IMG/VR virus record: IMGVR_UViG_3300025789_001553
Location: 18,477 to 82,476 of that record
Length of the DNA: 64,000 nucleotides
Reading direction: 5' to 3' (one strand)
DNA from: a virus
The position numbers and the translations under genes are program-made. Below the pieces are notes generated by a model. That model had not been told where the DNA came from and ran no database searches. It was given only the letters and a program-made list of their open reading frames with translations. Positions 1-64,000 of this stretch are shown piece by piece (within the stretch, counting starts at the first letter, position 1; each line of letters opens with the position of its first letter).

Positions 1-1
1 A

Positions 2-1066
2 ATGGAGACACCAGGTGGTATGAAACGTGCAGTGAGTTTTGCTGCAGACCATCAAGGTTGTGGTTTCTGGCGTATGCATTGGCCTGAATCAGTTATTAAT
101 GCACATCAATTAGGTATTATTAATAACAATAACTTTATGATTTTACAGGAGAACTTCTATCAAGGTATTTCTTCTGTAAGAATACAAAGACAAGTTACCC
201 CCACTCAATTACAATTTGTAAAGTTCTTAAAGAGTATTTCAGAAAAAACTAATAATTTTAAGATATATTATGAAATTGACGATGTAATATTTCCTGAAGA
301 TATTCCTTTATATAATAAGGCTCGTGAAGCATTTGTTGATCCAAGTATTGGTAAAACCGCTATCGAGATAATGCAGCTATGTGATGGCATTACTGCTCCA
401 ACTGAGTATATGGCTAAGTATTATCAGGAGAAGTCAGGTGTACCTGGTATTGTATTGCCTAACTATATGCCGAAGTTCTGGATGGATAGGTTTTATAATA
501 AGACTAAGATATCAGAAAATTACGAAACCAACAAGCGCCGACCACGTATTGGTTATATCGGTAGCCCTACACATTTTAATGTTGCAGGGGTGCCTGGAAT
601 TAAAGACGATTTCGGTGATATATTGGATGTCATTAAGAAAACAGTCAAGCAGTTTAAATGGGTATTAATGGGCGGTTGCCCACAAGAGCTTGCAGACTAT
701 GTACGTAGTGGTGATATAGAGTATATTGGTTGGACGAAACTCTGGGATTATCCCTATGCATTCAATGCTTTAAACGTTAATATGGTAATAGCTCCATTAC
801 AGAATAATAGGTTTAATTTAGCTAAAGCCAATATTAAACACATTGAAGCTGGTGCATTAGGTATACCTTGTGTTTGTCAAAACTTAGAACCATATAAAAA
901 CGCTCCATTGAGATTTGATACAGCAGATGAAATGGTAAGTGTTATCAAGAAAACATTAAGTGATCGCCGTACATATCTAACCGAATCGGATATTGCTCGT
1001 AAAAATGCTACAAAATATTGGTTAGAAGACCATATAGATGAGTATTGCAAAGTATATTTCTCTTGA
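2..1066 (+). CDS. GT-B glycosyltransferase (GT4-like), 5' end uncertain
   Basis: Predicted to transfer a sugar from a nucleotide-sugar donor; acceptor unknown. The protein has a two-lobe GT-B look: an N-terminal half with YEIDDVIF (around residues 93-100) and a second lobe opening with RIGYIGSPTHF, followed by a KHIEAGALGIPCV segment typical of the donor-binding site of GT4-type enzymes. The first ATG lies at base 2, so the true start may be outside the window; an internal ATG at base 20 is an alternative. It ends 32 bases before the DNA polymerase gene on the same strand. In T4-like phages such enzymes act on modified DNA bases or on surface glycans; the sequence does not decide which. Family call fairly sure, substrate unknown. 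Confidence 0.7.
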   Translation: METPGGMKRAVSFAADHQGCGFWRMHWPESVINAHQLGIINNNNFMILQENFYQGISSVRIQRQVTPTQLQFVKFLKSISEKTNNFKIYYEIDDVIFPEDIPLYNKAREAFVDPSIGKTAIEIMQLCDGITAPTEYMAKYYQEKSGVPGIVLPNYMPKFWMDRFYNKTKISENYETNKRRPRIGYIGSPTHFNVAGVPGIKDDFGDILDVIKKTVKQFKWVLMGGCPQELADYVRSGDIEYIGWTKLWDYPYAFNALNVNMVIAPLQNNRFNLAKANIKHIEAGALGIPCVCQNLEPYKNAPLRFDTADEMVSVIKKTLSDRRTYLTESDIARKNATKYWLEDHIDEYCKVYFS

Positions 1067-1098
1067 TATTTTTGTGGAAGGTCACATAATAATGACCT

Positions 1099-3663
1099 GT
1101 GTATCGTAACATTTATTACAGTCAACGAGATAGTATGTGTCATCTCTTTACGTGGGATGAGAATGGTAAGCGTGTAATCAAAAAAACACCTTATCAGCCT
1201 TATTTTTATGTAGAGACAAATGCTGAAACAGCTGATGCTTTATCTATCTTTAATACTAAGTTAAAGAAAAAAGTATTTAAGAGTAACTTTGATCGTAATA
1301 AAGCTGCACAAGACGGCGCCATTAAACGTCTATATCACAATATTCAGGTAGAGCAACAATTTCTTATTGAGCAGTTTAAAGACGAATACGAAAAACCTGA
1401 GTTTTCTGCTAACCCATTAAAGGTTTGCTTTCTTGATATCGAAGTTTATTCACCGGATGAGTTCCCTGAAGCTAAGGATGCAAAGCATCCTATCAATCTG
1501 TTAACTATATATGATAACCTTTCTGAACACTTTTATACCTGGGGTTGTAAGCCTTATACTCCGACTCGTGATAACGTTATATACACTCAATGCACAAGTG
1601 AATATAACCTTTTAGAAAAGTTTTTAGAGTTCTGGGAAAGCGGTTATTACCCTGATATACTATCAGGGTGGAATACAGACTTTTTCGACTTCCCTTATTT
1701 AATTAACCGTATTAATAACTTATTAGGAGAAGACGCAGCTAAGAGGTTATCCCCAGTAAAAAGTCTTTGGTGTCGTAAAGGTATCTTTGTTAAAGGTCAA
1801 GAGTTAGATCGTTGGTATATTCATGGTATATCTGCAATGGATTATCTCGAAGTGTACAGAGGTTTTGCTCGCGGTTTGTTAGAGTCGTATGCACTAAACT
1901 TTGTGGCACAACACGAATTAGGTGAAGGTAAATTAGCTATCAACGCTACCAACTTAGCTTCTCTATCTGAAAACGACTGGAATAACTTTGTAGATTATAA
2001 TATTCAAGACGTTGACCTGTTAGTACGAATGGAAAAGAAACTGCAATTCTTTAAGATTATTCGTATGTTAGCTTACAAAGGACTAACCTCGTTTGAAGCA
2101 GCTTTAGGTAAAGTTTCTATTGTTACCGGGTGCGTTGCACTACAAGCATATAAACACGGTATGGTTATACCAACATTCGTTGAAGGACCTCTACGCGAGG
2201 AAATTCAGGGTGGTTTCGTAAGAGAACCAGAAAGAGGCCTACAAAAGTCTATAGTAAGTTATGACGCTAACTCACTATACCCTAATACCATTATTACCTT
2301 GAATATATCCCCGGAGACTAAGTTCGGTAAAATAGTTAGTAAGAGTGATACTGAAGTGGTTATTCGTTACGGTAATAACAAAGAGCAGCCACTATCGCAT
2401 GAAAAGTTTATACAGTTTATGCAGGTTGAAAAACTTGCTCTATCTAAAGCAAATGTACTATACACGCAAAAGAAAAAAGGTGTGGTGCCTGCATTAATTG
2501 ATGGGCTGTATAAAGAGCGTGTAACCAATAAAAATCAGTACGTCGAATTTAAAAAGAAACTAAGTAAGTTAACTACAGATACAGATGAGTACAAAACGTG
2601 TAAGTTTAATATGGAACGAGCTGACACCATTCAGCACGTTATCAAAATTCTTCTTAACTCCATTTACGGTGTTTTTGCTAATAAGTTTAGCCCTATTTGC
2701 GATAGTGATCACGCCGGTAGCATTACTCTTACTGGTCAGTCAGTGGTTAAGCAAGCAAGTGATATCATTGATCAATACGCTAAGGAAAGGTTTGGCTACA
2801 CTGGTAAATCGTTAACTATATATAACGATACGGATAGTACTCACGTTACTATTCAACCTTTATTAGATCAAATGAAGTTAAACATATTAACTGAAAACAA
2901 GGTTAATAAAGAAGGTTTAAAGTTCATTGATGACGAATTAGGTGTATATCTTAACGAACATATTAAACAATGGGCTAAAGATAAACTCAACTCAATAGAC
3001 CCACGCTATTTCTTCAAACGTGAATCTATCTGTGATGTAGGAGTATACCTTGAAAAGAAACGCTACATTATACATGTATTAAATGACGAAGGTGCAGATG
3101 TTAGTAAGTTTAAATATGTTGGTGTTGAAATTGCACGTTCTACTACCCCTAAGAAAGCTAAAGAACTAATTAAAAAGGTTATTGAGAATAGCTTATTAGT
3201 ACAAGATCAAAATAAAGCAAACACTATTTATAGAGACGTTTATGATGGGTTTAAATCATTATCTATTGACGATGTAGCTATTAGAGGTGGTTTAAGTGAT
3301 TTAGAAAAACATGAAGTACGTTCAGAAGGGTTTAAAATAGCTAAAGGTACACCTAATCATGTCAAAGGAGCTATTTGGTATAACATGCTATTAAAACATA
3401 GAGGGTTAGAAACAAAGTACGAACGCATTACTTCAGGTGGTAAGGTAAAGAAGATTTATATTGCGCCTAACAGGTATAATATTGATACTCTTTGCTACCC
3501 TGTTAGTTTTCCACCAGAATTAAACGATTTTCAAGTTGATTATGAAGAAATGTTCGATACAATTATAGTACCTCCAGTAAAAGCAGTTTATGAAGCTCTT
3601 AACTGGCAGTTACCACAAGTAAACAATCAAGCACAAACAGACTTATTTGACCTATTCACATGA
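1099..3663 (+). CDS. 43: DNA polymerase, family B (T4 gp43-like)
   Basis: Replicative DNA polymerase with 3'-5' proofreading. Exonuclease motifs are visible: Exo I DIEVYS (D113), Exo II NTDFFDFPYL, Exo III YNIQDVDLL. Polymerase motifs: A, DANSLYPN (D389); B, KILLNSIYG (K516 to G524); C, YNDTDS (D577, D579), where Asn replaces the usual Gly. Length 854 residues compared with 898 in T4. The start is GTG at 1099: an in-frame TGA at 1093-1095 rules out anything earlier, and the next option is ATG 1135. Its TGA overlaps the ATG of the following DpdA-like gene (ATGA), suggesting translational coupling between the polymerase and the base-modification cassette. Confidence 0.96.
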   Translation: MYRNIYYSQRDSMCHLFTWDENGKRVIKKTPYQPYFYVETNAETADALSIFNTKLKKKVFKSNFDRNKAAQDGAIKRLYHNIQVEQQFLIEQFKDEYEKPEFSANPLKVCFLDIEVYSPDEFPEAKDAKHPINLLTIYDNLSEHFYTWGCKPYTPTRDNVIYTQCTSEYNLLEKFLEFWESGYYPDILSGWNTDFFDFPYLINRINNLLGEDAAKRLSPVKSLWCRKGIFVKGQELDRWYIHGISAMDYLEVYRGFARGLLESYALNFVAQHELGEGKLAINATNLASLSENDWNNFVDYNIQDVDLLVRMEKKLQFFKIIRMLAYKGLTSFEAALGKVSIVTGCVALQAYKHGMVIPTFVEGPLREEIQGGFVREPERGLQKSIVSYDANSLYPNTIITLNISPETKFGKIVSKSDTEVVIRYGNNKEQPLSHEKFIQFMQVEKLALSKANVLYTQKKKGVVPALIDGLYKERVTNKNQYVEFKKKLSKLTTDTDEYKTCKFNMERADTIQHVIKILLNSIYGVFANKFSPICDSDHAGSITLTGQSVVKQASDIIDQYAKERFGYTGKSLTIYNDTDSTHVTIQPLLDQMKLNILTENKVNKEGLKFIDDELGVYLNEHIKQWAKDKLNSIDPRYFFKRESICDVGVYLEKKRYIIHVLNDEGADVSKFKYVGVEIARSTTPKKAKELIKKVIENSLLVQDQNKANTIYRDVYDGFKSLSIDDVAIRGGLSDLEKHEVRSEGFKIAKGTPNHVKGAIWYNMLLKHRGLETKYERITSGGKVKKIYIAPNRYNIDTLCYPVSFPPELNDFQVDYEEMFDTIIVPPVKAVYEALNWQLPQVNNQAQTDLFDLFT

Positions 3664-4466
3664 TTAAAATATCTCACGAATCTCCTTTAAGTATGCTCGA
3701 GATCTCTCGTACATACAACGATTACTGCTACGCTTTAGTGCACCTCTTCGAAACTCACCCAGAATATTACAAGTTCTTTGAAGATAGTGTTAAAATGGGT
3801 AGACATGTCTTATTAGATAATTCTATCTTTGAATTAGGTGAATCTTTTAATCCTAAACGCTATGCTTATTGGATTCAAAGACTTAACCCTACAGAGTATA
3901 TCATACCAGACGTATTGGAGGATTGTAATGGTACAATTGAGTCTGCTAAGAAATGCTTATGGAGAGAATGGGACTTTGTTAACGATTCTAAAACTATCGG
4001 CGTGGTACAAGGTAAAACTTATGCTGAATTAGTTAAATGTTATGTAACTTTAGATCAAGAAATTGATGTAGATAAGTTAGCTATTTCATTTGACTATTCT
4101 TATTATCTCAAACTATTTCCGCACCCTAACAAATGGGTATCTTATATGATGGGTAGAGTAATGACTCTTAATCAATTAATGAATGATGGTATTATTAATA
4201 AAGATAAAACTCATCATTTATTAGGCTGTGCACACCCAAGAGAATTTAGTTTTTATCAAGGACCTGAATATAATTGGATTGAAACATTAGATACATCATC
4301 TCCTATTGTTCACGGTATTAAAAGAGTAAGATACTCTAATGCTATTGGTAACTGGAAAAAGGAGTCTACTAAGCTTGTAGATCTTTTAGATGTAATACCG
4401 GATGCAATGCAAGAAAAAATCATTGCAAATAATTTAATTGAGTTTAGAAACTACGTTAATGGATGA
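3660..4466 (+). CDS. dpdA: DpdA-like DNA guanine transglycosylase (TGT fold)
   Basis: Likely exchanges guanine in DNA for a 7-deazaguanine base, as phage DpdA enzymes do. The motif order follows the tRNA-guanine transglycosylase fold: LLDNSIFELG (D53, equivalent to the LDSGGFQ segment), IIPDVLEDC, GVVQGKTYAEL (Q117-G118, like GIVQG), LAISFDYS, LLGCAHPREF (like LMGVG) and IETLDTSSP, where D211 is a candidate nucleophile. At 268 residues it is shorter than bacterial tRNA TGT, as expected for DpdA. The zinc site of bacterial TGT is not obvious. It starts inside the polymerase stop codon and ends in an ATGA overlap with the next ORF; QueF and a formyltransferase follow. A tRNA-acting TGT is the main alternative, but the DNA polymerase context favours DNA. 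The DpdA subfamily was not determined. Confidence 0.72.
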   Translation: MIKISHESPLSMLEISRTYNDYCYALVHLFETHPEYYKFFEDSVKMGRHVLLDNSIFELGESFNPKRYAYWIQRLNPTEYIIPDVLEDCNGTIESAKKCLWREWDFVNDSKTIGVVQGKTYAELVKCYVTLDQEIDVDKLAISFDYSYYLKLFPHPNKWVSYMMGRVMTLNQLMNDGIINKDKTHHLLGCAHPREFSFYQGPEYNWIETLDTSSPIVHGIKRVRYSNAIGNWKKESTKLVDLLDVIPDAMQEKIIANNLIEFRNYVNG

Positions 4467-4693
4467 CAACGTTAGAAGCTATAACTAATTCCGTCCATGC
4501 TAATTATCCCCACCTCCTGGCAAATAATATTTCTATTAGGGATTATTGTTTTTGGGATTGTATTCGTAATTGTGAAATCCCTGTAAGAGAGTTAACCGAA
4601 GTTAAACCTTACCTAATAAAACACGGTATTATTGACTTTACACTTGTAATTTTCTTTAGTGATAATACAATAGGTTATCGCTTAAAAATATGA
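4463..4693 (+). CDS. Small hypothetical protein within the deazaguanine cassette
   Basis: A 76-residue protein I do not recognise. It overlaps the DpdA-like stop by ATGA and is itself followed by an ATGA overlap with the formyltransferase gene, so it is almost certainly translated with them. It contains two cysteines close together (CFWDCIRNC region, three Cys within about ten residues) and a C-terminal beta-rich stretch (FTLVIFFSDNTIGYRL). No catalytic motif or membrane segment is evident. Because of the tight coupling it may be an accessory factor for the modification enzymes, but that is inference only. Confidence 0.6.
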   Translation: MTTLEAITNSVHANYPHLLANNISIRDYCFWDCIRNCEIPVRELTEVKPYLIKHGIIDFTLVIFFSDNTIGYRLKI

Positions 4694-5268
4694 AACGTAC
4701 CCTAATATGGAAAACCTTTTTCTCTCAGAGCGGATCTGAGATATACGAGATATCTAAAAATATTGGTAGGTTTCCGGATGCAATCATAACTAATAAAAGC
4801 TTCGAAGACATGGATAAGATTAATCCTGATCTCTTAGAAAAGTGTTTTGATCGTTTTATTTTCTTACCTAAGAAACCAACAGTAGAAGAATATAGAGAAG
4901 CTATAAGGAACGCTGATATAATTACCCTTCACGGCTATCTTCGTATATTACCGCCACAGATCTGCGGTAGGTTCAAGATATACAACGGACATCCAGGTCT
5001 TATAACTAAGTTTCCTGAACTAAAAGGTAAAGACCCACAAGCTAAAGTATGGTATAAACATTTTGAAAAACCTTATAAACTACACGGGCACGTTATTCAC
5101 GAAGTTATACCAGAAGTAGATGCTGGTAGAGTGATATCCGAAAAAGAGTTCTTTAGTAACAATATCTATAACGAGTTTAACAGTTTAAACGAATATATTG
5201 GTAGACTACATAAATTAGCAATCGAAAATTGGGTTGGCTTTATGCGCAAAAGCCTATTAAATAAATAA
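4690..5268 (+). CDS. Formyltransferase, PurN-like fold; candidate dPreQ1 formyltransferase (DpdN-type)
   Basis: Expected to transfer a formyl group from 10-formyl-tetrahydrofolate to an amine. The formyltransferase catalytic trio is present: N99 and H101 in NGHPGL and D144 in EVDAGRVI, matching N106, H108 and D144 of E. coli PurN. The preceding LHGYLRILPP is like the MRILPP segment of PurN. Length 192 residues, close to PurN (212). It lies between a DpdA-like gene and queF with coupled starts. A role in forming 7-(formylamino)methyl-7-deazaguanine in DNA, as proposed for phage DpdN enzymes, fits better than purine synthesis, because no other purine gene is nearby. PurN (glycinamide ribonucleotide transformylase) remains possible, since some marine phages carry purN. 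Fold sure, substrate inferred. Confidence 0.75.
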   Translation: MKRTLIWKTFFSQSGSEIYEISKNIGRFPDAIITNKSFEDMDKINPDLLEKCFDRFIFLPKKPTVEEYREAIRNADIITLHGYLRILPPQICGRFKIYNGHPGLITKFPELKGKDPQAKVWYKHFEKPYKLHGHVIHEVIPEVDAGRVISEKEFFSNNIYNEFNSLNEYIGRLHKLAIENWVGFMRKSLLNK

Positions 5269-5271
5269 CTT

Positions 5272-5850
5272 ATGAGATCAAATTATAAAGCTGCAATCTG
5301 TGGTGCTCATTCACAAGGCAAAACTACTTTGGTTAAAGCTCTAAAAGAGAATGCTAATCTTACAAGTGATTATCATTTTAGTTTTAGAACTAATTTAACA
5401 AGAGGTTTAAAAGATCTTAATGTACCTATTAATGAAGGTGGTACCTCTTTAACTCAATATCTGGTAATGTCTCGTCATTTAGAGTATGGTTTAACTCCAG
5501 GTAACTGGATCTTAGATAGAGGTGCTTTAGATGGGATTGCATATACAACTTATTTTTATGAAAAAGGACAAGTACATAAAGATGTTTATCAAGCTGCTTT
5601 AGTTGTATACGAAGAAATGTTAAGGACTTATGATAAGATTTTTTATGTTGTACCTGAACTTAGTATCAAAGAAGACGGAGAAAGAAGTACAGGTAAAGAG
5701 TTTTTTGATGGTGTTGTAAATCAATTTGATTTTTATCTTAAACATCATTCAATGCCTGCTGATAAACTTGTTTATGTAATGGGATCATTAGAAGACAGAA
5801 CTAAAATTGTAATTGATAATATAAAGAAAGATTTTACCAATGAGTTATAA
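5272..5850 (+). CDS. P-loop kinase-like ATPase (NadR/AAA_28-type)
   Basis: A nucleotide-binding P-loop protein of unknown substrate. Walker A is GAHSQGKTTL at residues 10-19, with the GKT lysine at about residue 17; an ILDRGALDG motif (around residue 82) is like the DR segment of nucleoside and nucleotide kinases, and the middle region is helical. At 192 residues it is in the size range of deoxynucleoside kinases and NadR ribosylnicotinamide kinase domains. It starts 3 bases after the formyltransferase stop and overlaps queF by 11 bases, so it belongs to the same transcription unit. It could phosphorylate a nucleoside for the modification pathway, but DpdA works by base exchange and needs no such step, so the role is open. 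Confidence 0.65.
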   Translation: MRSNYKAAICGAHSQGKTTLVKALKENANLTSDYHFSFRTNLTRGLKDLNVPINEGGTSLTQYLVMSRHLEYGLTPGNWILDRGALDGIAYTTYFYEKGQVHKDVYQAALVVYEEMLRTYDKIFYVVPELSIKEDGERSTGKEFFDGVVNQFDFYLKHHSMPADKLVYVMGSLEDRTKIVIDNIKKDFTNEL

Positions 5851-6760
5851 TACTAATAATATTGACAAAGTACTTGGTCAGAGAGTTGATTCTCCTACCA
5901 CCTACACGCCTGAGATTTTAGTGCGTGAAGAACGCCAACGTAATCGTACCTATTTAGGTTTACAGAACGATTCTTTACCATTCGTAGGTTACGATATTTG
6001 GAACGGTTATGAATGTAGTGCATTAACAGATAATGGTTTACCAGTTACATGCGTAGCTAAGGTAATTTATTCTGCTACTAATGATTTCATTGTTGAATCT
6101 AAATCAATGAAGCTTTACTGGAACTCATTTAACATGCAAAAGATGGGTAAGAATACTAAAGAAGTACTTAAGAACATTAAGCAAACAGCTTCTAAGGACT
6201 TATCTCTATTATTAGAAACTGATGTTAAAGTAGAGCTATTTCCACAAATTATAGATATTACTACTGAAGAAGCGCGTAATGTTTGGCTCGGAGATTATAA
6301 TCCGCAGTCATGGTTAGCTCTCGAAAAGATTAAAAGTGCTGAAAAGGTTAAATTTACAGTGTTTAACGAGAATGCTGATCTTTTAGTTGCAAACGACGCT
6401 GAAGTGTCTAAACCTCATTTCTATATGAGTACTTTATTACGTTCTAACTGTAAGATTACTAAGCAGCCAGATTCTGGTGATATCTTTATTTATTATAAAG
6501 GTGATAAAGAAGTAACAGAACAATCCTTATTAGAGTGGATCGTATCATTCCGTAATGAATGTCATTTCCATGAAGAAATATGTGAAGCTGCTTATAAACG
6601 TTTATGGGACTTGTTACAACCAGAAGAGCTTATGGTGACTTGTTTCTATGCTCGTCGTGGTGGTTGGGATATTGTTCCTACTCGCGCATCAAATAAAAAA
6701 TTACTTGATCAAAATCTTATCAACATAAAGTTCCCGTACTTTAAATTTCCTCGTCAATAA
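5840..6760 (+). CDS. queF: 7-cyano-7-deazaguanine (preQ0) reductase QueF
   Basis: NADPH-dependent reduction of preQ0 to preQ1. The diagnostic QueF motif is VESKSMKLY (residues 85-93). The catalytic cysteine is C204 in SNCKITKQPDSG, matching the long-form SNC-V-T-QPDWG segment; substrate-binding FHEEIC (E245) and the RRGGWDIVP motif (residues 272-280) follow. At 306 residues it is the two-domain, E. coli-like form (282 residues). It overlaps the P-loop gene and closes the cassette that begins with the DpdA-like gene. PreQ1 is the substrate expected for a neighbouring formyltransferase acting on an aminomethyl group. A purely host-tRNA role (queuosine supply) is possible but less likely beside a DpdA-like gene. 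Confidence 0.92.
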   Translation: MSYNTNNIDKVLGQRVDSPTTYTPEILVREERQRNRTYLGLQNDSLPFVGYDIWNGYECSALTDNGLPVTCVAKVIYSATNDFIVESKSMKLYWNSFNMQKMGKNTKEVLKNIKQTASKDLSLLLETDVKVELFPQIIDITTEEARNVWLGDYNPQSWLALEKIKSAEKVKFTVFNENADLLVANDAEVSKPHFYMSTLLRSNCKITKQPDSGDIFIYYKGDKEVTEQSLLEWIVSFRNECHFHEEICEAAYKRLWDLLQPEELMVTCFYARRGGWDIVPTRASNKKLLDQNLINIKFPYFKFPRQ

Positions 6761-6796
6761 ACTTGATTATAATAAAAACTATATTAATATAACTAT

Positions 6797-7147
6797 ATGA
6801 ACCCAGATCAAATCATTGTATTCCTTGATAACATACAACGCACTATTGTTGCTACATACGTAAGCGATGATAAAAATAGTATCGTTGTTAGTAAACCTGC
6901 AATCTTGAATGTTACACCTTCTCAAGATAAAAAACTACAAGTACAACTCTATCCTTTAATGTTTAGAGAATTTTTTGCAGATCGTGACGTATTCCCAACC
7001 TGGACATACAGTAAATCCCAGATCGTTTTAGCAGGTAATTTAAACCTTGAAGCAAATCTTACAGCACAGTATGTAGAGATGTTTAAGATTACTAAAAACG
7101 AACCTGCTCCAACTATTAAGCTATTTGACGCAGACGATAATAGCTAA
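6797..7147 (+). CDS. Hypothetical protein, 116 aa
   Basis: Not recognised. A small soluble protein, mixed alpha/beta with an acidic C-terminus (DADDNS). It opens with MNPDQIIVFLDNIQR and has a central beta-rich half. It sits 36 bases after queF and 8 bases before uvsX, on the same strand, so it is expressed with the recombination gene. The upstream gap is very AT-rich (TTGATTATAATAAAA at 6763) and may contain a promoter. No motif suggests a function. Confidence 0.6.
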   Translation: MNPDQIIVFLDNIQRTIVATYVSDDKNSIVVSKPAILNVTPSQDKKLQVQLYPLMFREFFADRDVFPTWTYSKSQIVLAGNLNLEANLTAQYVEMFKITKNEPAPTIKLFDADDNS

Positions 7148-7155
7148 TACAAAAT

Positions 7156-8307
7156 ATGGCACGTAAACAAACAACTGCGGAGTCTAAGACTACTGAAACT
7201 AAGGCTTCGTCATTAAAAGACATTTTTGAGGCGGTCGATGCATTGAATACAGATGCATCGATGCTCTCTGAAGATAATTCTTTATCTATTGTAGGTGACT
7301 GGATTGATACCGGCTCTTATGCACTTAATGCTATCTTTTCTGGATCTCTTTACAAGGGTATTCCTGTTGGTAGGGTTACTGGTTTTTCCGGTCCTTCCGG
7401 AGCGGGTAAGACGCTTATTGTTAATAAGATCATTGCGAACGCTCAAAAGAAAGGCTACTTTGCTGCAGTATGGGATACAGAAGCAGCAGTAGATAGGCAA
7501 TCTGCTGAAGGCGTTGGTGTTGATCCTAAGCGCTTAAAGTACTATCCAGTAGAAACAGTAGAAGATTGTCGTAACCAAATCGCTACATTCTTAGACAAGA
7601 TTATTGCAGCTAATGACCCTAACTTAAAGGTTATTATTGCTATTGATAGTCTCGGTAACTTAGCAAGTGCTAAAGAGCTTCGTGACGTTACAGAAGGTAA
7701 GGATGCAGCAGATATGGGTACTAAGGCTAAAGCAATGAAGTCTATGATGCGTGCTTTAACCTTTAAGGCAGCTAAAGCTCGTGTGCCTATTCTGTTTACT
7801 AATCACATTTATGACAACCCTACTTCACTCTATCCTGAATTGGTTAAGCGCCAATCCGGTGGCTCTGGCCCTATTTATCTTGCTTCTTTGTTGGTTCAGC
7901 TTGCGACTCGAAACGAAAAGATTGACAAAAACGAAGGAGAAGAAGCAATAGCAGTAGCTCACAACGTAAGCGGTGTTACTCTGTCAGCAATGACAGTAAA
8001 GAACCGTTTTGCACCTCCTTTCTTAAAAGCTGAGCTTTATAACAACTTCCGTACCGGGTTAAGTCGTTATGCAGGTTTAGCTGACATGGCTATTGCGTTT
8101 GGAGTAATTCAGCAAACTGGTTCTACGTTTCAGTTCAATGGAGAAAAGATCGGTTATAGAAAGACTTGGGAAAATGACACTGAGTTTTGGGATACTAAAG
8201 TTATACCTCTATTAGAAGAGACCTTAAAAGAAAAGGTTCGATATGGTGGGGCTCTCGATCAGATACCTGATTCAGAGCCGGTAGAAAAAACTGAATCATC
8301 AGAATAA
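7156..8307 (+). CDS. uvsX: UvsX-like RecA recombinase
   Basis: Strand-exchange ATPase for recombination-dependent replication and repair. Walker A is GPSGAGKT (residues 79-86, K85). Walker B is the hydrophobic strand ending in AIDSLGNLASAKE. A VWDTEAAVDRQSAEGVGVDPKRL segment matches the RecA/UvsX nucleotide-contact region, and a QSGGSGPIYLAS loop corresponds to the DNA-binding L2 region. Length 383 residues compared with 391 for T4 UvsX. A clear intrinsic terminator follows at 8311-8340, so this ends the transcription unit that began with the polymerase and modification genes. Confidence 0.95.
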   Translation: MARKQTTAESKTTETKASSLKDIFEAVDALNTDASMLSEDNSLSIVGDWIDTGSYALNAIFSGSLYKGIPVGRVTGFSGPSGAGKTLIVNKIIANAQKKGYFAAVWDTEAAVDRQSAEGVGVDPKRLKYYPVETVEDCRNQIATFLDKIIAANDPNLKVIIAIDSLGNLASAKELRDVTEGKDAADMGTKAKAMKSMMRALTFKAAKARVPILFTNHIYDNPTSLYPELVKRQSGGSGPIYLASLLVQLATRNEKIDKNEGEEAIAVAHNVSGVTLSAMTVKNRFAPPFLKAELYNNFRTGLSRYAGLADMAIAFGVIQQTGSTFQFNGEKIGYRKTWENDTEFWDTKVIPLLEETLKEKVRYGGALDQIPDSEPVEKTESSE

Positions 8308-8310
8308 ACA

Positions 8311-8340
8311 AAAAAGCTAAGGGAAACCTTAGCTTTTTTT
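8311..8340 (+). terminator. Intrinsic terminator after uvsX
   Basis: Inverted repeat AAGCTAAGG / CCTTAGCTT around a short GAAA-type loop, followed by a run of T. It lies 4 bases past the uvsX stop. Confidence 0.88.
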
Positions 8341-8363
8341 ATTTTATATATTATAATAATAAA

Positions 8364-9707
8364 GTGAAGAATAAACTTCAAGTAAACGCAGAATATTTTG
8401 AAAACATTGTTGCACATCAATGTTTATTTAACTCTTACTATGTATCTTTAGTATTAGACCATTTATCACCGGAGAACTTTAAAAACGCTGGTAATAAACT
8501 TGTAGTGAGTATTGTCAAAGACTTTTACAATAAGCGTAAAGCACTACCTACTATTACCGAGATTAAAACCTATCTCAGTAAAGAAGAAGATCTAAAACTA
8601 TTTAAAGATACAGTTACTACCTACAAGCAATATGATACCACTCTTAATATGGATGAGCTTATTGCTAATACTGAGACGTTTTTTAAAGAAAAGAACGTTT
8701 ATAATACGGTACTGAAGATAGTAGATGATGTAACGAATGATAAAGCTGATTATGGTAAGTTCTTAAAGATGTTTGAAAAGGCGTGTAATGTAACGCTTAT
8801 TAACGACATTGGTTTAGATTTTTACGGTCAATATCAAAAAATTATTGATGAGCTTGGTACGCCTAATGAAACTATACCTACAGGTTGGAACTTCATCGAC
8901 GATAAAATTGGTGGTGGTTTAGCTAAAAGAGGTAGAGCTCTTTATCTATTCCTGGGACCAACTAATATTGGTAAATCTATCTTTTTAGGTAATATAGCTT
9001 CTAATATGGCAGAACGTGGTTTAACTACCGTTCTTATTTCATTAGAAATGCCTGAAATGATGTATGCTAAACGCATTAGTTCACATCTATCAAAAATACC
9101 TATTAAAGATATCCAGCAACAGATAAAACCATTAGAAACATATTTTCAAGAAGTATCAGTACAACGTAAGCAAAAGCTTATCATTAAGGAGTTCCCACCG
9201 AAATCCATTACTATAGGTGGTATTAGAGCCTATCTTGAGTCTTTAGTAAAGACCGGGATAAAACCGGATATACTCGTTATAGACTATCTTGGACTGATAA
9301 AGGCGAGTAGCGGTGATAACTCTTATGAACAAGGTAAAAATACTGCAGAAGAATTAAGAGCTCTTTCATATTTCTTTAGTATTCCTATAGTAAGTGCAAT
9401 TCAAACTAACCGTGAAGGTATGGAGAAACCAAGTCTGGATACCGTAAGCGAATCTTTAGGTGTAGCGTTTACAGCAGACGTTGTTTGGTCTATTCATCAA
9501 GATGAAGGTGATCAGGATTTAGGCATTATAAAAGTAGGTGGTATTAAAAATCGTGTAGGACCTAAACACGGAGCAACAGCTATGAGAATAGATTATAATA
9601 CTCTTTCGCTTTCTGAAGAAAAAGACTATATAGGACTTGCCAATAATAACAGCGATTCTGATGTTATGTCAAGCTTGGAAAGAAAGCTTGAAAATATGGC
9701 CAAGTAA
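8364..9707 (+). CDS. 41: Replicative DNA helicase (T4 gp41 / DnaB-like)
   Basis: 5'-3' replicative helicase that works with primase at the fork. The C-terminal RecA-like domain shows Walker A GPTNIGKS (residues 198-205, K204), then SLEMPEMMYAKRI (H1a-type segment), Walker B DILVIDYLGLIK and an AIQTNREG motif typical of DnaB/gp41. Length 447 residues compared with 475 for T4 gp41. The start is GTG at 8364; no ATG fits better. The upstream leader TATATTATAATAATAAA (8347-8363) contains a TATAAT-like box at 8352-8357 just after a terminator, a reasonable promoter site. A DHH phosphoesterase follows 14 bases downstream. Confidence 0.92.
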   Translation: MKNKLQVNAEYFENIVAHQCLFNSYYVSLVLDHLSPENFKNAGNKLVVSIVKDFYNKRKALPTITEIKTYLSKEEDLKLFKDTVTTYKQYDTTLNMDELIANTETFFKEKNVYNTVLKIVDDVTNDKADYGKFLKMFEKACNVTLINDIGLDFYGQYQKIIDELGTPNETIPTGWNFIDDKIGGGLAKRGRALYLFLGPTNIGKSIFLGNIASNMAERGLTTVLISLEMPEMMYAKRISSHLSKIPIKDIQQQIKPLETYFQEVSVQRKQKLIIKEFPPKSITIGGIRAYLESLVKTGIKPDILVIDYLGLIKASSGDNSYEQGKNTAEELRALSYFFSIPIVSAIQTNREGMEKPSLDTVSESLGVAFTADVVWSIHQDEGDQDLGIIKVGGIKNRVGPKHGATAMRIDYNTLSLSEEKDYIGLANNNSDSDVMSSLERKLENMAK

Positions 9708-9721
9708 GTTAAATAAGTCTT

Positions 9722-10654
9722 ATGAGTGCCAAGAACATATACATTTTTACAGACATCGATTTAGATGGCTCCGTGAGTTTATTGGCACTACATTGGGGTC
9801 TTAATGCAAATATTGGCGACCTAAAATACAAAGCTACCACAGTCAGTAATTTAAGAAGAGAAATATTACGGTGGTTAGAAGAAGATAATTTCAGTAACTA
9901 CGATAAAGTTTACTTTTTAGATCTTGATACAAGTAATTGTGCAGATCTTATTGACAAAGCTAATGTAGAGATTATTGACCATCATCTAACGCACGTAAAC
10001 GCAAAAGATGTTTATAAGAACGCGACTGTTAATGTGGTTGAAGAAACTTCTTGTGCTAAAAAACTATATAAATATCTTAAGACAAGTTACCCTGGTTTTG
10101 AAAAGAAACTTTCTACAGAGCAAAAGCTTTTAATTGCGTTAGCGGATGATTACGACAGCTATCAATTTAAAATAAACGAATCTTATAATTTAAATTGCTT
10201 ATTAACCAACACACAAAAAACCTTAGACAAAACCCGTACTGATAAATTTGTTGAACGTTTTTATAACGGTTTTAGTGGTTTTAATAAACAAGAGCTTAAT
10301 ATCATTAAAGAATATATTAATGGTAGAGATAACACTATAAAGAACTTACAGGTGTTTTCAGGTAACGTGAATATTAGTAAGCAAAATGTTAAGGTTACAG
10401 GTACAACCGGTACAAAGTATGTTAATGATATTTGCGACCATTTAATTAAAGAATATGATTCAGATATTGTATTTTTCGTTAATACTAATAACTCACATGT
10501 ATCTTTTAGAAAGAAAAAAGAATGTAGTATAGATATGTCAAAGCTTGCTATTAAGCTATGCGAAGGTGGTGGTCACGAGTATGCCGCTGGTGGTAAAATT
10601 ACAGATACATTTATGGAATTTGTTAAACAATTAACCCCAGTGGAGAATCAATAA
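9722..10654 (+). CDS. DHH/DHHA1-family phosphoesterase
   Basis: Metal-dependent phosphoesterase of the RecJ/NrnA superfamily, probably a 5'-3' nuclease or an oligonucleotide or cyclic-dinucleotide phosphodiesterase. Motifs: FTDIDLDGS (D11, D13, D15), YFLDLDTS, the IIDHH signature (D86-H88) and the C-terminal DHHA1 glycine-rich GGGHEYAAGG loop. Length 310 residues is like NrnA/Orn-type enzymes and shorter than RecJ (577 in E. coli). It sits between helicase and gp32 genes, suggesting a role in DNA degradation or recycling of short oligonucleotides. The substrate cannot be told from sequence. Confidence 0.85.
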   Translation: MSAKNIYIFTDIDLDGSVSLLALHWGLNANIGDLKYKATTVSNLRREILRWLEEDNFSNYDKVYFLDLDTSNCADLIDKANVEIIDHHLTHVNAKDVYKNATVNVVEETSCAKKLYKYLKTSYPGFEKKLSTEQKLLIALADDYDSYQFKINESYNLNCLLTNTQKTLDKTRTDKFVERFYNGFSGFNKQELNIIKEYINGRDNTIKNLQVFSGNVNISKQNVKVTGTTGTKYVNDICDHLIKEYDSDIVFFVNTNNSHVSFRKKKECSIDMSKLAIKLCEGGGHEYAAGGKITDTFMEFVKQLTPVENQ

Positions 10655-10950
10655 TGTCTGGAGTAATTGGTGCATTAGAATCCGCAGTTTTAGAAAACCC
10701 ACTTGACTCTTTAATTGAAGAAGAGGTAGAAGCAGAGCTAATTAAGTTTAGCTCGTTTTGTTCCATTATACACAATAAAAAACTTAACAATGTGGCTGTG
10801 TTTTCATTGATTGTTAAGAACAAAATATACAAAAAAGTTTACATGCGGATGTTACAGGTTGACAACGAGAAAGAAGCTATTTTAATATTTTTAAAGTATA
10901 ATTCTAACCTTTGCCGTAGCAAAGTTGTGAGAGAGGTACTACAATCGTAG
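10654..10950 (+). CDS. Hypothetical protein, 98 aa, upstream of gp59-position gene
   Basis: Not recognised by sequence. Its ATG shares a base with the DHH gene stop (TAATG), so it is coupled. Mostly helical with an acidic N-terminal third (LDSLIEEEVEAEL) and a basic C-terminus. In T4 the order is 33-59-32, and this ORF occupies the position and approximate size of gp33 (112 aa), the late-transcription co-activator. No sequence similarity to gp33 is evident to me, so this is a positional guess only. Confidence 0.55.
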   Translation: MSGVIGALESAVLENPLDSLIEEEVEAELIKFSSFCSIIHNKKLNNVAVFSLIVKNKIYKKVYMRMLQVDNEKEAILIFLKYNSNLCRSKVVREVLQS

Positions 10951-10955
10951 TACTA

Positions 10956-11612
10956 ATGAACGTTCCGGAAATTTATAATACATATTTAAGCGTTTCGCGT
11001 GGCTCTTTAAACAAGCCTTGGAAAGCACGTAAAGACTTTAATGATTTTGACAAAACCCCGGATGGTGTTATTTGTAAGCGTTTGGAATTATTCTTTAAGA
11101 AATTTCCTCAAATAGATCCAAGAGACTATTTTAAAGCACCTTATATTGTTTATAAAGATGAAGAGCATTTTCCGCTAAATTTTTACACTACACAAAAAGC
11201 TATAGCTATTTATACTACAGTAGAAAAGCAAAAGAAAGAAGAATTACCGGATACGGAAAGTCAAATTGAAGACATTAAAAAGACTTTAAAACATATTGCC
11301 GGTACTTGCCTTCGCCAGAAAACTACACTTACTGATTACTGTAGAGCGAAAGAAGGATATACATATAGAATATTTAACGAATATAATAACAAACTTATTA
11401 ACATTTATGTACTGATTAAGTTGCCTTTCTTTGAAAACCAGCTAAACTCTCTTAACCCTCAAGATAAGTTACTTTACTTGAAAGATGCTGCAAATAACAT
11501 CCAGAAATACAAGATGCGATTGAACTCATCCATTAGAGCAAAGAAACTTATTGACGAAGGTCTCAAACTAATAACAAATACAACTAATACTATTGATAAA
11601 ACTAAAAACTAA
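10956..11612 (+). CDS. Hypothetical protein in the position of helicase loader gp59
   Basis: A 218-residue, lysine-rich, predicted helical protein. It lies directly upstream of the gp32 gene, exactly as T4 gene 59 (217 aa) does, and matches it in length and basic character. I cannot see conserved gp59 residues, so the assignment rests on synteny and size. Visible features are an N-terminal KARKDFNDFDKTPDGVICKRL stretch and a C-terminal helical region rich in Lys and Asn. If it is gp59 it would load gp41 helicase on gp32-coated DNA. Confidence 0.5.
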   Translation: MNVPEIYNTYLSVSRGSLNKPWKARKDFNDFDKTPDGVICKRLELFFKKFPQIDPRDYFKAPYIVYKDEEHFPLNFYTTQKAIAIYTTVEKQKKEELPDTESQIEDIKKTLKHIAGTCLRQKTTLTDYCRAKEGYTYRIFNEYNNKLINIYVLIKLPFFENQLNSLNPQDKLLYLKDAANNIQKYKMRLNSSIRAKKLIDEGLKLITNTTNTIDKTKN

Positions 11613-11632
11613 ACTAAAATCACAACACAATT

Positions 11633-12544
11633 ATGAAACCTACGTTTAATTCAAATATGTTCGAAAGCATTAAAAGCGCTCTCGACTCAGCTAAGACAAA
11701 AAATACTGGTAGCAGCTTTAAGAATCTATTCTCTATTGCTAAGCCAGGTAATTATGTAGTACGTTTACTACCTAATATTAAAAACCCAGGTGAAACCTTT
11801 TTACATTATTATCATCACGGTTGGAATAGTATTGCTACCGGTCAATACGTAAGTGTAACATCTCCTTCTACATGGGGTGAACGTTGCCCGATTAGTGAAC
11901 TATACTTTAAGGTATTACGCGGTGGTACTCCTGATGAACAAGAAAAGGCTAAAGCAAATCTACGTCGTAAAGAGAACTGGTATGTTAATGTTTATGTAGT
12001 AAGTGATCCAGTATCACCAGAAAACAACGGTACTGTTAAAGTATTACGTTTCGGTAAACAATTAAACAAGATTATTGAATCTGCTATTAGTGGTGATGAT
12101 TCAGCTGAATTCGGCGCTAAGATCTTTGATCTAAGTGAAAATGGCTGTAACTTACGTATTAAAGCAGAATTAGTATCAGATAAGCCAGGTGCACCAAAGT
12201 ACCCAACTTATACAGCTTCTAAGTTCTTATCACCATCTGCTATTGATGGCTTAGATGAAGACAAGATTCAAGATGTATATGAAAGCATTTATGATCTTGG
12301 TACTTTTGTAGAGCATAAAACACCTGCAGAATTACAAACATTTATTGATACTCACTATTATGGTACAGATGCTGCTCCAGTATCCGCACCGGTTGTAGAG
12401 GAAGAAGAAGATGTACCATACGATACACCTGCACCTAAACCAGCAGCAAAGTCAGTCGCTAAATCGGCACCTATAGTTGCAGAAGATTCAGATACAAACG
12501 ACGATAAAGTTAAAGCCATTCTCGATGGTCTTGATAACTTATAA
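11633..12544 (+). CDS. 32: Single-stranded DNA-binding protein (T4 gp32-like)
   Basis: Coats ssDNA at replication and recombination forks. The OB-fold core aligns with T4 gp32: GNYVVRLLPN, FLHYYHHGWNS, ERCPISELY, KENWYVNVYVVSDPVSPENNGTV and LRFGKQLNKIIE correspond to the T4 segments with SYWANILVVKDPAAPENEG. Length 303 residues (T4 301). The C-terminal tail is acidic (VVEEEEDVPYDTP and DSDTNDDK), as required for partner-protein contacts. The T4 zinc ligands are only partly kept: the His and one Cys remain, while positions matching C77 and C90 are Ser/Thr or Ser, so the zinc finger is probably lost. Confidence 0.9.
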   Translation: MKPTFNSNMFESIKSALDSAKTKNTGSSFKNLFSIAKPGNYVVRLLPNIKNPGETFLHYYHHGWNSIATGQYVSVTSPSTWGERCPISELYFKVLRGGTPDEQEKAKANLRRKENWYVNVYVVSDPVSPENNGTVKVLRFGKQLNKIIESAISGDDSAEFGAKIFDLSENGCNLRIKAELVSDKPGAPKYPTYTASKFLSPSAIDGLDEDKIQDVYESIYDLGTFVEHKTPAELQTFIDTHYYGTDAAPVSAPVVEEEEDVPYDTPAPKPAAKSVAKSAPIVAEDSDTNDDKVKAILDGLDNL

Positions 12545-12549
12545 TCTCA

Positions 12550-13122
12550 ATGACTGAACAAGAAAGAAGACAGCAAATATTACAAGCTCGTCAGCAGACT
12601 GCCCAACAGCGGTCTGCTGTACCCGCTATGTCAGATACAGAAGCTGAACAATTAGCTTCTCAACAACAGGGGTTAACGCAAGAGCAGATGATTGCTATTG
12701 CTATGCTTGGTAAAATGGTGTCTAATGATATAGGCGGTATTAAAAAGAACGCTATAGGTGATAGCCTGAAAGTAACAGATGTGGATATGTCTAAAGTAAT
12801 GCCTTCAAACATTATGAAGGCAGCTGGTATGACTATACCACAACAAAGACTCTCGCAACAGAGACCAGTACAGCAACCTATTATCAGTCAACCCACTCTA
12901 CAACCAGCAGCTCAATTTGAAGCACTTCCTGTACAGCAGGTTAGTCAACCAGTTTCCGATTCAGGACAACTCGAATTTGATTTAAATAAACAAGCTCGTT
13001 ACGAAGATATAATAAATGCTATTGATAAATTAGAGAATAAGGTTAATATGTTAACCGACAAGATTAACACTCTAATTGACTCTAATAATAAAAAAAAACC
13101 GAAGATAGCAAATGGAACTTAA
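12550..13122 (+). CDS. Gln-rich hypothetical protein, 190 aa
   Basis: Not recognised. The N-terminus is a Gln/Arg-rich helix (MTEQERRQQILQARQQ), the middle is Gln/Pro-rich and probably disordered, and the C-terminus is a short coiled-coil-like helix (INAIDKLENKVNMLTDKIN) ending in a basic patch (NNKKKPK). It lies between gp32 and the sliding clamp and overlaps the clamp start by 11 bases. The disordered middle flanked by helices suggests a scaffold or adaptor, but no function is supported. Confidence 0.6.
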   Translation: MTEQERRQQILQARQQTAQQRSAVPAMSDTEAEQLASQQQGLTQEQMIAIAMLGKMVSNDIGGIKKNAIGDSLKVTDVDMSKVMPSNIMKAAGMTIPQQRLSQQRPVQQPIISQPTLQPAAQFEALPVQQVSQPVSDSGQLEFDLNKQARYEDIINAIDKLENKVNMLTDKINTLIDSNNKKKPKIANGT

Positions 13123-13846
13123 ACTGGCTAAAAAAGATTTCGCTGATAATTTTTTAAATATTATCAGTAAAGCTGTAGATGTAGCTTGTATCAAGGTCAA
13201 CAAAGATGGTTTATACGTCTTATGTAACAAACCTGATACAAGTATTATATTACTTGGTAAATACAACTACCCTATTGATATTGCTCAAGAGCAGTCACTT
13301 AATATTGGAGATATTAAAAAGCTGTTGCGTGTTATTGACTGTATAGAAGAAGATGATTTTACCTTTAAAATTAACAGTAATCATTTATTTCATAAATCAG
13401 ATTCAATACAATTTAAATATCACTTTTTAGATGATACAGCAGTACCAAAAGCTTCAATTAAGAAAGAAAAAGTAGAAGCATTAGAACTTGATACCTTTTT
13501 TGATATTGATTACCGCAAACTACAAGAAATCCTTAAAGCAAGTTCGTTTACTACAGATACCAATAAGATATATCTATACGGACAACAAGACGGCGTGTAC
13601 TGCGAATTAGGTGATAAAGAATCTGCTAATACAGATAGTGTATCGCTTAAGGTAACTGATAAAATAGAGGGTAAACCATTAAATCAGGTTATACCTTTTA
13701 ACTTAGATATCTTTAGAGTATTAACCGGAGTTAAGTTTGAAACCGCAAGAGTAGGTATCAATCTTAAGCTTAAAATAATGTCATTTTATGTTAAGCCAAC
13801 ACCCGAAACTGAATTTAAGTTTATTATTTCTGGATTAGTTAAATAA
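13112..13846 (+). CDS. 45: Sliding clamp (T4 gp45-like)
   Basis: Processivity factor that encircles DNA and, in T4, also activates late transcription. A 244-residue protein (T4 228) with the repeating alpha-beta pattern of two clamp domains: an N-terminal domain with LYVLCNKPDTSIILLGKYN and LNIGDIKKLLRVID, and a second with FDIDYRKLQEILKASSF...KIYLYGQQDGVYCELGD, matching the T4 segment AEDLQQLLRVSRGLQIDTIAI. Position after gp32 in the replication block supports it. The clamp-loader genes 44 and 62, which follow 45 in T4, are not here. Confidence 0.8.
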   Translation: MELKLAKKDFADNFLNIISKAVDVACIKVNKDGLYVLCNKPDTSIILLGKYNYPIDIAQEQSLNIGDIKKLLRVIDCIEEDDFTFKINSNHLFHKSDSIQFKYHFLDDTAVPKASIKKEKVEALELDTFFDIDYRKLQEILKASSFTTDTNKIYLYGQQDGVYCELGDKESANTDSVSLKVTDKIEGKPLNQVIPFNLDIFRVLTGVKFETARVGINLKLKIMSFYVKPTPETEFKFIISGLVK

Positions 13847-14176
13847 ATGGCTAACAAGATAACAACTCAAAGTTATTTTATTAAAAGACTTAAAGACTCT
13901 GGTTATATGGTTTATAAGATCTTTGATGAATACGGTGAAGCTGATCCTCGTTCGTGGACTGTAATGATTGATCCAGGCAATGCTTCAGTATTTTGTACAT
14001 GTTACGTTAATCATCATGGTATGTTTGGCGAAACATTTTTTGAATTTTATGACGGAGGTCAATATATTCCTGAGCGATTTAAGTTGAAAACTGACTCGAT
14101 CGAGGTTATAATAAGCTATTTAGTAAAATATGGAATCAACAACAAATCAGAGTTATACAACGGGCGAACAATTTAA
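13847..14176 (+). CDS. Hypothetical protein, 109 aa
   Basis: Not recognised. It starts immediately after the clamp stop (TAAATG). A compact alpha/beta protein with [33 protein letters not shown] and an [17 protein letters not shown] stretch. It is in the slot where T4 has the clamp loader large subunit but is far too short and lacks a P-loop, so it is not gp44. Function unknown. Confidence 0.6.
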
Positions 14177-14195
14177 GTCCGTAAAATCTTTTAAC

Positions 14196-14855
14196 ATGGC
14201 AAATAAAGTAAAACACCCAATACTTCCTACTGCTAATAGCAGTATGATAACTACAGAAGAAGATAGAAAAGCTATTATTGATAACGCAGCAGAAGCTTAT
14301 GCAGACTTTCTCGACGCTTTGCGTATTGATTGGCGTAATGATGTCAATAGTGCCGACACACCACGTCGTGTAGCTAAGGCATATGTATGTGATCTTATTA
14401 AAGGTTGCTATGAGGGGCCACCAAAGATTACTACATTCCCTTCAGACGGTTATGATGGTATTGTTAGTCAGATGAACATACCTGTAGTATCTATGTGTTC
14501 ACATCACCATCTATCATTTACCGGTGTTGCACATGTAGCTTATATTCCTGATAAAAATGGTCAAGTTATTGGTCTATCTAAACTTAATCGTATTGTAGAA
14601 CATTATGCTCGTCGCCCTCAAATACAAGAAGGCTTAACAGTTCAGATTCATAAAGCTATTGATCAACTATGCACAGGCAATCAGGGCGTAGCAGTTATTC
14701 TTAAATGCTCTCATACTTGTGCTTGCCATCGTGGTGTAAAGCATCATGGTTGTGCTATGATTACCTCTAAGTTATCTGGGGATTTTATGAACGAACCACA
14801 AACTCGTAAAGAGTTCTATGATTTTGTTGCTTCCGCTGAACGAGACACTAAATAA
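14196..14855 (+). CDS. folE: GTP cyclohydrolase I
   Basis: Converts GTP to 7,8-dihydroneopterin triphosphate, the first step of both folate and 7-deazaguanine synthesis. The zinc and active-site motifs are clear: [20 protein letters not shown] (bases about 14491-14550), [20 protein letters not shown] and [13 protein letters not shown] (second zinc Cys). The protein is about the length of E. coli FolE (222 aa). I chose ATG 14196; an earlier in-frame ATG at 14130 would overlap the upstream gene by 47 bases and add 22 residues. With queF and a DpdA-like gene 8-10 kb upstream on the same strand, supply of preQ0/preQ1 for DNA modification is the likely purpose. It may equally raise folate cofactor for the formyltransferase. 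Confidence 0.94.
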
Positions 14856-14857
14856 TT

Positions 14858-15283
14858 ATGGTGAGCAAAGAACAAAAAGTATCTAAAGCTAATAAAAAGA
14901 ACTCTCCTAAAAAGAAAGCTCAAGCCTCTGCTTCAGATGCTTTAAAGGTTCCGGTACTACCAGTGACGTTAACCGAAGATCAAAAAAAAATTAGAGATCT
15001 GATCTTACATGCTCAAGTGGAGTTTGCTAAACTTAAAAACAATATCATTAAAGAAAGACGTGGAGAGATTGCTGCTCTTGAAACACAAATAAAAGAGTTT
15101 ATGGGCCCGTTTATGTTAATTGGATATGATATTAACAATAATCCAATAGAATTAATATCAGCAAACTCTACTGCAGAGAATGATGCACTACTGGAACGTT
15201 TTAGACGTGTAATGTATAAAATTAATCAGAATATTGCTAATTCCGGTGGGGAAGACCCTTATGGTCACCAAAATACTGACTAA
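14858..15283 (+). CDS. Lys-rich hypothetical protein, 141 aa
   Basis: Not recognised. The N-terminal 30 residues are strongly basic and low complexity (KANKKNSPKKKAQASAS), suggesting a disordered nucleic-acid-contacting tail. The remainder is helical with a coiled-coil-like stretch (EFAKLKNNIIKERRGEIAALETQIKEF). It overlaps the next gene by 23 bases. Function unknown. Confidence 0.58.
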   Translation: MVSKEQKVSKANKKNSPKKKAQASASDALKVPVLPVTLTEDQKKIRDLILHAQVEFAKLKNNIIKERRGEIAALETQIKEFMGPFMLIGYDINNNPIELISANSTAENDALLERFRRVMYKINQNIANSGGEDPYGHQNTD

Positions 15284-15578
15284 ACTTAAGTTATTTTTTC
15301 TACCTAAAAAACGCCGTATTTATGTTGTTCTTGAAGGGCAATACAAAGGTGAATGGTTAGTGAAGGTAAAAACTGATAAAGAAAATATAACGTTTTTCTC
15401 GTTACCGGATAAATTTATACGCGGTATACCTACAAAAGACTATGAGTGGGGTATACAAAATAAAGTTTTGGAACCAGTAGATGTTTTACCTGAAAAGGTA
15501 TATAATGTCTGTTTAGCAGAATACAACCTTAAAGCTACCGATGTCCAAAAAAATAACGCTCTTAATAGACGGGAATAA
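15261..15578 (+). CDS. Hypothetical protein, 105 aa
   Basis: Not recognised. I chose ATG 15261, preceded by a good ribosome site (GGTGGGGA, 15245-15252), over a TTG at 15234. The N-terminus is basic (KILTKLKLFFLPKKRR), followed by a beta-rich segment YVVLEGQYKGEWLVKVKT that resembles an SH3/KOW-like small barrel, and a further beta region. It overlaps the upstream gene by 23 bases and the FEN nuclease gene by 38 bases. A nucleic-acid-binding role is possible but not shown. Confidence 0.58.
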   Translation: MVTKILTKLKLFFLPKKRRIYVVLEGQYKGEWLVKVKTDKENITFFSLPDKFIRGIPTKDYEWGIQNKVLEPVDVLPEKVYNVCLAEYNLKATDVQKNNALNRRE

Positions 15579-16464
15579 CACCCTTCACCGCACCCACTGG
15601 GTAGCCAATAACACTGGTCGCCAATTAATTAACTCAAAAGGTGTTAATGTTGGTAGTACATTTACTTTTCTTAAAACAGTTAAGTCGTATGTAGATCAGT
15701 TTAATGCGGATGATGTTTACATTGCATGGGATAAAAAGCTAACCGAAGGTGCTGTTAATTTTCGTAATACTTTAATGGAAGGTACGTATAAAGCGGGTAG
15801 AGATCATGTACGTAACAAAGCGGTATACGATGATGCAGATGGAATTATTGAAATTACAAAAACACTTGGAATTAAAAACATTTTTCCAGGAGAGTTAGAA
15901 GCAGATGATGTTATTAGCTGGTTAAGTGAAAATATAGAAGGTAAAAAGATAATTGTCAGTGTTGATAACGACTTTGCACAGTTAGTTAACGACAGTATAT
16001 CCCTTTATAGCCCAATTAAAAAACTTCTTGTAGATGTTAATAACTTTGAAGAATACTATGGATTAAACCCAAAAGAATTCTTGTATTACAAGTGTATAGT
16101 AGGAGATAAATCTGATAATATACCAGGTATTGAGGGAGTAGGTAAAATACGCGGACAAAAACTTGCAAAATTATTTGTTGTTGGGGATACAAAATCTCAA
16201 GAACAATGTAATGCACAAGTTTCATTAAATATGCCTCTTGTTAGTTTAACCTATGGGTTTAACACACACCCTAATGAAATAAAACTTTATGAAAAGCAGT
16301 TTTCTAATGCAAAGAATGCTAAAGCAGATTTTAGCTCGTTTATTGCATATTGTACAGAGTTAGAGTTTAACTCTATCATAGATAAAATGAGTAATTGGCA
16401 AGCTTCCTTTAACAAAACATCGAATAATGATGTTTTAGCTGGGTATTTTAAGGCTTTTGAGTAA
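15541..16464 (+). CDS. rnh: 5'-3' exonuclease / RNase H (T4 rnh, FEN family)
   Basis: Structure-specific 5' nuclease that removes RNA primers and flaps from lagging-strand fragments. Acidic metal-binding residues lie in the usual places: LLIDGNNTLHR (D10), GELEADDVISWL, VSVDNDFAQL and VGDKSDNIPGIEGVGKI, the last being the helix-hairpin-helix-type DNA-binding element. Length 307 residues compared with 305 for T4 RNase H. It overlaps the preceding small ORF in another frame. Family is sure. Confidence 0.92.
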   Translation: MSKKITLLIDGNNTLHRTHWVANNTGRQLINSKGVNVGSTFTFLKTVKSYVDQFNADDVYIAWDKKLTEGAVNFRNTLMEGTYKAGRDHVRNKAVYDDADGIIEITKTLGIKNIFPGELEADDVISWLSENIEGKKIIVSVDNDFAQLVNDSISLYSPIKKLLVDVNNFEEYYGLNPKEFLYYKCIVGDKSDNIPGIEGVGKIRGQKLAKLFVVGDTKSQEQCNAQVSLNMPLVSLTYGFNTHPNEIKLYEKQFSNAKNAKADFSSFIAYCTELEFNSIIDKMSNWQASFNKTSNNDVLAGYFKAFE

Positions 16465-16474
16465 GTATTTGATT

Positions 16475-16669
16475 ATGTTACCAAATACAATAGAACCACG
16501 CCCATCTTCTTGCAGTACTTGTGGTCAACCAGCAGTACACCCACGTATTTCACAAGTTAGACGTGGTAAAGACGTTGTAACCGAAGCTCACTGGATTTGT
16601 CCAAGATGTAACAGTAGATTCATGTATGGGACAGTAAGTATAGTTAACAGTGAAACCAAGAAAAACTAA
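16475..16669 (+). CDS. Small zinc-ribbon protein
   Basis: About 64 residues with two CxxC knuckles (CSTCGQP and CPRCNSR) 27 residues apart, a classic zinc ribbon. I chose ATG 16475; a TTG at 16457 would add six residues and overlap the FEN stop. Its C-terminus overlaps the next gene by 20 bases in another frame. Zinc ribbons of this size act as nucleic-acid or RNA-polymerase adaptors, but no specific role can be given. Confidence 0.65.
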   Translation: MLPNTIEPRPSSCSTCGQPAVHPRISQVRRGKDVVTEAHWICPRCNSRFMYGTVSIVNSETKKN

Positions 16670-17045
16670 GAAAATCCTTGACGAGTCGTCATTCTACACT
16701 GGCTCATACTCTGGCCAACAGGCTCCGGAGACAACATCAGCTTACGAGTACAGTAGAGACAGTGTTCCTACACTGAACAAAATCGAGGAACTTAGAAACA
16801 AAGGAAACAATATGGGTGTTCCACAAGAATTGCCGTTTCCTTTTCAAGATTCTGTTAGAGAGCTTGCTGATTTATATTTAAAAGCACAAGATTTAAGAAA
16901 TAAAGCACGTGATGCTGCAAAATTACCTTTTTTTAAAGGTAGAGAAGCTAAGCTTGAATCATTCCGTGGTAAACTAAACGGTATTATGGTTGAGTGTAAA
17001 AAGTTAGCTGCTGATTTGCACAATTTTTCTCTTGCACCTAAGTGA
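16650..17045 (+). CDS. Hypothetical protein, 131 aa
   Basis: Not recognised. GTG start at 16650, overlapping the zinc-ribbon gene. The first 50 residues are polar and probably disordered (SSFYTGSYSGQQAPETTSAY), followed by a helical bundle-like region (RELADLYLKAQDLRNKARDAAKL...) with basic patches. An internal ATG at 16812 (MGVPQELPF) could be an alternative start of the folded part. No function evident. Confidence 0.6.
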   Translation: MKPRKTKKILDESSFYTGSYSGQQAPETTSAYEYSRDSVPTLNKIEELRNKGNNMGVPQELPFPFQDSVRELADLYLKAQDLRNKARDAAKLPFFKGREAKLESFRGKLNGIMVECKKLAADLHNFSLAPK

Positions 17046-17070
17046 ATAAGTTCCTCTAATAGGGGATCTT

Positions 17071-17496
17071 ATGAGAGACAAATTAATATTATTATTTAAA
17101 TCATTAACCGTAACTGTGGCTATATCTGCCTTAATAGGTGGAACAGTTGCTTATTTCGGCCACCCATTTTGGATGTGGTTTGTAGTAGCATTTATCGGTC
17201 AATTCTTGGTATCTTATATTTCTAATTCGTTTTTAGAATATAAAGCATTAAGAGAAGCAAGAGCTCTCAAGATAAGAGAGGCTCAAATAGCTGAACAAAA
17301 TACAATGAGAGTATCTTGTGCATCCTGTAAAAAAGAAAGTAATGTTATTGTATTCACTAATCAAGAAAATAGATTTAACTGTGGGTTTTGTAATGCTAAA
17401 AATTCTGTTTATTTAGTTGCAGAAACCGCTTTAGTAACAGACCCTATTTACGATGCGTCAGCACTTAAAAATATTTCATTAAATGGAAACCAATAA
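17071..17496 (+). CDS. Membrane protein with C-terminal zinc ribbon
   Basis: A 141-residue protein with two predicted transmembrane helices (about residues 10-28, VTVAISALIGGTVAYF, and 33-52, MWFVVAFIGQFLVSYI). A charged helix follows, then a soluble tail carrying two CxxC pairs (CASC and CGFC) about 23 residues apart, typical of a zinc ribbon. A strong ribosome site (AGGGGA) lies just upstream. Probably anchored in the inner membrane with the ribbon in the cytoplasm. Function unknown. Confidence 0.65.
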   Translation: MRDKLILLFKSLTVTVAISALIGGTVAYFGHPFWMWFVVAFIGQFLVSYISNSFLEYKALREARALKIREAQIAEQNTMRVSCASCKKESNVIVFTNQENRFNCGFCNAKNSVYLVAETALVTDPIYDASALKNISLNGNQ

Positions 17497-17773
17497 TACA
17501 AATAAAGTATCACTTTACGAATTTAGCCGTTGGGCTGCTCTAATGGAAGCTGTAAATATTATAGCCGATAAATGCGAAGATAGGGGCATTGATTTTAATA
17601 GCCAAGAAGGCATGAAATATATTAAGCCATTAGATATTCAAGACTACGTTAATATACGTACTGATGCGTTAATGACTAAAATTAAAACAGCACGTACAAT
17701 CGAAAAGAACCTTAATAATATCAAATGCCTACAAATAGAAAAACAATTAAAACACTTGGAAGTTGTAGGGTAG
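17483..17773 (+). CDS. Hypothetical protein, 96 aa
   Basis: Not recognised. A helical, soluble protein (YEFSRWAALMEAVNIIADKC...) that overlaps the membrane-protein gene by 14 bases and the ClpP-like gene by 49 bases in another frame. The long overlap suggests coupled translation with the protease. No motif found. Confidence 0.58.
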   Translation: METNNTNKVSLYEFSRWAALMEAVNIIADKCEDRGIDFNSQEGMKYIKPLDIQDYVNIRTDALMTKIKTARTIEKNLNNIKCLQIEKQLKHLEVVG

Positions 17774-18288
17774 TACGTCTCTCAGGTGAGATTACTGAAG
17801 AGCTGGCTAATAAGATTATTGACCAGCTTATCAAGTATGACAAAAAAAGCAATAAAGACATTTTATTGCTTATTGACTCCCCTGGTGGTGATATAGATGC
17901 AACGCTTTCAATATACCAAATTATACAGTTATTAAGATGTAATGTAGCAACTTTAGCATTATCTAATGCTGCCTCTGCTGCTGCAGTACTCTTAGCGTGT
18001 GGAAAATTAGGTAAACGTATGGTAATGGAGCACAGTATTGTTATGCTACATGATATTAGTCAAGCAATGACAGAAGACTATCATAGAGTGTTAGAGAACG
18101 AATTAATATCGTTGCGTCTTTCTAAAGATATATTAAATACTATTTTACATAAACAAAATGTTAAAAAGCCTTTAGATTTGCTAAAACCGGAAGCAACCTA
18201 TATGCTTGGTAAACAAGCTGTTGAGCGTGGCTTAGCAGACTATGTTATAAAAGACTTTAATGAACTTTACAATATAACCGTTATATGA
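17725..18288 (+). CDS. clpP: ClpP-like serine protease, catalytic acid apparently missing
   Basis: A ClpP-fold protease, likely part of a barrel-shaped degradation or processing complex. Visible: LLLIDSPGGDIDATLSIY (oxyanion-loop GG), nucleophile Ser in SNAASAAAVLLACG (S84) and His in VMLHDIS (H109), the same 25-residue spacing as S97-H122 in E. coli ClpP. The catalytic Asp (D171 in E. coli) is not found: the aligned region reads LLKPEATYMLGKQAVERGLAD, with no Asp where expected and E156 the nearest acid. Length 187, like mature ClpP. It could be a head-maturation protease, a modulator of host ClpP, or a protease with a changed active site. Confidence 0.85.
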   Translation: MPTNRKTIKTLGSCRVVRLSGEITEELANKIIDQLIKYDKKSNKDILLLIDSPGGDIDATLSIYQIIQLLRCNVATLALSNAASAAAVLLACGKLGKRMVMEHSIVMLHDISQAMTEDYHRVLENELISLRLSKDILNTILHKQNVKKPLDLLKPEATYMLGKQAVERGLADYVIKDFNELYNITVI

Positions 18289-18539
18289 ACAACCCTGAAT
18301 TTGTAATACTCGATTCTTCAATTAAGTACATGCATGCTCGTAATGTGCTTGAAGAAGGCCTGTTTTACTGTGATAATAATACGTGGTCCCGTAATTTAGA
18401 ACGCGCTGTTAAATATTCCGATTCTAACAGTGCAGTTGACATAGCAAAGAAGCTTCAAGCTGAAGAGAATCTACCTAAAAGAGTGCTTTTAGTACAGAGA
18501 AACGGTAACAATATAAATGTAGGAGATGTTAAGTTTTAG
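18285..18539 (+). CDS. Hypothetical protein, 84 aa
   Basis: Not recognised. The ATG overlaps the ClpP-like stop (ATGA), so it is coupled to the protease. A small alpha/beta protein (FVILDSSIKYMHARNVLEEG ... KRVLLVQRNGNNINVGDVKF). A partner or substrate adaptor of the protease is conceivable from position only. Confidence 0.55.
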   Translation: MNNPEFVILDSSIKYMHARNVLEEGLFYCDNNTWSRNLERAVKYSDSNSAVDIAKKLQAEENLPKRVLLVQRNGNNINVGDVKF

Positions 18540-18573
18540 TGGATTTATACTTGTTTGTAGTTAATATTATATT

Positions 18574-18870
18574 ATGATCCTTAAATTAACGAACGCTTTT
18601 CCTGCTTATAGAGATAAATCTGTTATTATTAATACAGACTTTATTGTAAATGCACTTGAAAATTCAATTACAAGAGATGATGGCACGATAGAGAACGTAA
18701 CAACTGTTCACTGCCCCCCGCATGGTGTTTGGGAAGTTAAAGAAACTCCAGACGAGATATTTGCCATGATTAACGGTAACACAACAAAAGTATCTCAACC
18801 TGTAACTACTTTACTTGAAGAAACTACTGCACCAAAAGCAACCACTAAAAAGACACGTAAGAAGTCTTAA
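18574..18870 (+). CDS. Hypothetical protein, 98 aa
   Basis: Not recognised. Beta-rich N-terminal two-thirds (VIINTDFIVNALENSITRDDG..., TTVHCPPHGVWEVKET) and a Thr/Lys-rich basic tail (APKATTKKTRKKS). The upstream gap (TTAATATTATATTATG) is promoter-like. Its TAA abuts exactly the stop of the convergent GT17 gene on the other strand. Confidence 0.58.
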   Translation: MILKLTNAFPAYRDKSVIINTDFIVNALENSITRDDGTIENVTTVHCPPHGVWEVKETPDEIFAMINGNTTKVSQPVTTLLEETTAPKATTKKTRKKS

Positions 18871-19647
18871 TTAGTTTTTACAATATTGCAGCATGTGCAC
18901 GTATTTGGGTAGATACGTCTCATGCTGTATGTGATCAAATTCCATATTTGATCTAAAGAATATATCTTTACCCTGTTCTATAGCTTCTTTAATTTTTTCC
19001 GGGTCAGTGTATTTTGCGTTGTTATATTCTTGGTGAGAAAAGTTTTTAATTTTTCTTATTATTGCATTTACATCCCCGAAATAAGAAAAGTGCCAACCGG
19101 TTACTTGGTTGTGTAATGTAATATCAGCTATAGTAAATCTACTATTTCTAAGCTGTTGCATGTCTGAACCTGATTGTGTAAAAGTAGCTGCATCTACTAC
19201 TACAGTACCAGGCCACAGGTTTTTACATCTGCATTTTGTATTATAATAATAAAAGTGTTGTAAGAACTTATATTGACCGTGTAAATTTGCATTACGTAAT
19301 TGTTTTAACACATTAGTATCAGGTATTTCGTCTACGTCTGATAATAATATTAGGTCATCATTGTTTAATACAGGTAAACCAGTTTGTAAGAATTTTCTTT
19401 GACCTATTTCATTAGCCCATGCATCTGTAGAAGAATATAGCATATTGTTAGGTACATATTTTATTTTATCTGAAAACACTACAAACTTTTCAGCTATTTT
19501 AGGATAAAGTAGTTCTTTCTTATCTCCTTTAAATGTATACTCGCATTCAGTAATAATAAAAAGATCTACGTGGTCATATAATTCATGTAACCGAAAATTT
19601 AACATATCGGATTCCCCATTATACATTATACAATCATAAATATTCAT
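18871..19647 (-). CDS. Glycosyltransferase family 17-like
   Basis: Resembles GT17 (beta-1,4-mannosyl-glycoprotein N-acetylglucosaminyltransferase family). Signature stretches: IYDCIMYNGESDMLNFRLHEL at the N-terminus, HVDLFIITECEYTFKGDKK, and LILLSDVDEIP, with a DxD metal and nucleotide-sugar site. A 258-residue cytoplasmic enzyme without a signal. It is the only minus-strand gene in this part, facing the replication genes, and so may be a separate insertion. It probably acts together with the glycan island at 25-31.6 kb. Acceptor unknown. Confidence 0.8.
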   Translation of the reverse strand: MNIYDCIMYNGESDMLNFRLHELYDHVDLFIITECEYTFKGDKKELLYPKIAEKFVVFSDKIKYVPNNMLYSSTDAWANEIGQRKFLQTGLPVLNNDDLILLSDVDEIPDTNVLKQLRNANLHGQYKFLQHFYYYNTKCRCKNLWPGTVVVDAATFTQSGSDMQQLRNSRFTIADITLHNQVTGWHFSYFGDVNAIIRKIKNFSHQEYNNAKYTDPEKIKEAIEQGKDIFFRSNMEFDHIQHETYLPKYVHMLQYCKN

Positions 19648-19681
19648 ACTTGTTAATTACCATTAGTTTGTAAATAATATA

Positions 19682-19873
19682 GTGGTATTAATACGTAGAG
19701 CTTCTAAAGACGGTAAAGACTATACTGTCCTAATGTTAAAAGGTGAAGAACCTAAATGGGTTCTTACAACTAACTATGAACATATGCGTATAATGCAAAT
19801 ATTCAAACAAGATAAATTTTATGAAGGTATCGAAAATGATTTCGTAGACTTTAAAGAAATACTGGATAAATAG
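19682..19873 (+). CDS. Small hypothetical protein, 63 aa
   Basis: Not recognised. GTG start at 19682 behind a TAAATAATATA leader (19671-19681) that resembles a late-promoter box. The protein is a plausible small alpha/beta fold (MVLIRRASKDGKDYTVLML, then a helical C-terminus). It ends 7 bases before tRNA-Gly. Confidence 0.5.
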   Translation: MVLIRRASKDGKDYTVLMLKGEEPKWVLTTNYEHMRIMQIFKQDKFYEGIENDFVDFKEILDK

Positions 19874-19880
19874 ATAATAT

Positions 19881-19955
19881 GCGGGGTTAATTCAGTGGTA
19901 GAATATCTGCTTGCCAAGCAGGATGTCGGCGGTTCGAGCCCGCCACTCCGCTCCA
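19881..19955 (+). tRNA. tRNA-Gly (anticodon GCC)
   Basis: A full cloverleaf. The acceptor stem GCGGGGT pairs with ACTCCGC with one G-U, and the anticodon stem-loop CTGC-TTGCCAA-GCAG has anticodon GCC. The T-arm contains GGTTCGAGCC and the 3' CCA is encoded. It reads GGC/GGU glycine codons. Confidence 0.95.
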
Positions 19956-19964
19956 ATTCCTATT

Positions 19965-20189
19965 ATGAACAGTCACCTCATATCTTTATTAAAAGCTACT
20001 ACCTACAGAGTGTTAGGTAGTCTTGCAACATTTTTAATTAGCTACCTTTTAACAAAGCGTGCTGACCTGTCTTTAGGTATAGCGGGTATAGATTTTTTTG
20101 GTAAAATAGCATTATACTATTTACACGACAGAGTGTGGAGTGTAATACTCGCTAAAAAAACTAAAAAACCTAAAAAAGTAAAAGTTTAA
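19965..20189 (+). CDS. DUF2061-like small membrane protein
   Basis: A 74-residue protein with KATTYRVLGSLATFLISYLLT, GIAGIDFFGKIALYYLHDRVW and a lysine-rich tail, matching the DUF2061 family of small predicted membrane proteins. One or two transmembrane helices are expected. I chose ATG 19965, right after the tRNA, over an earlier start inside the tRNA gene. Its stop codon shares bases with the stop of the convergent gene on the minus strand. Molecular role unknown. Confidence 0.75.
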   Translation: MNSHLISLLKATTYRVLGSLATFLISYLLTKRADLSLGIAGIDFFGKIALYYLHDRVWSVILAKKTKKPKKVKV

Positions 20190-20599
20190 ATCTTTAAACT
20201 TTCAGGTTTGGTAGCACGAATATATACCTCGCCCCAAACTTCTAACTCCCCCATAAGAGCTTGAAACTCTTTTTGAGATAATTTATCTAAATTTGCTAAC
20301 TTAGCATAAACCTCTTCTGCCATTTTTTTATAGTGAGCATTTGCTTTATCGCAATCTTTATTAGGATCTTTTTCCATTTTCTCACATTCTGCATAAGGTT
20401 TAGCTTTAGCAGCAAAATGAATAGCTGTTAATGTAGCAAAACCACCCTTTTCTTTTGAACTATGTGCAATCTTAGCAGCTCCAGCAGCTCTTTTTTCTAA
20501 GAATTGCTTCAATGCTTCTTCTGTTTCGGGTTCAGGTTGAACACGTTTTTCAAGCATTAATTGATACTGTTCTGCTAAAACTTTAAGCTGGCTATTCAT
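20186..20599 (-). CDS. Hypothetical protein, 137 aa, with N-terminal LxxLAExY helix
   Basis: Not recognised. A Lys/Glu/Ala-rich helical protein. The N-terminus (MNSQLKVLAEQYQLM) is like those of two other proteins here (MPNVKLLAEKYNVV at 48452 and MPNELKLLSEKYTQI at 50096), which suggests a shared targeting or assembly peptide. Two cysteines (AECEKMEKDPNKDCDK) could form a metal or disulphide site. It overlaps the convergent DUF2061 gene by four bases and is divergent from the tmRNA. Possibly a head-internal protein; inference only. Confidence 0.6.
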   Translation of the reverse strand: MNSQLKVLAEQYQLMLEKRVQPEPETEEALKQFLEKRAAGAAKIAHSSKEKGGFATLTAIHFAAKAKPYAECEKMEKDPNKDCDKANAHYKKMAEEVYAKLANLDKLSQKEFQALMGELEVWGEVYIRATKPESLKI

Positions 20600-20643
20600 G
20601 GTAAATATATTATATTACTTATTGTTCTTTAACATATTTTAAT

Positions 20644-21026
20644 GGGCCTGTACCAGATTCGACTCTGTGGCAGATGTATTAGAAGCAAGCAGGATTAGTA
20701 AATCCTTTATAAATTACTACAAAAACAAACGGCATTATTCAAAGCCTCAAGAACGCAGTCGCTTCTGTAATGGATTCATTCAATACAAGCGAAAGCTTCG
20801 CACTCGCAGCTGCTTAAGCTCGATCGGTTGTAGTATAGATTCTCGCTATATATTATAACCGTCATTTAGCGAGACTGACTATTCAATGGTAGTAGAATAG
20901 CAGGAACACTACCAAACAACTTGTATATCAGCACTATGGATATACATTTTATTAATAGTGCTAAGCTTGTAGAAACTGATAAGAACGCTACGGAACACAG
21001 GGGTGCAACTCCCCTCAGGTCCACCA
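20644..21026 (+). ncRNA. ssrA: tmRNA (ssrA), one-piece
   Basis: Rescues stalled ribosomes by trans-translation. The 5' end GGGCCTG pairs with CAGGTCC at 21016-21022, giving a seven-bp acceptor stem followed by A and an encoded CCA (21024-21026). A T-arm (AGGGG-TGCAACT-CCCCT) precedes it. The tag reading frame begins near GCT at 20761, after CAGTC, which aligns with the TAGTC before the resume codon of E. coli tmRNA. It ends at TAA 20815-20817 and encodes ASVMDSFNTSESFALAAA. Both tRNA halves flank the tag, so it is the one-piece form. It opens an RNA cluster with three tRNAs downstream. The tag start is inferred from E. coli. Confidence 0.92.
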
Positions 21027-21030
21027 TTTT

Positions 21031-21146
21031 ACGGCTGTTAAGGTGACACTATAGGGATCAAGGATGTAAACTTTTTTCACCTTTCTGTTTACGGTATCAA
21101 CGAATTGGCACTCGAGCTTGCAACCTATAGCCGTTACATTTTTTTT
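21031..21146 (+). ncRNA. Candidate structured RNA with a pseudoknot
   Basis: Between tmRNA and tRNA-Tyr. ACGGCTG (21031-21037) can pair with TAGCCGT (21128-21134) as a seven-bp closing stem. Inside it, AAGGTGA (21040-21046) pairs with TCACCTT (21077-21083), and GTAAAC (21066-21071) with GTTTAC (21087-21092). The order A-B-A'-B' is an H-type pseudoknot. CTATAGG (21049-21055) could also pair with CCTATAG (21124-21130) as an alternative state. A T-run at 21139-21146 follows. No tRNA T-arm or CCA is present. Function unknown. Confidence 0.4.
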
Positions 21147-21231
21147 GGGTATATCGTATAGCGGCAATTACGGCAGACTGTAAATCTGCTGCCTCTCGGC
21201 TTCCTTGGTTCGAGTCCAAGTGTACCCACCA
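21147..21231 (+). tRNA. tRNA-Tyr (anticodon GTA)
   Basis: Acceptor GGGTATA / TGTACCC, anticodon stem-loop GCAGA-CTGTAAA-TCTGC (GTA), a long class II variable region as expected for bacterial tRNA-Tyr, T-arm CTTGG-TTCGAGT-CCAAG and encoded CCA. It directly follows a T-run. Confidence 0.94.
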
Positions 21232-21235
21232 TTTT

Positions 21236-21310
21236 ACGGACGTGGTATAACGGTCGTGCAACAGTCTCCAAAACTGTCTTATGAGGGTTCAACTCCTTCC
21301 GTCCGTGCCA
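21236..21310 (+). tRNA. tRNA-Trp (anticodon CCA)
   Basis: Acceptor ACGGACG / CGTCCGT, anticodon stem-loop CAGT-CTCCAAA-ACTG with anticodon CCA, T-arm with GGGTTCAACTCC and encoded 3' CCA. It lies four bases after tRNA-Tyr. Confidence 0.94.
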
Positions 21311-21317
21311 TTTTTTT

Positions 21318-21392
21318 GCCCCTATCGTCTAACGGTTAGGACATCGGATTTTCATTTCGCTAATCGCGGTTCGATTCCGCGTAGGGGTACCA
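21318..21392 (+). tRNA. tRNA-Glu (anticodon TTC)
   Basis: Acceptor GCCCCTA / TAGGGGT (first pair G-U), anticodon loop TTTTCAT with anticodon TTC, T-arm GCGG-TTCGATT-CCGC and encoded CCA. Alignment with E. coli tRNA-Glu shows one mismatch at the top of the anticodon stem (TCGGA against TTCGC). Confidence 0.9.
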
Positions 21393-21472
21393 GTTTGTAA
21401 GTATTTAAAAATACTATAGAAATGATAGTTTATTCCTATGGATTTTTTCAATATTATATAAGAAACCTTAAC

Positions 21473-21480
21473 TAAGTATT
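21473..21480 (+). promoter_or_regulatory. Late-promoter-like TAAGTATT box
   Basis: Exact TAAGTATT, the same box found before many structural genes. It is followed by a TGCTGG/CCAGCA hairpin and a GC-rich patch before the small ORF at 21548. A second TAAGTATT lies at 21398-21405 just after tRNA-Glu. Confidence 0.4.
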
Positions 21481-21547
21481 TGTGCTGGTGACATTATCCA
21501 GCATAACAACCAAAGCCCCCGGGCGGCGGTTCTCAACAAAACAACAC

Positions 21548-21733
21548 ATGCAAGTATTAATTATAACAAGTTATCTTGCTGTTGGTGGTCTTGTTAGACT
21601 CGCATACGAGGACTATAAGATAGGTAACAGTAAGACAAAGTCAAAGTTCGTTGAAAATATTAAAAAGTTTTGGAAAGGGTTTAAGGCAGCTTGGAAAGAA
21701 GCTATCTCAGCCCCACACCAACACTTATTTTAA
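21548..21733 (+). CDS. Small membrane-associated hypothetical protein, 61 aa
   Basis: Starts at ATG 21548 (MQVLIITSYLAVGGLVRLAYEDY). It has one N-terminal hydrophobic helix and a basic amphipathic C-terminal half (FVENIKKFWKGFKAAWKEAI) rich in Lys and Trp, an arrangement seen in small membrane-active proteins. A strong terminator follows. The long leader from 21393, with a hairpin and a GC-rich stretch, suggests control of translation. Possibly a lysis or host-takeover factor; unproven. Confidence 0.55.
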   Translation: MQVLIITSYLAVGGLVRLAYEDYKIGNSKTKSKFVENIKKFWKGFKAAWKEAISAPHQHLF

Positions 21734-21756
21734 TATTATAAGTTAGAAAAACAATG

Positions 21757-21790
21757 CCCGGCTTGGAGTAATCTGAGCCGGGTTTTTTTT
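21757..21790 (+). terminator. Intrinsic terminator
   Basis: CCCGGCT / AGCCGGG hairpin (21757-21763 and 21776-21782) followed by eight T. It closes the tRNA/tmRNA and small membrane-protein region. Confidence 0.92.
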
Positions 21791-21822
21791 GATTTTTTAA
21801 CTATACATTATATATATTGAGT

Positions 21823-22485
21823 ATGGATCCAGCATCTTTAAAACAACAAGCACCGTTTGAACATTATGAAATATTTGACTTAAACATTTATGCATTATCG
21901 CGAGAAGTTATTGAAGGATATAGCGTGTTAGATCTGGGCGGTCATTATGGTTTATTTGCTAATGCTTGCAGTATGTGTAACCCTAAGAAAATTATTAGTG
22001 TAGAAGCTAACCATAATAATTTTAAAAAGTATTTAGATAATACTAAAGAATTACCTAATGTAAGGTGTATTAATGCAGCAGTTACCTCTAAACCGAACAA
22101 GATATTAACTATAAGCAATGAAAGCGGTAGCTCGATTGTAGGTAAAGGAGAACAGTTAGTTGCTTCTGTTACTCTTGAATCGTTATTAGAGTTATTTCAA
22201 CCAGATGAAAAATTACTACTAAAGATGGATATTGAAGGATGTGAGTATGAAATATTTTATAAAACACACCCTGACGTGTTTAAGAGATTTGATATGATTA
22301 AGTTAGAAGCTCACAACTTTAACCCTGATACTAAAGGAGATGAAGCAACTAAACTTAAAATGTATATTGAAGCATTAGGATTTCATGACACCGTAAATTT
22401 TCATGTTTTTTCTCCTGAATATGAAGACAAGTACAACGGGTTAAAAGTAGCGTGGTCTTACAATTTTGTTAAAAATAATTTATGA
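21823..22485 (+). CDS. FkbM-family SAM-dependent methyltransferase
   Basis: Methyltransferase of the FkbM type, which usually O-methylates sugars or secondary metabolites. Motif I is VLDLGGHYGLFA (SAM-binding GxG), followed by IISVEANHNNFKKY (acidic residue for the ribose) and LLKMDIEGCEYEIF, the FkbM D-x-E-G signature. I chose ATG 21823; a TTG six bases earlier is possible. It ends in an ATGA overlap with the next gene. Methylating a glycan made by the nearby glycosyltransferases is a plausible role. Confidence 0.82.
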   Translation: MDPASLKQQAPFEHYEIFDLNIYALSREVIEGYSVLDLGGHYGLFANACSMCNPKKIISVEANHNNFKKYLDNTKELPNVRCINAAVTSKPNKILTISNESGSSIVGKGEQLVASVTLESLLELFQPDEKLLLKMDIEGCEYEIFYKTHPDVFKRFDMIKLEAHNFNPDTKGDEATKLKMYIEALGFHDTVNFHVFSPEYEDKYNGLKVAWSYNFVKNNL

Positions 22486-23117
22486 GCAAATCAACATCAA
22501 TAGATATTAACTACCTGTCATATGCATGTGACAAGCAAGGCACGTGTGCATGGTCATTAAGTGCAGGTAGTTCAGATATAGTACAGGTACCTGCACCTAC
22601 TGATAACAGTACTGTGTTTTTGCCGTCTAATCCTACATCTTTTGCAAGTATACTTAAACTTGCAGATAATGCAATTATTAATCTTTCTGGTTTAGTGGTA
22701 GATCAAGCAAATGAAAATGCAGTAGATGCAAATAATAAAGTTTCAGCTACACTTGAAGGAGTGTTTGGTAATTCTACACCTGGTATCGGTAATCAAATTT
22801 TTAGCGTAAAAGGTAGTAGTAGTGTCAGTATTAGAGGTACGTTAAAAGGAGCGGGTAACCGATTAAAAGCTGATGTACTTGTAGATAACTGGTCAGATCA
22901 AGATTACGGGCCAAGCACAGTCGACTTAACACAAGCTAAACACGAAACAGGTAGAAAGATAAACGTAGTGTACCGTATCGGTTCAAGTAAGATAATAGGG
23001 AATTGCAATAAATTACTGTTACCTTCATTTGGTTTGACATTTTATTTTTATATCAAATTAATTGTTCGTAAAGTGATGAGTATCAAGCAGGGACAGAAGG
23101 GACCAAGCTGGCTTTAA
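22482..23117 (+). CDS. Hypothetical protein, 211 aa
   Basis: Not recognised. Coupled to the FkbM gene by an ATGA overlap. The first 150 residues are beta-rich and Ser/Asn/Gly-rich (SSSVSIRGTLKGAGNRLKADVLVDNW), like carbohydrate-binding or virion-surface domains. The C-terminus has a hydrophobic patch (LLPSFGLTFYFYIKLIV) and a basic tail that could associate with a membrane. No signal peptide. It may be a surface or decoration protein; unproven. Confidence 0.6.
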   Translation: MSKSTSIDINYLSYACDKQGTCAWSLSAGSSDIVQVPAPTDNSTVFLPSNPTSFASILKLADNAIINLSGLVVDQANENAVDANNKVSATLEGVFGNSTPGIGNQIFSVKGSSSVSIRGTLKGAGNRLKADVLVDNWSDQDYGPSTVDLTQAKHETGRKINVVYRIGSSKIIGNCNKLLLPSFGLTFYFYIKLIVRKVMSIKQGQKGPSWL

Positions 23118-23170
23118 AAATCCTAAATTAAAAAAATATTAAAAAAATTTGCTATTTGTTGATTATAATA

Positions 23171-23178
23171 TATAAATA
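23171..23178 (+). promoter_or_regulatory. T4-type late promoter TATAAATA
   Basis: Exact match to the T4 late promoter box TATAAATA, six bases before the ATG of the outer-membrane protein gene. If used as in T4, the transcript would be leaderless or almost so. A TATAAT lies just upstream at 23164-23169. Confidence 0.6.
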
Positions 23179-23184
23179 TAGCGT

Positions 23185-23952
23185 ATGAAGAAACTATTAA
23201 CATTCCTCGCATTAGTATCATTAACCGTAGCAGCTGTTGCTCAAACTGCAACAGTACTATCACCTGTTAAAGGTGTTAGCGTAAATGCTGGTTTTGATTC
23301 TAAGCTTATTGAACAAGGCGCAGTAACTGGCAACGATTATATCACTGCTGGTGTTGGTCTTGATGTATATAGCGTTGACTTAGCTGTTGAAACGTTTAGC
23401 CGTTATAATGGTTTAACGAAGTACAGTACCGCTACAGTAGCTGGTAAATCAGTTACAACTGCAAGCACAGATGCTTCCGGTTTAAAGCGTACTTACTTAA
23501 CAGCAGGTTATGTTTTTACATCAAATCTTGCTGACCTTACATTAGGTGCACAGCTCCGCCATGCTCAAGGTACAGAAACCTTAGTTGGTGGTTTATCCAA
23601 TGACACATTACCATTCGTTAAATTAAATGGTAAGCTTTTTGGTGGTGCTCTATTGTGGGACGGTATCGCTCTTGATGACACTAAGAACCGTAGCAACAAC
23701 TACGAAGCAAATCTTCGCCTACCATTAGGTGTTGGTTACGGCTTAAAAGTTGTTCCTGCAGTAGGTCTTGGTTTCAACGATCCAGGCGCAGCTACAATTG
23801 CAGCTCTTAAAGCAGACAAAAAGTATGCATCGGCTGGTATCGGTCTTGCATTCAAGGGCTTAGAAGCTAACCTATTCGCACAACGTGGCGATGTTACAAG
23901 CTCAGCAACACAAGTTACTGGTTATACAGTAGGTTATACCTACAAGTTCTAA
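23185..23952 (+). CDS. Outer-membrane beta-barrel protein with signal peptide
   Basis: A 255-residue secreted barrel. The Sec signal peptide is clear (MKKLLTFLALVSLTVAAVAQ, cleavage likely after AVAQ). The mature part is a series of alternating beta strands with Gly turns and ends in a terminal aromatic (GYTYKF), the recognition feature for barrel insertion by BAM. It would be exported to the outer membrane of a Gram-negative host. It has its own late-type promoter and terminator, so it is a separate unit, perhaps strongly expressed late. A role in superinfection exclusion or nutrient uptake is possible. It may come from a host porin-like gene. Confidence 0.82.
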   Translation: MKKLLTFLALVSLTVAAVAQTATVLSPVKGVSVNAGFDSKLIEQGAVTGNDYITAGVGLDVYSVDLAVETFSRYNGLTKYSTATVAGKSVTTASTDASGLKRTYLTAGYVFTSNLADLTLGAQLRHAQGTETLVGGLSNDTLPFVKLNGKLFGGALLWDGIALDDTKNRSNNYEANLRLPLGVGYGLKVVPAVGLGFNDPGAATIAALKADKKYASAGIGLAFKGLEANLFAQRGDVTSSATQVTGYTVGYTYKF

Positions 23953-23975
23953 TAAAACTTAGATATTAATCATTT

Positions 23976-24008
23976 AAAAACCTCTCATTTCGGTGAGAGG
24001 TTTTTTTT
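23976..24008. terminator. Intrinsic terminator, both strands
   Basis: ACCTCTCA / TGAGAGGT hairpin with A-tract before and T-tract after. It terminates the barrel gene. On the other strand it lies inside the last codons of the small gene ending at 23985, so it does not cleanly end that one. Confidence 0.85.
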
Positions 24009-24209
24009 ATGTTCAGAAATATGAAATTGCATTGCTCTATTGAGCTTATGTAAAAACTTATCTGGTGCAATACCAGCCTTTTCTTGCAATATTAGCTCTT
24101 CTTTCAGAGCTTTCAAAAAACTCTTAGACAGATTAAAATCTCGAGGATAAAAAATCCTTTTTTCCTGTCTAATCATACCGTAGCTTTCCATTAGTTCTTG
24201 AAATTTCAT
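23985..24209 (-). CDS. Small hypothetical protein, 74 aa
   Basis: Starts at ATG 24209 (MKFQELMESYGMIRQEKR). Further upstream codons are open but carry no better start. Basic and helical (SKSFLKALKEELILQEKAGIAPDKFLHKLNRAM). The N-terminus MKFQELMESY is like the propeptide-type starts of T4 internal head proteins. Its last eight codons are the stem of the terminator for the convergent barrel gene. No function known. Confidence 0.6.
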   Translation of the reverse strand: MKFQELMESYGMIRQEKRIFYPRDFNLSKSFLKALKEELILQEKAGIAPDKFLHKLNRAMQFHISEHKKNLSPK

Positions 24210-24321
24210 AAATTGTTTATTATATTTATACCTACACCATGAATATACCCTATTTAAACATAAAAAATCCAAAGTTTATACTTGATTAAGTAAAAATATG
24301 GTATAACATAGTATTACACCT

Positions 24322-24819
24322 ATGAGTAAAGAAGAATACGTTAAATTACAAGCTGTTATTGCAGCTTTACAAAAAACTGTAGAAGATCAAGAAAAGATCG
24401 ATGAGATTATTGAATTATTATCCGATAATACGGTAGCTGTTGATGAAACTGCTACACCTGAACAAGCTTTAGATGAAGCTATTAACAATAACGAGGAAAA
24501 TGATGGTTCAGATGAGCCTAAAGTAAAGAAACAATACGTAATGCTTGTTTCTGACACGACTGGTATTATTGATAGAGATCTTACCGGTTGGGTACTTCAA
24601 ATGCCTGAAGATGAAGACGTGAGAGACGTAGTAGATTGCATTAAAAAAGGAGCTTATAATTTTAATGCATCTAAGAAGGGTCAAAAATACCCTGTTACCT
24701 CTATCGGACAAGCAATTGCTAACGTTGGTAACAAGTTTTTTAAGCCTTATAACGTGAGTATTAAGACTAAAGAACCTATTCTCATCGTTACTACTAATAA
24801 CGTTTTACCTCGAGGATAA
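24322..24819 (+). CDS. Hypothetical protein, 165 aa
   Basis: Not recognised. N-terminal helix (EEYVKLQAVIAALQKTVEDQEKIDEIIELL), an acidic low-complexity linker (NNNEENDGSDEP) and a C-terminal alpha/beta domain (KKQYVMLVSDTTGIIDRDLTGWVLQMPEDEDVRDV ... ILIVTTNNVLPRG). Ends 2 bases before the next small gene. Two-part architecture suggests an oligomerisation helix plus a folded domain; role unknown. Confidence 0.6.
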   Translation: MSKEEYVKLQAVIAALQKTVEDQEKIDEIIELLSDNTVAVDETATPEQALDEAINNNEENDGSDEPKVKKQYVMLVSDTTGIIDRDLTGWVLQMPEDEDVRDVVDCIKKGAYNFNASKKGQKYPVTSIGQAIANVGNKFFKPYNVSIKTKEPILIVTTNNVLPRG

Positions 24820-24821
24820 AT

Positions 24822-25019
24822 ATGTCAGGAAAAGGCTCAAAACCACGTCCTTTTTCGGTTTCTCAAGATACATTTGGAGAAAATTGGGACAATATCTTTA
24901 AAAAGAAGCAGCCTGATCACGATAAACATATGGCTGCTACTGATTGGTCCCAAATGTTAGGTGAATTACCGGAAGATTACAATAAAACCAAGAAAAAATT
25001 AAAAAAACTACCTGGGTAA
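24822..25019 (+). CDS. Small conserved phage protein, 65 aa
   Basis: A basic 65-residue protein beginning MSGKGSKPRPFSVSQDTF and ending in a Lys-rich tail (KTKKKLKKLPG). Its opening resembles small proteins I associate with marine T4-like phages, but the function is not known to me. Its 3' end overlaps the 3' end of the convergent GT11 gene by 12 bases. Confidence 0.6.
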   Translation: MSGKGSKPRPFSVSQDTFGENWDNIFKKKQPDHDKHMAATDWSQMLGELPEDYNKTKKKLKKLPG

Positions 25020-25850
25020 TATGAATCCAGTCGGGTCATAAACCGCTGGACATATTTTCCACCCTTCACAGTACACATCTTTTGGGTCATATTCCCTTAA
25101 GATGTCAGGACCAAACCAAACCCCAGGAGCAATAACTGTTTTGTTGGGGTTTTTTGATAGATAAGCACCCCACCAGGTGAAAGTTGAGTTAGAAATTACA
25201 AAATTTTGACATAATGACAAGAACCAAAGAGCTTTATACGGTTCATATTCTACAAAAACTGTGTTTGGAAACTTAATATTCTCTCTACACCATGGAATAT
25301 CATCGCTTACTACAAAAATTGTATCAACTTTTGGTAGCATTTGGTATGCTTTCTGCAAATAACCAGCAGTAACTACTGGATGACGTGTGGGAAATGTTAA
25401 AAAATCACCTCTACGTACATTAATTACAGCATTTGTACCGTTTACTAATTGAGGATATGTGCGTGTAGCTTCTTCAATAAACTCTTGAGTAGGCCCGAAC
25501 AACTGTTTTACATTTTCTGAATGATCTTTAAAGAATTTTTCACTTTCAAAGTACCCTCTAAACACGGTTGGTAGTGTGTCATGTGGTTTATATTCAGTAT
25601 AATGATATGTTGAATTTATCGTATGCACTGCAGGTGTAGCATCTGGTGCTTTAGGTATAATAAAATCTAATTTGCGATGTACAGTGTCGTAGTAGTCACT
25701 TGTAGATGTTTCTGCATAAGGTAAAACTAACTGTCTATTATGTCTTAATGACTGTGCATATGCATTAGCAATTTGAAACATTTGATTACCTAACCGACCT
25801 ATCAATGTACAGGTAATATAGTTTGAAGATAAATTTAAGTTTTCGTTCAT
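25008..25850 (-). CDS. Alpha-1,2-fucosyltransferase-like (GT11)
   Basis: Transfers fucose (or a similar deoxyhexose) from GDP-sugar. GT11 signatures: LIGRLGNQMFQIANAYA at the N-terminus (residues about 16-32), NVRRGDFL (the RRGD nucleotide-sugar motif), FVVSDDIPWCRENI and FVISNSTFTWWGAYLS. Length 280 residues, standard for the family. It is the most downstream gene of the minus-strand glycan island, next to the GT25 genes with an 8-base gap. Acceptor unknown. Confidence 0.88.
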   Translation of the reverse strand: MNENLNLSSNYITCTLIGRLGNQMFQIANAYAQSLRHNRQLVLPYAETSTSDYYDTVHRKLDFIIPKAPDATPAVHTINSTYHYTEYKPHDTLPTVFRGYFESEKFFKDHSENVKQLFGPTQEFIEEATRTYPQLVNGTNAVINVRRGDFLTFPTRHPVVTAGYLQKAYQMLPKVDTIFVVSDDIPWCRENIKFPNTVFVEYEPYKALWFLSLCQNFVISNSTFTWWGAYLSKNPNKTVIAPGVWFGPDILREYDPKDVYCEGWKICPAVYDPTGFILPR

Positions 25851-25857
25851 TGTATTA

Positions 25858-26532
25858 TTAAAATTTCTTAACTATTGGGGACTTTATAAAGTTTGTCTCC
25901 CAATGATCTGTGGTAGGCGCAAAACCGTTTATATCTAAATCGCTTGGACTTTGTCTTTGTATTACCGATAACGGGTAAACCACGTATTTGTTGAGTTCGC
26001 CTCGCTCACCAAGCCATGTATCAACAGGACAATGAAAATGTGGATCATACTGTAAGAACATTTTTAGTCCTTTTCTGTTAAACCCTGTAGCATGATTAGC
26101 TAATATATGCTCACACTTAAGTAAATTTTCTGACACTTGTTGTACAGGATTATCAAACACATAGCAGCCTAAATAGATTGTATCCCAATCCGGAAAATTT
26201 TGTAATTGATCTAATGCATTCTCTATATTCTTTAATGAATTAGCATTATAAAATTGTGCATCATCTTCAAGTATTAAAAATCGTTCATAACCTTCTTTTT
26301 CTGCTTTTTTAAATATATTTGCAAATGTTTCACCACAATAATTGTGAACCATTCTCATGCCCTCTTCTGTAGTAGTATCTTTTACTATAGCTTTTGCATC
26401 TATACCAGGCACGCGCTCAAAAAAGCCTTGAAGGCCGGCATCTTTTACTTCCTTTTCAAATAAAGTTCTTCTATCTGCTCTACGATCAAGATTTATATAA
26501 TAACCTTTTTGAAAAAATTCATTAATTTTCAT
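25858..26532 (-). CDS. Glycosyltransferase family 25 protein, copy 3
   Basis: GT25 (LPS biosynthesis and collagen-galactosyltransferase type). It opens with the family start shared by all three copies, YYINLDRR, then RTLFEKEVKDAGLQGFFERVPGIDA, the motif ILEDDAQFY (metal-binding EDD) and DTIYLGCYV. Length 224 residues. Separated by one base from the next copy, so the three genes form one tandem block. Most divergent in the C-terminal half, which suggests different acceptors. Confidence 0.85.
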   Translation of the reverse strand: MKINEFFQKGYYINLDRRADRRTLFEKEVKDAGLQGFFERVPGIDAKAIVKDTTTEEGMRMVHNYCGETFANIFKKAEKEGYERFLILEDDAQFYNANSLKNIENALDQLQNFPDWDTIYLGCYVFDNPVQQVSENLLKCEHILANHATGFNRKGLKMFLQYDPHFHCPVDTWLGERGELNKYVVYPLSVIQRQSPSDLDINGFAPTTDHWETNFIKSPIVKKF

Positions 26533-26533
26533 A

Positions 26534-27229
26534 TTAAAACATTTTTACTAAACGAGGTTCAAGTAACTTGTATGCTTCTTCCCAGTGTGATAAGCCAGGC
26601 GCTCTACCAAACGCATCGATGTCACTCTCCCCGTCTTTTTGCACTACTGCCATCGGATAAACAAAATACTTGTTCATAAATTTTTGCTGACTCAACCACC
26701 CATCAAATATTGTTTGTAAAGTATGATCGTATCTTTTTAATAGTTTAGGTATAACCTTCTTGTTATAACCTATAGCGTGTGTTGTTAAGAGTATATCCGG
26801 TTTTAAAAGGTTTTCTGATACATGTTTTACTTTATCATCTACTACGTAACCACCGAAGTATACCATGTCCCAGTCTGGGAAATTTTGCAATTGATCCAAT
26901 GCTTTTTCTACTATCTGTAAAGCTGGTTCAGAACCGTTATTATAAAATAGCATATCATCTTCACATATTAATACACGTTCATGTGGTTGTTCGTTAATCT
27001 TTTTAAACAATTCGTATACCGTTTCACTAAATGCAGCACCTTTATGTACATGTGCTGGTTCATGCACGTACATTGGATACTCTCTTGTTAAGTAGTCAAT
27101 ACCTGCAAATCTTTCAAACCAACCGTCAAGGTTAATTTTTTTAGCTTCTTCTTCGAACCCCGCTCTACGCTCAGGACGACGATCAAGATTTATATAATAA
27201 CCCTTTTGAAAAAATTCATTAATTTTCAT
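26534..27229 (-). CDS. Glycosyltransferase family 25 protein, copy 2
   Basis: Second GT25 paralogue, 231 residues, beginning MKINEFFQKGYYINLDRR exactly like copy 3. Active-site segment LICEDDMLFY and WDMVYFGGYVVDD. The C-terminal SDIDAFGRAP segment is shared with copy 1 (SDIDAFGKSP). One base separates it from each neighbour. The near-identical 5' ends at DNA level and diverged remainders point to tandem duplication. Confidence 0.85.
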   Translation of the reverse strand: MKINEFFQKGYYINLDRRPERRAGFEEEAKKINLDGWFERFAGIDYLTREYPMYVHEPAHVHKGAAFSETVYELFKKINEQPHERVLICEDDMLFYNNGSEPALQIVEKALDQLQNFPDWDMVYFGGYVVDDKVKHVSENLLKPDILLTTHAIGYNKKVIPKLLKRYDHTLQTIFDGWLSQQKFMNKYFVYPMAVVQKDGESDIDAFGRAPGLSHWEEAYKLLEPRLVKMF

Positions 27230-27230
27230 A

Positions 27231-27914
27231 TTACGGTTTTATTATTTTAAATTTTGAATAGCAATCTAACCAATGCTTAATGTCCGGTGATTTACCGAAA
27301 GCATCAATATCGCTTTTACCTTCTCTTTGAGCTACTGCTAATGGATACACAATATACTTAATTATGTTCTTCCTGGCAGCTATCCACTCATCATATATAC
27401 AATCATGTCCAGGTACATATTGTAATAGTTTTTCAAATACTTTTTTATTATATCCAACTGCATGAGCAGTCAGTATATTATCTGCTTTAAGTAAATTTTC
27501 AGATACTTGTACACCGGGGCAATATTTTAAATAACCACCAAAATATATCATGTCCCAATCAGGAAAATTTTGTAATTGATCTAATGCTTTTTCAACTAAT
27601 TGTAAACCTGTTTCCTGTCCATCATTATAAAATAATATGTCATCTTCGTATATTAAAACTCTTTCATAACCGCTTTCATTCGCTTTTTTGTAAGCATTAT
27701 AAAAAGCTTCCCCACAAGCCATTCCTTTGTTTACATATGATGGTTGATTGATAGCATTAGGGTATTGACGGGTAGATACATCAATACCGGGTACACGTTC
27801 AAAAAAACCTTCAAGACCTATCTGTTTTACCTCTTGCTCAAATTGAGCTTTTCGATCTGTTCTGTAGTCTAAATTTATGTAATAACCTTTTTGAAAAAAA
27901 TCATTAATTTTCAT
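27231..27914 (-). CDS. Glycosyltransferase family 25 protein, copy 1
   Basis: First GT25 paralogue in transcription order, 227 residues, starting MKINDFFQKGYYINLDYR. Motifs LIYEDDILFY and WDMIYFGGY. It shares the IDAFGKSP segment with copy 2. GT25 enzymes add galactose in LPS, and eukaryotic members galactosylate collagen. Probable adjacent sugar supply comes from the UDP-galactopyranose mutase gene 2.5 kb upstream. Confidence 0.85.
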   Translation of the reverse strand: MKINDFFQKGYYINLDYRTDRKAQFEQEVKQIGLEGFFERVPGIDVSTRQYPNAINQPSYVNKGMACGEAFYNAYKKANESGYERVLIYEDDILFYNDGQETGLQLVEKALDQLQNFPDWDMIYFGGYLKYCPGVQVSENLLKADNILTAHAVGYNKKVFEKLLQYVPGHDCIYDEWIAARKNIIKYIVYPLAVAQREGKSDIDAFGKSPDIKHWLDCYSKFKIIKP

Positions 27915-27966
27915 TTAATATTTTATTACAAAATTTTATAAAAACCACGGCGACGGTTTTTACACA

Positions 27967-29148
27967 TTAAGATGTGAGTGAACCAATAAATTCAGCCCAC
28001 ATGTTGCCCACCTTAGCTGGGTTAAATTTATCTAAAATAAATTTTGTACCTTCAGCGCGTACTTTTTCTTTTAAATCTGGATTAGCTTCGAGGTAGTTTA
28101 CTGCATCAATAATTTTTTTAGTATTATTTTTAAATGCTCCTTCAGTATCTTTAGTTAAAGATTCTTTTTGTATAACATTAACATCTTTACCGTCAGGTAA
28201 TTCAACCCACTTACAGAAACCTTCGAAATTTTCTGGTAATGCACCGAACGGGTAAGTTACGGGTATAGCGCCTAATGCAATTGCTTCAGCAACTACACAT
28301 GAGAATGTGTCTTTATGCACATCCTGATAAGGTGTATATAAAGGATATATAAAATACTCACTTTCTGCTATATGTGTAAATAGTGTTTTTCTATCTACCC
28401 CATCATGCTTATAAAAGAATTCATCCTGGTGAGGGTGCGTACATAATAGATAGTCAAAAGCGTGTAGTTCAACATCAGGCCAGTTTAATTCTCTTGCAAC
28501 TTGTATAGCTACATCACCACCACGCGCCCATGCTGCATGAAACACAATCTTATGCTTTTTTCTCTCTGGTTTACTATTTAGTACTTCGCTAACTACGTCA
28601 TCCATTATCGGGTTAGGAATTAATGTACTTAAAGTACCAGGATAACGAGTTTTAGCACTTGCTACAGTACCCTCATTCATTGACTTTTCCCACTCAGAAA
28701 TATTAACAAACCCTAACTTTAAGTTATTGTCATTAGCATAATTAATAATTTCATCAATACCATATATCCATTGCATATGGTTCCAGTATATTAATGCTTT
28801 AGTAACTTTTATCGGTAGTTTTTTATAATCATGAAACCAAAGACTACTAACTAACACGTCAAACTCTTTATTTTCAATATTAGTAAAGTCAATATCGGTA
28901 TAGTATACACCTCTTACTTTTTTACCTTGATTGAAGTGAATACCTTTTTCAGCGTACTCAGCTTCAAGTCCAGGTTCAAGCTTATCAGAAGTAACAACAA
29001 CTTCATGACCTTGCAAAGCCAATTGCTCAGCAACTATGATGGTGCTTCCGTCTGTACCAGAACCACCACCGTTACCATAACGAAGAGTTTCTCCGTCTAA
29101 GTAGTTACTACGCCGACTGTTACCGATTAAGATGAATGCTATTCTCAT
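27967..29148 (-). CDS. Glycosyltransferase, GT4-like (GT-B fold)
   Basis: A 393-residue GT-B enzyme. N-terminal nucleotide-sugar domain with GNGGGSGTDGSTIIVAEQLALQGHEVVV (Gly-rich loop), and a C-terminal donor domain with KIVFHAAWARGGDVAIQVARELNW and ESEYFIYPLYTPYQDVHKDTFSCVVAEAIALGAIPVTY, the E-x7-E-type donor site. It sits between the GT25 block and the GlcNAc-transferase-like gene. Acceptor unknown. Confidence 0.83.
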   Translation of the reverse strand: MRIAFILIGNSRRSNYLDGETLRYGNGGGSGTDGSTIIVAEQLALQGHEVVVTSDKLEPGLEAEYAEKGIHFNQGKKVRGVYYTDIDFTNIENKEFDVLVSSLWFHDYKKLPIKVTKALIYWNHMQWIYGIDEIINYANDNNLKLGFVNISEWEKSMNEGTVASAKTRYPGTLSTLIPNPIMDDVVSEVLNSKPERKKHKIVFHAAWARGGDVAIQVARELNWPDVELHAFDYLLCTHPHQDEFFYKHDGVDRKTLFTHIAESEYFIYPLYTPYQDVHKDTFSCVVAEAIALGAIPVTYPFGALPENFEGFCKWVELPDGKDVNVIQKESLTKDTEGAFKNNTKKIIDAVNYLEANPDLKEKVRAEGTKFILDKFNPAKVGNMWAEFIGSLTS

Positions 29149-29152
29149 TTAT

Positions 29153-29160
29153 ATACTTAT
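29153..29160 (-). promoter_or_regulatory. Late-promoter-like box (ATAAGTAT)
   Basis: ATAAGTAT on the minus strand, four bases before the GT4 gene start. Same box and spacing as before several tail genes. Confidence 0.35.
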
Positions 29161-30455
29161 ACTACCGGTGGTAATACCTTTTCGTAGCGATCACTCCAGC
29201 CTTTATCTTTACTGTGTGCATACATAACAATTTTATATGGCTTATCTATGCTACGAAAACGTGCTAAGTGATCGGTTTTTGCAAAAGAAACATATTCTGG
29301 ATCCTTTTCAGCAACAAAGTCGTGTCTGTATAGGTTTACACCACTTTGTGTTTCTATACCAAATGTAACGAAATCGATTACGTTCTCTTCTTTAAACTTT
29401 GCAAAGAAATCTGATTCCCAGTTGCAAGTAAACACCCGCTCTTTACTAATAAATTGTTCTTCATAGTTTGTAGGGTTTGGTGGTTCTTGTACTTTTAAAG
29501 TATAGTCTTGTATACGACAGTTTTTAAAATCAAAACCACCATATATTTCGTATTCTCGTAGTGTACGTACATTACCTAAACCGTACTTACCTAAATCAAT
29601 ACCATGCTCTTCTTGACCGAAGATTTGACGTGTTTTATTACGTGCATATATATCTCTTTCCCCGGATGTTTTACCGGTATGTTTTTCAGTACCATGATCA
29701 TCCCAGTGCTTTACGCGGTAGTTACGTGTGTATTCGTGCCAAATGTATTGACGGTATGGACTAAAGAAATCATATCCCGAAGTCCAAGCTCTTACACTCA
29801 TAGTGGTTTCTTCTGTATAACCACCAAAATAAATGTCTGGATCATAAGATACTTCTTCAATAAATTTACCTTGCGCTAAAAAGAAATGACCACTAATTGT
29901 GCGAGCTTTAATAACTTTATTTCTTTGTTGATAGTCTCCAATGTAATATGGCATACTCATTAGTAGTTTATCACTACTAAACTCATACTGAGACATTAAA
30001 CAAGGGCCGAAATCAGTGATAGGTTTATCCGGATTAAATGGTGTGCAATAAGTTGAAATAACTGGCTTCTTGCTCATTGTTAATGCTTGTGCGTAATCTT
30101 CTAACAACATTTTATCCCAATCTTGAGCAAAACGATGGTGAGAGTCTAACTGTAGTGTTAGTTCTTCACCGTCATATAATGAGTTGGTTAAATTACGTGC
30201 CCAACCTAAACCTTCACTTTCTGTATAAGGTTTTTTAATCACTCTAAAGTTTTCCTTACCGTCATAGACACTTGTATCTTCATCCGGGCCGTACTGCCAA
30301 CAGATACCAAAAGAGAATTGCGACGGATCAGCAGCTTTCTCTAACATGTCAGTTATAGTAGGAACCAACTGAGGATCTCTATAAGCAGCAAATTGTACGA
30401 AAATACGCGGTTTGTTTTTCTTTTTTGTGGTGCGTGTAGTAGTCTTTTTAGCCAT
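29157..30455 (-). CDS. GlcNAc-transferase-like glycosyltransferase (PF11397 / GT60 type)
   Basis: A 432-residue protein with the marks of the GlcNAc-transferase family that includes the Skp1 hydroxyproline GlcNAc-transferase: IFVQFAAYRDPQLVPTITDM, FSFGICWQYGPDED, RVIKKPYTESEGLGWARNL and LTLQLDSHHRFAQDWD, the last holding a D-x-H metal site in place of DxD. Basic N-terminus (KKTTTRTTKKKNKP). A hydroxyproline- or hydroxyamino-acid-like acceptor on a collagen-like fibre is an interesting possibility given the fibres downstream, but is inference. Starts after the Glf gene with an 8-base gap. Confidence 0.8.
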   Translation of the reverse strand: MAKKTTTRTTKKKNKPRIFVQFAAYRDPQLVPTITDMLEKAADPSQFSFGICWQYGPDEDTSVYDGKENFRVIKKPYTESEGLGWARNLTNSLYDGEELTLQLDSHHRFAQDWDKMLLEDYAQALTMSKKPVISTYCTPFNPDKPITDFGPCLMSQYEFSSDKLLMSMPYYIGDYQQRNKVIKARTISGHFFLAQGKFIEEVSYDPDIYFGGYTEETTMSVRAWTSGYDFFSPYRQYIWHEYTRNYRVKHWDDHGTEKHTGKTSGERDIYARNKTRQIFGQEEHGIDLGKYGLGNVRTLREYEIYGGFDFKNCRIQDYTLKVQEPPNPTNYEEQFISKERVFTCNWESDFFAKFKEENVIDFVTFGIETQSGVNLYRHDFVAEKDPEYVSFAKTDHLARFRSIDKPYKIVMYAHSKDKGWSDRYEKVLPPVV

Positions 30456-30463
30456 AAAAGTAA

Positions 30464-31576
30464 TTACGAGTTGTTAACAGTATTACCACTGTTTTCTTTT
30501 TCAAAGTCATGTAGGGCAGCTGCTATAACTTGGTGCATATCATAGTATTTGTATTCTGCTAATCTACCACCAAATAATACATTTGGAAGTGTTTTAGTAA
30601 GCTCTTTGTATTGATTATATATTTTAGTATTTTTCTCGTTGTTAATTGGATAATATGGGGTTAAACCACGTTTCCAATCTTCTGGATACTCTCTTGTAAT
30701 TAGAGTAAACGGCACATTTACTGGATCAAAGTGCTTATGTTCAATGATACGAGTGTATGGTACATCGGCAGCTGTATAATTAATTAATGCATTCCCTTGG
30801 TAATCTTTAACAGGAACTACTTCATGTTCAAAGCTTGTAGTTCTATAATCCAAGTCTCCAAATTGATAGTTAAAATATGCATCAATAGGCCCTGTGTACA
30901 ATACTTTTTTAGCAATTTTATCCCAATTGCTCTTATCTGCTAAATAGTCAGTATTGAGTTTTACTTCAATACCAGCAAGCATTTTTTCTATAATTTGAGT
31001 ATAACCACCAATCGGTATACCTTGGTATGTATCAAAATAATAATTATCGTCGAAATTTGTTCTTATTGGAATACGTTTAATAATAAACGTTGGTAACTCT
31101 TTAGGATCGGCTTTCCATTGCTTTTGAGTGTACCCTTTAATAAACGTTTCGTATAGTTCTGTACCTATTTCATTAAGGCACCATTCTTCTAAATTTTGCG
31201 GGTTATCTATTTTTACTTTACTTGCAAGTAATTTATCAATTGCTTCTTGTGGTGTTTTAACACCCCATAACTGATATAACGTTAACAGATTAATTGGAAA
31301 CGAATAAAGTGTATCTTTATAATATACTTTCGGCCTATTAACAAAATTATTAAATGTTGCAAACTGGTTTACATAATCCCAGATTTTTTTATTAGATGTA
31401 TGAAATATGTGAGGCCCGTATTCGTGTACATTAATACCGTTAATATTTTTGGTATATATGTTACCACCTATATGCTCTTTCTTCTCAAGCACTAAGCATT
31501 TTTTTCCTGCTTTAGTAGCTTCATATGCAAACACAGAACCATATAGACCCGAACCAACTATAAGATAATCGTACAT
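30464..31576 (-). CDS. glf: UDP-galactopyranose mutase
   Basis: Flavoenzyme that interconverts UDP-galactopyranose and UDP-galactofuranose. The N-terminal FAD-binding Rossmann motif is LIVGSGLYGSVFAYEATKAGKKCLVLEKKEHIGGN; later HIFHTSNKKIWDYVNQF, the GYTQKQW segment, IPIGGYTQIIEKM and LFGGRLAEYKYYDMHQVI all match Glf. Length 370 residues (E. coli 367). First gene of the minus-strand glycan island. UDP-Galf made here would need a galactofuranosyltransferase among the neighbouring enzymes. Confidence 0.93.
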   Translation of the reverse strand: MYDYLIVGSGLYGSVFAYEATKAGKKCLVLEKKEHIGGNIYTKNINGINVHEYGPHIFHTSNKKIWDYVNQFATFNNFVNRPKVYYKDTLYSFPINLLTLYQLWGVKTPQEAIDKLLASKVKIDNPQNLEEWCLNEIGTELYETFIKGYTQKQWKADPKELPTFIIKRIPIRTNFDDNYYFDTYQGIPIGGYTQIIEKMLAGIEVKLNTDYLADKSNWDKIAKKVLYTGPIDAYFNYQFGDLDYRTTSFEHEVVPVKDYQGNALINYTAADVPYTRIIEHKHFDPVNVPFTLITREYPEDWKRGLTPYYPINNEKNTKIYNQYKELTKTLPNVLFGGRLAEYKYYDMHQVIAAALHDFEKENSGNTVNNS

Positions 31577-31614
31577 GTTAGTATTATTATATAATAATAC
31601 CGTAATTATTCAAC

Positions 31615-33570
31615 TCAAGCTGCAGGGCCGTTTGGATCTTGATTAAGGTTACCACCAGCTGAATTCCAATGATTGGATGGAGTAGTTGCAGATACTGCAG
31701 TGTTTGGCCCGTTCACTAATGATGCATTTGTTTGTAATGTAGTAGGATCAGCAACCAGTGTTAGTGGTATGTTTTTAAAGTAATGGGTATGAGACTGGTT
31801 AATAACTAAACGTATAGTATCGCCATACTGTACATTACCACCTGTACCACCACCTGGTTTAAATATTTGTGCTCCGTTATCAGTTATTTTTGTAGATTCG
31901 GTAACTTGAAATTCTACAGGTGCTGTAACATGCTGCAAGTAAGTTTCACCTTTAATATATGTACCGCCCCCTACAACCACATTTTGACTTACACCCAGAT
32001 TGTCATCAATAACTACTTGTTGACGGTTACGTGTTCTTAAAGTCATTAAATTAGCTATTACAGAAAGATTAGTACCACCATCAATATTAGTATCATCTGA
32101 TGATGCTATATTAATCTGTTTACCAGCAATTGCCATTATAGTACCACCCAAATTAACCGGGCCAGTAGTTTTAATATCTATACCACCAGAGCCCACTAAT
32201 AAACTATATCTATTACCAGCGGTTACTGTATAGTTACCACCAGGCATATCGTCGATGTGTGTATACTCTATAGCGGGTATTGTAGTGGCTGATAACCCCG
32301 TATTATTAAAATATTCCGTTACAGTTTTGTTTGTAGCATTATACCTGGTGCTATTAAATTTGTTAAACACTAAGCCGACGTTAACCAATTTGTGCTTGGT
32401 AATTGTCTCTATATAATTACCACCCTCCCCGAGTTCAGCTTCTGCTACAGCCATTATAGGGGTTTGTGTTGCTACTATATTCGTTAAATCTCCAGATTTA
32501 CTACCTTCGTTTTGTGTTAAATAATCGGCTACAGGAGCATAAGCACCTAACCAATCGTTCATAGCAGATTGCTTTAAACTACCCGCTTTAAGGTAAAAAT
32601 TACCTTGTATATTATTATCAAAGTCTCTACCCACAAATAAATTATTATGCCCGTATACAGTTTCAAATTTATCTTTTAATGTAAGATACTGTACATTTTT
32701 AGGGCTAAATAAGGAATTGTATTTGTTATTAAACTCTAAGAAACCACCAGCAAAGTGTGTAACTTTAAATGACTCTCTATCTGTAGTGTTTATAATTTCT
32801 ATAGCAGCACCGCGTTGATTGATAACCATTTTATTACGGTAGGTCTGGGTGTTAAAGTCTTCTACATTTCTTATATTTTTACCGTTGCTTTCAAAAGTTT
32901 GCGGGTAGTCTTGATATGTACCGTCATCAGATTGAAATATACTTGCAAAATCGTCCTGCCCTAAAGACGTACCCATGTATACAGGGTAGGTTGGCATACC
33001 GTCTCTAAAAAATACCCAAACCTGTGCACCTACCTTTGGTACAGCAAAAACACCTTTAGCTGCGTTAGAGTAGGTAGAAGGTCGATACTGAGTACCGGTC
33101 GGGTTTACTTTACTTGTGTTATTTGTAGCTGTATCTGTAAAAGCATCTGTAACTCTAAAATTGTATTTTTCGTATACAAAACCAGGCTTTTCGCCCATTT
33201 GTTCTGTATTTAAATTAAATTGAGTATACGAGTTCGAAAAATTTGTACCAGATAAACTATAAGGAAATTCTGCGTCTGATACAGTCGACTTGTCTCTAAA
33301 AGCATTATAAGTACCTGAAGCGTTTTCTCCCATTATTGGGCTACATTGTTCTGCCCAAGGTAAAGAGTCTTTTAATTCATTTATAATTAAACTTAAATCT
33401 GAATTTATATTAATACCAGGAAACTTAAAGTTGCGGTCCTGCTTTAAAGCAGCCCACTTATTGTAAACATTTGCATTTACATGAGGTACCCACACCTTGA
33501 CTCTGCCTCTGTATTCAGGGTCATTATTTTGTACTACTATACCAAGATATGTTGAAGAAAAGTTTTTCAT
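31615..33570 (-). CDS. 5: Baseplate spike / hub protein (T4 gp5-like), no lysozyme domain seen
   Basis: Central tail-spike protein. The N-terminal OB-fold matches gp5 (TYLGIVVQNNDPEYRGRVKVWVPHVN, residues about 8-35), and a second OB-related segment is VPKVGAQVWVFFRDGMPTYPVYMG. Length 651 residues compared with 575 in T4. The T4 lysozyme domain, with its Glu and Asp catalytic pair, is not recognisable; instead there is a long beta-rich middle and a C-terminal region with many Gly/Asn turns, possibly a beta-helix needle. It overlaps the upstream gene by one base. Confidence 0.78.
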   Translation of the reverse strand: MKNFSSTYLGIVVQNNDPEYRGRVKVWVPHVNANVYNKWAALKQDRNFKFPGININSDLSLIINELKDSLPWAEQCSPIMGENASGTYNAFRDKSTVSDAEFPYSLSGTNFSNSYTQFNLNTEQMGEKPGFVYEKYNFRVTDAFTDTATNNTSKVNPTGTQYRPSTYSNAAKGVFAVPKVGAQVWVFFRDGMPTYPVYMGTSLGQDDFASIFQSDDGTYQDYPQTFESNGKNIRNVEDFNTQTYRNKMVINQRGAAIEIINTTDRESFKVTHFAGGFLEFNNKYNSLFSPKNVQYLTLKDKFETVYGHNNLFVGRDFDNNIQGNFYLKAGSLKQSAMNDWLGAYAPVADYLTQNEGSKSGDLTNIVATQTPIMAVAEAELGEGGNYIETITKHKLVNVGLVFNKFNSTRYNATNKTVTEYFNNTGLSATTIPAIEYTHIDDMPGGNYTVTAGNRYSLLVGSGGIDIKTTGPVNLGGTIMAIAGKQINIASSDDTNIDGGTNLSVIANLMTLRTRNRQQVVIDDNLGVSQNVVVGGGTYIKGETYLQHVTAPVEFQVTESTKITDNGAQIFKPGGGTGGNVQYGDTIRLVINQSHTHYFKNIPLTLVADPTTLQTNASLVNGPNTAVSATTPSNHWNSAGGNLNQDPNGPAA

Positions 33571-34382
33571 TACGCGCTTAATGTAATTGTAGTAAGTTGT
33601 ACTTGATTGCCGATAGTAGTGTTAGTTATATCGACTGTTATTGTTGTATCCCCAATAGATGTTGTATCTTCATATTGTATTTGAGTTGACCAATAGTATG
33701 GTACCATAAGATTACCTACTATTATATTATTGAAAGGTAAAAACGGACTTAAAACCGGGTATGTACTGTTTATAACAGTTTGTATGGTACTATTAGAAAC
33801 AATTCTTCTATTCAAATCCGTATCAGCCATTATTAGATTACCGTTATTAGGGTTTGTATCTGTACCTGTTGGACCTATGTTAGCTATATTTGCTATAAAA
33901 ATGTTGTTAGCTACTGTGTAAAAACTCTGTATTGCCCTGGATATTCCTGTAGGTAACAAGTTATCTATAATAGTATTATAAGGTACTGTACGAGTATTAT
34001 TTAAGTTATTAGTATAGGATATATAATACAAGCTACCAACTGATTCGGAAAACTTTTGATAGTAAGAAGGATATTGTATAGTTATAGCACTTAGCACCAA
34101 ACTATTAGAGTAATACATTGCTTCATCCCACCAATACTTGCCCCACAATAGCGGTAAACTATCAATAGTTGTACCACTTAAAGAAAATGAAAGATTAGTG
34201 ACATCACTCCCGGCTAACTGAGCAAAAAAATCAATTTGAGAACCTATAGGGTTAGATGAGTACTGAGCTATATAATAACTCTGTGCTACATTTAGTTGAG
34301 TAGCAAAATCAGGTACCGTATACCCATTCCAATAAAATGTGGTATTATATAGATCAAATGTCTTTACAACTGATGTTGCCAT
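33570..34382 (-). CDS. Hypothetical structural protein, 270 aa
   Basis: Not recognised. It lies between the gp27-like and gp5-like genes and overlaps the gp5-like start by one base. Rich in Tyr, Asn, Thr and Ser with little charge, as is common for virion proteins (WGKYWWDEAMYYSN, YYISYTNNLNNTRTVPYNTI). No signal or membrane segment. Probably a baseplate component. Confidence 0.62.
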   Translation of the reverse strand: MATSVVKTFDLYNTTFYWNGYTVPDFATQLNVAQSYYIAQYSSNPIGSQIDFFAQLAGSDVTNLSFSLSGTTIDSLPLLWGKYWWDEAMYYSNSLVLSAITIQYPSYYQKFSESVGSLYYISYTNNLNNTRTVPYNTIIDNLLPTGISRAIQSFYTVANNIFIANIANIGPTGTDTNPNNGNLIMADTDLNRRIVSNSTIQTVINSTYPVLSPFLPFNNIIVGNLMVPYYWSTQIQYEDTTSIGDTTITVDITNTTIGNQVQLTTITLSA

Positions 34383-34386
34383 TTAT

Positions 34387-34394
34387 TATACTTA
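34387..34394 (-). promoter_or_regulatory. Late-promoter-like box (TAAGTATA)
   Basis: TAAGTATA on the minus strand, four bases before the start codon of the gene at 34382. Confidence 0.38.
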
Positions 34395-34410
34395 CCCCTG
34401 GTTATAAGTG

Positions 34411-35940
34411 TTACAACACATCGTCCGGAATACGTGTGTTTTTATCCGCGTGTGGTTTAACTGCAGTAATTGCATTTATATAACCGGTTTGCGTAAACCG
34501 GTGCTCAACCTTAACTATGTACCATTGACCTAAAAACTTTTCGTCGAAATCTGAATCAATAGAACCTATTTGACGGTCTAATCCTATAAACCGGTTACAT
34601 TTACGCAATGTAGTGCCTGGTGCTGTAAAGTGTAAACATTGATTTAAAAAGAAACCGGATTTAAGTATAGCGTTTCGAGCTTCCGGGTAACGTTCCAGTT
34701 TTGTACTACCATACGAATACGGTACTTTAGACACAGCTATTTCAGTCTTATTTTTGTTTAACGAAAGCAATGCTGTAGGGTTTTGATAATTTGAAAACTT
34801 TTTTACATAGTTATCTTGAAAGTAATTTTTTATACTATCAACAGTATTATCCGCAAAATCTATACTAAACTCTTTATCTTTTATACTATTACTTGCACAA
34901 GGCATATTAATAAACATAAACGCATTATCTAATGCTGCCATATCTACAAACTGATAGTTATTAACTGTACTCGTGCCACCTAAGTTTAAATTTAAATAAT
35001 TTGTTGACGATTGAGGGGTTTTAAGTATTGAAGGTATTATAACACCTGTTTGTGTAGAAGATGTTAAAAAGAATTGCTCTGCTTGAAGCGGTCCAGCCTC
35101 ACTACTATTAGTTACTGCTAAAGAAAGCTCTGTGGCTAATGAAGTTAAAGTCCACTCTTTTGTATAGCGGTTTCTATATAATAATGGAACATCTCCATTA
35201 ATTTGCCCATACTTTTTACTTGCAACATGTCTATTAAAAAGATACTCTAAATCATCAATAGCGCTATTATTTGAGGGTGGGTGATAAAATATCTTACTTG
35301 CGCCAGGATCCCATTGAGAGTTAAAAGTTTGTACTTTACTTTTAGCGTTTAATGTATTCTCAATTAAACTTTTTATTGCTAAACCTGTAGGTACTTTTCG
35401 GTTATCATCCGAAAGCACACTCGATTTACCTTTTAAAGAAGGATATAAATCATACAGCGCTTTGTTAGTATTCCAGTTAATTGAATTAGTTTCTGCAAAA
35501 AGTTGATAATCGTATTCCCAAAAATAAAGTTTTATATTCTTATCACTTGGCTGTACGCCTGGTATATCTTCAACATCATACACTGAAAACAAATAATTTA
35601 ATTCCCAACCCTCTGAAGGAAATATGTCTGTTTTTATATAATTTGTATCTAAAACTGGTTTAATGTTAATTAACAATAAATCTCTACCGTCGTTACGGAA
35701 TTTATAATTTGCAGTAGAAGACATAAACTCATTAGGTCTTCTTTCTATAATATTTTCTTTGTTGTTAATAATAAGATACCCACGTTTAAACCACTCGCGT
35801 GAGTCTTCCTCTATAGACAATGTAACTAAAGCAGCAGTATTAATACCAAAGAGATTACTCTTACAATCATACAACGCCATACCAAACTCATAGGTTTGGT
35901 CATTAAGACGTATCCTTGTTGTTTGTGGTGCTTCAGTCAT
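34411..35940 (-). CDS. Baseplate hub protein, gp27-like (tentative)
   Basis: A 509-residue protein in the hub region. It opens with IRLNDQTYEFGMALYDCKSNLFGINTAALVTLSIEEDSREW, a start like gp27 (LFDSYD...ITTLTMRDS), and ends with GQWYIVKVEHRFTQTGYINAITAVKPHADK, like the gp27 C-terminal segment [24 protein letters not shown]. Longer than T4 gp27 (391). Neighbours are gp53-like and gp5-like genes, consistent with a hub. The match is by pattern, not strong identity. Confidence 0.58.
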   Translation of the reverse strand: MTEAPQTTRIRLNDQTYEFGMALYDCKSNLFGINTAALVTLSIEEDSREWFKRGYLIINNKENIIERRPNEFMSSTANYKFRNDGRDLLLINIKPVLDTNYIKTDIFPSEGWELNYLFSVYDVEDIPGVQPSDKNIKLYFWEYDYQLFAETNSINWNTNKALYDLYPSLKGKSSVLSDDNRKVPTGLAIKSLIENTLNAKSKVQTFNSQWDPGASKIFYHPPSNNSAIDDLEYLFNRHVASKKYGQINGDVPLLYRNRYTKEWTLTSLATELSLAVTNSSEAGPLQAEQFFLTSSTQTGVIIPSILKTPQSSTNYLNLNLGGTSTVNNYQFVDMAALDNAFMFINMPCASNSIKDKEFSIDFADNTVDSIKNYFQDNYVKKFSNYQNPTALLSLNKNKTEIAVSKVPYSYGSTKLERYPEARNAILKSGFFLNQCLHFTAPGTTLRKCNRFIGLDRQIGSIDSDFDEKFLGQWYIVKVEHRFTQTGYINAITAVKPHADKNTRIPDDVL

Positions 35941-35941
35941 G

Positions 35942-36316
35942 TTACGTGTTTGTAGTAGTATTTAACTGAGCAAGTATTTGCCTTACATACTGAGGTGTTA
36001 AGTATTTTAACTGTGTACCCGCTTGTGGAAAAAATACCGGGTTTTGTATATTGTTAACAGAGCAAATTAACCACCATAATAGCGTAGTGCCATATAAATT
36101 ATATGAAATTAATGTATACGACATTTCCCCATGAGGTACTGTATATACGTTATAGTATGACGGATCAAGATTGGCCGGAAAATTTGTTTTAGCTAAAATA
36201 TTGTAAAAATAATCACTATTATCGTTTTGGTAAACGTTAAAAATATTTTCGTACCTAAAACTTTCAAGAGAAGGTAGTACGTTTATATTGTTCTGATTTG
36301 AAGGTGTTTGGTTCAT
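35942..36316 (-). CDS. 53: Baseplate wedge protein gp53-like
   Basis: A 124-residue protein with the gp53/LysM-like pattern: YFYNILAKTNFP, DPSYYNVYTVPHGEMSYTLISYNLYGTTLLWWLICSVNNIQNP and LKYLTPQYVRQILAQL. The YTLISY, YGT and LWW cluster is typical of gp53-family wedge proteins. T4 gp53 is 196 aa, so this is a shorter form. It lies one base from the gp27-like gene. Confidence 0.72.
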   Translation of the reverse strand: MNQTPSNQNNINVLPSLESFRYENIFNVYQNDNSDYFYNILAKTNFPANLDPSYYNVYTVPHGEMSYTLISYNLYGTTLLWWLICSVNNIQNPVFFPQAGTQLKYLTPQYVRQILAQLNTTTNT

Positions 36317-36318
36317 AT

Positions 36319-37731
36319 TTAACTTTCAGAAGTAGTAATGTTTATATTATTACTTGGATCTGCATTTGATAAAAATGTATTACGTGTGTTGAGCAGTACA
36401 CTCGAAAAAATCAGACTTACTTTATACGCTTCAGGTATCATTTTAATATAGGGGTCGTTACTTGCAGTTCCCGCTACTTCACCGGTCTTAACATTTATAT
36501 ATCTTACATTACCTACATTTTCAATATTAATGCCGCTTAAATATGCTAAAGGTATGTTTTTATAGCCAGGTATATCAATACCATATAAGCATGGTGCATC
36601 TAAGAAATTAATGCCTTTTCTATTAGGTAAATTTTGATATGTTATAAGATAGCAAAACTCCCAGTTTTTTTGTATTTGAGTTACATCATCACCATGATCT
36701 ATAGTGTTATATAGATAAAATTGTACCTGTACATCTTCTCTTCCAGATGCGCCGTTAAATGCATATAACTCTTCTTTTTTAAGGGTGCCTGCTTGAGTGC
36801 CTATTATAGATTGTGCTAAGCCTCGAGTTATATTTGTTGCACCGGTTAATACACCTATACCTTTTCCAATAGGGGACTTTTTAGCTTTATCTTCAAGCTG
36901 TGCGCTTCCACTTTCTCCTGACACGCTTTCTTCAGTAAGCGCATCGATAATTTGCCCCACACCACTGGCAGTTTTTTGTAAACCTTTTAGTATATCTCCA
37001 TTACTACTACCCCAACTGTTTCCAACCTTCACCATATTTGCATTGGTGTAGTAAGGTAAAGCATATGTGAACCCGGTTTTTGCTACAGCATACAAACCTT
37101 GATAGGGTGCAAATGCAGTAGTTAAATTGTACGGAATCTTTTTCGTGGGGTCTGTTTTCGCAGAATCCAACCCTGCAGTATCTGGTAAAGTTACAGCTTT
37201 ACCGGCTGCACTATTACCAAACAGAGAGTTAGTAAAATTTTTTAACTGTGTAACGCCGATATTACCGGCTACTGCAATATTATTAATCTCACCACGAAGG
37301 CTATACAAATAACCGCGTAACTCGCTTGATTGAGTTTGTTTATATTCTGTTAAAATAACTTTAGGGATATGCTTTCTACCTTCTCGTTTTGTTAGTGTCC
37401 AATCGAAATCATCAAATACGTTTATAACAGACTGTATAGTATTATTACCACTACCGGTTGAGTTACTACCAGTCTTACTGTTATTATTAGTAGCTGGTTT
37501 TAGTACTGGTGCACCTAACTCATCATCAGGAGCTCCCCACGTAAACAACAATGGTTCATAATTAGGTTTCTGGCTTCCTGTAGGTGGTGGTGGCTCGGGC
37601 TTAGCAACCGGGGTGTTTACCATATTAACATTTGCATTGTACATTAAACCACCACCTATAATTGAACCACCGGTATTTACAGTGGGGTTAGTGTTTGTAG
37701 TATTGCTACCGCCTGGGTTGTAGAAAGCCAT
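36319..37731 (-). CDS. Baseplate / tail-tube cap-like protein (gp48/gp54 type, tentative)
   Basis: A 470-residue protein. The first 100 residues are low-complexity and Pro/Asn/Gly-rich (KPEPPPPTGSQKPN). The C-terminal half has a QVQFYLYNTIDHGDDVTQIQKNWEFCYLI segment and ends PEAYKVSLIFSSVLLNTRNTFLS, a pattern found in gp48/gp54-type tube-initiator proteins. It overlaps the tape-measure start by one base. Function is by position and pattern. Confidence 0.5.
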   Translation of the reverse strand: MAFYNPGGSNTTNTNPTVNTGGSIIGGGLMYNANVNMVNTPVAKPEPPPPTGSQKPNYEPLLFTWGAPDDELGAPVLKPATNNNSKTGSNSTGSGNNTIQSVINVFDDFDWTLTKREGRKHIPKVILTEYKQTQSSELRGYLYSLRGEINNIAVAGNIGVTQLKNFTNSLFGNSAAGKAVTLPDTAGLDSAKTDPTKKIPYNLTTAFAPYQGLYAVAKTGFTYALPYYTNANMVKVGNSWGSSNGDILKGLQKTASGVGQIIDALTEESVSGESGSAQLEDKAKKSPIGKGIGVLTGATNITRGLAQSIIGTQAGTLKKEELYAFNGASGREDVQVQFYLYNTIDHGDDVTQIQKNWEFCYLITYQNLPNRKGINFLDAPCLYGIDIPGYKNIPLAYLSGINIENVGNVRYINVKTGEVAGTASNDPYIKMIPEAYKVSLIFSSVLLNTRNTFLSNADPSNNINITTSES

Positions 37732-39653
37732 TATAGTAATCCTCTCGCGTAAATCATATTATGTCTATACTTACTACGCTCAATGTAAGGTATATCTCTA
37801 CTTGAGTTTTCTACATTAGCCTCTACGTTGTTTACATTAGAAGCATTATTAACAATAGTAGCTGTAGAGTTTTTAGATGAATTTATACTTTGCTGTGAAG
37901 CAGCTAATGGTTCAATAGAACTAATTAACGTATCTATCTTTTTCATCAGCTTATCGATATTTTCAGTTTGTACTTTAATGACCGGTAATTCATTTATTTC
38001 TTTAGCTTCAGATGTATTAACAACATTACCTAATTTTGCAGCTTCGGTAACCGCTAATTTTGTAGATACTAAAGATACAGGCATTGCAGGTCCAGCATCT
38101 GTCGTTATAGAAGGTATATTGGCACCTTGTACAGAGGTTTGATTGTTAGTAGCAGAAGCTCTTATAATAGGTGCTGTAACCGCTAAAGCGGCAGTAACAG
38201 CTAATAGCTTTATTAAATTAACACTATTAATTGTATCAACGAACCTCTTTAATGGATCTAAATTTATACTTAAATCTCCAAAAGATGATAAACTTTGCTT
38301 AAATGCTGTAATACTATTAGTAACTCTATCAATATTATCTGCCTGTTCCCCTATAGCTACTAATTGATCTAAAGGAGATTTTTGGCCTGATATTTTGCTA
38401 AATAACCCACCAACAAAATTACCTATACCAGCTATAGCTGTACCTGCTCCGAACCCGGCTATAGCTAAACCAAGCGCCCCTATTGCTACACTTACTTCTA
38501 ATATTTTTAAAGCAGAAATACCTGCTAATTCCTTTAATTGATTGGTAAACGTGGTTAGTGGTTTGCTTATTGCTGCCATACCCACACTTAAAGGCACTAA
38601 TGCAACCCCAAGTACACCAAGTGCAATAGCCCCTGGTATAATAAATTCTGAAACCAATCCTAATACAGCAGCTACCGCACCTAAACCAAGCAATGCAACA
38701 AAGCCTTTTCCGATTGTTTCCCAATTAAGTTCTGCAAATGTTTTAAGACCTTTACCTGCAAGCCATAACGCTCCCCCGAGAGCTGCCACTGCTGCAGCAC
38801 CTACAATCATTTCTAAAGAAGAACCAGCTAACAACTTAGATGCTCCAATTAAACCTATTAAAGCAACCGATCCTTTAGCGATTGATGTCCAATCTACTAA
38901 ACCAAACTCTTGAAACCCTTTTGCAGCAGCATATAATGATACGCCTAATATACCTATAGTAACTGCTCCTTTCATAGCATCAGTATCACCGAGTTTTTTA
39001 AGACCGTCACTTAGCTTACCCAACCCACTACCTATTGCACCCATTATACCAAGACCAGCTCCAGTATTAGCGGAAGCATTTGCAGTTGTTGGGGTACTGT
39101 TTACTGAAGTTGTAAATACTTTTTTAAGTGCTTCAAGTGCTTCTGGTTGTATTGTAGCCAGGCTTATTGGCTGTACTTGTACTTCTTTTAGTGCTGCTTC
39201 TTCTGCTGAAACACCACCACCAACACCCGCGCCTATCGCATTTGAAGATACGTTTTCTAATTTTTCTGATAAATTACCGAACAGTTCTTTTTGATCTCCA
39301 TAAGACTTAGCATATCGTTCTTTATGTTTTATTTCTTCTTGATTATATGCTTCACTGTTTTTATACTCTGTTTTGTCGTATTTTTTAATAACGTCAATTA
39401 GAGTTTTTTCTAAATTAGTTCCAAGCTTAGCACTTAATGAATTTAAAGCTTGTGTTTGTAATACCGATTGCTCTAATTGGTCTTTATTATTTAACTCCGC
39501 ACTTTTAATCAATACATTAATTCGATTGTTTAATACATTGGAATTTTTTTCCATTGCATCCAGCCACTTCTGTGGTATAGGGCCAGTTTCTTTAGGCCTT
39601 AATGCTGCCATTAAAGATGTAAGAAATCCCGGGTCGGCTGATTGATCTGCCAT
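37731..39653 (-). CDS. Tail tape-measure protein (gp29-like)
   Basis: A 640-residue protein (T4 gp29 is 590) with the composition expected of a tape measure. It has a helical, charged N-terminal 200 residues, then long Gly/Ala/Leu/Ile hydrophobic stretches (residues about 200-420, such as GAVTIGILGVSLYAAAKG and GALWLAGKGL repeated with similar spacing), and a helical C-terminus. The repeated (W-T-I-K-G)-(ALLGL) units suggest internal duplication. It sits in the baseplate hub block. It sets tail length and enters the cell envelope during infection. Confidence 0.78.
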   Translation of the reverse strand: MADQSADPGFLTSLMAALRPKETGPIPQKWLDAMEKNSNVLNNRINVLIKSAELNNKDQLEQSVLQTQALNSLSAKLGTNLEKTLIDVIKKYDKTEYKNSEAYNQEEIKHKERYAKSYGDQKELFGNLSEKLENVSSNAIGAGVGGGVSAEEAALKEVQVQPISLATIQPEALEALKKVFTTSVNSTPTTANASANTGAGLGIMGAIGSGLGKLSDGLKKLGDTDAMKGAVTIGILGVSLYAAAKGFQEFGLVDWTSIAKGSVALIGLIGASKLLAGSSLEMIVGAAAVAALGGALWLAGKGLKTFAELNWETIGKGFVALLGLGAVAAVLGLVSEFIIPGAIALGVLGVALVPLSVGMAAISKPLTTFTNQLKELAGISALKILEVSVAIGALGLAIAGFGAGTAIAGIGNFVGGLFSKISGQKSPLDQLVAIGEQADNIDRVTNSITAFKQSLSSFGDLSINLDPLKRFVDTINSVNLIKLLAVTAALAVTAPIIRASATNNQTSVQGANIPSITTDAGPAMPVSLVSTKLAVTEAAKLGNVVNTSEAKEINELPVIKVQTENIDKLMKKIDTLISSIEPLAASQQSINSSKNSTATIVNNASNVNNVEANVENSSRDIPYIERSKYRHNMIYARGLL

Positions 39654-39658
39654 ACTTA

Positions 39659-39666
39659 AATACTTA
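39659..39666 (-). promoter_or_regulatory. Late-promoter-like TAAGTATT box
   Basis: Exact TAAGTATT on the minus strand, five bases before the tape-measure start codon. Confidence 0.42.
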
Positions 39667-39687
39667 GGTACTGAAGTACCTTAAGGC

Positions 39688-40500
39688 TTATTGATTAACA
39701 ATAAACAATGTACTATCTACTAATACAGTTAAATCACTTACTACTTCCCCAGTCTCTACATCTGTACCTGATACAGTTAATAAATCCTTTTGTATGCTTA
39801 CGTATTTTTCCATGTACTTAAGTACGTCTTGAATTATACTATTTGGCATTTTTTCAAGTAGTGCATGTCGTTTTGCAAACGATAAATTACTATAACCGAC
39901 TTGTTGTTCTTGATTGTTATAAAAAATGTTAATATCTTTAATAAATTTTGACACTTCACCCACGAAAGCGTCTCCTATTGTTTCAGTAATTTGTGCGCTT
40001 AATATTTGCTTATCATTAGCTGTTTTTTCGCGTAGTTGTTTTTCTAAATTGTATTGTTCTATGTATAGAGGAGAACCGACTTGTATTGTAAATGGTACCC
40101 CTGTAATAGTATCTGTACCTGGTACGGCAACAACTTTAAACTTGTTAATAATGTCTTGTAAATTGATATTAAATTTACGATTGTTTTGAAATAAAACATA
40201 CCCGGTACCCGCTGTAGAAACACGCAATTGTACGGCTATAGCTGCTGCATCAATAGTTGTTAATAAAGGCACTACACCCGATTCGATGCAATTTTCTTGT
40301 ATGATATTATATAATGCAATTGTAAATCTGGTTTGAAATACAGGATTATCAACAGCTGCTTTTAAAATATTTTTCTGTTGACCGGTATTAATGGTTTTAA
40401 ATTTTACTTCCCTTGTTAAACTCGGTACATACACCGAAACTGTAACCTCGTTATTAATTGTATCCAATACGGATAGTATGTCATTAAAATTACTGCTCAT
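39688..40500 (-). CDS. Baseplate hub protein, gp26/gp51-like family
   Basis: A 270-residue protein. Segments VSVYVPSLTREVKFKTINTGQQKNILKAAVDNPVFQTRFTIALYNII resemble the T4 baseplate hub family (gp26/gp51 type). I chose ATG 40500 over a TTG 33 bases upstream. The C-terminal FAKRHALLEKMPNSIIQDVLKYMEKY segment is echoed in the next gene, suggesting the two are paralogues. These hub proteins may act as assembly factors for the tape measure. Confidence 0.6.
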   Translation of the reverse strand: MSSNFNDILSVLDTINNEVTVSVYVPSLTREVKFKTINTGQQKNILKAAVDNPVFQTRFTIALYNIIQENCIESGVVPLLTTIDAAAIAVQLRVSTAGTGYVLFQNNRKFNINLQDIINKFKVVAVPGTDTITGVPFTIQVGSPLYIEQYNLEKQLREKTANDKQILSAQITETIGDAFVGEVSKFIKDINIFYNNQEQQVGYSNLSFAKRHALLEKMPNSIIQDVLKYMEKYVSIQKDLLTVSGTDVETGEVVSDLTVLVDSTLFIVNQ

Positions 40501-40529
40501 ATATAGATTTATGGTGCGTTGATAGGTTA

Positions 40530-41489
40530 TCAAGTAAACTCACTTGGAGAGTTCTTTCCTGTATCTAACGGCATACCATTGAATCCAGGAACGGACGTAT
40601 CTCTACTCTTACTTCCAGAGTTAGCTTCTGATTGCTCTTTTTCTGCTTGCTGTACAAACAATGTCCAATATAATAATTGTTCAGCTGGTGTAATACTATC
40701 TACATATTCCGGTGTAAAATTAGCCTTGCTGATTAAATTTAAATTTATTTTATACAAATTTATTAAATCATCATTAAAGATTAGTTTACAAAATTCCAAC
40801 AATACTTCAGTATTGGTCGACACCGACAGGTTTACAACATAGCTACCTGTATAAGGTGATTTAATAGATAGAAGCTTTGTGTCAGCAAGCGAATCTTCGA
40901 CACGTGTTAATGATTTGTAAACCTCTGTAGCTAAAGTTAGTGGTAGTTTTTCAACGAGCTCTATTCTTTCTGAAAAAGTTAAACCTTTAAACGATAAAAA
41001 CTTTTCGTTAACAGTCATACTATCTATACAAGAGGCTAACTGATAACTAAACATTTTTTCGGGTTCTATGTTAATAAAATTAATTTCGTCTATAGCCTTT
41101 ACTATACTGTGGTTTATAGTTATGTTATTAAAAGTAACTGATTTATTGTAATGTATATTACCAAGTTTAGCTACCAAGTCTTCAATTTTAATAATATATT
41201 CAAACTTTTTCTTGGTATCGTTACAAACAGCTTCTAATTTAAGATCCGGACTTATACAGACTGATCGTATATTAAGCAATAGTATGATCTTATCTACAAC
41301 GTTAAGTCCGTCCAGTAATATCCCGGGAGAAACGTGTTCAACTACTTGGTTTAAATGGTGTAAGAACTCTGTTGTATCATTGTTATAAAGGGATTTAACT
41401 AAGTCTTTATATAACTTAGCATTAACCTCTTTTACCCAGATTTTCTTATAATTAAATCCAGGTAACTTAATTCCATACGTAAAAGCCAT
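40530..41489 (-). CDS. Baseplate hub-like protein, paralogue of the neighbour
   Basis: A 319-residue protein, weakly similar to the gp26/gp51-like neighbour: here FSERIELVEKLPLTLATEVYKSLTRVE, there FAKRHALLEKMPNSIIQDVLKYMEKY. It begins MAFTYGIKLPGFNYKKIWVKEVN and ends in a polar, flexible tail (SEANSGSKSRDTSVPGFNG). It is preceded by TAAGTCAA four bases before the start codon. Likely a baseplate hub or chaperone protein; exact equivalent unclear. Confidence 0.55.
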   Translation of the reverse strand: MAFTYGIKLPGFNYKKIWVKEVNAKLYKDLVKSLYNNDTTEFLHHLNQVVEHVSPGILLDGLNVVDKIILLLNIRSVCISPDLKLEAVCNDTKKKFEYIIKIEDLVAKLGNIHYNKSVTFNNITINHSIVKAIDEINFINIEPEKMFSYQLASCIDSMTVNEKFLSFKGLTFSERIELVEKLPLTLATEVYKSLTRVEDSLADTKLLSIKSPYTGSYVVNLSVSTNTEVLLEFCKLIFNDDLINLYKINLNLISKANFTPEYVDSITPAEQLLYWTLFVQQAEKEQSEANSGSKSRDTSVPGFNGMPLDTGKNSPSEFT

Positions 41490-41509
41490 TATATTGACTT
41501 ACTATGTAG

Positions 41510-42415
41510 TTATTTTTTACCAGCTTTAACATTGAAACCGTTAACAAGACTATTGTTATAATTATTTAACATTGTATTATTATAATCTAAAGGTGTCTTA
41601 CCAGGGTTGGCAGCAGCATTATTAACGTTTGAAATAAACGCATTATTTGCAGCCGGAGTTTTGTTTGTAGTGGCTGGTGCAGTAACAGGTACGTTACCTG
41701 ATTGATTTGGGTCGTAAGATATTCTATAATTATTAAATACAAACCTCACACCTTCTATTCTTGCATCAGATTTACCATACGCATATGATGATTCGTTAAT
41801 TGAAACAGGGGCACAGGCGTTAAATTTAAATACTCTTCGAATACCTGCATTTGTTTTATTATCATTTTTATCGAAATGATATACCGAAATAGGTATTTTT
41901 ACATTTTGTAAAGAAGTAGAAGCACGAGAAATTAAACCATAATGGCCCACCAGCGTAATCCATGGACGTATTACAAAGTCAATAAATGATTTATTAGTTT
42001 CTAAAAAGCTAATAGTTAATTCACTGTATTTAATACGCATATTCGTGGTTACCCCTCCCACTAAACCACCTGCAGGGCCTAATAGAGGGTCTGTTCTTTC
42101 TACCCCTACACTCTCTCCTGGTATGTTAATTCCATTAGCAAATAAACATATTTGACCGCCAGCTGGACCATGTACTTGATTTTGTATTTCTTGTATTAAA
42201 GCACGGCTGACGTTTTTAACGTCCCAATTTTCTTCAAAATTTACCCATGGGTTTGCTTTTGAGTCTGTAAACACTGGGGGTAAACTTTCAAAATGTATAA
42301 GAAAGTTTGAATCAACCGGTATTTGAGTGTTAGGGTTGCTTAAAAATTTTACAAACATGTCAACTTCGGACATGTTGACTTGATTGTTTGCCTTTGGCCC
42401 TATTATGTTAGCCAT
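41510..42415 (-). CDS. Tail/baseplate protein, tube-initiator-like (tentative)
   Basis: A 301-residue protein, overlapping the next gene at 42415 by one base. Segments SFLETNKSFIDFVIRPWITLVGHYGLI and SYAYGKSDARIEGVRFVFNNYRISYDP fit a tail-tube-like fold (strand-rich core, terminal strand at the inner ring). The last 60 residues are Asn/Ala-rich and flexible. Position next to three tail-tube paralogues suggests a tube-initiating ring or adaptor (gp54-like). No close match recognised. Confidence 0.5.
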   Translation of the reverse strand: MANIIGPKANNQVNMSEVDMFVKFLSNPNTQIPVDSNFLIHFESLPPVFTDSKANPWVNFEENWDVKNVSRALIQEIQNQVHGPAGGQICLFANGINIPGESVGVERTDPLLGPAGGLVGGVTTNMRIKYSELTISFLETNKSFIDFVIRPWITLVGHYGLISRASTSLQNVKIPISVYHFDKNDNKTNAGIRRVFKFNACAPVSINESSYAYGKSDARIEGVRFVFNNYRISYDPNQSGNVPVTAPATTNKTPAANNAFISNVNNAAANPGKTPLDYNNTMLNNYNNSLVNGFNVKAGKK

Positions 42416-43086
42416 TATCTACCCCCTAAACCACCAATTAAACTATTAATAGTTTTATTGACAAGTTTGTTAGCGACATTACCTACTGCCCCGCCGATCG
42501 ACCTACCAAAATTGTTACCTAAGCTCAATCCAGACGCAACACCTGAATCAGGTCCTGTTGTCCAGTACTGATATGCAATAGATGCACCAACTTCCTGTAT
42601 ACCACCTGACTTCGTTAAGTCATATGCAATATCATCAATTTTAGTAATGAACGCACCTAATAATGTGTATACTTTAATTTCATTCAACGTATCATCGATT
42701 AATGATAATCTAATTATGTTGCTATTTAAATCTCTTGGTTCCATATTACCTACAGATTGATTTTCATCAAACGTATTAGTCATAGAATCTTCTAACATTG
42801 ATCTTAAATTGTAATCTTGTGTGCAATAAAACTTAACTGCCCAATTTGCGTTGTCAAACTTTACAGTGCCCGGTATTTGAAAATCTAACCCCATAAAAGG
42901 AGCAGTAGTCGTGTTAATTGATTTACCAGGAAGGCTTGCTGTTTTTAAAAACACTAAATCAGGATCTTCAAGCTGTACACCATTAACATTAAACGTGGTT
43001 ATTCTGAATTGAAAATCACGTGCAAATCCAACATTTGTTGCCTGTTGGTAAAAATCTGCTATTGTTTGTCCTGTTACTGATGCCAT
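42415..43086 (-). CDS. Tail tube protein, gp19-like, paralogue A
   Basis: A 223-residue protein of the gp19 tail-tube type: IADFYQQATNVGFARDFQFRI at the start, LPGKSINTTTAPFMGLDFQIPGTVKFDNANWAVKFYC in the middle and YTLLGAFITKIDDIAYDLTKSG...ASIAYQYW at the end. These lines match gp19-like neighbours B and C. It has an added C-terminal Gly-rich tail (GLSLGNNFGRSIGGAVGNVANK) that the other two lack, so it may form a special ring, perhaps at the tube end. Confidence 0.8.
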   Translation of the reverse strand: MASVTGQTIADFYQQATNVGFARDFQFRITTFNVNGVQLEDPDLVFLKTASLPGKSINTTTAPFMGLDFQIPGTVKFDNANWAVKFYCTQDYNLRSMLEDSMTNTFDENQSVGNMEPRDLNSNIIRLSLIDDTLNEIKVYTLLGAFITKIDDIAYDLTKSGGIQEVGASIAYQYWTTGPDSGVASGLSLGNNFGRSIGGAVGNVANKLVNKTINSLIGGLGGR

Positions 43087-43090
43087 ATAT

Positions 43091-43098
43091 ATACTTAT
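43091..43098 (-). promoter_or_regulatory. Late-promoter-like box (ATAAGTAT)
   Basis: ATAAGTAT on the minus strand, four bases before the paralogue A start codon. Confidence 0.38.
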
Positions 43099-43103
43099 GT
43101 TTG

Positions 43104-43703
43104 TTATGTCAATATATCTTCTGATGTCATATACTGAAAACCGATAGTTGCAGTTAATTTTGCTATATCTGCCCCTGACTTTGTTTCATATGTTATAGTA
43201 CCAGTATTCTGTAAAAATGCTCCAACTAAAAAGTATTTACGTATTACTTGTGGTTCTGTTGAGGCATTACTTCCCTGAAACAAATTACCTGAATTAGAAA
43301 GCAAGTTTAATTCAATTTTACAATCCCACCAATTAGGTTTTTGTGATACGGAAGTGTGCTCATTAAATGTATCTACAGACCATTTCTCTAAAACATTTCT
43401 TAATATATAATCTCTATCACAGTAAAAAGATACATCCCAACTACCGGCAGCTTCAGGATAGCTTGCTACCATTGGTATGTTGTATTTAAAGGACTTAAAA
43501 TCAACAGTTGTAGTGCTAATAACACGAGATGGTACTTTACCGTCTTGAGCATAAAGAAATAAATTATCTGTGTCAGACGAGGGCTTATATACATCGTCTG
43601 CTCCGTTCCTTGTAATTGCATTTATTCTAAACAAGTTAGTACGAGCAAATCCGCGCTTAGTAGCGGTTTGATAAAATGAGGATATACCCGTGTTTGCCAT
43701 CAT
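43104..43703 (-). CDS. Tail tube protein, gp19-like, paralogue B
   Basis: A 199-residue gp19-like protein: ISSFYQTATKRGFARTNLFRI, KVPSRVISTTTVDFKSFKYNIPMVASYPEAAGSWDVSFYCDRDYILRNVLEKW and YFLVGAFLQNTGTITYETKSG. Two adjacent ATGs are possible starts (43703 and 43700). Its middle insert (QGSNASTEPQV) is unique among the three. It lies downstream of a terminator after paralogue C, so it is probably expressed at a lower level than the main tube gene. Confidence 0.8.
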   Translation of the reverse strand: MMANTGISSFYQTATKRGFARTNLFRINAITRNGADDVYKPSSDTDNLFLYAQDGKVPSRVISTTTVDFKSFKYNIPMVASYPEAAGSWDVSFYCDRDYILRNVLEKWSVDTFNEHTSVSQKPNWWDCKIELNLLSNSGNLFQGSNASTEPQVIRKYFLVGAFLQNTGTITYETKSGADIAKLTATIGFQYMTSEDILT

Positions 43704-43704
43704 T

Positions 43705-43712
43705 AATACTTA
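43705..43712 (-). promoter_or_regulatory. Late-promoter-like TAAGTATT box
   Basis: Exact TAAGTATT on the minus strand, four bases before the second of two tandem ATGs of paralogue B. It follows a terminator, as expected for a new transcript start. Confidence 0.45.
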
Positions 43713-43723
43713 ATGTATAGACA

Positions 43724-43751
43724 TAAAAAAAGCCCTGTTTTTAGCAGGGCT
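43724..43751 (-). terminator. Intrinsic terminator after main tail tube gene
   Basis: On the minus strand AGCCCTG and CAGGGCT (43745-43751 and 43731-43737) form a hairpin with a seven-base loop, followed by a U-run from 43730 to 43724. It separates the sheath/tube unit from the other tube paralogues. Confidence 0.88.
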
Positions 43752-43773
43752 TTGTATATTAAAGCTTTATAAC

Positions 43774-44298
43774 TTATACGTGTCTCCAGTATTGGAAAGC
43801 TAACTTAACCGTAAATGCTTCTGTTGGTTTACCAGCACCAGCATTATCATAACCAATTGAGCCAATAGATACTGGATATACACCGTATAGTTTATAGGTG
43901 TTAAGTACGTTTTGACTTTCATCGATTAAATCAAGTTGAATTAGTCTATCTGGACCGCGTAGTGAGAGGTTACCAGTGCTTGTAGCATCGTCAAATACAT
44001 TGTTAATTTGCCAATCTTCAAGCTTTTTACGAATAACGCCTTTAAGGTCATTATAGAACTTAACTTCCCATCCTTCTGAACCTGTATAATCAACTGTACC
44101 AGGCACATTGAACTTTAGTCCCATGTAAGGTACCTGTTGGTTTTGAATTGTACGGTCCGGAAGATTTTTTGTTGTGATATAAACGAAATCATCTTCGTTG
44201 AACGTATCTTGACCAATCGAACGCACTCTCATCATGAAATCACGAGCGAAACCGCGTTCTTGTGCTACCCTGTAGAAGTCTTGTATTGTCTGTGCCAT
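43774..44298 (-). CDS. 19: Major tail tube protein, gp19-like, paralogue C
   Basis: The tail tube protein next to the sheath gene, as T4 gp19 is to gp18. A 174-residue protein (T4 163): IQDFYRVAQERGFARDFMMRV, YITTKNLPDRTIQNQQVPYMGLKFNVPGTVDYTGSEGWEVKFYND and LYGVYPVSIGSIGYDNAGAGKPTEAFTVKLAFQYWRHV. It has its own terminator immediately downstream and the sheath gene 20 bases upstream. It is the leanest of three gp19-like copies in a row and so probably the main tube subunit. Confidence 0.88.
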   Translation of the reverse strand: MAQTIQDFYRVAQERGFARDFMMRVRSIGQDTFNEDDFVYITTKNLPDRTIQNQQVPYMGLKFNVPGTVDYTGSEGWEVKFYNDLKGVIRKKLEDWQINNVFDDATSTGNLSLRGPDRLIQLDLIDESQNVLNTYKLYGVYPVSIGSIGYDNAGAGKPTEAFTVKLAFQYWRHV

Positions 44299-44303
44299 GT
44301 TAA

Positions 44304-44311
44304 ATATTTAG
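44304..44311 (-). promoter_or_regulatory. Late-promoter-like box (CTAAATAT)
   Basis: CTAAATAT on the minus strand, five bases before the main tail tube start codon; close to the T4-like late consensus. Confidence 0.4.
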
Positions 44312-44318
44312 GTTGAGA

Positions 44319-46676
44319 TTATAATAACTCGTTAAAGTTTTGCGATGTCTTAGTAGCATAGAAGTTTACCAAGATAAACTCTGCTGTACGAACTGGCTTA
44401 ATATAGATGTCAACAACTAATGTGTTATCGTCAACTACGCTTGGCGTGTTGTTCGTAGAATTACATACTATTAAGTAATCGTATAAACCTTGAGTGTTTT
44501 TAGCTAATTCAAATACAGGTGTTAATGTGTTAATAACTCTGCTTTGTGTGAATGTTGTATTAGGTTCAAACACGAAGTATTTTAATGTTTGTAATGCAGA
44601 CTTTTCTAAGAATAAGAATAGACGGCGAACATTAATACGGTCAAACGCACTTGGGTTCTTCATAAGCGTCTTTTGACCGAATACTGTATAACCTTCATTT
44701 GGGAAGTATACTACAGGATTAAGAGCTACTTTATAAAGTAAGTCGCGTTGTTTTTGCTGTGGGTTAACACCGATGTCAGCAAGACCGTTAATAATACCAC
44801 GGTTTAAACCAGCTGGTGCAGTCCAGAAATAATTATTAGCATCAGATGCTGTAATCATTGCTGCAGCAAAACCAGAGAATGGTAACCATACACCTTGGTT
44901 AGTGTAAGTGTCTTGAACCTTAGCCCAGTTAGCATATGCTGTAGCATAGCTTGTATTGAATGAACCGTAAAGGTTACGTAGAGGCCAGTAAATGTTAGAC
45001 GAGAAATTATTTGCCTTGTTGTCAAGGGTCTTGTAATTTTTACCTGTTACGAATACATGACGTAATGGGTCTGAAATAAAGAGGTGATCTTTACGACGGA
45101 ATTGAGCAAACTGCACGAACTTGTTTGTGATGTCAACCCAAGCATCAACTAAATCGTTGCTTACTGGATTACCATCTGAAGCTGTAAGTGCTGCTAATTC
45201 TGTTGTTAGTTCTGCCCATACTGCAGTGTCATCATACTCTGTACCAGCACCTTCTACTGCTTGTACAGCAGCAATTGTTGATAGACCAGCATCAAGTGTG
45301 ATATCGACGTCTACTAACTCGTTGTTTTCAGCAGCATTGAGAACGTAGTCAAGTTTTGAACTTACATCGCCAATAATTTTTGCACTATTAAGTGGTAAGC
45401 TGTCTGAATATACGCCTAAAGCATAAAGCGAGTTAGCAGGCATAAACGAACCGTTTGCTTTAGCAAGATAAGCTGAAGCTACTGAGTAGAATGTATCACC
45501 GTCAGTACCAGTTGACTCTTTAAGTACTCTTACTGTCTTTGTCGAGTTACCGTTGTTGTCAAGCCAATTTACGAGAGAAGAAATATTTGGGTTAACATGT
45601 ACTTCAATTGTGCTCGAGCTGTTGTTAGCAACAGTCTGTATAAAGCTTGATTGAGGCGTACCACCATTAACGTCTTGAACTGTACGATTTACATATAGTG
45701 AACCTGCATAACCTTCTTGCAATACATACTGTAATGTGGTTGTATTAATCGAGAACGGTGAAGGGCGTAATTTAAATAATGATAAGATTAATGAATCGCT
45801 ATAACCTGTTTGAGCGATATTGTAAGTAGGAATGTTTTCAATATCGTGAGAAAGACTATTAATTACTGGTAATGGTGCAGCACTTAGTGTGAAACCAATA
45901 CGAGTTGTTGGAACTGTAATATAAACAGATGAATTAGTATCTGCATACTCACCATCAACAAAGTATGTGCTACCAATAGTTTGTACTGTAACCGCATCAT
46001 CAAAGTTAGATGTAGGATTATTGCTTAAAGCGTCAGCTAAGTTAAGATAATAGCCTTCGAAATTTTCGTTAATTGTTGTTTTAGCTGTGTTAACAACAAC
46101 GATACCAGCGTTACCGATATCGGTAACTACGTTTGAGCCGGAAACAACAAAGCTACTTAAACCTACATTACCTGTAGTAGCAGACCAGTTGATACCACCT
46201 TGAGAAATTTGTGTGTATTGATCTGAAGTTAATGCAACTAATGCAGGGGCACCAAAATAATAACCCTGAGCTGAGCTCAATGGAATTGTACCCGCTGTAG
46301 CAGCTGTAGCTGGATATGTCGTTGTATTGCCAGGAATTGGTAATACTGGAAATGCTAATGCACTATAATTGCTTGCTGTACCTTCACCTGTACCATCCCC
46401 GTAAGGAATACGAACTGCTTTGATCGTTGGATTATTACCAGCTGTAAATAACTGATTTACCGCATAATAAAAATAACGTTCCGCTGCATTTGTAGGTGTA
46501 CCGAAAACGGTTTGAAAATCGCTAAGAGAAGCCAACTCGACAATTTCATAAGTTGGGCCTTGAGGCGCAAAACCGGTTACTAAAACATTAGTACCGACTG
46601 GAGTTACTGCTCTTGTAGATAAATCAATTTCACGAATTTCTACACCTGGAGATTGGATAGTGCGTGTGGATGCCAT
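44319..46676 (-). CDS. 18: Contractile tail sheath protein (gp18-like)
   Basis: Main sheath subunit, 785 residues (T4 659). It opens STRTIQSPGVEIREIDLSTRAVTPVGTNVLVTGFAPQGP, the canonical sheath N-terminus, and ends with FVFEPNTTFTQSRVINTLTPVFELAKNTQGLYDYLIVCNSTNNTP...IYIKPVRTAEFILVNFYATKT, the conserved C-terminal sheath domain. The middle has an enlarged variable region, probably surface domains, explaining the extra length. It is next to the tail tube gene. A CTAAATA box lies 20 bases upstream. Confidence 0.95.
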   Translation of the reverse strand: MASTRTIQSPGVEIREIDLSTRAVTPVGTNVLVTGFAPQGPTYEIVELASLSDFQTVFGTPTNAAERYFYYAVNQLFTAGNNPTIKAVRIPYGDGTGEGTASNYSALAFPVLPIPGNTTTYPATAATAGTIPLSSAQGYYFGAPALVALTSDQYTQISQGGINWSATTGNVGLSSFVVSGSNVVTDIGNAGIVVVNTAKTTINENFEGYYLNLADALSNNPTSNFDDAVTVQTIGSTYFVDGEYADTNSSVYITVPTTRIGFTLSAAPLPVINSLSHDIENIPTYNIAQTGYSDSLILSLFKLRPSPFSINTTTLQYVLQEGYAGSLYVNRTVQDVNGGTPQSSFIQTVANNSSSTIEVHVNPNISSLVNWLDNNGNSTKTVRVLKESTGTDGDTFYSVASAYLAKANGSFMPANSLYALGVYSDSLPLNSAKIIGDVSSKLDYVLNAAENNELVDVDITLDAGLSTIAAVQAVEGAGTEYDDTAVWAELTTELAALTASDGNPVSNDLVDAWVDITNKFVQFAQFRRKDHLFISDPLRHVFVTGKNYKTLDNKANNFSSNIYWPLRNLYGSFNTSYATAYANWAKVQDTYTNQGVWLPFSGFAAAMITASDANNYFWTAPAGLNRGIINGLADIGVNPQQKQRDLLYKVALNPVVYFPNEGYTVFGQKTLMKNPSAFDRINVRRLFLFLEKSALQTLKYFVFEPNTTFTQSRVINTLTPVFELAKNTQGLYDYLIVCNSTNNTPSVVDDNTLVVDIYIKPVRTAEFILVNFYATKTSQNFNELL

Positions 46677-46696
46677 AATAGTTAAGTTTCTATTAT

Positions 46697-46703
46697 TATT
46701 TAG
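46697..46703 (-). promoter_or_regulatory. Late-promoter-like box (CTAAATA)
   Basis: CTAAATA followed by ATAATA on the minus strand, 20 bases before the sheath start codon. The spacing leaves room for a short leader. Confidence 0.42.
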
Positions 46704-46732
46704 GAGTTTTTAGCTCTGAAACTTAGACTTTA

Positions 46733-47317
46733 TTAAAGTAATTGAGAGTTTAACTGGCTAAATGCGAATGTAAAAGAAGATTCTATCTGCTCTCCATCCC
46801 TGTAATTATAAGTAATTTCTCCAAGATTTGTAATAAAAGCTTTTATGTAATCCCACTGTATTACTTTGTTGTTATACTCATCTAAACCGTAAACAGTAAT
46901 ATTGGTTTGATAGTTATTTAAATCAGCAATTTTTTCTGGAGATATTAAACCGTCGTAATTGTATGTACTTTGACTTGAATCATTGATAACATTTAACCAA
47001 TACCACAATACCCACCAGTTATTAAATCCATTGTCAACAGTAAAATTAACTGTTATTGGTTTATAAGCTGATCTTGTATAACTTGTAAATTTAGCAGTTT
47101 GAGCAGAGTACGGTATATCTACTTCTGCTACAACTGTTTCAGGTACTACTGTACCGTAAATTGAATACTGTAAAGAGTCTAAATTAAGAGAATTAGATGC
47201 TCGACTGTTTTGATATGTTTTGTTGACAGTCTTTAATATAGGTGGCAAGTTCAAGACAAGTAAAAACTTGTCTTTTCTATTTTTATTAAGAATCGATTGC
47301 TGAACTGTATCGCTCAT
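46733..47317 (-). CDS. Tail-tube-like structural protein (tentative)
   Basis: A 194-residue protein upstream of the sheath gene. Strand-rich, with SYTRSAYKPITVNFTVDNGFNNWWVLWYWLNVI and a final QWDYIKAFITNLGEITYNYRDGEQIESSFTFAFSQL resembling the gp19-like C-terminal strand set (YEF-type), so a tube/terminator fold is plausible. In T4-like phages a tail-tube terminator (gp3) or sheath terminator (gp15) lies near, but neither was confirmed. Confidence 0.5.
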   Translation of the reverse strand: MSDTVQQSILNKNRKDKFLLVLNLPPILKTVNKTYQNSRASNSLNLDSLQYSIYGTVVPETVVAEVDIPYSAQTAKFTSYTRSAYKPITVNFTVDNGFNNWWVLWYWLNVINDSSQSTYNYDGLISPEKIADLNNYQTNITVYGLDEYNNKVIQWDYIKAFITNLGEITYNYRDGEQIESSFTFAFSQLNSQLL

Positions 47318-47324
47318 CTAACAC

Positions 47325-48452
47325 TTACTTACGGAAGTGTTTGTTATTGATAATGTAAAATTCCTTAATAACGCTTTGTTCAGCTGCTACTTTTTGTGTA
47401 TTAGCAGGTGTAACCTGATTCATTATCTGACCCGCAGCAGGCTTTTTTCTTGCGTTATCGTTTTGAGCTTTTTCAATTTCAGCTAATTTATTCAGTGCAT
47501 AGTCAAGAATACCTTTACGGTCTCTGCTTTGTACTTTGCTGAGTTGTGCTGCTACAGCGTCTATAGCTTTTTTAGCATCCCCCACATTAACACGACCACT
47601 ACCTGCAGGTGCTGGTGCAGCAGGTGCTGCAGGTAGTGGTGCGGGTGCAGCTGCTGGAGCTGGAGTTGCAGAAGCTGTATTAGCTGTCGGTGCTGGTGCA
47701 TCTGCTGCAGGTGCTGTATTAGCAGCTGTTGCAGGTTTACCGGTTTGATTTAAATTCTTGTTTGTAATATCACCAGCTAAGCCAGTGTTTTGTTTTGCTC
47801 CTTGATAACCGTATTTAGCACCAGCTTTAAAGCTATGACCAAGTCCTTGTGCAGCACCACCAACAGCACCAACTGCTTGACCTAAGCCATTTGCAGTAGC
47901 GCCCGCAACTTGACCTACAGCTGCAGGTACATTAGCTAAACCATTAGCTAATTTAGTGCCATATTTCTGTATACCGCTTTTTAAATGTGAGCCTAATTGA
48001 CTAAGAAAACCAGGTTTCTTTTTTTGAGCTCCTGCTAAAGGGTATGTGGAATTTGCACCTGCAATATCAGAAGGATCCCCATTTGGGTTTACGTCTTCGT
48101 CTTCGAGTTTTTCTTCTTCTTTCTTTTTACCACGTGCAAAAGATTCAAATGCTAAGCAATAGTTTTTATCGCTTGTAGTATCTAAATGTTTTAAAACCTT
48201 TTCAATACACATTACTGTGAGTTTAATATCATTATCTTGCTCGTCTGCGTTTTCTTCTATAATTGAGCGACCACCTTGACGTGATTCTATAGCATGCTCA
48301 AAAGCCAAATATGTACTTTCAGGCAGTACCTGTGAAATAATATTAAACTCTTTTAAAATAGTCTCAGGAGAAGAACTCTCTACGAGTGATTCAATTGAAT
48401 TATTTTCTTGTACTACGTTATATTTTTCGGCTAAAAGCTTTACGTTTGGCAT
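47325..48452 (-). CDS. Ala/Pro-rich hypothetical virion protein, 375 aa
   Basis: Not recognised. N-terminus MPNVKLLAEKYNVV shares the LxxLxExY start with other proteins here. Then an acidic helical part, a KKKEEEKLEDED stretch, a Gly/Ala-rich amphipathic region (ANGLGQAVGAVGGAAQGLG) and a long Pro/Ala linker (nt about 47600-47720), ending in a basic helical domain. The composition suits an internal head protein or long flexible linker protein. Eight bases separate it from the nucleotidyltransferase gene. Confidence 0.6.
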   Translation of the reverse strand: MPNVKLLAEKYNVVQENNSIESLVESSSPETILKEFNIISQVLPESTYLAFEHAIESRQGGRSIIEENADEQDNDIKLTVMCIEKVLKHLDTTSDKNYCLAFESFARGKKKEEEKLEDEDVNPNGDPSDIAGANSTYPLAGAQKKKPGFLSQLGSHLKSGIQKYGTKLANGLANVPAAVGQVAGATANGLGQAVGAVGGAAQGLGHSFKAGAKYGYQGAKQNTGLAGDITNKNLNQTGKPATAANTAPAADAPAPTANTASATPAPAAAPAPLPAAPAAPAPAGSGRVNVGDAKKAIDAVAAQLSKVQSRDRKGILDYALNKLAEIEKAQNDNARKKPAAGQIMNQVTPANTQKVAAEQSVIKEFYIINNKHFRK

Positions 48453-48460
48453 AATGTATC

Positions 48461-49522
48461 TTAATACTTACGCAAATAGAACGTATTTCTCTGTGAATCA
48501 AATCCAATCTCTATATTACTTGTACTAAGCTTACGAGGATGACCGGATTTAATTTTATTTATATCCAATCCATAACGCATGATAATTTCATTAGCTTTAT
48601 TATGGGTTATCGGGCCAGCTCCAAATTCCTTCTTTTTAAGGTTATGTACTGGTACAGTATCGTCTTTCTTTTTCTTGTGCATTTGAGCTACTATACCAAT
48701 ATTTCTAATTTTATCAGAACCCAAGCTACCTAATTTACTCATACCCGCACCGAGTTGTTGATGGCGAGGACCTCGTTTATTAGTAATACCCATAAACGAT
48801 TTAAAATTCATTTCCTGTAAACGCTGTACACTATCTAATGATAATTTCTTATCTTTCTTTGCAAGTATACCTTGTACAAGTCTTTCCACGTCTCCTGATC
48901 TACGTAGTTTTTTGAAAGCAAGGTTTTCAGGTGAAAACTCTCCACCTTTGTCTAAACCAGCTTTTCTGAGTTCCATGAACTTTTCTTTAGCTTTTTCAGC
49001 ACATTCTACATCACATTCATCACTTAAAGCAAAATTAATCATATCTAACATCGCTTGTTTCTTTTTACCAACAAGTGAAAGATCTATTTCTGCTTTTTCT
49101 TTAGTTGCGTTTGGTTTCTTTAACCAATCATCGTTTTTAAGGGAATACACTCCAGTAGAATGGTGCGGTTCATTTATATCTTGTATATAAACCTCTACGT
49201 CATAACCTTTTATAGTAATATCACGTGTTGTGTTCCAAACTGTTTTTTTAGCATTAAAATAGTCTTTAAGTAATTCAGTCTCAACTTTATACTCAGTAAA
49301 ATCTGTGATAATGTGTAAATCAAAATCACTATACTTTGTGTAGTTAAAGTTTGCTAATGAACCAGTTAAAGTAATATCTTCAACATCAACTTCAATATCA
49401 ATTGTATCTAAAAATGCTTGAGCAATTTCCAGGAGCTTATCTTTAATTTCTGGCTTTAGCTTGCCATTTTCCCACAATTGCGGGTTAAGCTCATTATGAA
49501 ACTCAAACGTAAGGTTCTCCAT
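48461..49522 (-). CDS. Predicted nucleotidyltransferase-fold protein, 353 aa
   Basis: The motif LTGSLANFNYTKYSDFDLHIITDF (residues about 48-71) is the GS...DxD signature of the polymerase-beta nucleotidyltransferase fold. A third acidic residue probably lies in the YDVEVYIQD strand. The C-terminal 150 residues are basic and helical and may bind nucleic acid (KKKKDDTVPVHNLKKKEFG). It lies among virion genes, so it may be packaged, and could modify tRNA, RNA ends or a protein. Function unknown. Confidence 0.7.
   Translation of the reverse strand: MENLTFEFHNELNPQLWENGKLKPEIKDKLLEIAQAFLDTIDIEVDVEDITLTGSLANFNYTKYSDFDLHIITDFTEYKVETELLKDYFNAKKTVWNTTRDITIKGYDVEVYIQDINEPHHSTGVYSLKNDDWLKKPNATKEKAEIDLSLVGKKKQAMLDMINFALSDECDVECAEKAKEKFMELRKAGLDKGGEFSPENLAFKKLRRSGDVERLVQGILAKKDKKLSLDSVQRLQEMNFKSFMGITNKRGPRHQQLGAGMSKLGSLGSDKIRNIGIVAQMHKKKKDDTVPVHNLKKKEFGAGPITHNKANEIIMRYGLDINKIKSGHPRKLSTSNIEIGFDSQRNTFYLRKY
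48473..48480 (-). promoter_or_regulatory. Late-promoter-like TAAGTATT box
   Basis: Exact TAAGTATT on the minus strand, 20 bases before the start of the 375-residue protein gene, overlapping the 3' end of the upstream gene. Confidence 0.38.
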
Positions 49523-49538
49523 GTAAGTTATTACTTAC

Positions 49539-50042
49539 TTAAAACTTATAACTTAGCCTTGTAAAAAAGTCTCCAATAAAGTACAAAGCTTCGTGTATAC
49601 GTCTACGTACCCAACGTACTGGTTTAGTATAAAAGAAATATCTATTAACCCAGCGACTTCTTTCATATAGCATTTCTGCTTTTACTTGATTCCATTTCTC
49701 AATACGTTCAGTATTGTCTACCTTTTCAAACTTAGATACTTCAATTACATCGATTTGCCCTTTAGTGAATGTTGCAGTAAACTCTACCCAACAATCATTA
49801 TTACCTATTTTTTCATTTGGTACATATTCGTAAAATTTAAGGTTACCATGGTAATTTTGATCTTCCCAATTCTTTTCGGATACTTGCAAAAGCAGTCTAC
49901 CGTTTTCGATTTTGTAATTAGCTAAACACTCTATTAACCCCTTAGCTTGAAATGACGTACAGTTATTGGGTAATCCCTCTTCCCACATTTCGTCTGTCCA
50001 AGGCAATTTATCTTTTACTGTTATTGTATCAAACATTCCCAT
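49539..50042 (-). CDS. Hypothetical protein, 167 aa
   Basis: Not recognised. It starts MGMFDTITVKDKLPWTDEMW and has a strand-rich middle and a basic, aromatic C-terminus (RSRWVNRYFFYTKPVRWVRRRIHEALYFIGDFF) that may contact membrane or nucleic acid. First gene of the minus-strand tail/virion run; divergent from the plus-strand gene at 50096. Confidence 0.6.
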   Translation of the reverse strand: MGMFDTITVKDKLPWTDEMWEEGLPNNCTSFQAKGLIECLANYKIENGRLLLQVSEKNWEDQNYHGNLKFYEYVPNEKIGNNDCWVEFTATFTKGQIDVIEVSKFEKVDNTERIEKWNQVKAEMLYERSRWVNRYFFYTKPVRWVRRRIHEALYFIGDFFTRLSYKF

Positions 50043-50076
50043 ACAGTTAATATAGTGTATTTTTGCTAATAATCCA

Positions 50077-50084
50077 TAAGTATT
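50077..50084 (+). promoter_or_regulatory. Late-promoter-like TAAGTATT box
   Basis: Exact TAAGTATT eleven bases before ATG 50096, at the divergent junction of the minus- and plus-strand late genes. Confidence 0.45.
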
Positions 50085-50095
50085 TAGTCTATAGT

Positions 50096-50485
50096 ATGCC
50101 TAACGAACTCAAACTGTTATCAGAAAAATATACTCAAATATTTAAAGAATATGATGCTTCGTGGTCAACCGGTGGTATGGGCGGAACAGCCTATGCAGGT
50201 AGCGAGCAAATGGCAGAAGATGAAGAAAGTGCATTAGACCCACTACAGCCAAGTACAGCTTTAAGTTCCCAACTCGTTGGTTTATTTGATCCGGTTACTT
50301 CTGAAGAAAAGAAACAAACCGACGAAGCTTTAAAAGAACTTGAAACAGTTTTAAATAAAATTACAAAAGATATAGAAAGCTGGCAACACAAATACACAAA
50401 GCTCGGGGCAACCGATACTGTTTCAAGAGAACAATTATTTCAATATATAGCTAAATCAGTTTTAGGTATAAAAAAATTAGACTGA
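50096..50485 (+). CDS. Hypothetical protein, 129 aa, LxxLxExY start
   Basis: Starts at ATG 50096, MPNELKLLSEKYTQIF, the second clear example of this N-terminal peptide; an upstream TTG at 50063 would add eleven residues but ignores the box and spacing. Middle is Gly/Ser-rich, C-terminus helical and acidic/basic mixed (KKQTDEALKELETVLNKITKDIESWQHKYTKLG). It directly precedes the ligase-like gene (1-base gap). Possibly an internal head protein. Confidence 0.6.
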   Translation: MPNELKLLSEKYTQIFKEYDASWSTGGMGGTAYAGSEQMAEDEESALDPLQPSTALSSQLVGLFDPVTSEEKKQTDEALKELETVLNKITKDIESWQHKYTKLGATDTVSREQLFQYIAKSVLGIKKLD

Positions 50486-50486
50486 T

Positions 50487-52130
50487 ATGTTTTCATTTAA
50501 ACAATTTTTTCTTTTAAATGAAGGTGGTGCTGGTGGACATATGCTACACCCGCTCAACTTACCTGAAATTAAAACAGGTAAAGAGCTTTTAGAATTATAT
50601 GAAAAGTCAGCTCATTATCTTGCACTAAAAGGTGCTCCGGTTAAAATTGATGGTACTAACGTTAGTGTGCGGTTAGTAGATACTGAACACGGTAAAGAGT
50701 TTGCTATCTACAGGGGCGCTAAAATAGACATGGAAGGACCTCCCGCTACACTCTCTTATTTAAATACCCGTTTTGCGGAAAACCCAGGTGCAATTAAATC
50801 ATACGAGCAGGTATTAAATATTTTTAACAAAGCCTTACCACAGACAACAAGAGAGCTGAAAGAGTTAGGCTTGTATAATGATCCAAATATTTTCTTTAAT
50901 ACTGAATTTGTAGCTGGTACTTCTAATATAATAGGGTACAATAATAAATTTTTAGCTATTCATTATCCTGCTAAAATTACAGAAAAGTTTAGCGCTAAAA
51001 AAGGTACAAAGAGTTATGGTAGTGAGCATTTACCTTTTAATGCTGATGTTTTAAATGCATATGCTAAAAAAGTTAATGCAGTAGCACAAGAATTTGGTTT
51101 TAATGTTATACATCAGTCTATAGCAAAAATGACTGGTAAGCCTAATTTTAATGCAGCGTTAAGTTCAGAATTAACTATTAATGGTAAAACTAAAACTTTA
51201 AAACAGTGGTTAAGTACAGCTGTTAATCCGGCTAACAAAGTAATTAAAAAATTGGGTGGTGCTAAACCAGTAGCTGGTATTAATCAGGCTCTGTATTTAG
51301 ATGTAGTACAAAACGGGGTTGATATTAACAGTATAGTTGCACCAGAAAGTTTACCGGTTGCTACAAATTGTATTGTATTTTGGCATGCAACAAGATTACT
51401 TGGTAAAGCTATACTTGATGCAATGGACTCAGATTTAGGTAAACCTTCTCAACAAGAAGGTGTTGTTATAAACAACCCAGCTGTATCAGCTTATCAATTT
51501 AAAATAACAGGCGACTTCTTTGTAAGAAACGCTGAAGCAAGCCCCTACAGAAAAGAACCTACTGGTCCTATTAAAACAGCTGTCATAACTTATGGTAGAT
51601 TTAATCCGCCAACTGTTGGACATCAAGCTTTGTTACAAACATTATCTCAAACTGGTGCACAAAATAAAGCTCAATTAACAGCTATATTTCCTTCTCATAC
51701 AATTAATAGAGACAACCCGTTACCTTTTGATCTTAAAGCACAGATATTACAAACTATATCCCCTAAGAACGTTCAAGTATTACCAGACGGTAAGACTCTA
51801 ATGGCAGTGCTTAGTTTCTTAAGTAAAAACGGATATAACAGGGTTATTCATATAGCTGGTTCAGATCGTTTACCTGAATATGAGCGTTTAATTAAACAAT
51901 ACGTAAATAAGCCAGATGCTCATGGAGATATTGCATACAATATACCAGACTACACGTTTGTAAGCTCTGGGGATAGAGATCCAGACGCTGAAGGTGTTAC
52001 TGGTATGAGTGCTTCTAAAGTAAGAGCAGCTGCTCGTGCTAATGATTATAAGTCTTTTAGTGCTGGTATAGCTCAAGGCTTACCCGAACAACTAAAGCAA
52101 TTAGTATTCAATACTATTAAAAATAGTTAA
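50487..52130 (+). CDS. RNA-ligase-like plus adenylyltransferase-like fusion protein
   Basis: A 547-residue two-part enzyme. N-terminal domain: KIDGTN (K53, ligase motif I), EFVAGTSNIIGYN, EGVVINN (motif IV) and YQFKITGDFFVRN (motif V) match covalent nucleotidyltransferase (RNA/DNA ligase or capping) signatures. C-terminal domain (from about residue 365): TYGRFNPPTVGHQALL is a nucleotidyl-transferase HIGH-type motif with the first His replaced by Thr, HIAGSDRLPEYERLI follows, and GMSASKVRAA is like the SSTxIR motif of NMN adenylyltransferase. The N-terminus FSFKQFFLLNEGG is like a head-targeting peptide. Substrate unknown; RNA repair linked to NAD or AMP chemistry is one guess. Confidence 0.75.
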   Translation: MFSFKQFFLLNEGGAGGHMLHPLNLPEIKTGKELLELYEKSAHYLALKGAPVKIDGTNVSVRLVDTEHGKEFAIYRGAKIDMEGPPATLSYLNTRFAENPGAIKSYEQVLNIFNKALPQTTRELKELGLYNDPNIFFNTEFVAGTSNIIGYNNKFLAIHYPAKITEKFSAKKGTKSYGSEHLPFNADVLNAYAKKVNAVAQEFGFNVIHQSIAKMTGKPNFNAALSSELTINGKTKTLKQWLSTAVNPANKVIKKLGGAKPVAGINQALYLDVVQNGVDINSIVAPESLPVATNCIVFWHATRLLGKAILDAMDSDLGKPSQQEGVVINNPAVSAYQFKITGDFFVRNAEASPYRKEPTGPIKTAVITYGRFNPPTVGHQALLQTLSQTGAQNKAQLTAIFPSHTINRDNPLPFDLKAQILQTISPKNVQVLPDGKTLMAVLSFLSKNGYNRVIHIAGSDRLPEYERLIKQYVNKPDAHGDIAYNIPDYTFVSSGDRDPDAEGVTGMSASKVRAAARANDYKSFSAGIAQGLPEQLKQLVFNTIKNS

Positions 52131-52151
52131 ATTTTAATTTAATTTAAACAT

Positions 52152-52186
52152 AAAAAAAGGCTAACGTTTTACTCGTTAGCCTTTTT
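52152..52186. terminator. Convergent bidirectional terminator
   Basis: AAAAAGGCTAACG / CGTTAGCCTTTTT hairpin with loop TTTTACT. It has A and T tracts on both sides and lies between the plus-strand ligase-like gene and the minus-strand giant fibre gene, so it can stop both. Confidence 0.93.
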
Positions 52187-52205
52187 AATTTTAAGCGACT
52201 AATTC

Positions 52206-55200
52206 TTATTTGAATGTCGCGACTGAAGCTAATGCAAGGTAAGTCGAGCTACCTGTCTTCGTTAACGATACTGTGTATACGTCAACCGAATTTGCATTAC
52301 CTGAACTTGGAGCTGTACCACCCTGCCACTTTGGCGTTACTGCACTACCGTCAACTTGTAGAGCTGTCTGATAGTAAGGTGTATTGCCGTTAGTTGTAAG
52401 TAGCGCAATTGTAATTGTCTGACCTGTCGACATTATACTGTTTAGTGTAGTACCGCTGTTACCACGAATATTTAACGTCCAATTATTAGCATTACTATTT
52501 GTGTAGTATTGTATACCTTGTGTTAATACATCGAAGTTAGTTGTACTTGATGGAGCCGAAGCTGTGTTTGTTGTACCTTCAAGTACTGAGTTTTCAGTTA
52601 CATAACCTGTTGCTGTAATATTAGCAAACGTTACATTACTTGTAGTATTTAAGGTTTGGTTAGCGCCCGGGCCTGAATAACCGGACCAGCCAGATGTACC
52701 AGAGTAGCCTGAAGTACCGCTAAAGCCACTATAGCCTGATGTACCAGAATAACCTGATATACCAGAGTAGCCTGAAGTACCGCTAAAGCCTGAGATACCA
52801 CTGTAACCACTGAAGCCGCTTATACCGCTGTAACCAGACGTACCAGAGTAGCCTGAGGTACCGCTAAAGCCTGAGAAGCCAGATGTACCAGAGTAGCCTG
52901 AAGTACCGCTAAAGCCACTATAGCCTGATGTACCAGAATAACCTGATATACCAGAGTAGCCTGAAGTACCGCTAAAGCCTGAGATACCACTGTAACCACT
53001 GAAGCCGCTTATACCGCTGTAACCAGACGTACCAGAGTAGCCTGAAGTACCGCTAAAGCCACTATAGCCTGATGTACCAGAATAACCTGATATACCGCTA
53101 TAACCGCTAAAACCGGAAGTACCGCTAAAGCCTGAGTAACCAGATGTACCGCTGAAGCCACTAAAGCCTGATGTACCAGAATAACCTGAAGTACCGCTAA
53201 AGCCTGAGAAGCCAGAAGTACCAGAGTAGCCCGAAATACCAGAGTATCCCGAGAAGCCTGAATAACCAGATGTACCAGAATAACCCGAAGTGCCAATGCC
53301 AGAATAACCTGAGTAACCAGAAGCACCTGTAGCACCTTGACCGATTGGTGAACGTAATACTGAATAGTTAGTAGTACCGTTATATATGAATGTAGCAGAT
53401 ACTGACGACGAACTTGTTGAGTATGCGTAAACCTGTGTTAAGATTCTGTCTGCTGCATTTAGTGTTGTAATACTATTTGTAGCATAAGATACTTTTTGAT
53501 ATGTTGTAGTTGTATCTGTTACCGCACCAGAATCTGCACTTAATATTAATGTACCTGTACTGCTTGTTGCATTGACCCAAGTATATACTTGGAATACAAA
53601 GTTTGCTGAATTTGAATTTACTTTACGGAAAAATTCAATATCCCACAGACCTGCAGGTATTTCTGTTAGCCCAGGTTCACCAGCTGGTGTTAAATAACCA
53701 TCAATTAATACTGGGCTTGCAAGTGAGCTATTACCGGTAGATACTACAACAACGTCATCGTTTACTGAACCACCGCCTGGTTGTAATGTCAAACTTTCAT
53801 AAGATGTTTGATCACTATCTGTTTCATTGAAGAAGTATGTTCTACCGTATACCGATGCGCCTGTTTGACCAGACCAACCAGATGTACCAGAGTAGCCACT
53901 GATACCGCTAAAGCCACTAATACCAGAGAAGCCGCTAAAGCCTGAAGTACCGCTAAAGCCGCTAAAGCCTGATGTACCAGAATAACCTGATGTACCAGAG
54001 AAGCCTGAGAAGCCAGATGTACCACTATAACCGCTTATACCGGAATAACCGCTAAAGCCTGAGATACCGCTAAAGCCTGAGATACCGCTATAACCGCTTA
54101 TACCGCTAAAGCCTGATGTACCAGAATAACCTGATGTACCAGAGAAGCCTGAGAAGCCAGATGTACCAGAGTAACCTGATGTACCACTATAACCGCTAAA
54201 GCCGCTTATACCGCTAAAGCCTGAAGTACCAGAATAGCCTGAAATACCGCTAAAGCCTGATGTACCAGAATAACCTGATGTACCAGAGAAGCCTGAGAAG
54301 CCAGATGTACCAGAGTAACCTGATGTACCACTATAACCGCTAAAGCCGCTTATACCGCTAAAGCCTGAAGTACCAGAATAGCCTGAAATACCGCTAAAGC
54401 CTGATGTACCAGAATAACCTGATGTACCAGAGAAGCCTGAGAAGCCAGATGTACCAGAGTAACCTGATGTACCACTATAACCGCTAAAGCCTGAAGTACC
54501 AGAGTAGCCTGAAATACCAGACCAACCTGAGAAGCCGGAAGTACCGTCATTACCAGCAAATCCTTGTACGCCAGGATCACCTTGAGGACCACTATAGCCA
54601 CTGTAACCTGACCAACCGCTAATACCGCTATAGCCTGAGATACCACTATAACCGGACCAACCAGATATACCACTATAGCCACTTATACCAGAATACCCAC
54701 TTATACCAGAATAACCTGAAATACCGCTATAACCTGATATACCTATATATCCGCTATAACCTGAGATACCACTGTAACCGGAAATACCTGAATAACCACT
54801 GTACCCGCTTATACCACTATAACCAGAATAACCTGACGAAGCAGAAGCACCGTTAGCGCCAGAGTAACCAGAATAGCCTGAGTAGCCTTGCAAGTTTGCG
54901 CCACTCATTGAAATTGTACCTGTAACTTCGAAGTTACCGTCAAAGTGAATTGTGTTGCCTACTTGTGTTACTAAGCTATTACCAAGTGTTTGATTACTTG
55001 TCCATAATGCAAGGTAACCGCTTGTACCGTTGTTTGTAGAACCGATTTGAGTTGCTGGATATTCAACTACAACACCTGTTGAATCGCTTGTAGCGATTAA
55101 CATTGGCTTAATGAACGAGCCACTTAATGAAGGAGCTGTATCTGTTAATGCACCAGCTGTTTGATCAGATAGGTAATAACCGTAACCATCTGTTAAACCA

Positions 55201-57614
55201 GAGAGGTTTGAAATTTGACCGTTGTATACGATTGTAAACTGACTTCCTGTTGCGTCTTGTACGATACCAATTGCATCAACAGTAGAAATACTGTCTGCTT
55301 TTGCACGTAGGTACGAACCACTCTGATCTCTGTAAATTACAGTACCAGGTGTAAAGTCGTTTGAATATGGAATTGTTAATTGTAATGTTGCGTCAGCACC
55401 ACTGATACCAGACCAACCAGAGTAGCCTGAGTAACCAGAAATACCTGACCAACCGCTAATACCGGACCAGCCGCTATAGCCACTGATACCAGAGTAACCT
55501 GAAATACCAGACCAGCCAGAGTAACCGGAAATACCAGATATACCTGACCAACCGCTAATACCGCTAAAGCCGGACCAGCCACTTATGCCAGACCAACCGG
55601 ATATACCAGACCAGCCTGACCAACCTGAAATACCGGAGTAGCCAGAAGTACCGCTGAAGCCGCTAATGCCAGACCAGCCACTATAACCGCTAATACCTGA
55701 CCAACCAGACCAGCCTGAAATACCAGACCAGCCACTAAAGCCAGAAATGCCTGACCAACCTGAGGTACCGCTAAAGCCTGAAATACCAGACCAGCCAGAA
55801 ATACCTGACCAACCTGAAATACCAGAGTAGCCTGATGTACCAGAGAAGCCTGAAATACCAGACCAGCCGCTATAACCGCTAATACCAGACCAACCGGAGT
55901 AGCCAGAAATACCTGACCAACCGCTTATGCCAGACCAACCTGAGGTACCAGAGAAGCCTGAAATACCGCTCCAACCTGAAATACCGCTAAAGCCTGACCA
56001 ACCAGAAATACCGCTATAGCCAGATGTACCGCTAAAGCCCGATATACCGGAGTAGCCTGAGAAGCCACTAATACCGCTCCAGCCCGAAGTGCCAGAGAAA
56101 CCGCTAATACCAGACCAGCCAGAGATACCTGACCAACCTGAAATACCGGACCAGCCGCTATAACCAGACGTACCAGAGTAACCGCTGTAACCACTAATAC
56201 CAGAGAAGCCGCTAAAGCCTGATGTACCAGAATAGCCTGAAATACCGCTAAAGCCACTAATACCAGACCAGCCAGAAATACCGCTAAAGCCAGACCAGCC
56301 GCTAATACCTGACCAACCTGAAATACCGGACCAACCGGATATACCAGACCAACCAGAGAAGCCTGAGTCACCTTTTACTTGGCCAACGTTTGCCCATACA
56401 CCATTACCGTATACCCATAAATCGCCAGATGCTTCATCAATAACACCATTACCATTAACTGCGCTTGGGTAAGCTGTATTTAATGTTGTTTGAGGATCGA
56501 CTCCGACTGTAGGAACTGTACCAATAATAGTTACTGACGTACCATTTGTACCAGAGTAACCAGAGAAGCCTGAAATACCAGACCAACCTGAAATACCTGA
56601 CCAACCGGAGTAACCGCTAATACCGCTAAAGCCACTAATACCAGACCAGCCAGAAATACCTGACCAACCGCTTACGCCGCTATAACCAGAGAAGCCAGAA
56701 ATGCCTGACCAACCAGAGAAGCCTGAAATACCGCTAAAGCCTGAGAAGCCAGACGTACCACTGAAGCCTGAAATACCAGACCAGCCTGAGATACCACTCC
56801 AGCCACTAATACCAGACCAACCTGAAATACCGCTTACGCCAGACCAACCAGAGTAGCCTGAATAACCAGACCAACCAGAAATGCCTGACCAACCAGAGAA
56901 GCCTGAGGTACCAGAATAACCTGAAGTACCGCTAAAGCCTGAAATACCACTAAAGCCGCTAAAGCCTGATATACCAGACCAACCGGAAATACCAGAAATA
57001 CCAGACCAACCGGAAATACCGGACCAGCCTGACGTACCGCTGAAGCCAGAAATGCCTGACCAACCAGAGATACCACTAAAGCCTGAGAAGCCAGACGTAC
57101 CAGAATAACCCGAAATACCGCTCCAGCCTGATGTACCAGAATAACCGCTTATACCAGACCAGCCAGAAATACCTGACCAACCGCTTATGCCAGACCAACC
57201 AGAGATACCACTCCAGCCTGATGTACCGCTAAAGCCCGAAATACCGGACCAGCCTGAAATACCACTAAAGCCTGAGAAGCCAGATGTGCCTGAATAACCC
57301 GATTGTCCAGACCAACCTGAGAAGCCGCTGAAGCCAGAAATACCTGACCAACCAGACCAGCCTGAAATACCTGACCAACCAGAAATACCGCTCCAGCCTG
57401 AAAAGCCTGATGTACCGCTGTAACCAGATGTACCGCTAAAGCCAGATATACCGCTCCAGCCACTATAGCCAGAGATACCAGACCAGCCTGAGATACCAGA
57501 TACACCAGACCAGCCACTATAACCGGACACACCGGAACCAGAGTAACCAGAGAAACCTGATACACCGATTGGATTATAAACTGCAGAAAAAGCGCCTCGA
57601 TTGGGTAATGACAT
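52206..57614 (-). CDS. Giant collagen-like Gly-X-Ser repeat fibre protein, 1802 aa
   Basis: A very long, probably trimeric fibre protein. Most of it is a Gly-X-Ser tripeptide repeat (bases about 52680-57545), where X is Trp, Tyr, Phe, Ile, Thr or Val. The N-terminal half is Trp/Ile-rich and the C-terminal half Thr/Tyr/Phe-rich. Three folded inserts interrupt it: about 56365-56560 (GDLWVYGNGVWANVGQV), about 54890-55390 (beta domain with a close relative in the next gene) and about 53330-53860. A short true collagen-like patch (PQGDPGVQGFAGNDG) lies near 54560. The C-terminus (52206-52670) is a beta-rich tip. An exact TATAAATA box lies 23 bases upstream of the ATG. Likely a tail or whisker fibre binding the host; Ser, Thr and Tyr sites could be glycosylated. 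Confidence 0.82.
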   Translation of the reverse strand: MSLPNRGAFSAVYNPIGVSGFSGYSGSGVSGYSGWSGVSGISGWSGISGYSGWSGISGFSGTSGYSGTSGFSGWSGISGWSGISGWSGWSGISGFSGFSGWSGQSGYSGTSGFSGFSGISGWSGISGFSGTSGWSGISGWSGISGWSGISGWSGISGYSGTSGWSGISGYSGTSGFSGFSGISGWSGISGFSGTSGWSGISGWSGISGISGWSGISGFSGFSGISGFSGTSGYSGTSGFSGWSGISGWSGYSGYSGWSGVSGISGWSGISGWSGISGWSGISGFSGTSGFSGFSGISGFSGWSGISGFSGYSGVSGWSGISGWSGISGFSGISGYSGWSGISGWSGISGFSGYSGTNGTSVTIIGTVPTVGVDPQTTLNTAYPSAVNGNGVIDEASGDLWVYGNGVWANVGQVKGDSGFSGWSGISGWSGISGWSGISGWSGFSGISGWSGISGFSGISGYSGTSGFSGFSGISGYSGYSGTSGYSGWSGISGWSGISGWSGISGFSGTSGWSGISGFSGYSGISGFSGTSGYSGISGWSGFSGISGWSGISGFSGTSGWSGISGWSGISGYSGWSGISGYSGWSGISGFSGTSGYSGISGWSGISGWSGISGFSGTSGWSGISGFSGWSGISGWSGWSGISGYSGWSGISGFSGTSGYSGISGWSGWSGISGWSGISGWSGFSGISGWSGISGISGYSGWSGISGYSGISGYSGWSGISGWSGISGYSGYSGWSGISGADATLQLTIPYSNDFTPGTVIYRDQSGSYLRAKADSISTVDAIGIVQDATGSQFTIVYNGQISNLSGLTDGYGYYLSDQTAGALTDTAPSLSGSFIKPMLIATSDSTGVVVEYPATQIGSTNNGTSGYLALWTSNQTLGNSLVTQVGNTIHFDGNFEVTGTISMSGANLQGYSGYSGYSGANGASASSGYSGYSGISGYSGYSGISGYSGISGYSGYIGISGYSGISGYSGISGYSGISGYSGISGWSGYSGISGYSGISGWSGYSGYSGPQGDPGVQGFAGNDGTSGFSGWSGISGYSGTSGFSGYSGTSGYSGTSGFSGFSGTSGYSGTSGFSGISGYSGTSGFSGISGFSGYSGTSGYSGTSGFSGFSGTSGYSGTSGFSGISGYSGTSGFSGISGFSGYSGTSGYSGTSGFSGFSGTSGYSGTSGFSGISGYSGISGFSGISGFSGYSGISGYSGTSGFSGFSGTSGYSGTSGFSGFSGTSGFSGFSGISGFSGISGYSGTSGWSGQTGASVYGRTYFFNETDSDQTSYESLTLQPGGGSVNDDVVVVSTGNSSLASPVLIDGYLTPAGEPGLTEIPAGLWDIEFFRKVNSNSANFVFQVYTWVNATSSTGTLILSADSGAVTDTTTTYQKVSYATNSITTLNAADRILTQVYAYSTSSSSVSATFIYNGTTNYSVLRSPIGQGATGASGYSGYSGIGTSGYSGTSGYSGFSGYSGISGYSGTSGFSGFSGTSGYSGTSGFSGFSGTSGYSGFSGTSGFSGYSGISGYSGTSGYSGFSGTSGYSGTSGYSGISGFSGYSGISGFSGTSGYSGISGYSGTSGYSGFSGTSGYSGTSGFSGFSGTSGYSGTSGYSGISGFSGYSGISGFSGTSGYSGISGYSGTSGYSGFSGTSGYSGTSGWSGYSGPGANQTLNTTSNVTFANITATGYVTENSVLEGTTNTASAPSSTTNFDVLTQGIQYYTNSNANNWTLNIRGNSGTTLNSIMSTGQTITIALLTTNGNTPYYQTALQVDGSAVTPKWQGGTAPSSGNANSVDVYTVSLTKTGSSTYLALASVATFK
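52690..53046 (-). repeat. 189-base direct duplication inside the repeat tract
   Basis: A segment of about 168 bases beginning CCAGATGTACCAGAGTAGCC at 52690 recurs essentially unchanged from 52879, an offset of 189 bases (63 codons, 21 tripeptides). It shows a recent in-frame duplication. Confidence 0.8.
54115..54546 (-). repeat. Three copies of a 144-base unit
   Basis: GATGTACCAGAATAACCTGA recurs at 54115, 54259 and 54403, each 144 bases apart (48 codons, 16 tripeptides), with nearly identical intervening sequence. The third copy diverges near its end. Confidence 0.82.
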
Positions 57615-57637
57615 AAATTTATTGGGTTATTACAAAT

Positions 57638-57645
57638 TATTTATA
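57638..57645 (-). promoter_or_regulatory. T4-type late promoter TATAAATA
   Basis: Exact TATAAATA on the minus strand, 23 bases before the giant fibre start codon. An AT-rich hairpin (GGCTTTTT / AAAAAGCC, 57657-57685) lies upstream of it, between the two fibre genes. Confidence 0.62.
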
Positions 57646-57727
57646 TCTTTTAAGTGGGCTTTTTAATAATTTATTATAAAAAGCCTTAATTTAGTTTTAA
57701 ACTAAATATATCCCGAACAGCTTAAGA

Positions 57728-59848
57728 TTAGAAGTACATTTGATACCAAGTCGGTACACCACCCATTACCCCTGCATATACCCAAGTGATAGGTTGAGCT
57801 CCAAATTGTCCACCGAGCGGAACATAAGCTGCAATATAAGAAGCACCTTGACCAAATGGATATACTTGACCACCACCTTGGAATTGTAGTACAGCTACTT
57901 GTCCTGAGGCTGGTTTAAATATTAAGTAAGCTACTCCAGCCGGGGTTGAAGCTGTACCAGCTCCTGGATCCCACGTACCAGCACTGGTAGCTGTAAAAGT
58001 AAATCCTGAATAATTTTGTGATGCACCTACAGAAGACCAATTAGTATCGCCAGGTGTTACAATTGTATATACAGTACCCGGAACAAAATAACCGGCACTA
58101 ACTATATTAGTTATTGTGACACAAGGAGCACTAATAACATCCCCCACGTTTGGGCTTGAAGGAAATTCAACTACTATACCATACGTACTATTAGTGTGTA
58201 TTGGTCCATCATTTACAATAAGTGTTTTAGTACCACTACTAAACTGTTTACCGTATACAGTTTGAGAACTTAACGTTAAAGGCGAATTGCTATATAACCC
58301 TTCAACATTCCCAGTTAATGTATATGCAGTCCAATAATTATCAGCTTTTGTGCTTACAACTATAACATCAGAATAGTTAATAGATCCACTTCCTGTACCT
58401 GCTGCACCAGAATAACCTGATATACCGCTTGCACCTGCAGTACCAGAGTAACCTGATATACCGCTATAACCAGAAGCACCATTGGTACCGTTAGTACCAG
58501 AATAACCTGAGTAACCAGACTTACCTGAAAAACCTAAACCACTAAAACCGGATATACCAGACCAACCAGAATAGCCTGAAGTACCTGTAACTGATTTATT
58601 CCAAACAGCTGTATTAGTTAAAACTATACCTGGGTTGGTTGATGAAGCTAAAGCTACATATAAATTTTGACCGTTAGTAACAATGTCGTTAATACTATAT
58701 GTTTGAGTGTTGTCATATTGACCACGATAGTTGAAGCCTAAACTATCTATACCACTATAACCGGAGTAACCAGATATACCAGAGTAACCGGAAGTACCAT
58801 TTACACCTATTATACCGTTTATACCGGAATAACCACTAAAGCCTGAAAAACCAGAAATACCTGAATAACCGCTATAACCTGAAACACCGGAACCAGAATA
58901 ACCTGACCAACCACTATAACCACTCTTACCGGACATACCACTTATACCATTAGTACCATTTGTACCACTATAACCACTATAACCCGATACACCACTAACA
59001 CCATCGAAAACCGGTACACCACTTAAAAGGTATGTGCCAAGAATATTAAAATCACCATTAATAGTTGTGGTGGCGTCTATTATAACATCTGGACCGCTAT
59101 CAAATATACTACTATTACCTAAAGAATGGGCACCAGTCCAACGTGCTAAATAACCACTGGTACCATTGTTTGTACTACCAATTATTACTCCAGGAAATTC
59201 AACAACCACACCAGTTGTTGTACCTGTACCAATTAATACCGGTTTAATGACACTACCACTTGCAGTAGGAGCATCTGTTGTTATTTGACCGGGTACTGTG
59301 TCTGAAAGGTAATAACATGTAGCATCTTCAATACCAGTTAGTCCTGAAATATAACCATTAATAACATATGTGAATTCGCTACTATTTGCAGATTGTACTA
59401 CCCCTATAACTTCAGAAGTATTAATATCGTTTGCTAAAGCTAAATCGTAACCACCTGTTGTTTTATAAATTGCTTGACCTGCACTAAACGAATTTGTATA
59501 TGTTACAGATTGGTTGTTAGCGTTAAAGCCTGAATAACCAGATATACCAGACCAGCCACTAACACCCGAATAACCAGAGTAACCAGATGTACCACCACCA
59601 CCTGTTGAAAATATGTGTAAGTCAGTATCTGTCGTACCTGTATCGTACCAGTATATATAAGGCACACCTGCAATAATAAGACGAACCTGTAATGATTGAA
59701 ATCTTATTGCTTGAGGTATTGCTGCATTAGCTGCTGCTTTTGCTGCGGTTTCGTTTGGTCCATAATAAGGACCTGACCACGTATCAACCGGTACCGGGTT
59801 GACTGGTTGTATACCAAATGGAATTTCTAAGCCTGGAGTTAATGCCAT
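57728..59848 (-). CDS. Gly-X-Ser fibre protein with shared beta domain, 706 aa
   Basis: A second fibre-type protein. The N-terminus (PVDTWSGPYYGPNETAAKAAANAAIPQAIRFQSLQVRL) looks like a virion-attachment domain. A Gly-X-Ser tract is followed by a beta domain (bases about 59000-59520: IYKTTGGYDLALANDINTSEVIGVVQS...GSTNNGTSGYLARWTGAHSLGNSS) that also occurs in the giant fibre (GSTNNGTSGYLALWTSNQTLGNS), then more repeats and a beta-rich C-terminal tip of about 200 residues. Two bases separate it from the next fibre gene upstream. Probably a tail fibre or adaptor. Confidence 0.76.
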   Translation of the reverse strand: MALTPGLEIPFGIQPVNPVPVDTWSGPYYGPNETAAKAAANAAIPQAIRFQSLQVRLIIAGVPYIYWYDTGTTDTDLHIFSTGGGGTSGYSGYSGVSGWSGISGYSGFNANNQSVTYTNSFSAGQAIYKTTGGYDLALANDINTSEVIGVVQSANSSEFTYVINGYISGLTGIEDATCYYLSDTVPGQITTDAPTASGSVIKPVLIGTGTTTGVVVEFPGVIIGSTNNGTSGYLARWTGAHSLGNSSIFDSGPDVIIDATTTINGDFNILGTYLLSGVPVFDGVSGVSGYSGYSGTNGTNGISGMSGKSGYSGWSGYSGSGVSGYSGYSGISGFSGFSGYSGINGIIGVNGTSGYSGISGYSGYSGIDSLGFNYRGQYDNTQTYSINDIVTNGQNLYVALASSTNPGIVLTNTAVWNKSVTGTSGYSGWSGISGFSGLGFSGKSGYSGYSGTNGTNGASGYSGISGYSGTAGASGISGYSGAAGTGSGSINYSDVIVVSTKADNYWTAYTLTGNVEGLYSNSPLTLSSQTVYGKQFSSGTKTLIVNDGPIHTNSTYGIVVEFPSSPNVGDVISAPCVTITNIVSAGYFVPGTVYTIVTPGDTNWSSVGASQNYSGFTFTATSAGTWDPGAGTASTPAGVAYLIFKPASGQVAVLQFQGGGQVYPFGQGASYIAAYVPLGGQFGAQPITWVYAGVMGGVPTWYQMYF

Positions 59849-59849
59849 G

Positions 59850-60911
59850 TTACGAGAATGTTACTAATAGTTTATGCGAAGGACTATATGGTATAGCGTT
59901 CGTCATAGTATATAGGTTATAGGTAGTAGGAGTTCCACCCACTGTTATGCTTACCGTGCTTTGAGTGCTGAAGTGATCTGTCAAATCAACAAAGAATGCA
60001 TTTGCATCTATAATAGTTACTAAATTGTTTGCAGCAGGTAAAGCTACTGTAAAGTTGTTATAAGTCGTTCCTGTCCAGAAATTGAATGGATTTGCGCCAT
60101 TTGTGTACGTAGAACTTAAGGCTTGTACATCGCTTGAAGTAGTTGGTACAGCTGCAGAAGGACCAAAGTATATTACACCAGCCATACCAGTAGGTGTTGG
60201 AGTTGGAGTAGCTGTTGGTGTCGGTGTTGGGGTAGCTGTTGGAGCAGGAGTATGAGTTACTGTAGGTGTTGGTGTTACAGTAGGTGTTGGTGTAACTGTT
60301 GGTGTAGGAGTAGCTGTAGCTGTTGGAACAGGTGTACTTGTAGGTACAGGGGTTGGAGTTACTGTAGGCGTACTTGTAGGGGCCGGAGTCGGTGTATAAG
60401 TGACGACCGGTGTAGGTGTCGGGGTAGGTACCACACCACTAATAGCTAAATTAATAACTTGCTGTACAGTTAAACCTGAGGCAGGTATAACGTCTCCGTT
60501 TTTATATTGACCAAATGTATAACCTGGAGCTAAAGATACTGTCAAGTTTGACGGGAAAACATAATCCGAACCAGCTGCACCGGAGAAACCCGAGTAACCA
60601 GAAATACCTTGAATGCCTGGTATACCCTGTATACCTTGCGTACCACTATAACCAGAATAACCTGACGTACCACCAGGTGCGCCAGACGCACCGGAGTAAC
60701 CACTGTAACCACTAAAGCCAGAAATACCTGAACCACCACCGCCACCACCACTTGCACCGCTCCACCCAAATAATGCTGATAACGAAACAGCATATGACGT
60801 GTATGTACCGTCTCCGTTTGGTTGTTCAAGATAAATTAGGTCCTGTCCAGATAAACTTGGTACCGTTGGTAGTTCGTGAGGAAATATTAAATTTGGATAA
60901 TCTACGGACAT
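59850..60911 (-). CDS. Fibre protein with Gly-X-Ser and Thr-Pro repeats, 353 aa
   Basis: The shortest fibre protein. After an N-terminal domain of about 60 residues comes a Gly-rich Gly-X-Ser and collagen-like stretch ([19 protein letters not shown]). Then a folded segment, a long Thr-Pro-rich spacer (bases about 60185-60425, [12 protein letters not shown] type) and a C-terminal beta-rich tip ([29 protein letters not shown]). The Thr-Pro spacer is a likely stiff, O-glycosylatable rod. A TAAGTATT box lies 11 bases before the ATG, and GGAGG is a good ribosome site. Probably a short fibre or attachment protein. Confidence 0.76.
60185..60425 (-). repeat. Thr-Pro-rich repeat spacer
   Basis: About 80 codons of alternating TP, TPTPV and TPVPTST units within the 353-residue fibre protein. 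On the DNA it appears as purine/pyrimidine-biased GT-rich repeats with short direct duplications. Confidence 0.85.
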
Positions 60912-60922
60912 GGAAGGAGGTA

Positions 60923-60930
60923 AATACTTA
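60923..60930 (-). promoter_or_regulatory. Late-promoter-like TAAGTATT box
   Basis: Exact TAAGTATT on the minus strand, followed by TACCTCCTTCC and then the ATG at 60911, eleven bases away. Confidence 0.42.
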
Positions 60931-60942
60931 TTGATACATCTG

Positions 60943-61878
60943 TTAGTTATTAGGACTCTTAGCTACTAAGTACGTGTTTGCGCCGGAAACTGCAACTGCA
61001 CCGGTAACTGTACCGGCTTGATTTGTGACACCAATTAACCTTACAAGTACATTAGTGTCTTCGTAGTCACCGTATACTAATGTATTGGATTGAGCGTTCT
61101 CTCTATAATCAAATACTTCTGCTGAAGGTTTATCAACAAATTGCGTATATTCTTTTGTTTCCAGTACTTTTGGTAAACTGTTAACTGGACCTTCATATTT
61201 GTTGTCATATACTTGATCCATTTTCTTTTCACGTGGAGCACTAAGTTCGTAATTCCATTCATAACGTTTCGCTTTTATAGTCCATATATAATGGCCCATA
61301 ATTTGGTTAGATTCTTCACCACCGGATTCATCAAGACGTTCTGTTATTTCAAATACTTTACCTGATCTACCATTAGGGCGGGTAGAACCGTATTCTGCTA
61401 ACTCTATGAGATCTCCTGCTTTAGGTTCGTAGTTATATGCAGAAAGCGCACCGCTAACTGCGGTAACCGTTGTTGTGAAAGTGTTTATACCAATCCAAGC
61501 CGTTAAATCTGCTTCACCCTGTAAACCGAATTTGCTTAATATAACATTATCATTACTTAACTGGATTGCCATTACCATTGGAATAGGTGGGGCATATCTT
61601 AATAATGTATGCTCTCCATATAGATAATCATGAGCGGATAAATTATAACCATTTATATAATAGTTAATTTGCTGCCCATATTGACTTATTTGTTCTTGCC
61701 ACCAACTATTGAATAAAGATATCTGCGCGCTGTTATCAGCAACATTAAGAAATCTAACACCGCTTGTTCCGTACGTACAATTGTATCCACCACTTAATTG
61801 ATCCCCAACACCATCAACACCTGGTGGTGTATATGTACCAGTATCAATACAATATTTAGATAGAAAAGACGCACACAT
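60943..61878 (-). CDS. 14: Neck protein, gp14-like
   Basis: Head-completion or neck protein linking capsid and tail. A 311-residue protein (T4 gp14 256) with [65 protein letters not shown] and [33 protein letters not shown], matching the order in gp14 (YVPREYV...IFGEDL, FFSNFGMQVQDEVTLSI, PKEGDLIYFP...LFEINWV). It is the last of the minus-strand genes here before the terminase side. A TAAATAAT box lies close upstream. Confidence 0.68.
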
Positions 61879-61920
61879 TAAAATTATTTACTATAATCTA
61901 TAGATTTACAGCCAGATATA

Positions 61921-61928
61921 CTAAATAA
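61921..61928 (+). promoter_or_regulatory. Late-promoter-like box (CTAAATAA)
   Basis: CTAAATAA eight bases before ATG 61937, at the divergent junction with the neck gene. Confidence 0.45.
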
Positions 61929-61936
61929 TATTGTAA

Positions 61937-62980
61937 ATGAAGATTAAAAACCTATCCGACCTCGGCGAACTTTATGGAAATATTGCCGCTGCTAATATTT
62001 CAGTTCCTGATGTAGTTAATGAAAAAGCTACTCAAGCTGTAGAACATACAGATACAAGTGTATATCTAACTGAGAACATGGTTAAGGCCGGAAGTGCACT
62101 CGGGGGCGGTCCTGGTGTTAAAAAGGTTGATGGTGCAGAAGTTACACCACCATTACCAAAAAGCGGTCCTGCTGGATTAAATCCAAAAAAGAGCGGCTTT
62201 AAGCCCGTAGATAAAATGGAAGATCCAGGCGCTGATGCTAAGAAAATGAAAGATGAAGAGGAAGGTAAAGAAGAGCATGAAGCAAAAGAAGGAGAAGCAG
62301 ATACAGAAGCAGAGAAAAATACTACTGCTAAAGAAAAAGTTAAAGAAACTGTAGCTGAAAACAATAAATATATCTACAAACCAAAGTTTACTATGTCAAA
62401 ATCAAAATTCGATCAACTATATGAGAACGCAATCAAAGGTGTTCCATTCAACGAAAACGAAGAAGCAATGATGCACGATGAAGAAGAAGCTGGTGTAATG
62501 CCTGCTACTGACGCAGCTGCAGATGGTGCTGAAATGGGCGGCGATGAAATGCAGCACGAAGAACTTCCTACACATGAGGAAGCTATTGAAATGCTTGAAA
62601 AGGTTCTTTCATTTTTAAAGAAAGATAAAGAAGTAGATGCTGAACACGGTGATTTACCTGATGAAGATCAAGAAATTGCTGGCCATACCGAAGATGAAGG
62701 AATGGTAGCTGAAGAAGTTGAAGCAGAAGACGAAGGTCATGTTTTAACTAAAGCTAATGGTTCCTTAAAGAAGGGTAATCCTGATTCAGTTAGCAAGCCA
62801 GTTGTAGCAAGTACAAAAGGTACAAACAAAGCTACAGGTGGTAAAGCTGAAGATGGTAAGATCCGTAATGAGCCAGAACCAAAAGAAGAGCACGGCGATA
62901 TCAAGAAACTTCAAAACACAAAGAAGTTTACAGCAGGTGCTACTAAAGAGCCAAAGGTTGGCGACGATCTCTTTGCTTAA
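61937..62980 (+). CDS. Highly acidic protein with LxxLGELY start; possible head core/internal protein
   Basis: A 347-residue, strongly acidic protein with Lys/Glu-rich low-complexity regions (EEGKEEHEAKEGEADTEAEK) and Ala/Gly stretches. The N-terminus MKIKNLSDLGELYGNIAAAN resembles the assembly peptide seen in other virion proteins here. A conserved-looking core segment is KFTMSKSKFDQLYENAIKGVPFNENEE, followed by an EEAIEMLEKVLSFLKKDKE helix. Composition suggests a prohead core (scaffold) or internal protein rather than an enzyme. The gene is alone on the plus strand, between the neck gene and terminase, with a strong terminator after it. Confidence 0.65.
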   Translation: MKIKNLSDLGELYGNIAAANISVPDVVNEKATQAVEHTDTSVYLTENMVKAGSALGGGPGVKKVDGAEVTPPLPKSGPAGLNPKKSGFKPVDKMEDPGADAKKMKDEEEGKEEHEAKEGEADTEAEKNTTAKEKVKETVAENNKYIYKPKFTMSKSKFDQLYENAIKGVPFNENEEAMMHDEEEAGVMPATDAAADGAEMGGDEMQHEELPTHEEAIEMLEKVLSFLKKDKEVDAEHGDLPDEDQEIAGHTEDEGMVAEEVEAEDEGHVLTKANGSLKKGNPDSVSKPVVASTKGTNKATGGKAEDGKIRNEPEPKEEHGDIKKLQNTKKFTAGATKEPKVGDDLFA

Positions 62981-63004
62981 GACTTAGACATAGTACAGTT
63001 TACA

Positions 63005-63032
63005 AAGCCGTTAGCAATAACGGCTTTTTTTT
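63005..63032. terminator. Intrinsic terminator after the acidic protein gene
   Basis: AAGCCGTTA / TAACGGCTT hairpin with a GCAA tetraloop followed by a T-run on the plus strand; 5 bases from the minus-strand terminase stop. The short A-tract may also stop the minus-strand transcript weakly. Confidence 0.9.
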
Positions 63033-63037
63033 ATGTA

Positions 63038-64000
63038 CTAAAACATTCCACCGTTTAAACGACCAGAAGCTGAATTGAAGTTCAGCGGCTTCCATCCCTG
63101 TGCGTATAACTCATCAACGTCAGAGTTATTGTCTTTACCGGCAAATATAGTTGGGTTACGTACTGTTGCATCTGGACTTTTACCTTTTTCGTACCTATTA
63201 TATAAATCTTTTTGGCTTGGTAGTTCAATATCACCCACACTAAACGGGTCCCAATCTAACGGAGCTATTTTTAGTGGTTTACCATTACCATCTCTTTCCA
63301 TTACTTCATAAAACTGTTCTACTACTTTAGTATCTAAAGCAAATAATGCCCATATTAAGGACTCTACTCTATCGTCTAAATAACGATCTGATTGTTTTTT
63401 CCACACACCATTGGCTTGTTTAACATATGTTTTAAACTCATTAATGGTTTCTTTGTCGTACAACTTAAGACACTTTAAAGTAGACATCCAATAACGTAAG
63501 TTTGCCATTGCATTGAACTTACTATTAGTGTGCGAGTATACGCCCATTCTATTATCTCTATCCGCCTTTTCAGTAAACGTACCCATACTCGGTGTGTACT
63601 TTATTAAGCTTTCATAATTGTGAGTATGTATTAATGCATCTATAACCTGAGCACCGCAATTATTGCGTTCTACTAACAAAGGTGGCCTTCCCCATTCGTG
63701 GGCTATTTCCACTAATTTCCCAGCAAAATTAAAAGGGTCAAGCTTGTTATTTGCGTACGTAGCGACCTGTTCTATATTGGTTAAATCCGTAATATCCAGT
63801 ACTTGAATAGCAGAGTTAGCTCTACCAATACCATCTCCAACGTCAACCCCAATTGTATAGAAATGTCTTGGTTTTCTTTCTACATAAATCTTATAGCATT
63901 CATCATCGCTTGTTAATATGGGTTCTGGAGCTGTTTTTTCGAACTCTAACATTAAGTCACTATCTAAAGCGTTTTCACCAGCTGCTCTAAATTCATTACC
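63038..64000 (-). CDS. 17: Terminase large subunit (gp17-like), C-terminal part
   Basis: DNA packaging motor with an RNase H-like nuclease. Only the C-terminal nuclease domain is in the window; the frame is open past base 64000 (EFRAAGENALDSDLM precedes the internal ATG at 63952). Metal ligands appear as TIGVDVGDGIGRANSAIQV (first Asp), LLVERNNCGAQVIDAL (Glu) and RYLDDRVESLIWALFALD (Asp). The ADRDNRMGVYSHTNSKFNAMANLRYW segment is typical of gp17-type nucleases. The internal ATG at 63952 is not the real start. Its N-terminal ATPase domain lies beyond the edge. Confidence 0.92.
   Translation of the reverse strand, partial: GNEFRAAGENALDSDLMLEFEKTAPEPILTSDDECYKIYVERKPRHFYTIGVDVGDGIGRANSAIQVLDITDLTNIEQVATYANNKLDPFNFAGKLVEIAHEWGRPPLLVERNNCGAQVIDALIHTHNYESLIKYTPSMGTFTEKADRDNRMGVYSHTNSKFNAMANLRYWMSTLKCLKLYDKETINEFKTYVKQANGVWKKQSDRYLDDRVESLIWALFALDTKVVEQFYEVMERDGNGKPLKIAPLDWDPFSVGDIELPSQKDLYNRYEKGKSPDATVRNPTIFAGKDNNSDVDELYAQGWKPLNFNSASGRLNGGMF

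Follow-up and report, generated by a model that had tools for sequence, protein, structure and literature searches.

Why a T4-like phage should carry, within a single polypeptide, a domain resembling RNA ligases and a nucleotidyltransferase of the HIGH superfamily is the question raised by the locus considered here. The window, that is the whole stretch of 64,000 nucleotides analysed, is part of an 82,476-bp IMG/VR virus record (IMGVR_UViG_3300025789_001553, positions 18,477 to 82,476), which is itself a fragment. A preliminary description had proposed a fusion of a ligase with a nucleotidyltransferase, and the fusion is real: an intact open reading frame of 547 aa occupies the positions originally given, and both halves possess the expected motifs.

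A two-gene unit among late genes

50487..52130, plus strand: ligase-like and HIGH nucleotidyltransferase fusion, 547 aa (ORF, profile, alignment and AlphaFold evidence)
50096..50485, plus strand: upstream gene, first residues MPNELKLLSEKY; the true start is likely internal to ORF 50063-50485
48461..49522, minus strand: Pol-beta nucleotidyltransferase (phrog_36119, PF01909; profile matches), an associated partner

The fusion gene and the gene upstream of it, separated by a gap of 1 bp, form a two-gene unit on the plus strand with minus-strand genes on both sides, and the upstream gene is kept in 11/11 close-relative loci. The placement among late genes suggested at the outset holds, given that tail sheath, tail tube, terminase and large glycine/serine-rich tail-fibre-like proteins of a T4-like phage are encoded nearby. 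No T4-type late promoter (TATAAATA) was found upstream of the unit, this motif showing no enrichment in the window, and PADLOC returned no defence match for the 547-aa protein. Elsewhere the window encodes a 1802-aa fibre-like protein made up mostly of SG(Y/F/W/I/T)SG repeats (52206-57614, minus strand), three clearly related glycosyltransferase-like genes in tandem (25858-27914, minus strand; MKINxFFQKGYYINLD...) and four tRNA genes for Gly, Tyr, Trp and Glu (19881-21392, plus strand).

An N-terminal domain with invariant ligase motifs

50523..51536, plus strand: RNA-ligase-like domain, residues 13-350 (alignments, AlphaFold pLDDT 89, Foldseek)
50643..50654, plus strand: ligase motif I, K53-I-D-G (K, D and G invariant in 50/50 non-redundant relatives)
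50904..50906, plus strand: motif III-like Glu, E140 (NTEFV; invariant 50/50)
51456..51467, plus strand: motif IV, E324-G-V-V (E and G invariant 50/50)
51501..51515, plus strand: motif V-like K339-I-T-G-D, with Thr at the second-Lys position (K339, T341 and G342 invariant 50/50)

The ligase motifs I, IV and V first read in this half are present as K53-I-D-G, with a candidate nucleophilic lysine, E324-G325-V-V and F-K339-I-T, and the motif III glutamate is likewise in place. Across 50 non-redundant members of the family K53, D55, G56, E140, N147, Y151, H159, E324, G325, K339, T341 and G342 are invariant. Seven of these are catalytic-motif residues (K53, D55, G56, E140, E324, G325 and K339), and their conservation in relatives, on which the preliminary description had made its proposal depend, is far above chance. 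Such strict conservation in diverse relatives argues against a mainly structural or assembly protein of the head with decayed enzyme domains, an extremely improbable reading which draws on the late-gene setting and on the position of a related cyanophage gene pair close to a gene with a head-protein annotation.

The second basic residue of motif V (KxK/R) is absent, 50/50 members having K339-x-T341, and Pfam RNA_ligase (PF09414, Rnl2-like) matches neither the window protein nor anything else in its record; the single PF09414 match among 19 related records is a separate gene. For these two reasons the ligase half is not assigned to Rnl1 or Rnl2, and no curated model recognises the family of residues 13-350. 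The annotated phage collection yielded a single, weak match to this half, protein WWT39297 of Microcystis phage Mel-JY01, in which both domains are present in the order opposite to that of the window. A search of IMG/VR starting from this protein returned 304 relatives, a later alignment search recovered distant relatives with the domain order of the window, and hhalign shows the ligase-like domains of the two arrangements, window-type and reverse-type, to be clear homologues (1.5e-19). When PDB chains were searched by sequence, neither the single protein nor two profiles retrieved anything beyond chance matches. Because a genome scan using one restrictive pattern matched only 3 contigs, the best of them apparently phage DNA inside a MAG, the family looks phage-borne.

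With an alignment of 26 sequences the ligase half was well modelled by AlphaFold in the full protein, and a ligase-only model reached a mean pLDDT of 89. When the latter was compared with the PDB by Foldseek, RNA ligases (at one rank a putative ATP-dependent ligase) occupied ranks 1, 2, 4-9, 11-14, 16 and 18, T4 Rnl2, T4 Rnl1 and archaeal, trypanosome and Naegleria enzymes among them, at scores that are weak throughout (E at least 0.04, the best being 0.04; TM-scores about 0.2-0.3), and the best match of the full model was trypanosome RNA editing ligase 1. Against T4 Rnl2 and T4 DNA ligase, profile comparisons ranged from weak to nil, the Rnl2 score being marginal (P about 0.009). The Foldseek matches and the invariant KxDG, Glu, EG and Lys motifs together make an RNA-ligase-like fold likely for this half, and the modelling that had been recommended for both halves predicts a ligase-like and a Rossmann-type fold.

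Motif I is in register with that of T4 Rnl2 (KIDGTN here, KIHGTN in the T4 enzyme), and the E, EG and K motifs as well as, at weak E-values, the fold neighbours are common to the window protein and ATP-dependent RNA ligases including T4 Rnl2, whereas the K-x-T motif V, the lack of a Pfam RNA_ligase match, a large helical insert between the motifs and the GGxGGHMxHP lead, a unique feature at the start of the domain, set the family apart. The missing second lysine, the unique lead and the silence of the Pfam model would suit a covalent nucleotidyltransferase with a host protein or a small molecule as the target of its modification, instead of an enzyme that seals RNA; this is unlikely, however, as the fold neighbours are mostly RNA ligases and the kinase, Pol-beta and RNA-binding domains linked to the module, described below, fit RNA repair.

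A C-terminal nucleotidyltransferase of the HIGH superfamily

51570..52124, plus strand: HIGH-superfamily nucleotidyltransferase domain, residues 362-546 (phrog_3041 2e-38, phrog_395 4.5e-29)
51594..51623, plus strand: GRFNPPTVGH motif, residues 370-379 (sequence; variants across the family)
52008..52025, plus strand: SASKVR motif, residues 508-513 (aligns with SATDMR/SASKMR of relatives)

The Rossmann-type nucleotidyltransferase proposed for the C-terminal half is borne out by matches of residues ~357-546 to PHROG cytidyltransferase families (phrog_3041, 2e-38; phrog_395, 4.5e-29; phrog_455, 4.7e-13), and 520 phage records, mainly of cyanophages, contain matches to this half. The (H/T)xGH and SxSKxR-type signatures of the Rossmann-like domain are present (TVGH, 376-379; SASKVR, 508-513), as had been noted from the start; the His-to-Thr replacement singled out at that time is ordinary variation, since the first residue of the HIGH motif is Thr in many cyanophage relatives (PPT-x-GH) and is replaced by His in fused relatives that are more distant (PPH-x-GH). 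The identities of the two domains, ligase-like and HIGH nucleotidyltransferase, are very probably correct.

Pfam and NCBIfam yielded only a sub-threshold CTP_transf_like/cyt_tran_rel signal and no match reached the NMN adenylyltransferase equivalog cut-off, while the best scores of the reverse-order nucleotidyltransferases were with NadM-type NMN adenylyltransferases (4.9e-8, below cut-off). Our best guess for the substrate is a mononucleotide, NMN being converted to NAD+. Phage NadM/NadR-type NMN adenylyltransferases (PMC9503650) also belong to the HIGH superfamily, and reverse-order relatives have a GRFQPFHKGH-type motif, but the partner in the present family is a ligase-like domain, not Nudix or a P-loop kinase, and its scores lie below the NMNAT cut-offs.

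Recurrent pairing in aquatic T4-like phages

The combination of both functions in one protein had been thought unusual, a view that the comparison does not support, as the pairing is recurrent, with the two domains paired or fused in hundreds of contigs of aquatic T4-like phages. The search for similar fusions in other phages, advised earlier, found both orders: same-order fusions in diverse marine contigs among L101-L113, and reverse-order fusions inside late proteins of 600-1640 aa, one of them encoded directly upstream of terminase and portal; in L102 the domains are separate, closely spaced genes. In cyanophages, one pelagiphage and one methylophage, a ~400-aa 'hypothetical' protein with the motifs HLEHLED, KWDG, QGDL, PEG(Y/F)V and K(L/F)V is encoded immediately or closely upstream of the nucleotidyltransferase. 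Among the 78 IMG/VR genes of this cyanophage type, 61 have a downstream nucleotidyltransferase, mostly directly adjacent, and 3 more are fused. This HLEH group is linked to the GHM group, to which the window protein belongs, by the order of the motifs and by a profile comparison of marginal score (P about 0.005).

The same module pairing is seen in phrog_455 (PHROGs, unknown function) and in the cyanophage T4-GC190 cytidyltransferase together with the hypothetical gene that lies upstream of it. The phrog_455 profile spans both parts of the module: cyanophage ligase-like proteins match its positions 19-341, with values down to about 1e-148, and the nucleotidyltransferase corresponds to positions 419-598; the ligase half of the window is too diverged to match its N-terminal half. 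In the S-PM2 reference (L189, NC_006820, around 3025-4804) a ligase-like/nucleotidyltransferase fusion is split over two reading frames, to be compared with an intact fused ORF of ~590 aa in three IMG/VR contigs (L230, L239, L241). Two candidate ligase-like partners in cyanophages were discarded, namely S-PM2p143 and the virion-detected S-SZBM1_139, the latter being ruled out by sequence, with _141 as the partner in that phage. No description of such a fusion was found in the literature searched, which covered subscription journals only in part.

A capsid-targeting-like leader and virion evidence

50487..50522, plus strand: capsid-targeting-like leader MFSFKQFFLLNE, residues 1-12, with a gp21-type (L/I)xE site, LNE/GG, at its end (disorder, family statistics, T4 ipIII comparison)

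The head-targeting-like start remarked on in the preliminary description ends at this gp21-type site. Residues 1-16 are predicted to be disordered (pLDDT <50), and LNE stands directly before the conserved GG that marks the exact start of the ligase-like domain. In 78 distinct 10-residue upstream contexts of the family, E is found at -1 in 75/78 and L/I at -3 in 77/78, position -2 being free, and this (L/I)xE pattern is that of T4 gp21 cleavage, as exemplified by the sites ITE-6 and LTE-619 of T4 Alt (PMC5694885). Capsid targeting in T4 depends mainly on residues 4 and 7 (PMC9026906), and both positions are aromatic in the window leader and in T4 ipIII (N-terminus MKTYQEFIAE). Since several same-order relatives are devoid of the leader and start with Met exactly at GG, it does not belong to the fold. 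A short N-terminal leader ending in (L/I)xE is thus common to the window protein, T4 internal proteins and Alt, although the cargo here is a two-enzyme fusion and the function of its leader is a prediction. Leaders also occur on cyanophage nucleotidyltransferases (for example MKSFLQFISEAE), and a gp21-family protease is encoded in 6/12 related records, including G002, the record of a close relative.

Homologous nucleotidyltransferases have been reported in purified virions of S-SM1 (PMC3037559), S-CREM2 (PMC10665884) and S-SZBM1 (PMC9146016), and an NMNAT-annotated protein in S-SCSM1 virions (PMC9602691); the detections concern homologues of the nucleotidyltransferase half only and the authors allow for lysate carry-over. 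In S-SZBM1 the virion-detected nucleotidyltransferase has the leader MRFRQFIIEA, while its ligase-like neighbour _141 is leaderless and goes unmentioned among the virion proteins (PMC9146016), a single case, in the direction predicted by leader-dependent packaging. The module is probably packaged in the phage head, and the window protein itself would be packaged likewise; the early suggestion that it may be injected gains support from the gp21-type cleavage consensus and the virion proteomes of relatives. Presumed packaging and injection, together with the ligase-like fold, could also mean that the fusion repairs or protects the ends of injected phage DNA, but this is highly improbable, the fold matches being RNA ligases and not typical DNA ligases.

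Other N-termini recur as well. The sequence MKLLLENWRKxLxE, likely a second capsid-targeting sequence, is common to unrelated proteins in L101-L113 (cyclic phosphodiesterase, HAD-like and others), and an LK(L/V)L(A/S)E(K/Q)Y-like start, which may be a further type of leader in the window phage, is shared by the products of 47325-48452 (minus strand), 50096-50485 (plus strand) and 20186-20599 (minus strand).

Associated domains and proposed function

The Pol-beta nucleotidyltransferase gene lies 1 kb from the fusion gene and is present in 11/11 close-relative loci; in L086/L089 a domain of its family (41% identity, 4e-51) is part of the fusion itself, with the nucleotidyltransferase on one side and the ligase-like domain on the other, and in L112 and S-CRM01 the family adjoins related genes. 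The reverse-order giants also contain PNK/Zeta-like kinase and poly(A)-polymerase RNA-binding domains, and in L101 and L109 the MKLLLENWRKxLxE leader precedes HAD-like proteins and a cyclic phosphodiesterase of the tRNA-ligase type, the phosphodiesterase gene being found in only 2/19 related records. Two giant late proteins show additions to the module, a zinc-protease domain in L086 (1450-5058) and a poly(A)-polymerase RNA-binding domain in L083 (1-4239). Two AAA_28 P-loop kinases were also observed (window 5272-5850, plus strand; L178 3235-3945, minus strand). AAA_28 is a Pfam family that we take to be associated with NadR ribosylnicotinamide kinase; the two proteins gave no match to NadR models, and they could feed an NMN adenylyltransferase if they are ribosylnicotinamide kinases. 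This genomic context gives some weight to both RNA repair and NAD handling.

The explanation that we favour, with a probability of roughly one half for the chain as a whole, is that of a head-packaged, injected RNA-end-repair enzyme with an NMN-adenylyltransferase-like partner. The leader would direct the fusion protein to the prohead core, a gp21-type protease would cut after LNE to leave a ligase-like domain starting GGAGGHM, and the fusion would enter the host together with the phage DNA at infection. There, the ligase half may become adenylylated on Lys53 (a Lys53-AMP adduct) and join RNA ends that bear 5'-phosphate and 3'-OH groups, such as those of tRNAs cut by host anticodon nucleases, while the HIGH nucleotidyltransferase would most likely adenylylate a mononucleotide, at best guess NMN to NAD+, and the presumed role on injection would be the repair of damage from host defences. 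The RNA-repair component is supported by partners of a repair type that are encoded nearby or within the same polypeptide (PNK/Zeta-like kinase, Pol-beta, RNA-binding domain and cyclic phosphodiesterase). Counted against the favoured explanation are the weak Foldseek E-values, the marginal Rnl2 profile score, the K-x-T motif V, the scarcity of the phosphodiesterase (2/19 records), the leaderless same-order fusions and the fact that S-SZBM1 _141 goes unmentioned in virions.

Alternatively, the protein might primarily be an injected NAD+-restoring enzyme that makes NAD+ from NMN against NAD-depleting defences, with the ligase-like half in a secondary role on NAD-linked or adenylylated substrates. 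The NadM-type best score of the reverse-order relatives, the NMNAT-like proteins carried in cyanophage virions and the two AAA_28 kinases counted for this phage point in this direction, yet it is rather doubtful, as no match came up to the NMNAT cut-off, the AAA_28 proteins match no NadR model and the invariant ligase active site would be left unexplained. It is also conceivable, if improbable, that a single RNA end is processed by both halves in turn: the nucleotidyltransferase would make or remove a NAD-like (dinucleotide) 5' end or supply an adenylyl group, after which the ligase-like half would join the product to RNA or another acceptor; if true, this would be an injected device for editing or capping RNA ends, of an undescribed kind.

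Significance

The ligase-like family is large and unnamed, forms a stable pair with an NMNAT-like enzyme and is widespread in abundant marine and freshwater T4-like phages, where both proteins of the module are currently annotated as 'hypothetical' or 'cytidyltransferase' only. The reverse-order giants, if packaged, suggest polyproteins that the head protease would cut into separate enzymes. If the module is packaged as its leader suggests, RNA repair or NAD restoration would be delivered at the time of DNA entry, ahead of phage gene expression, and this would provide a direct and testable reason for the presence of the nucleotidyltransferase in cyanophage virions.
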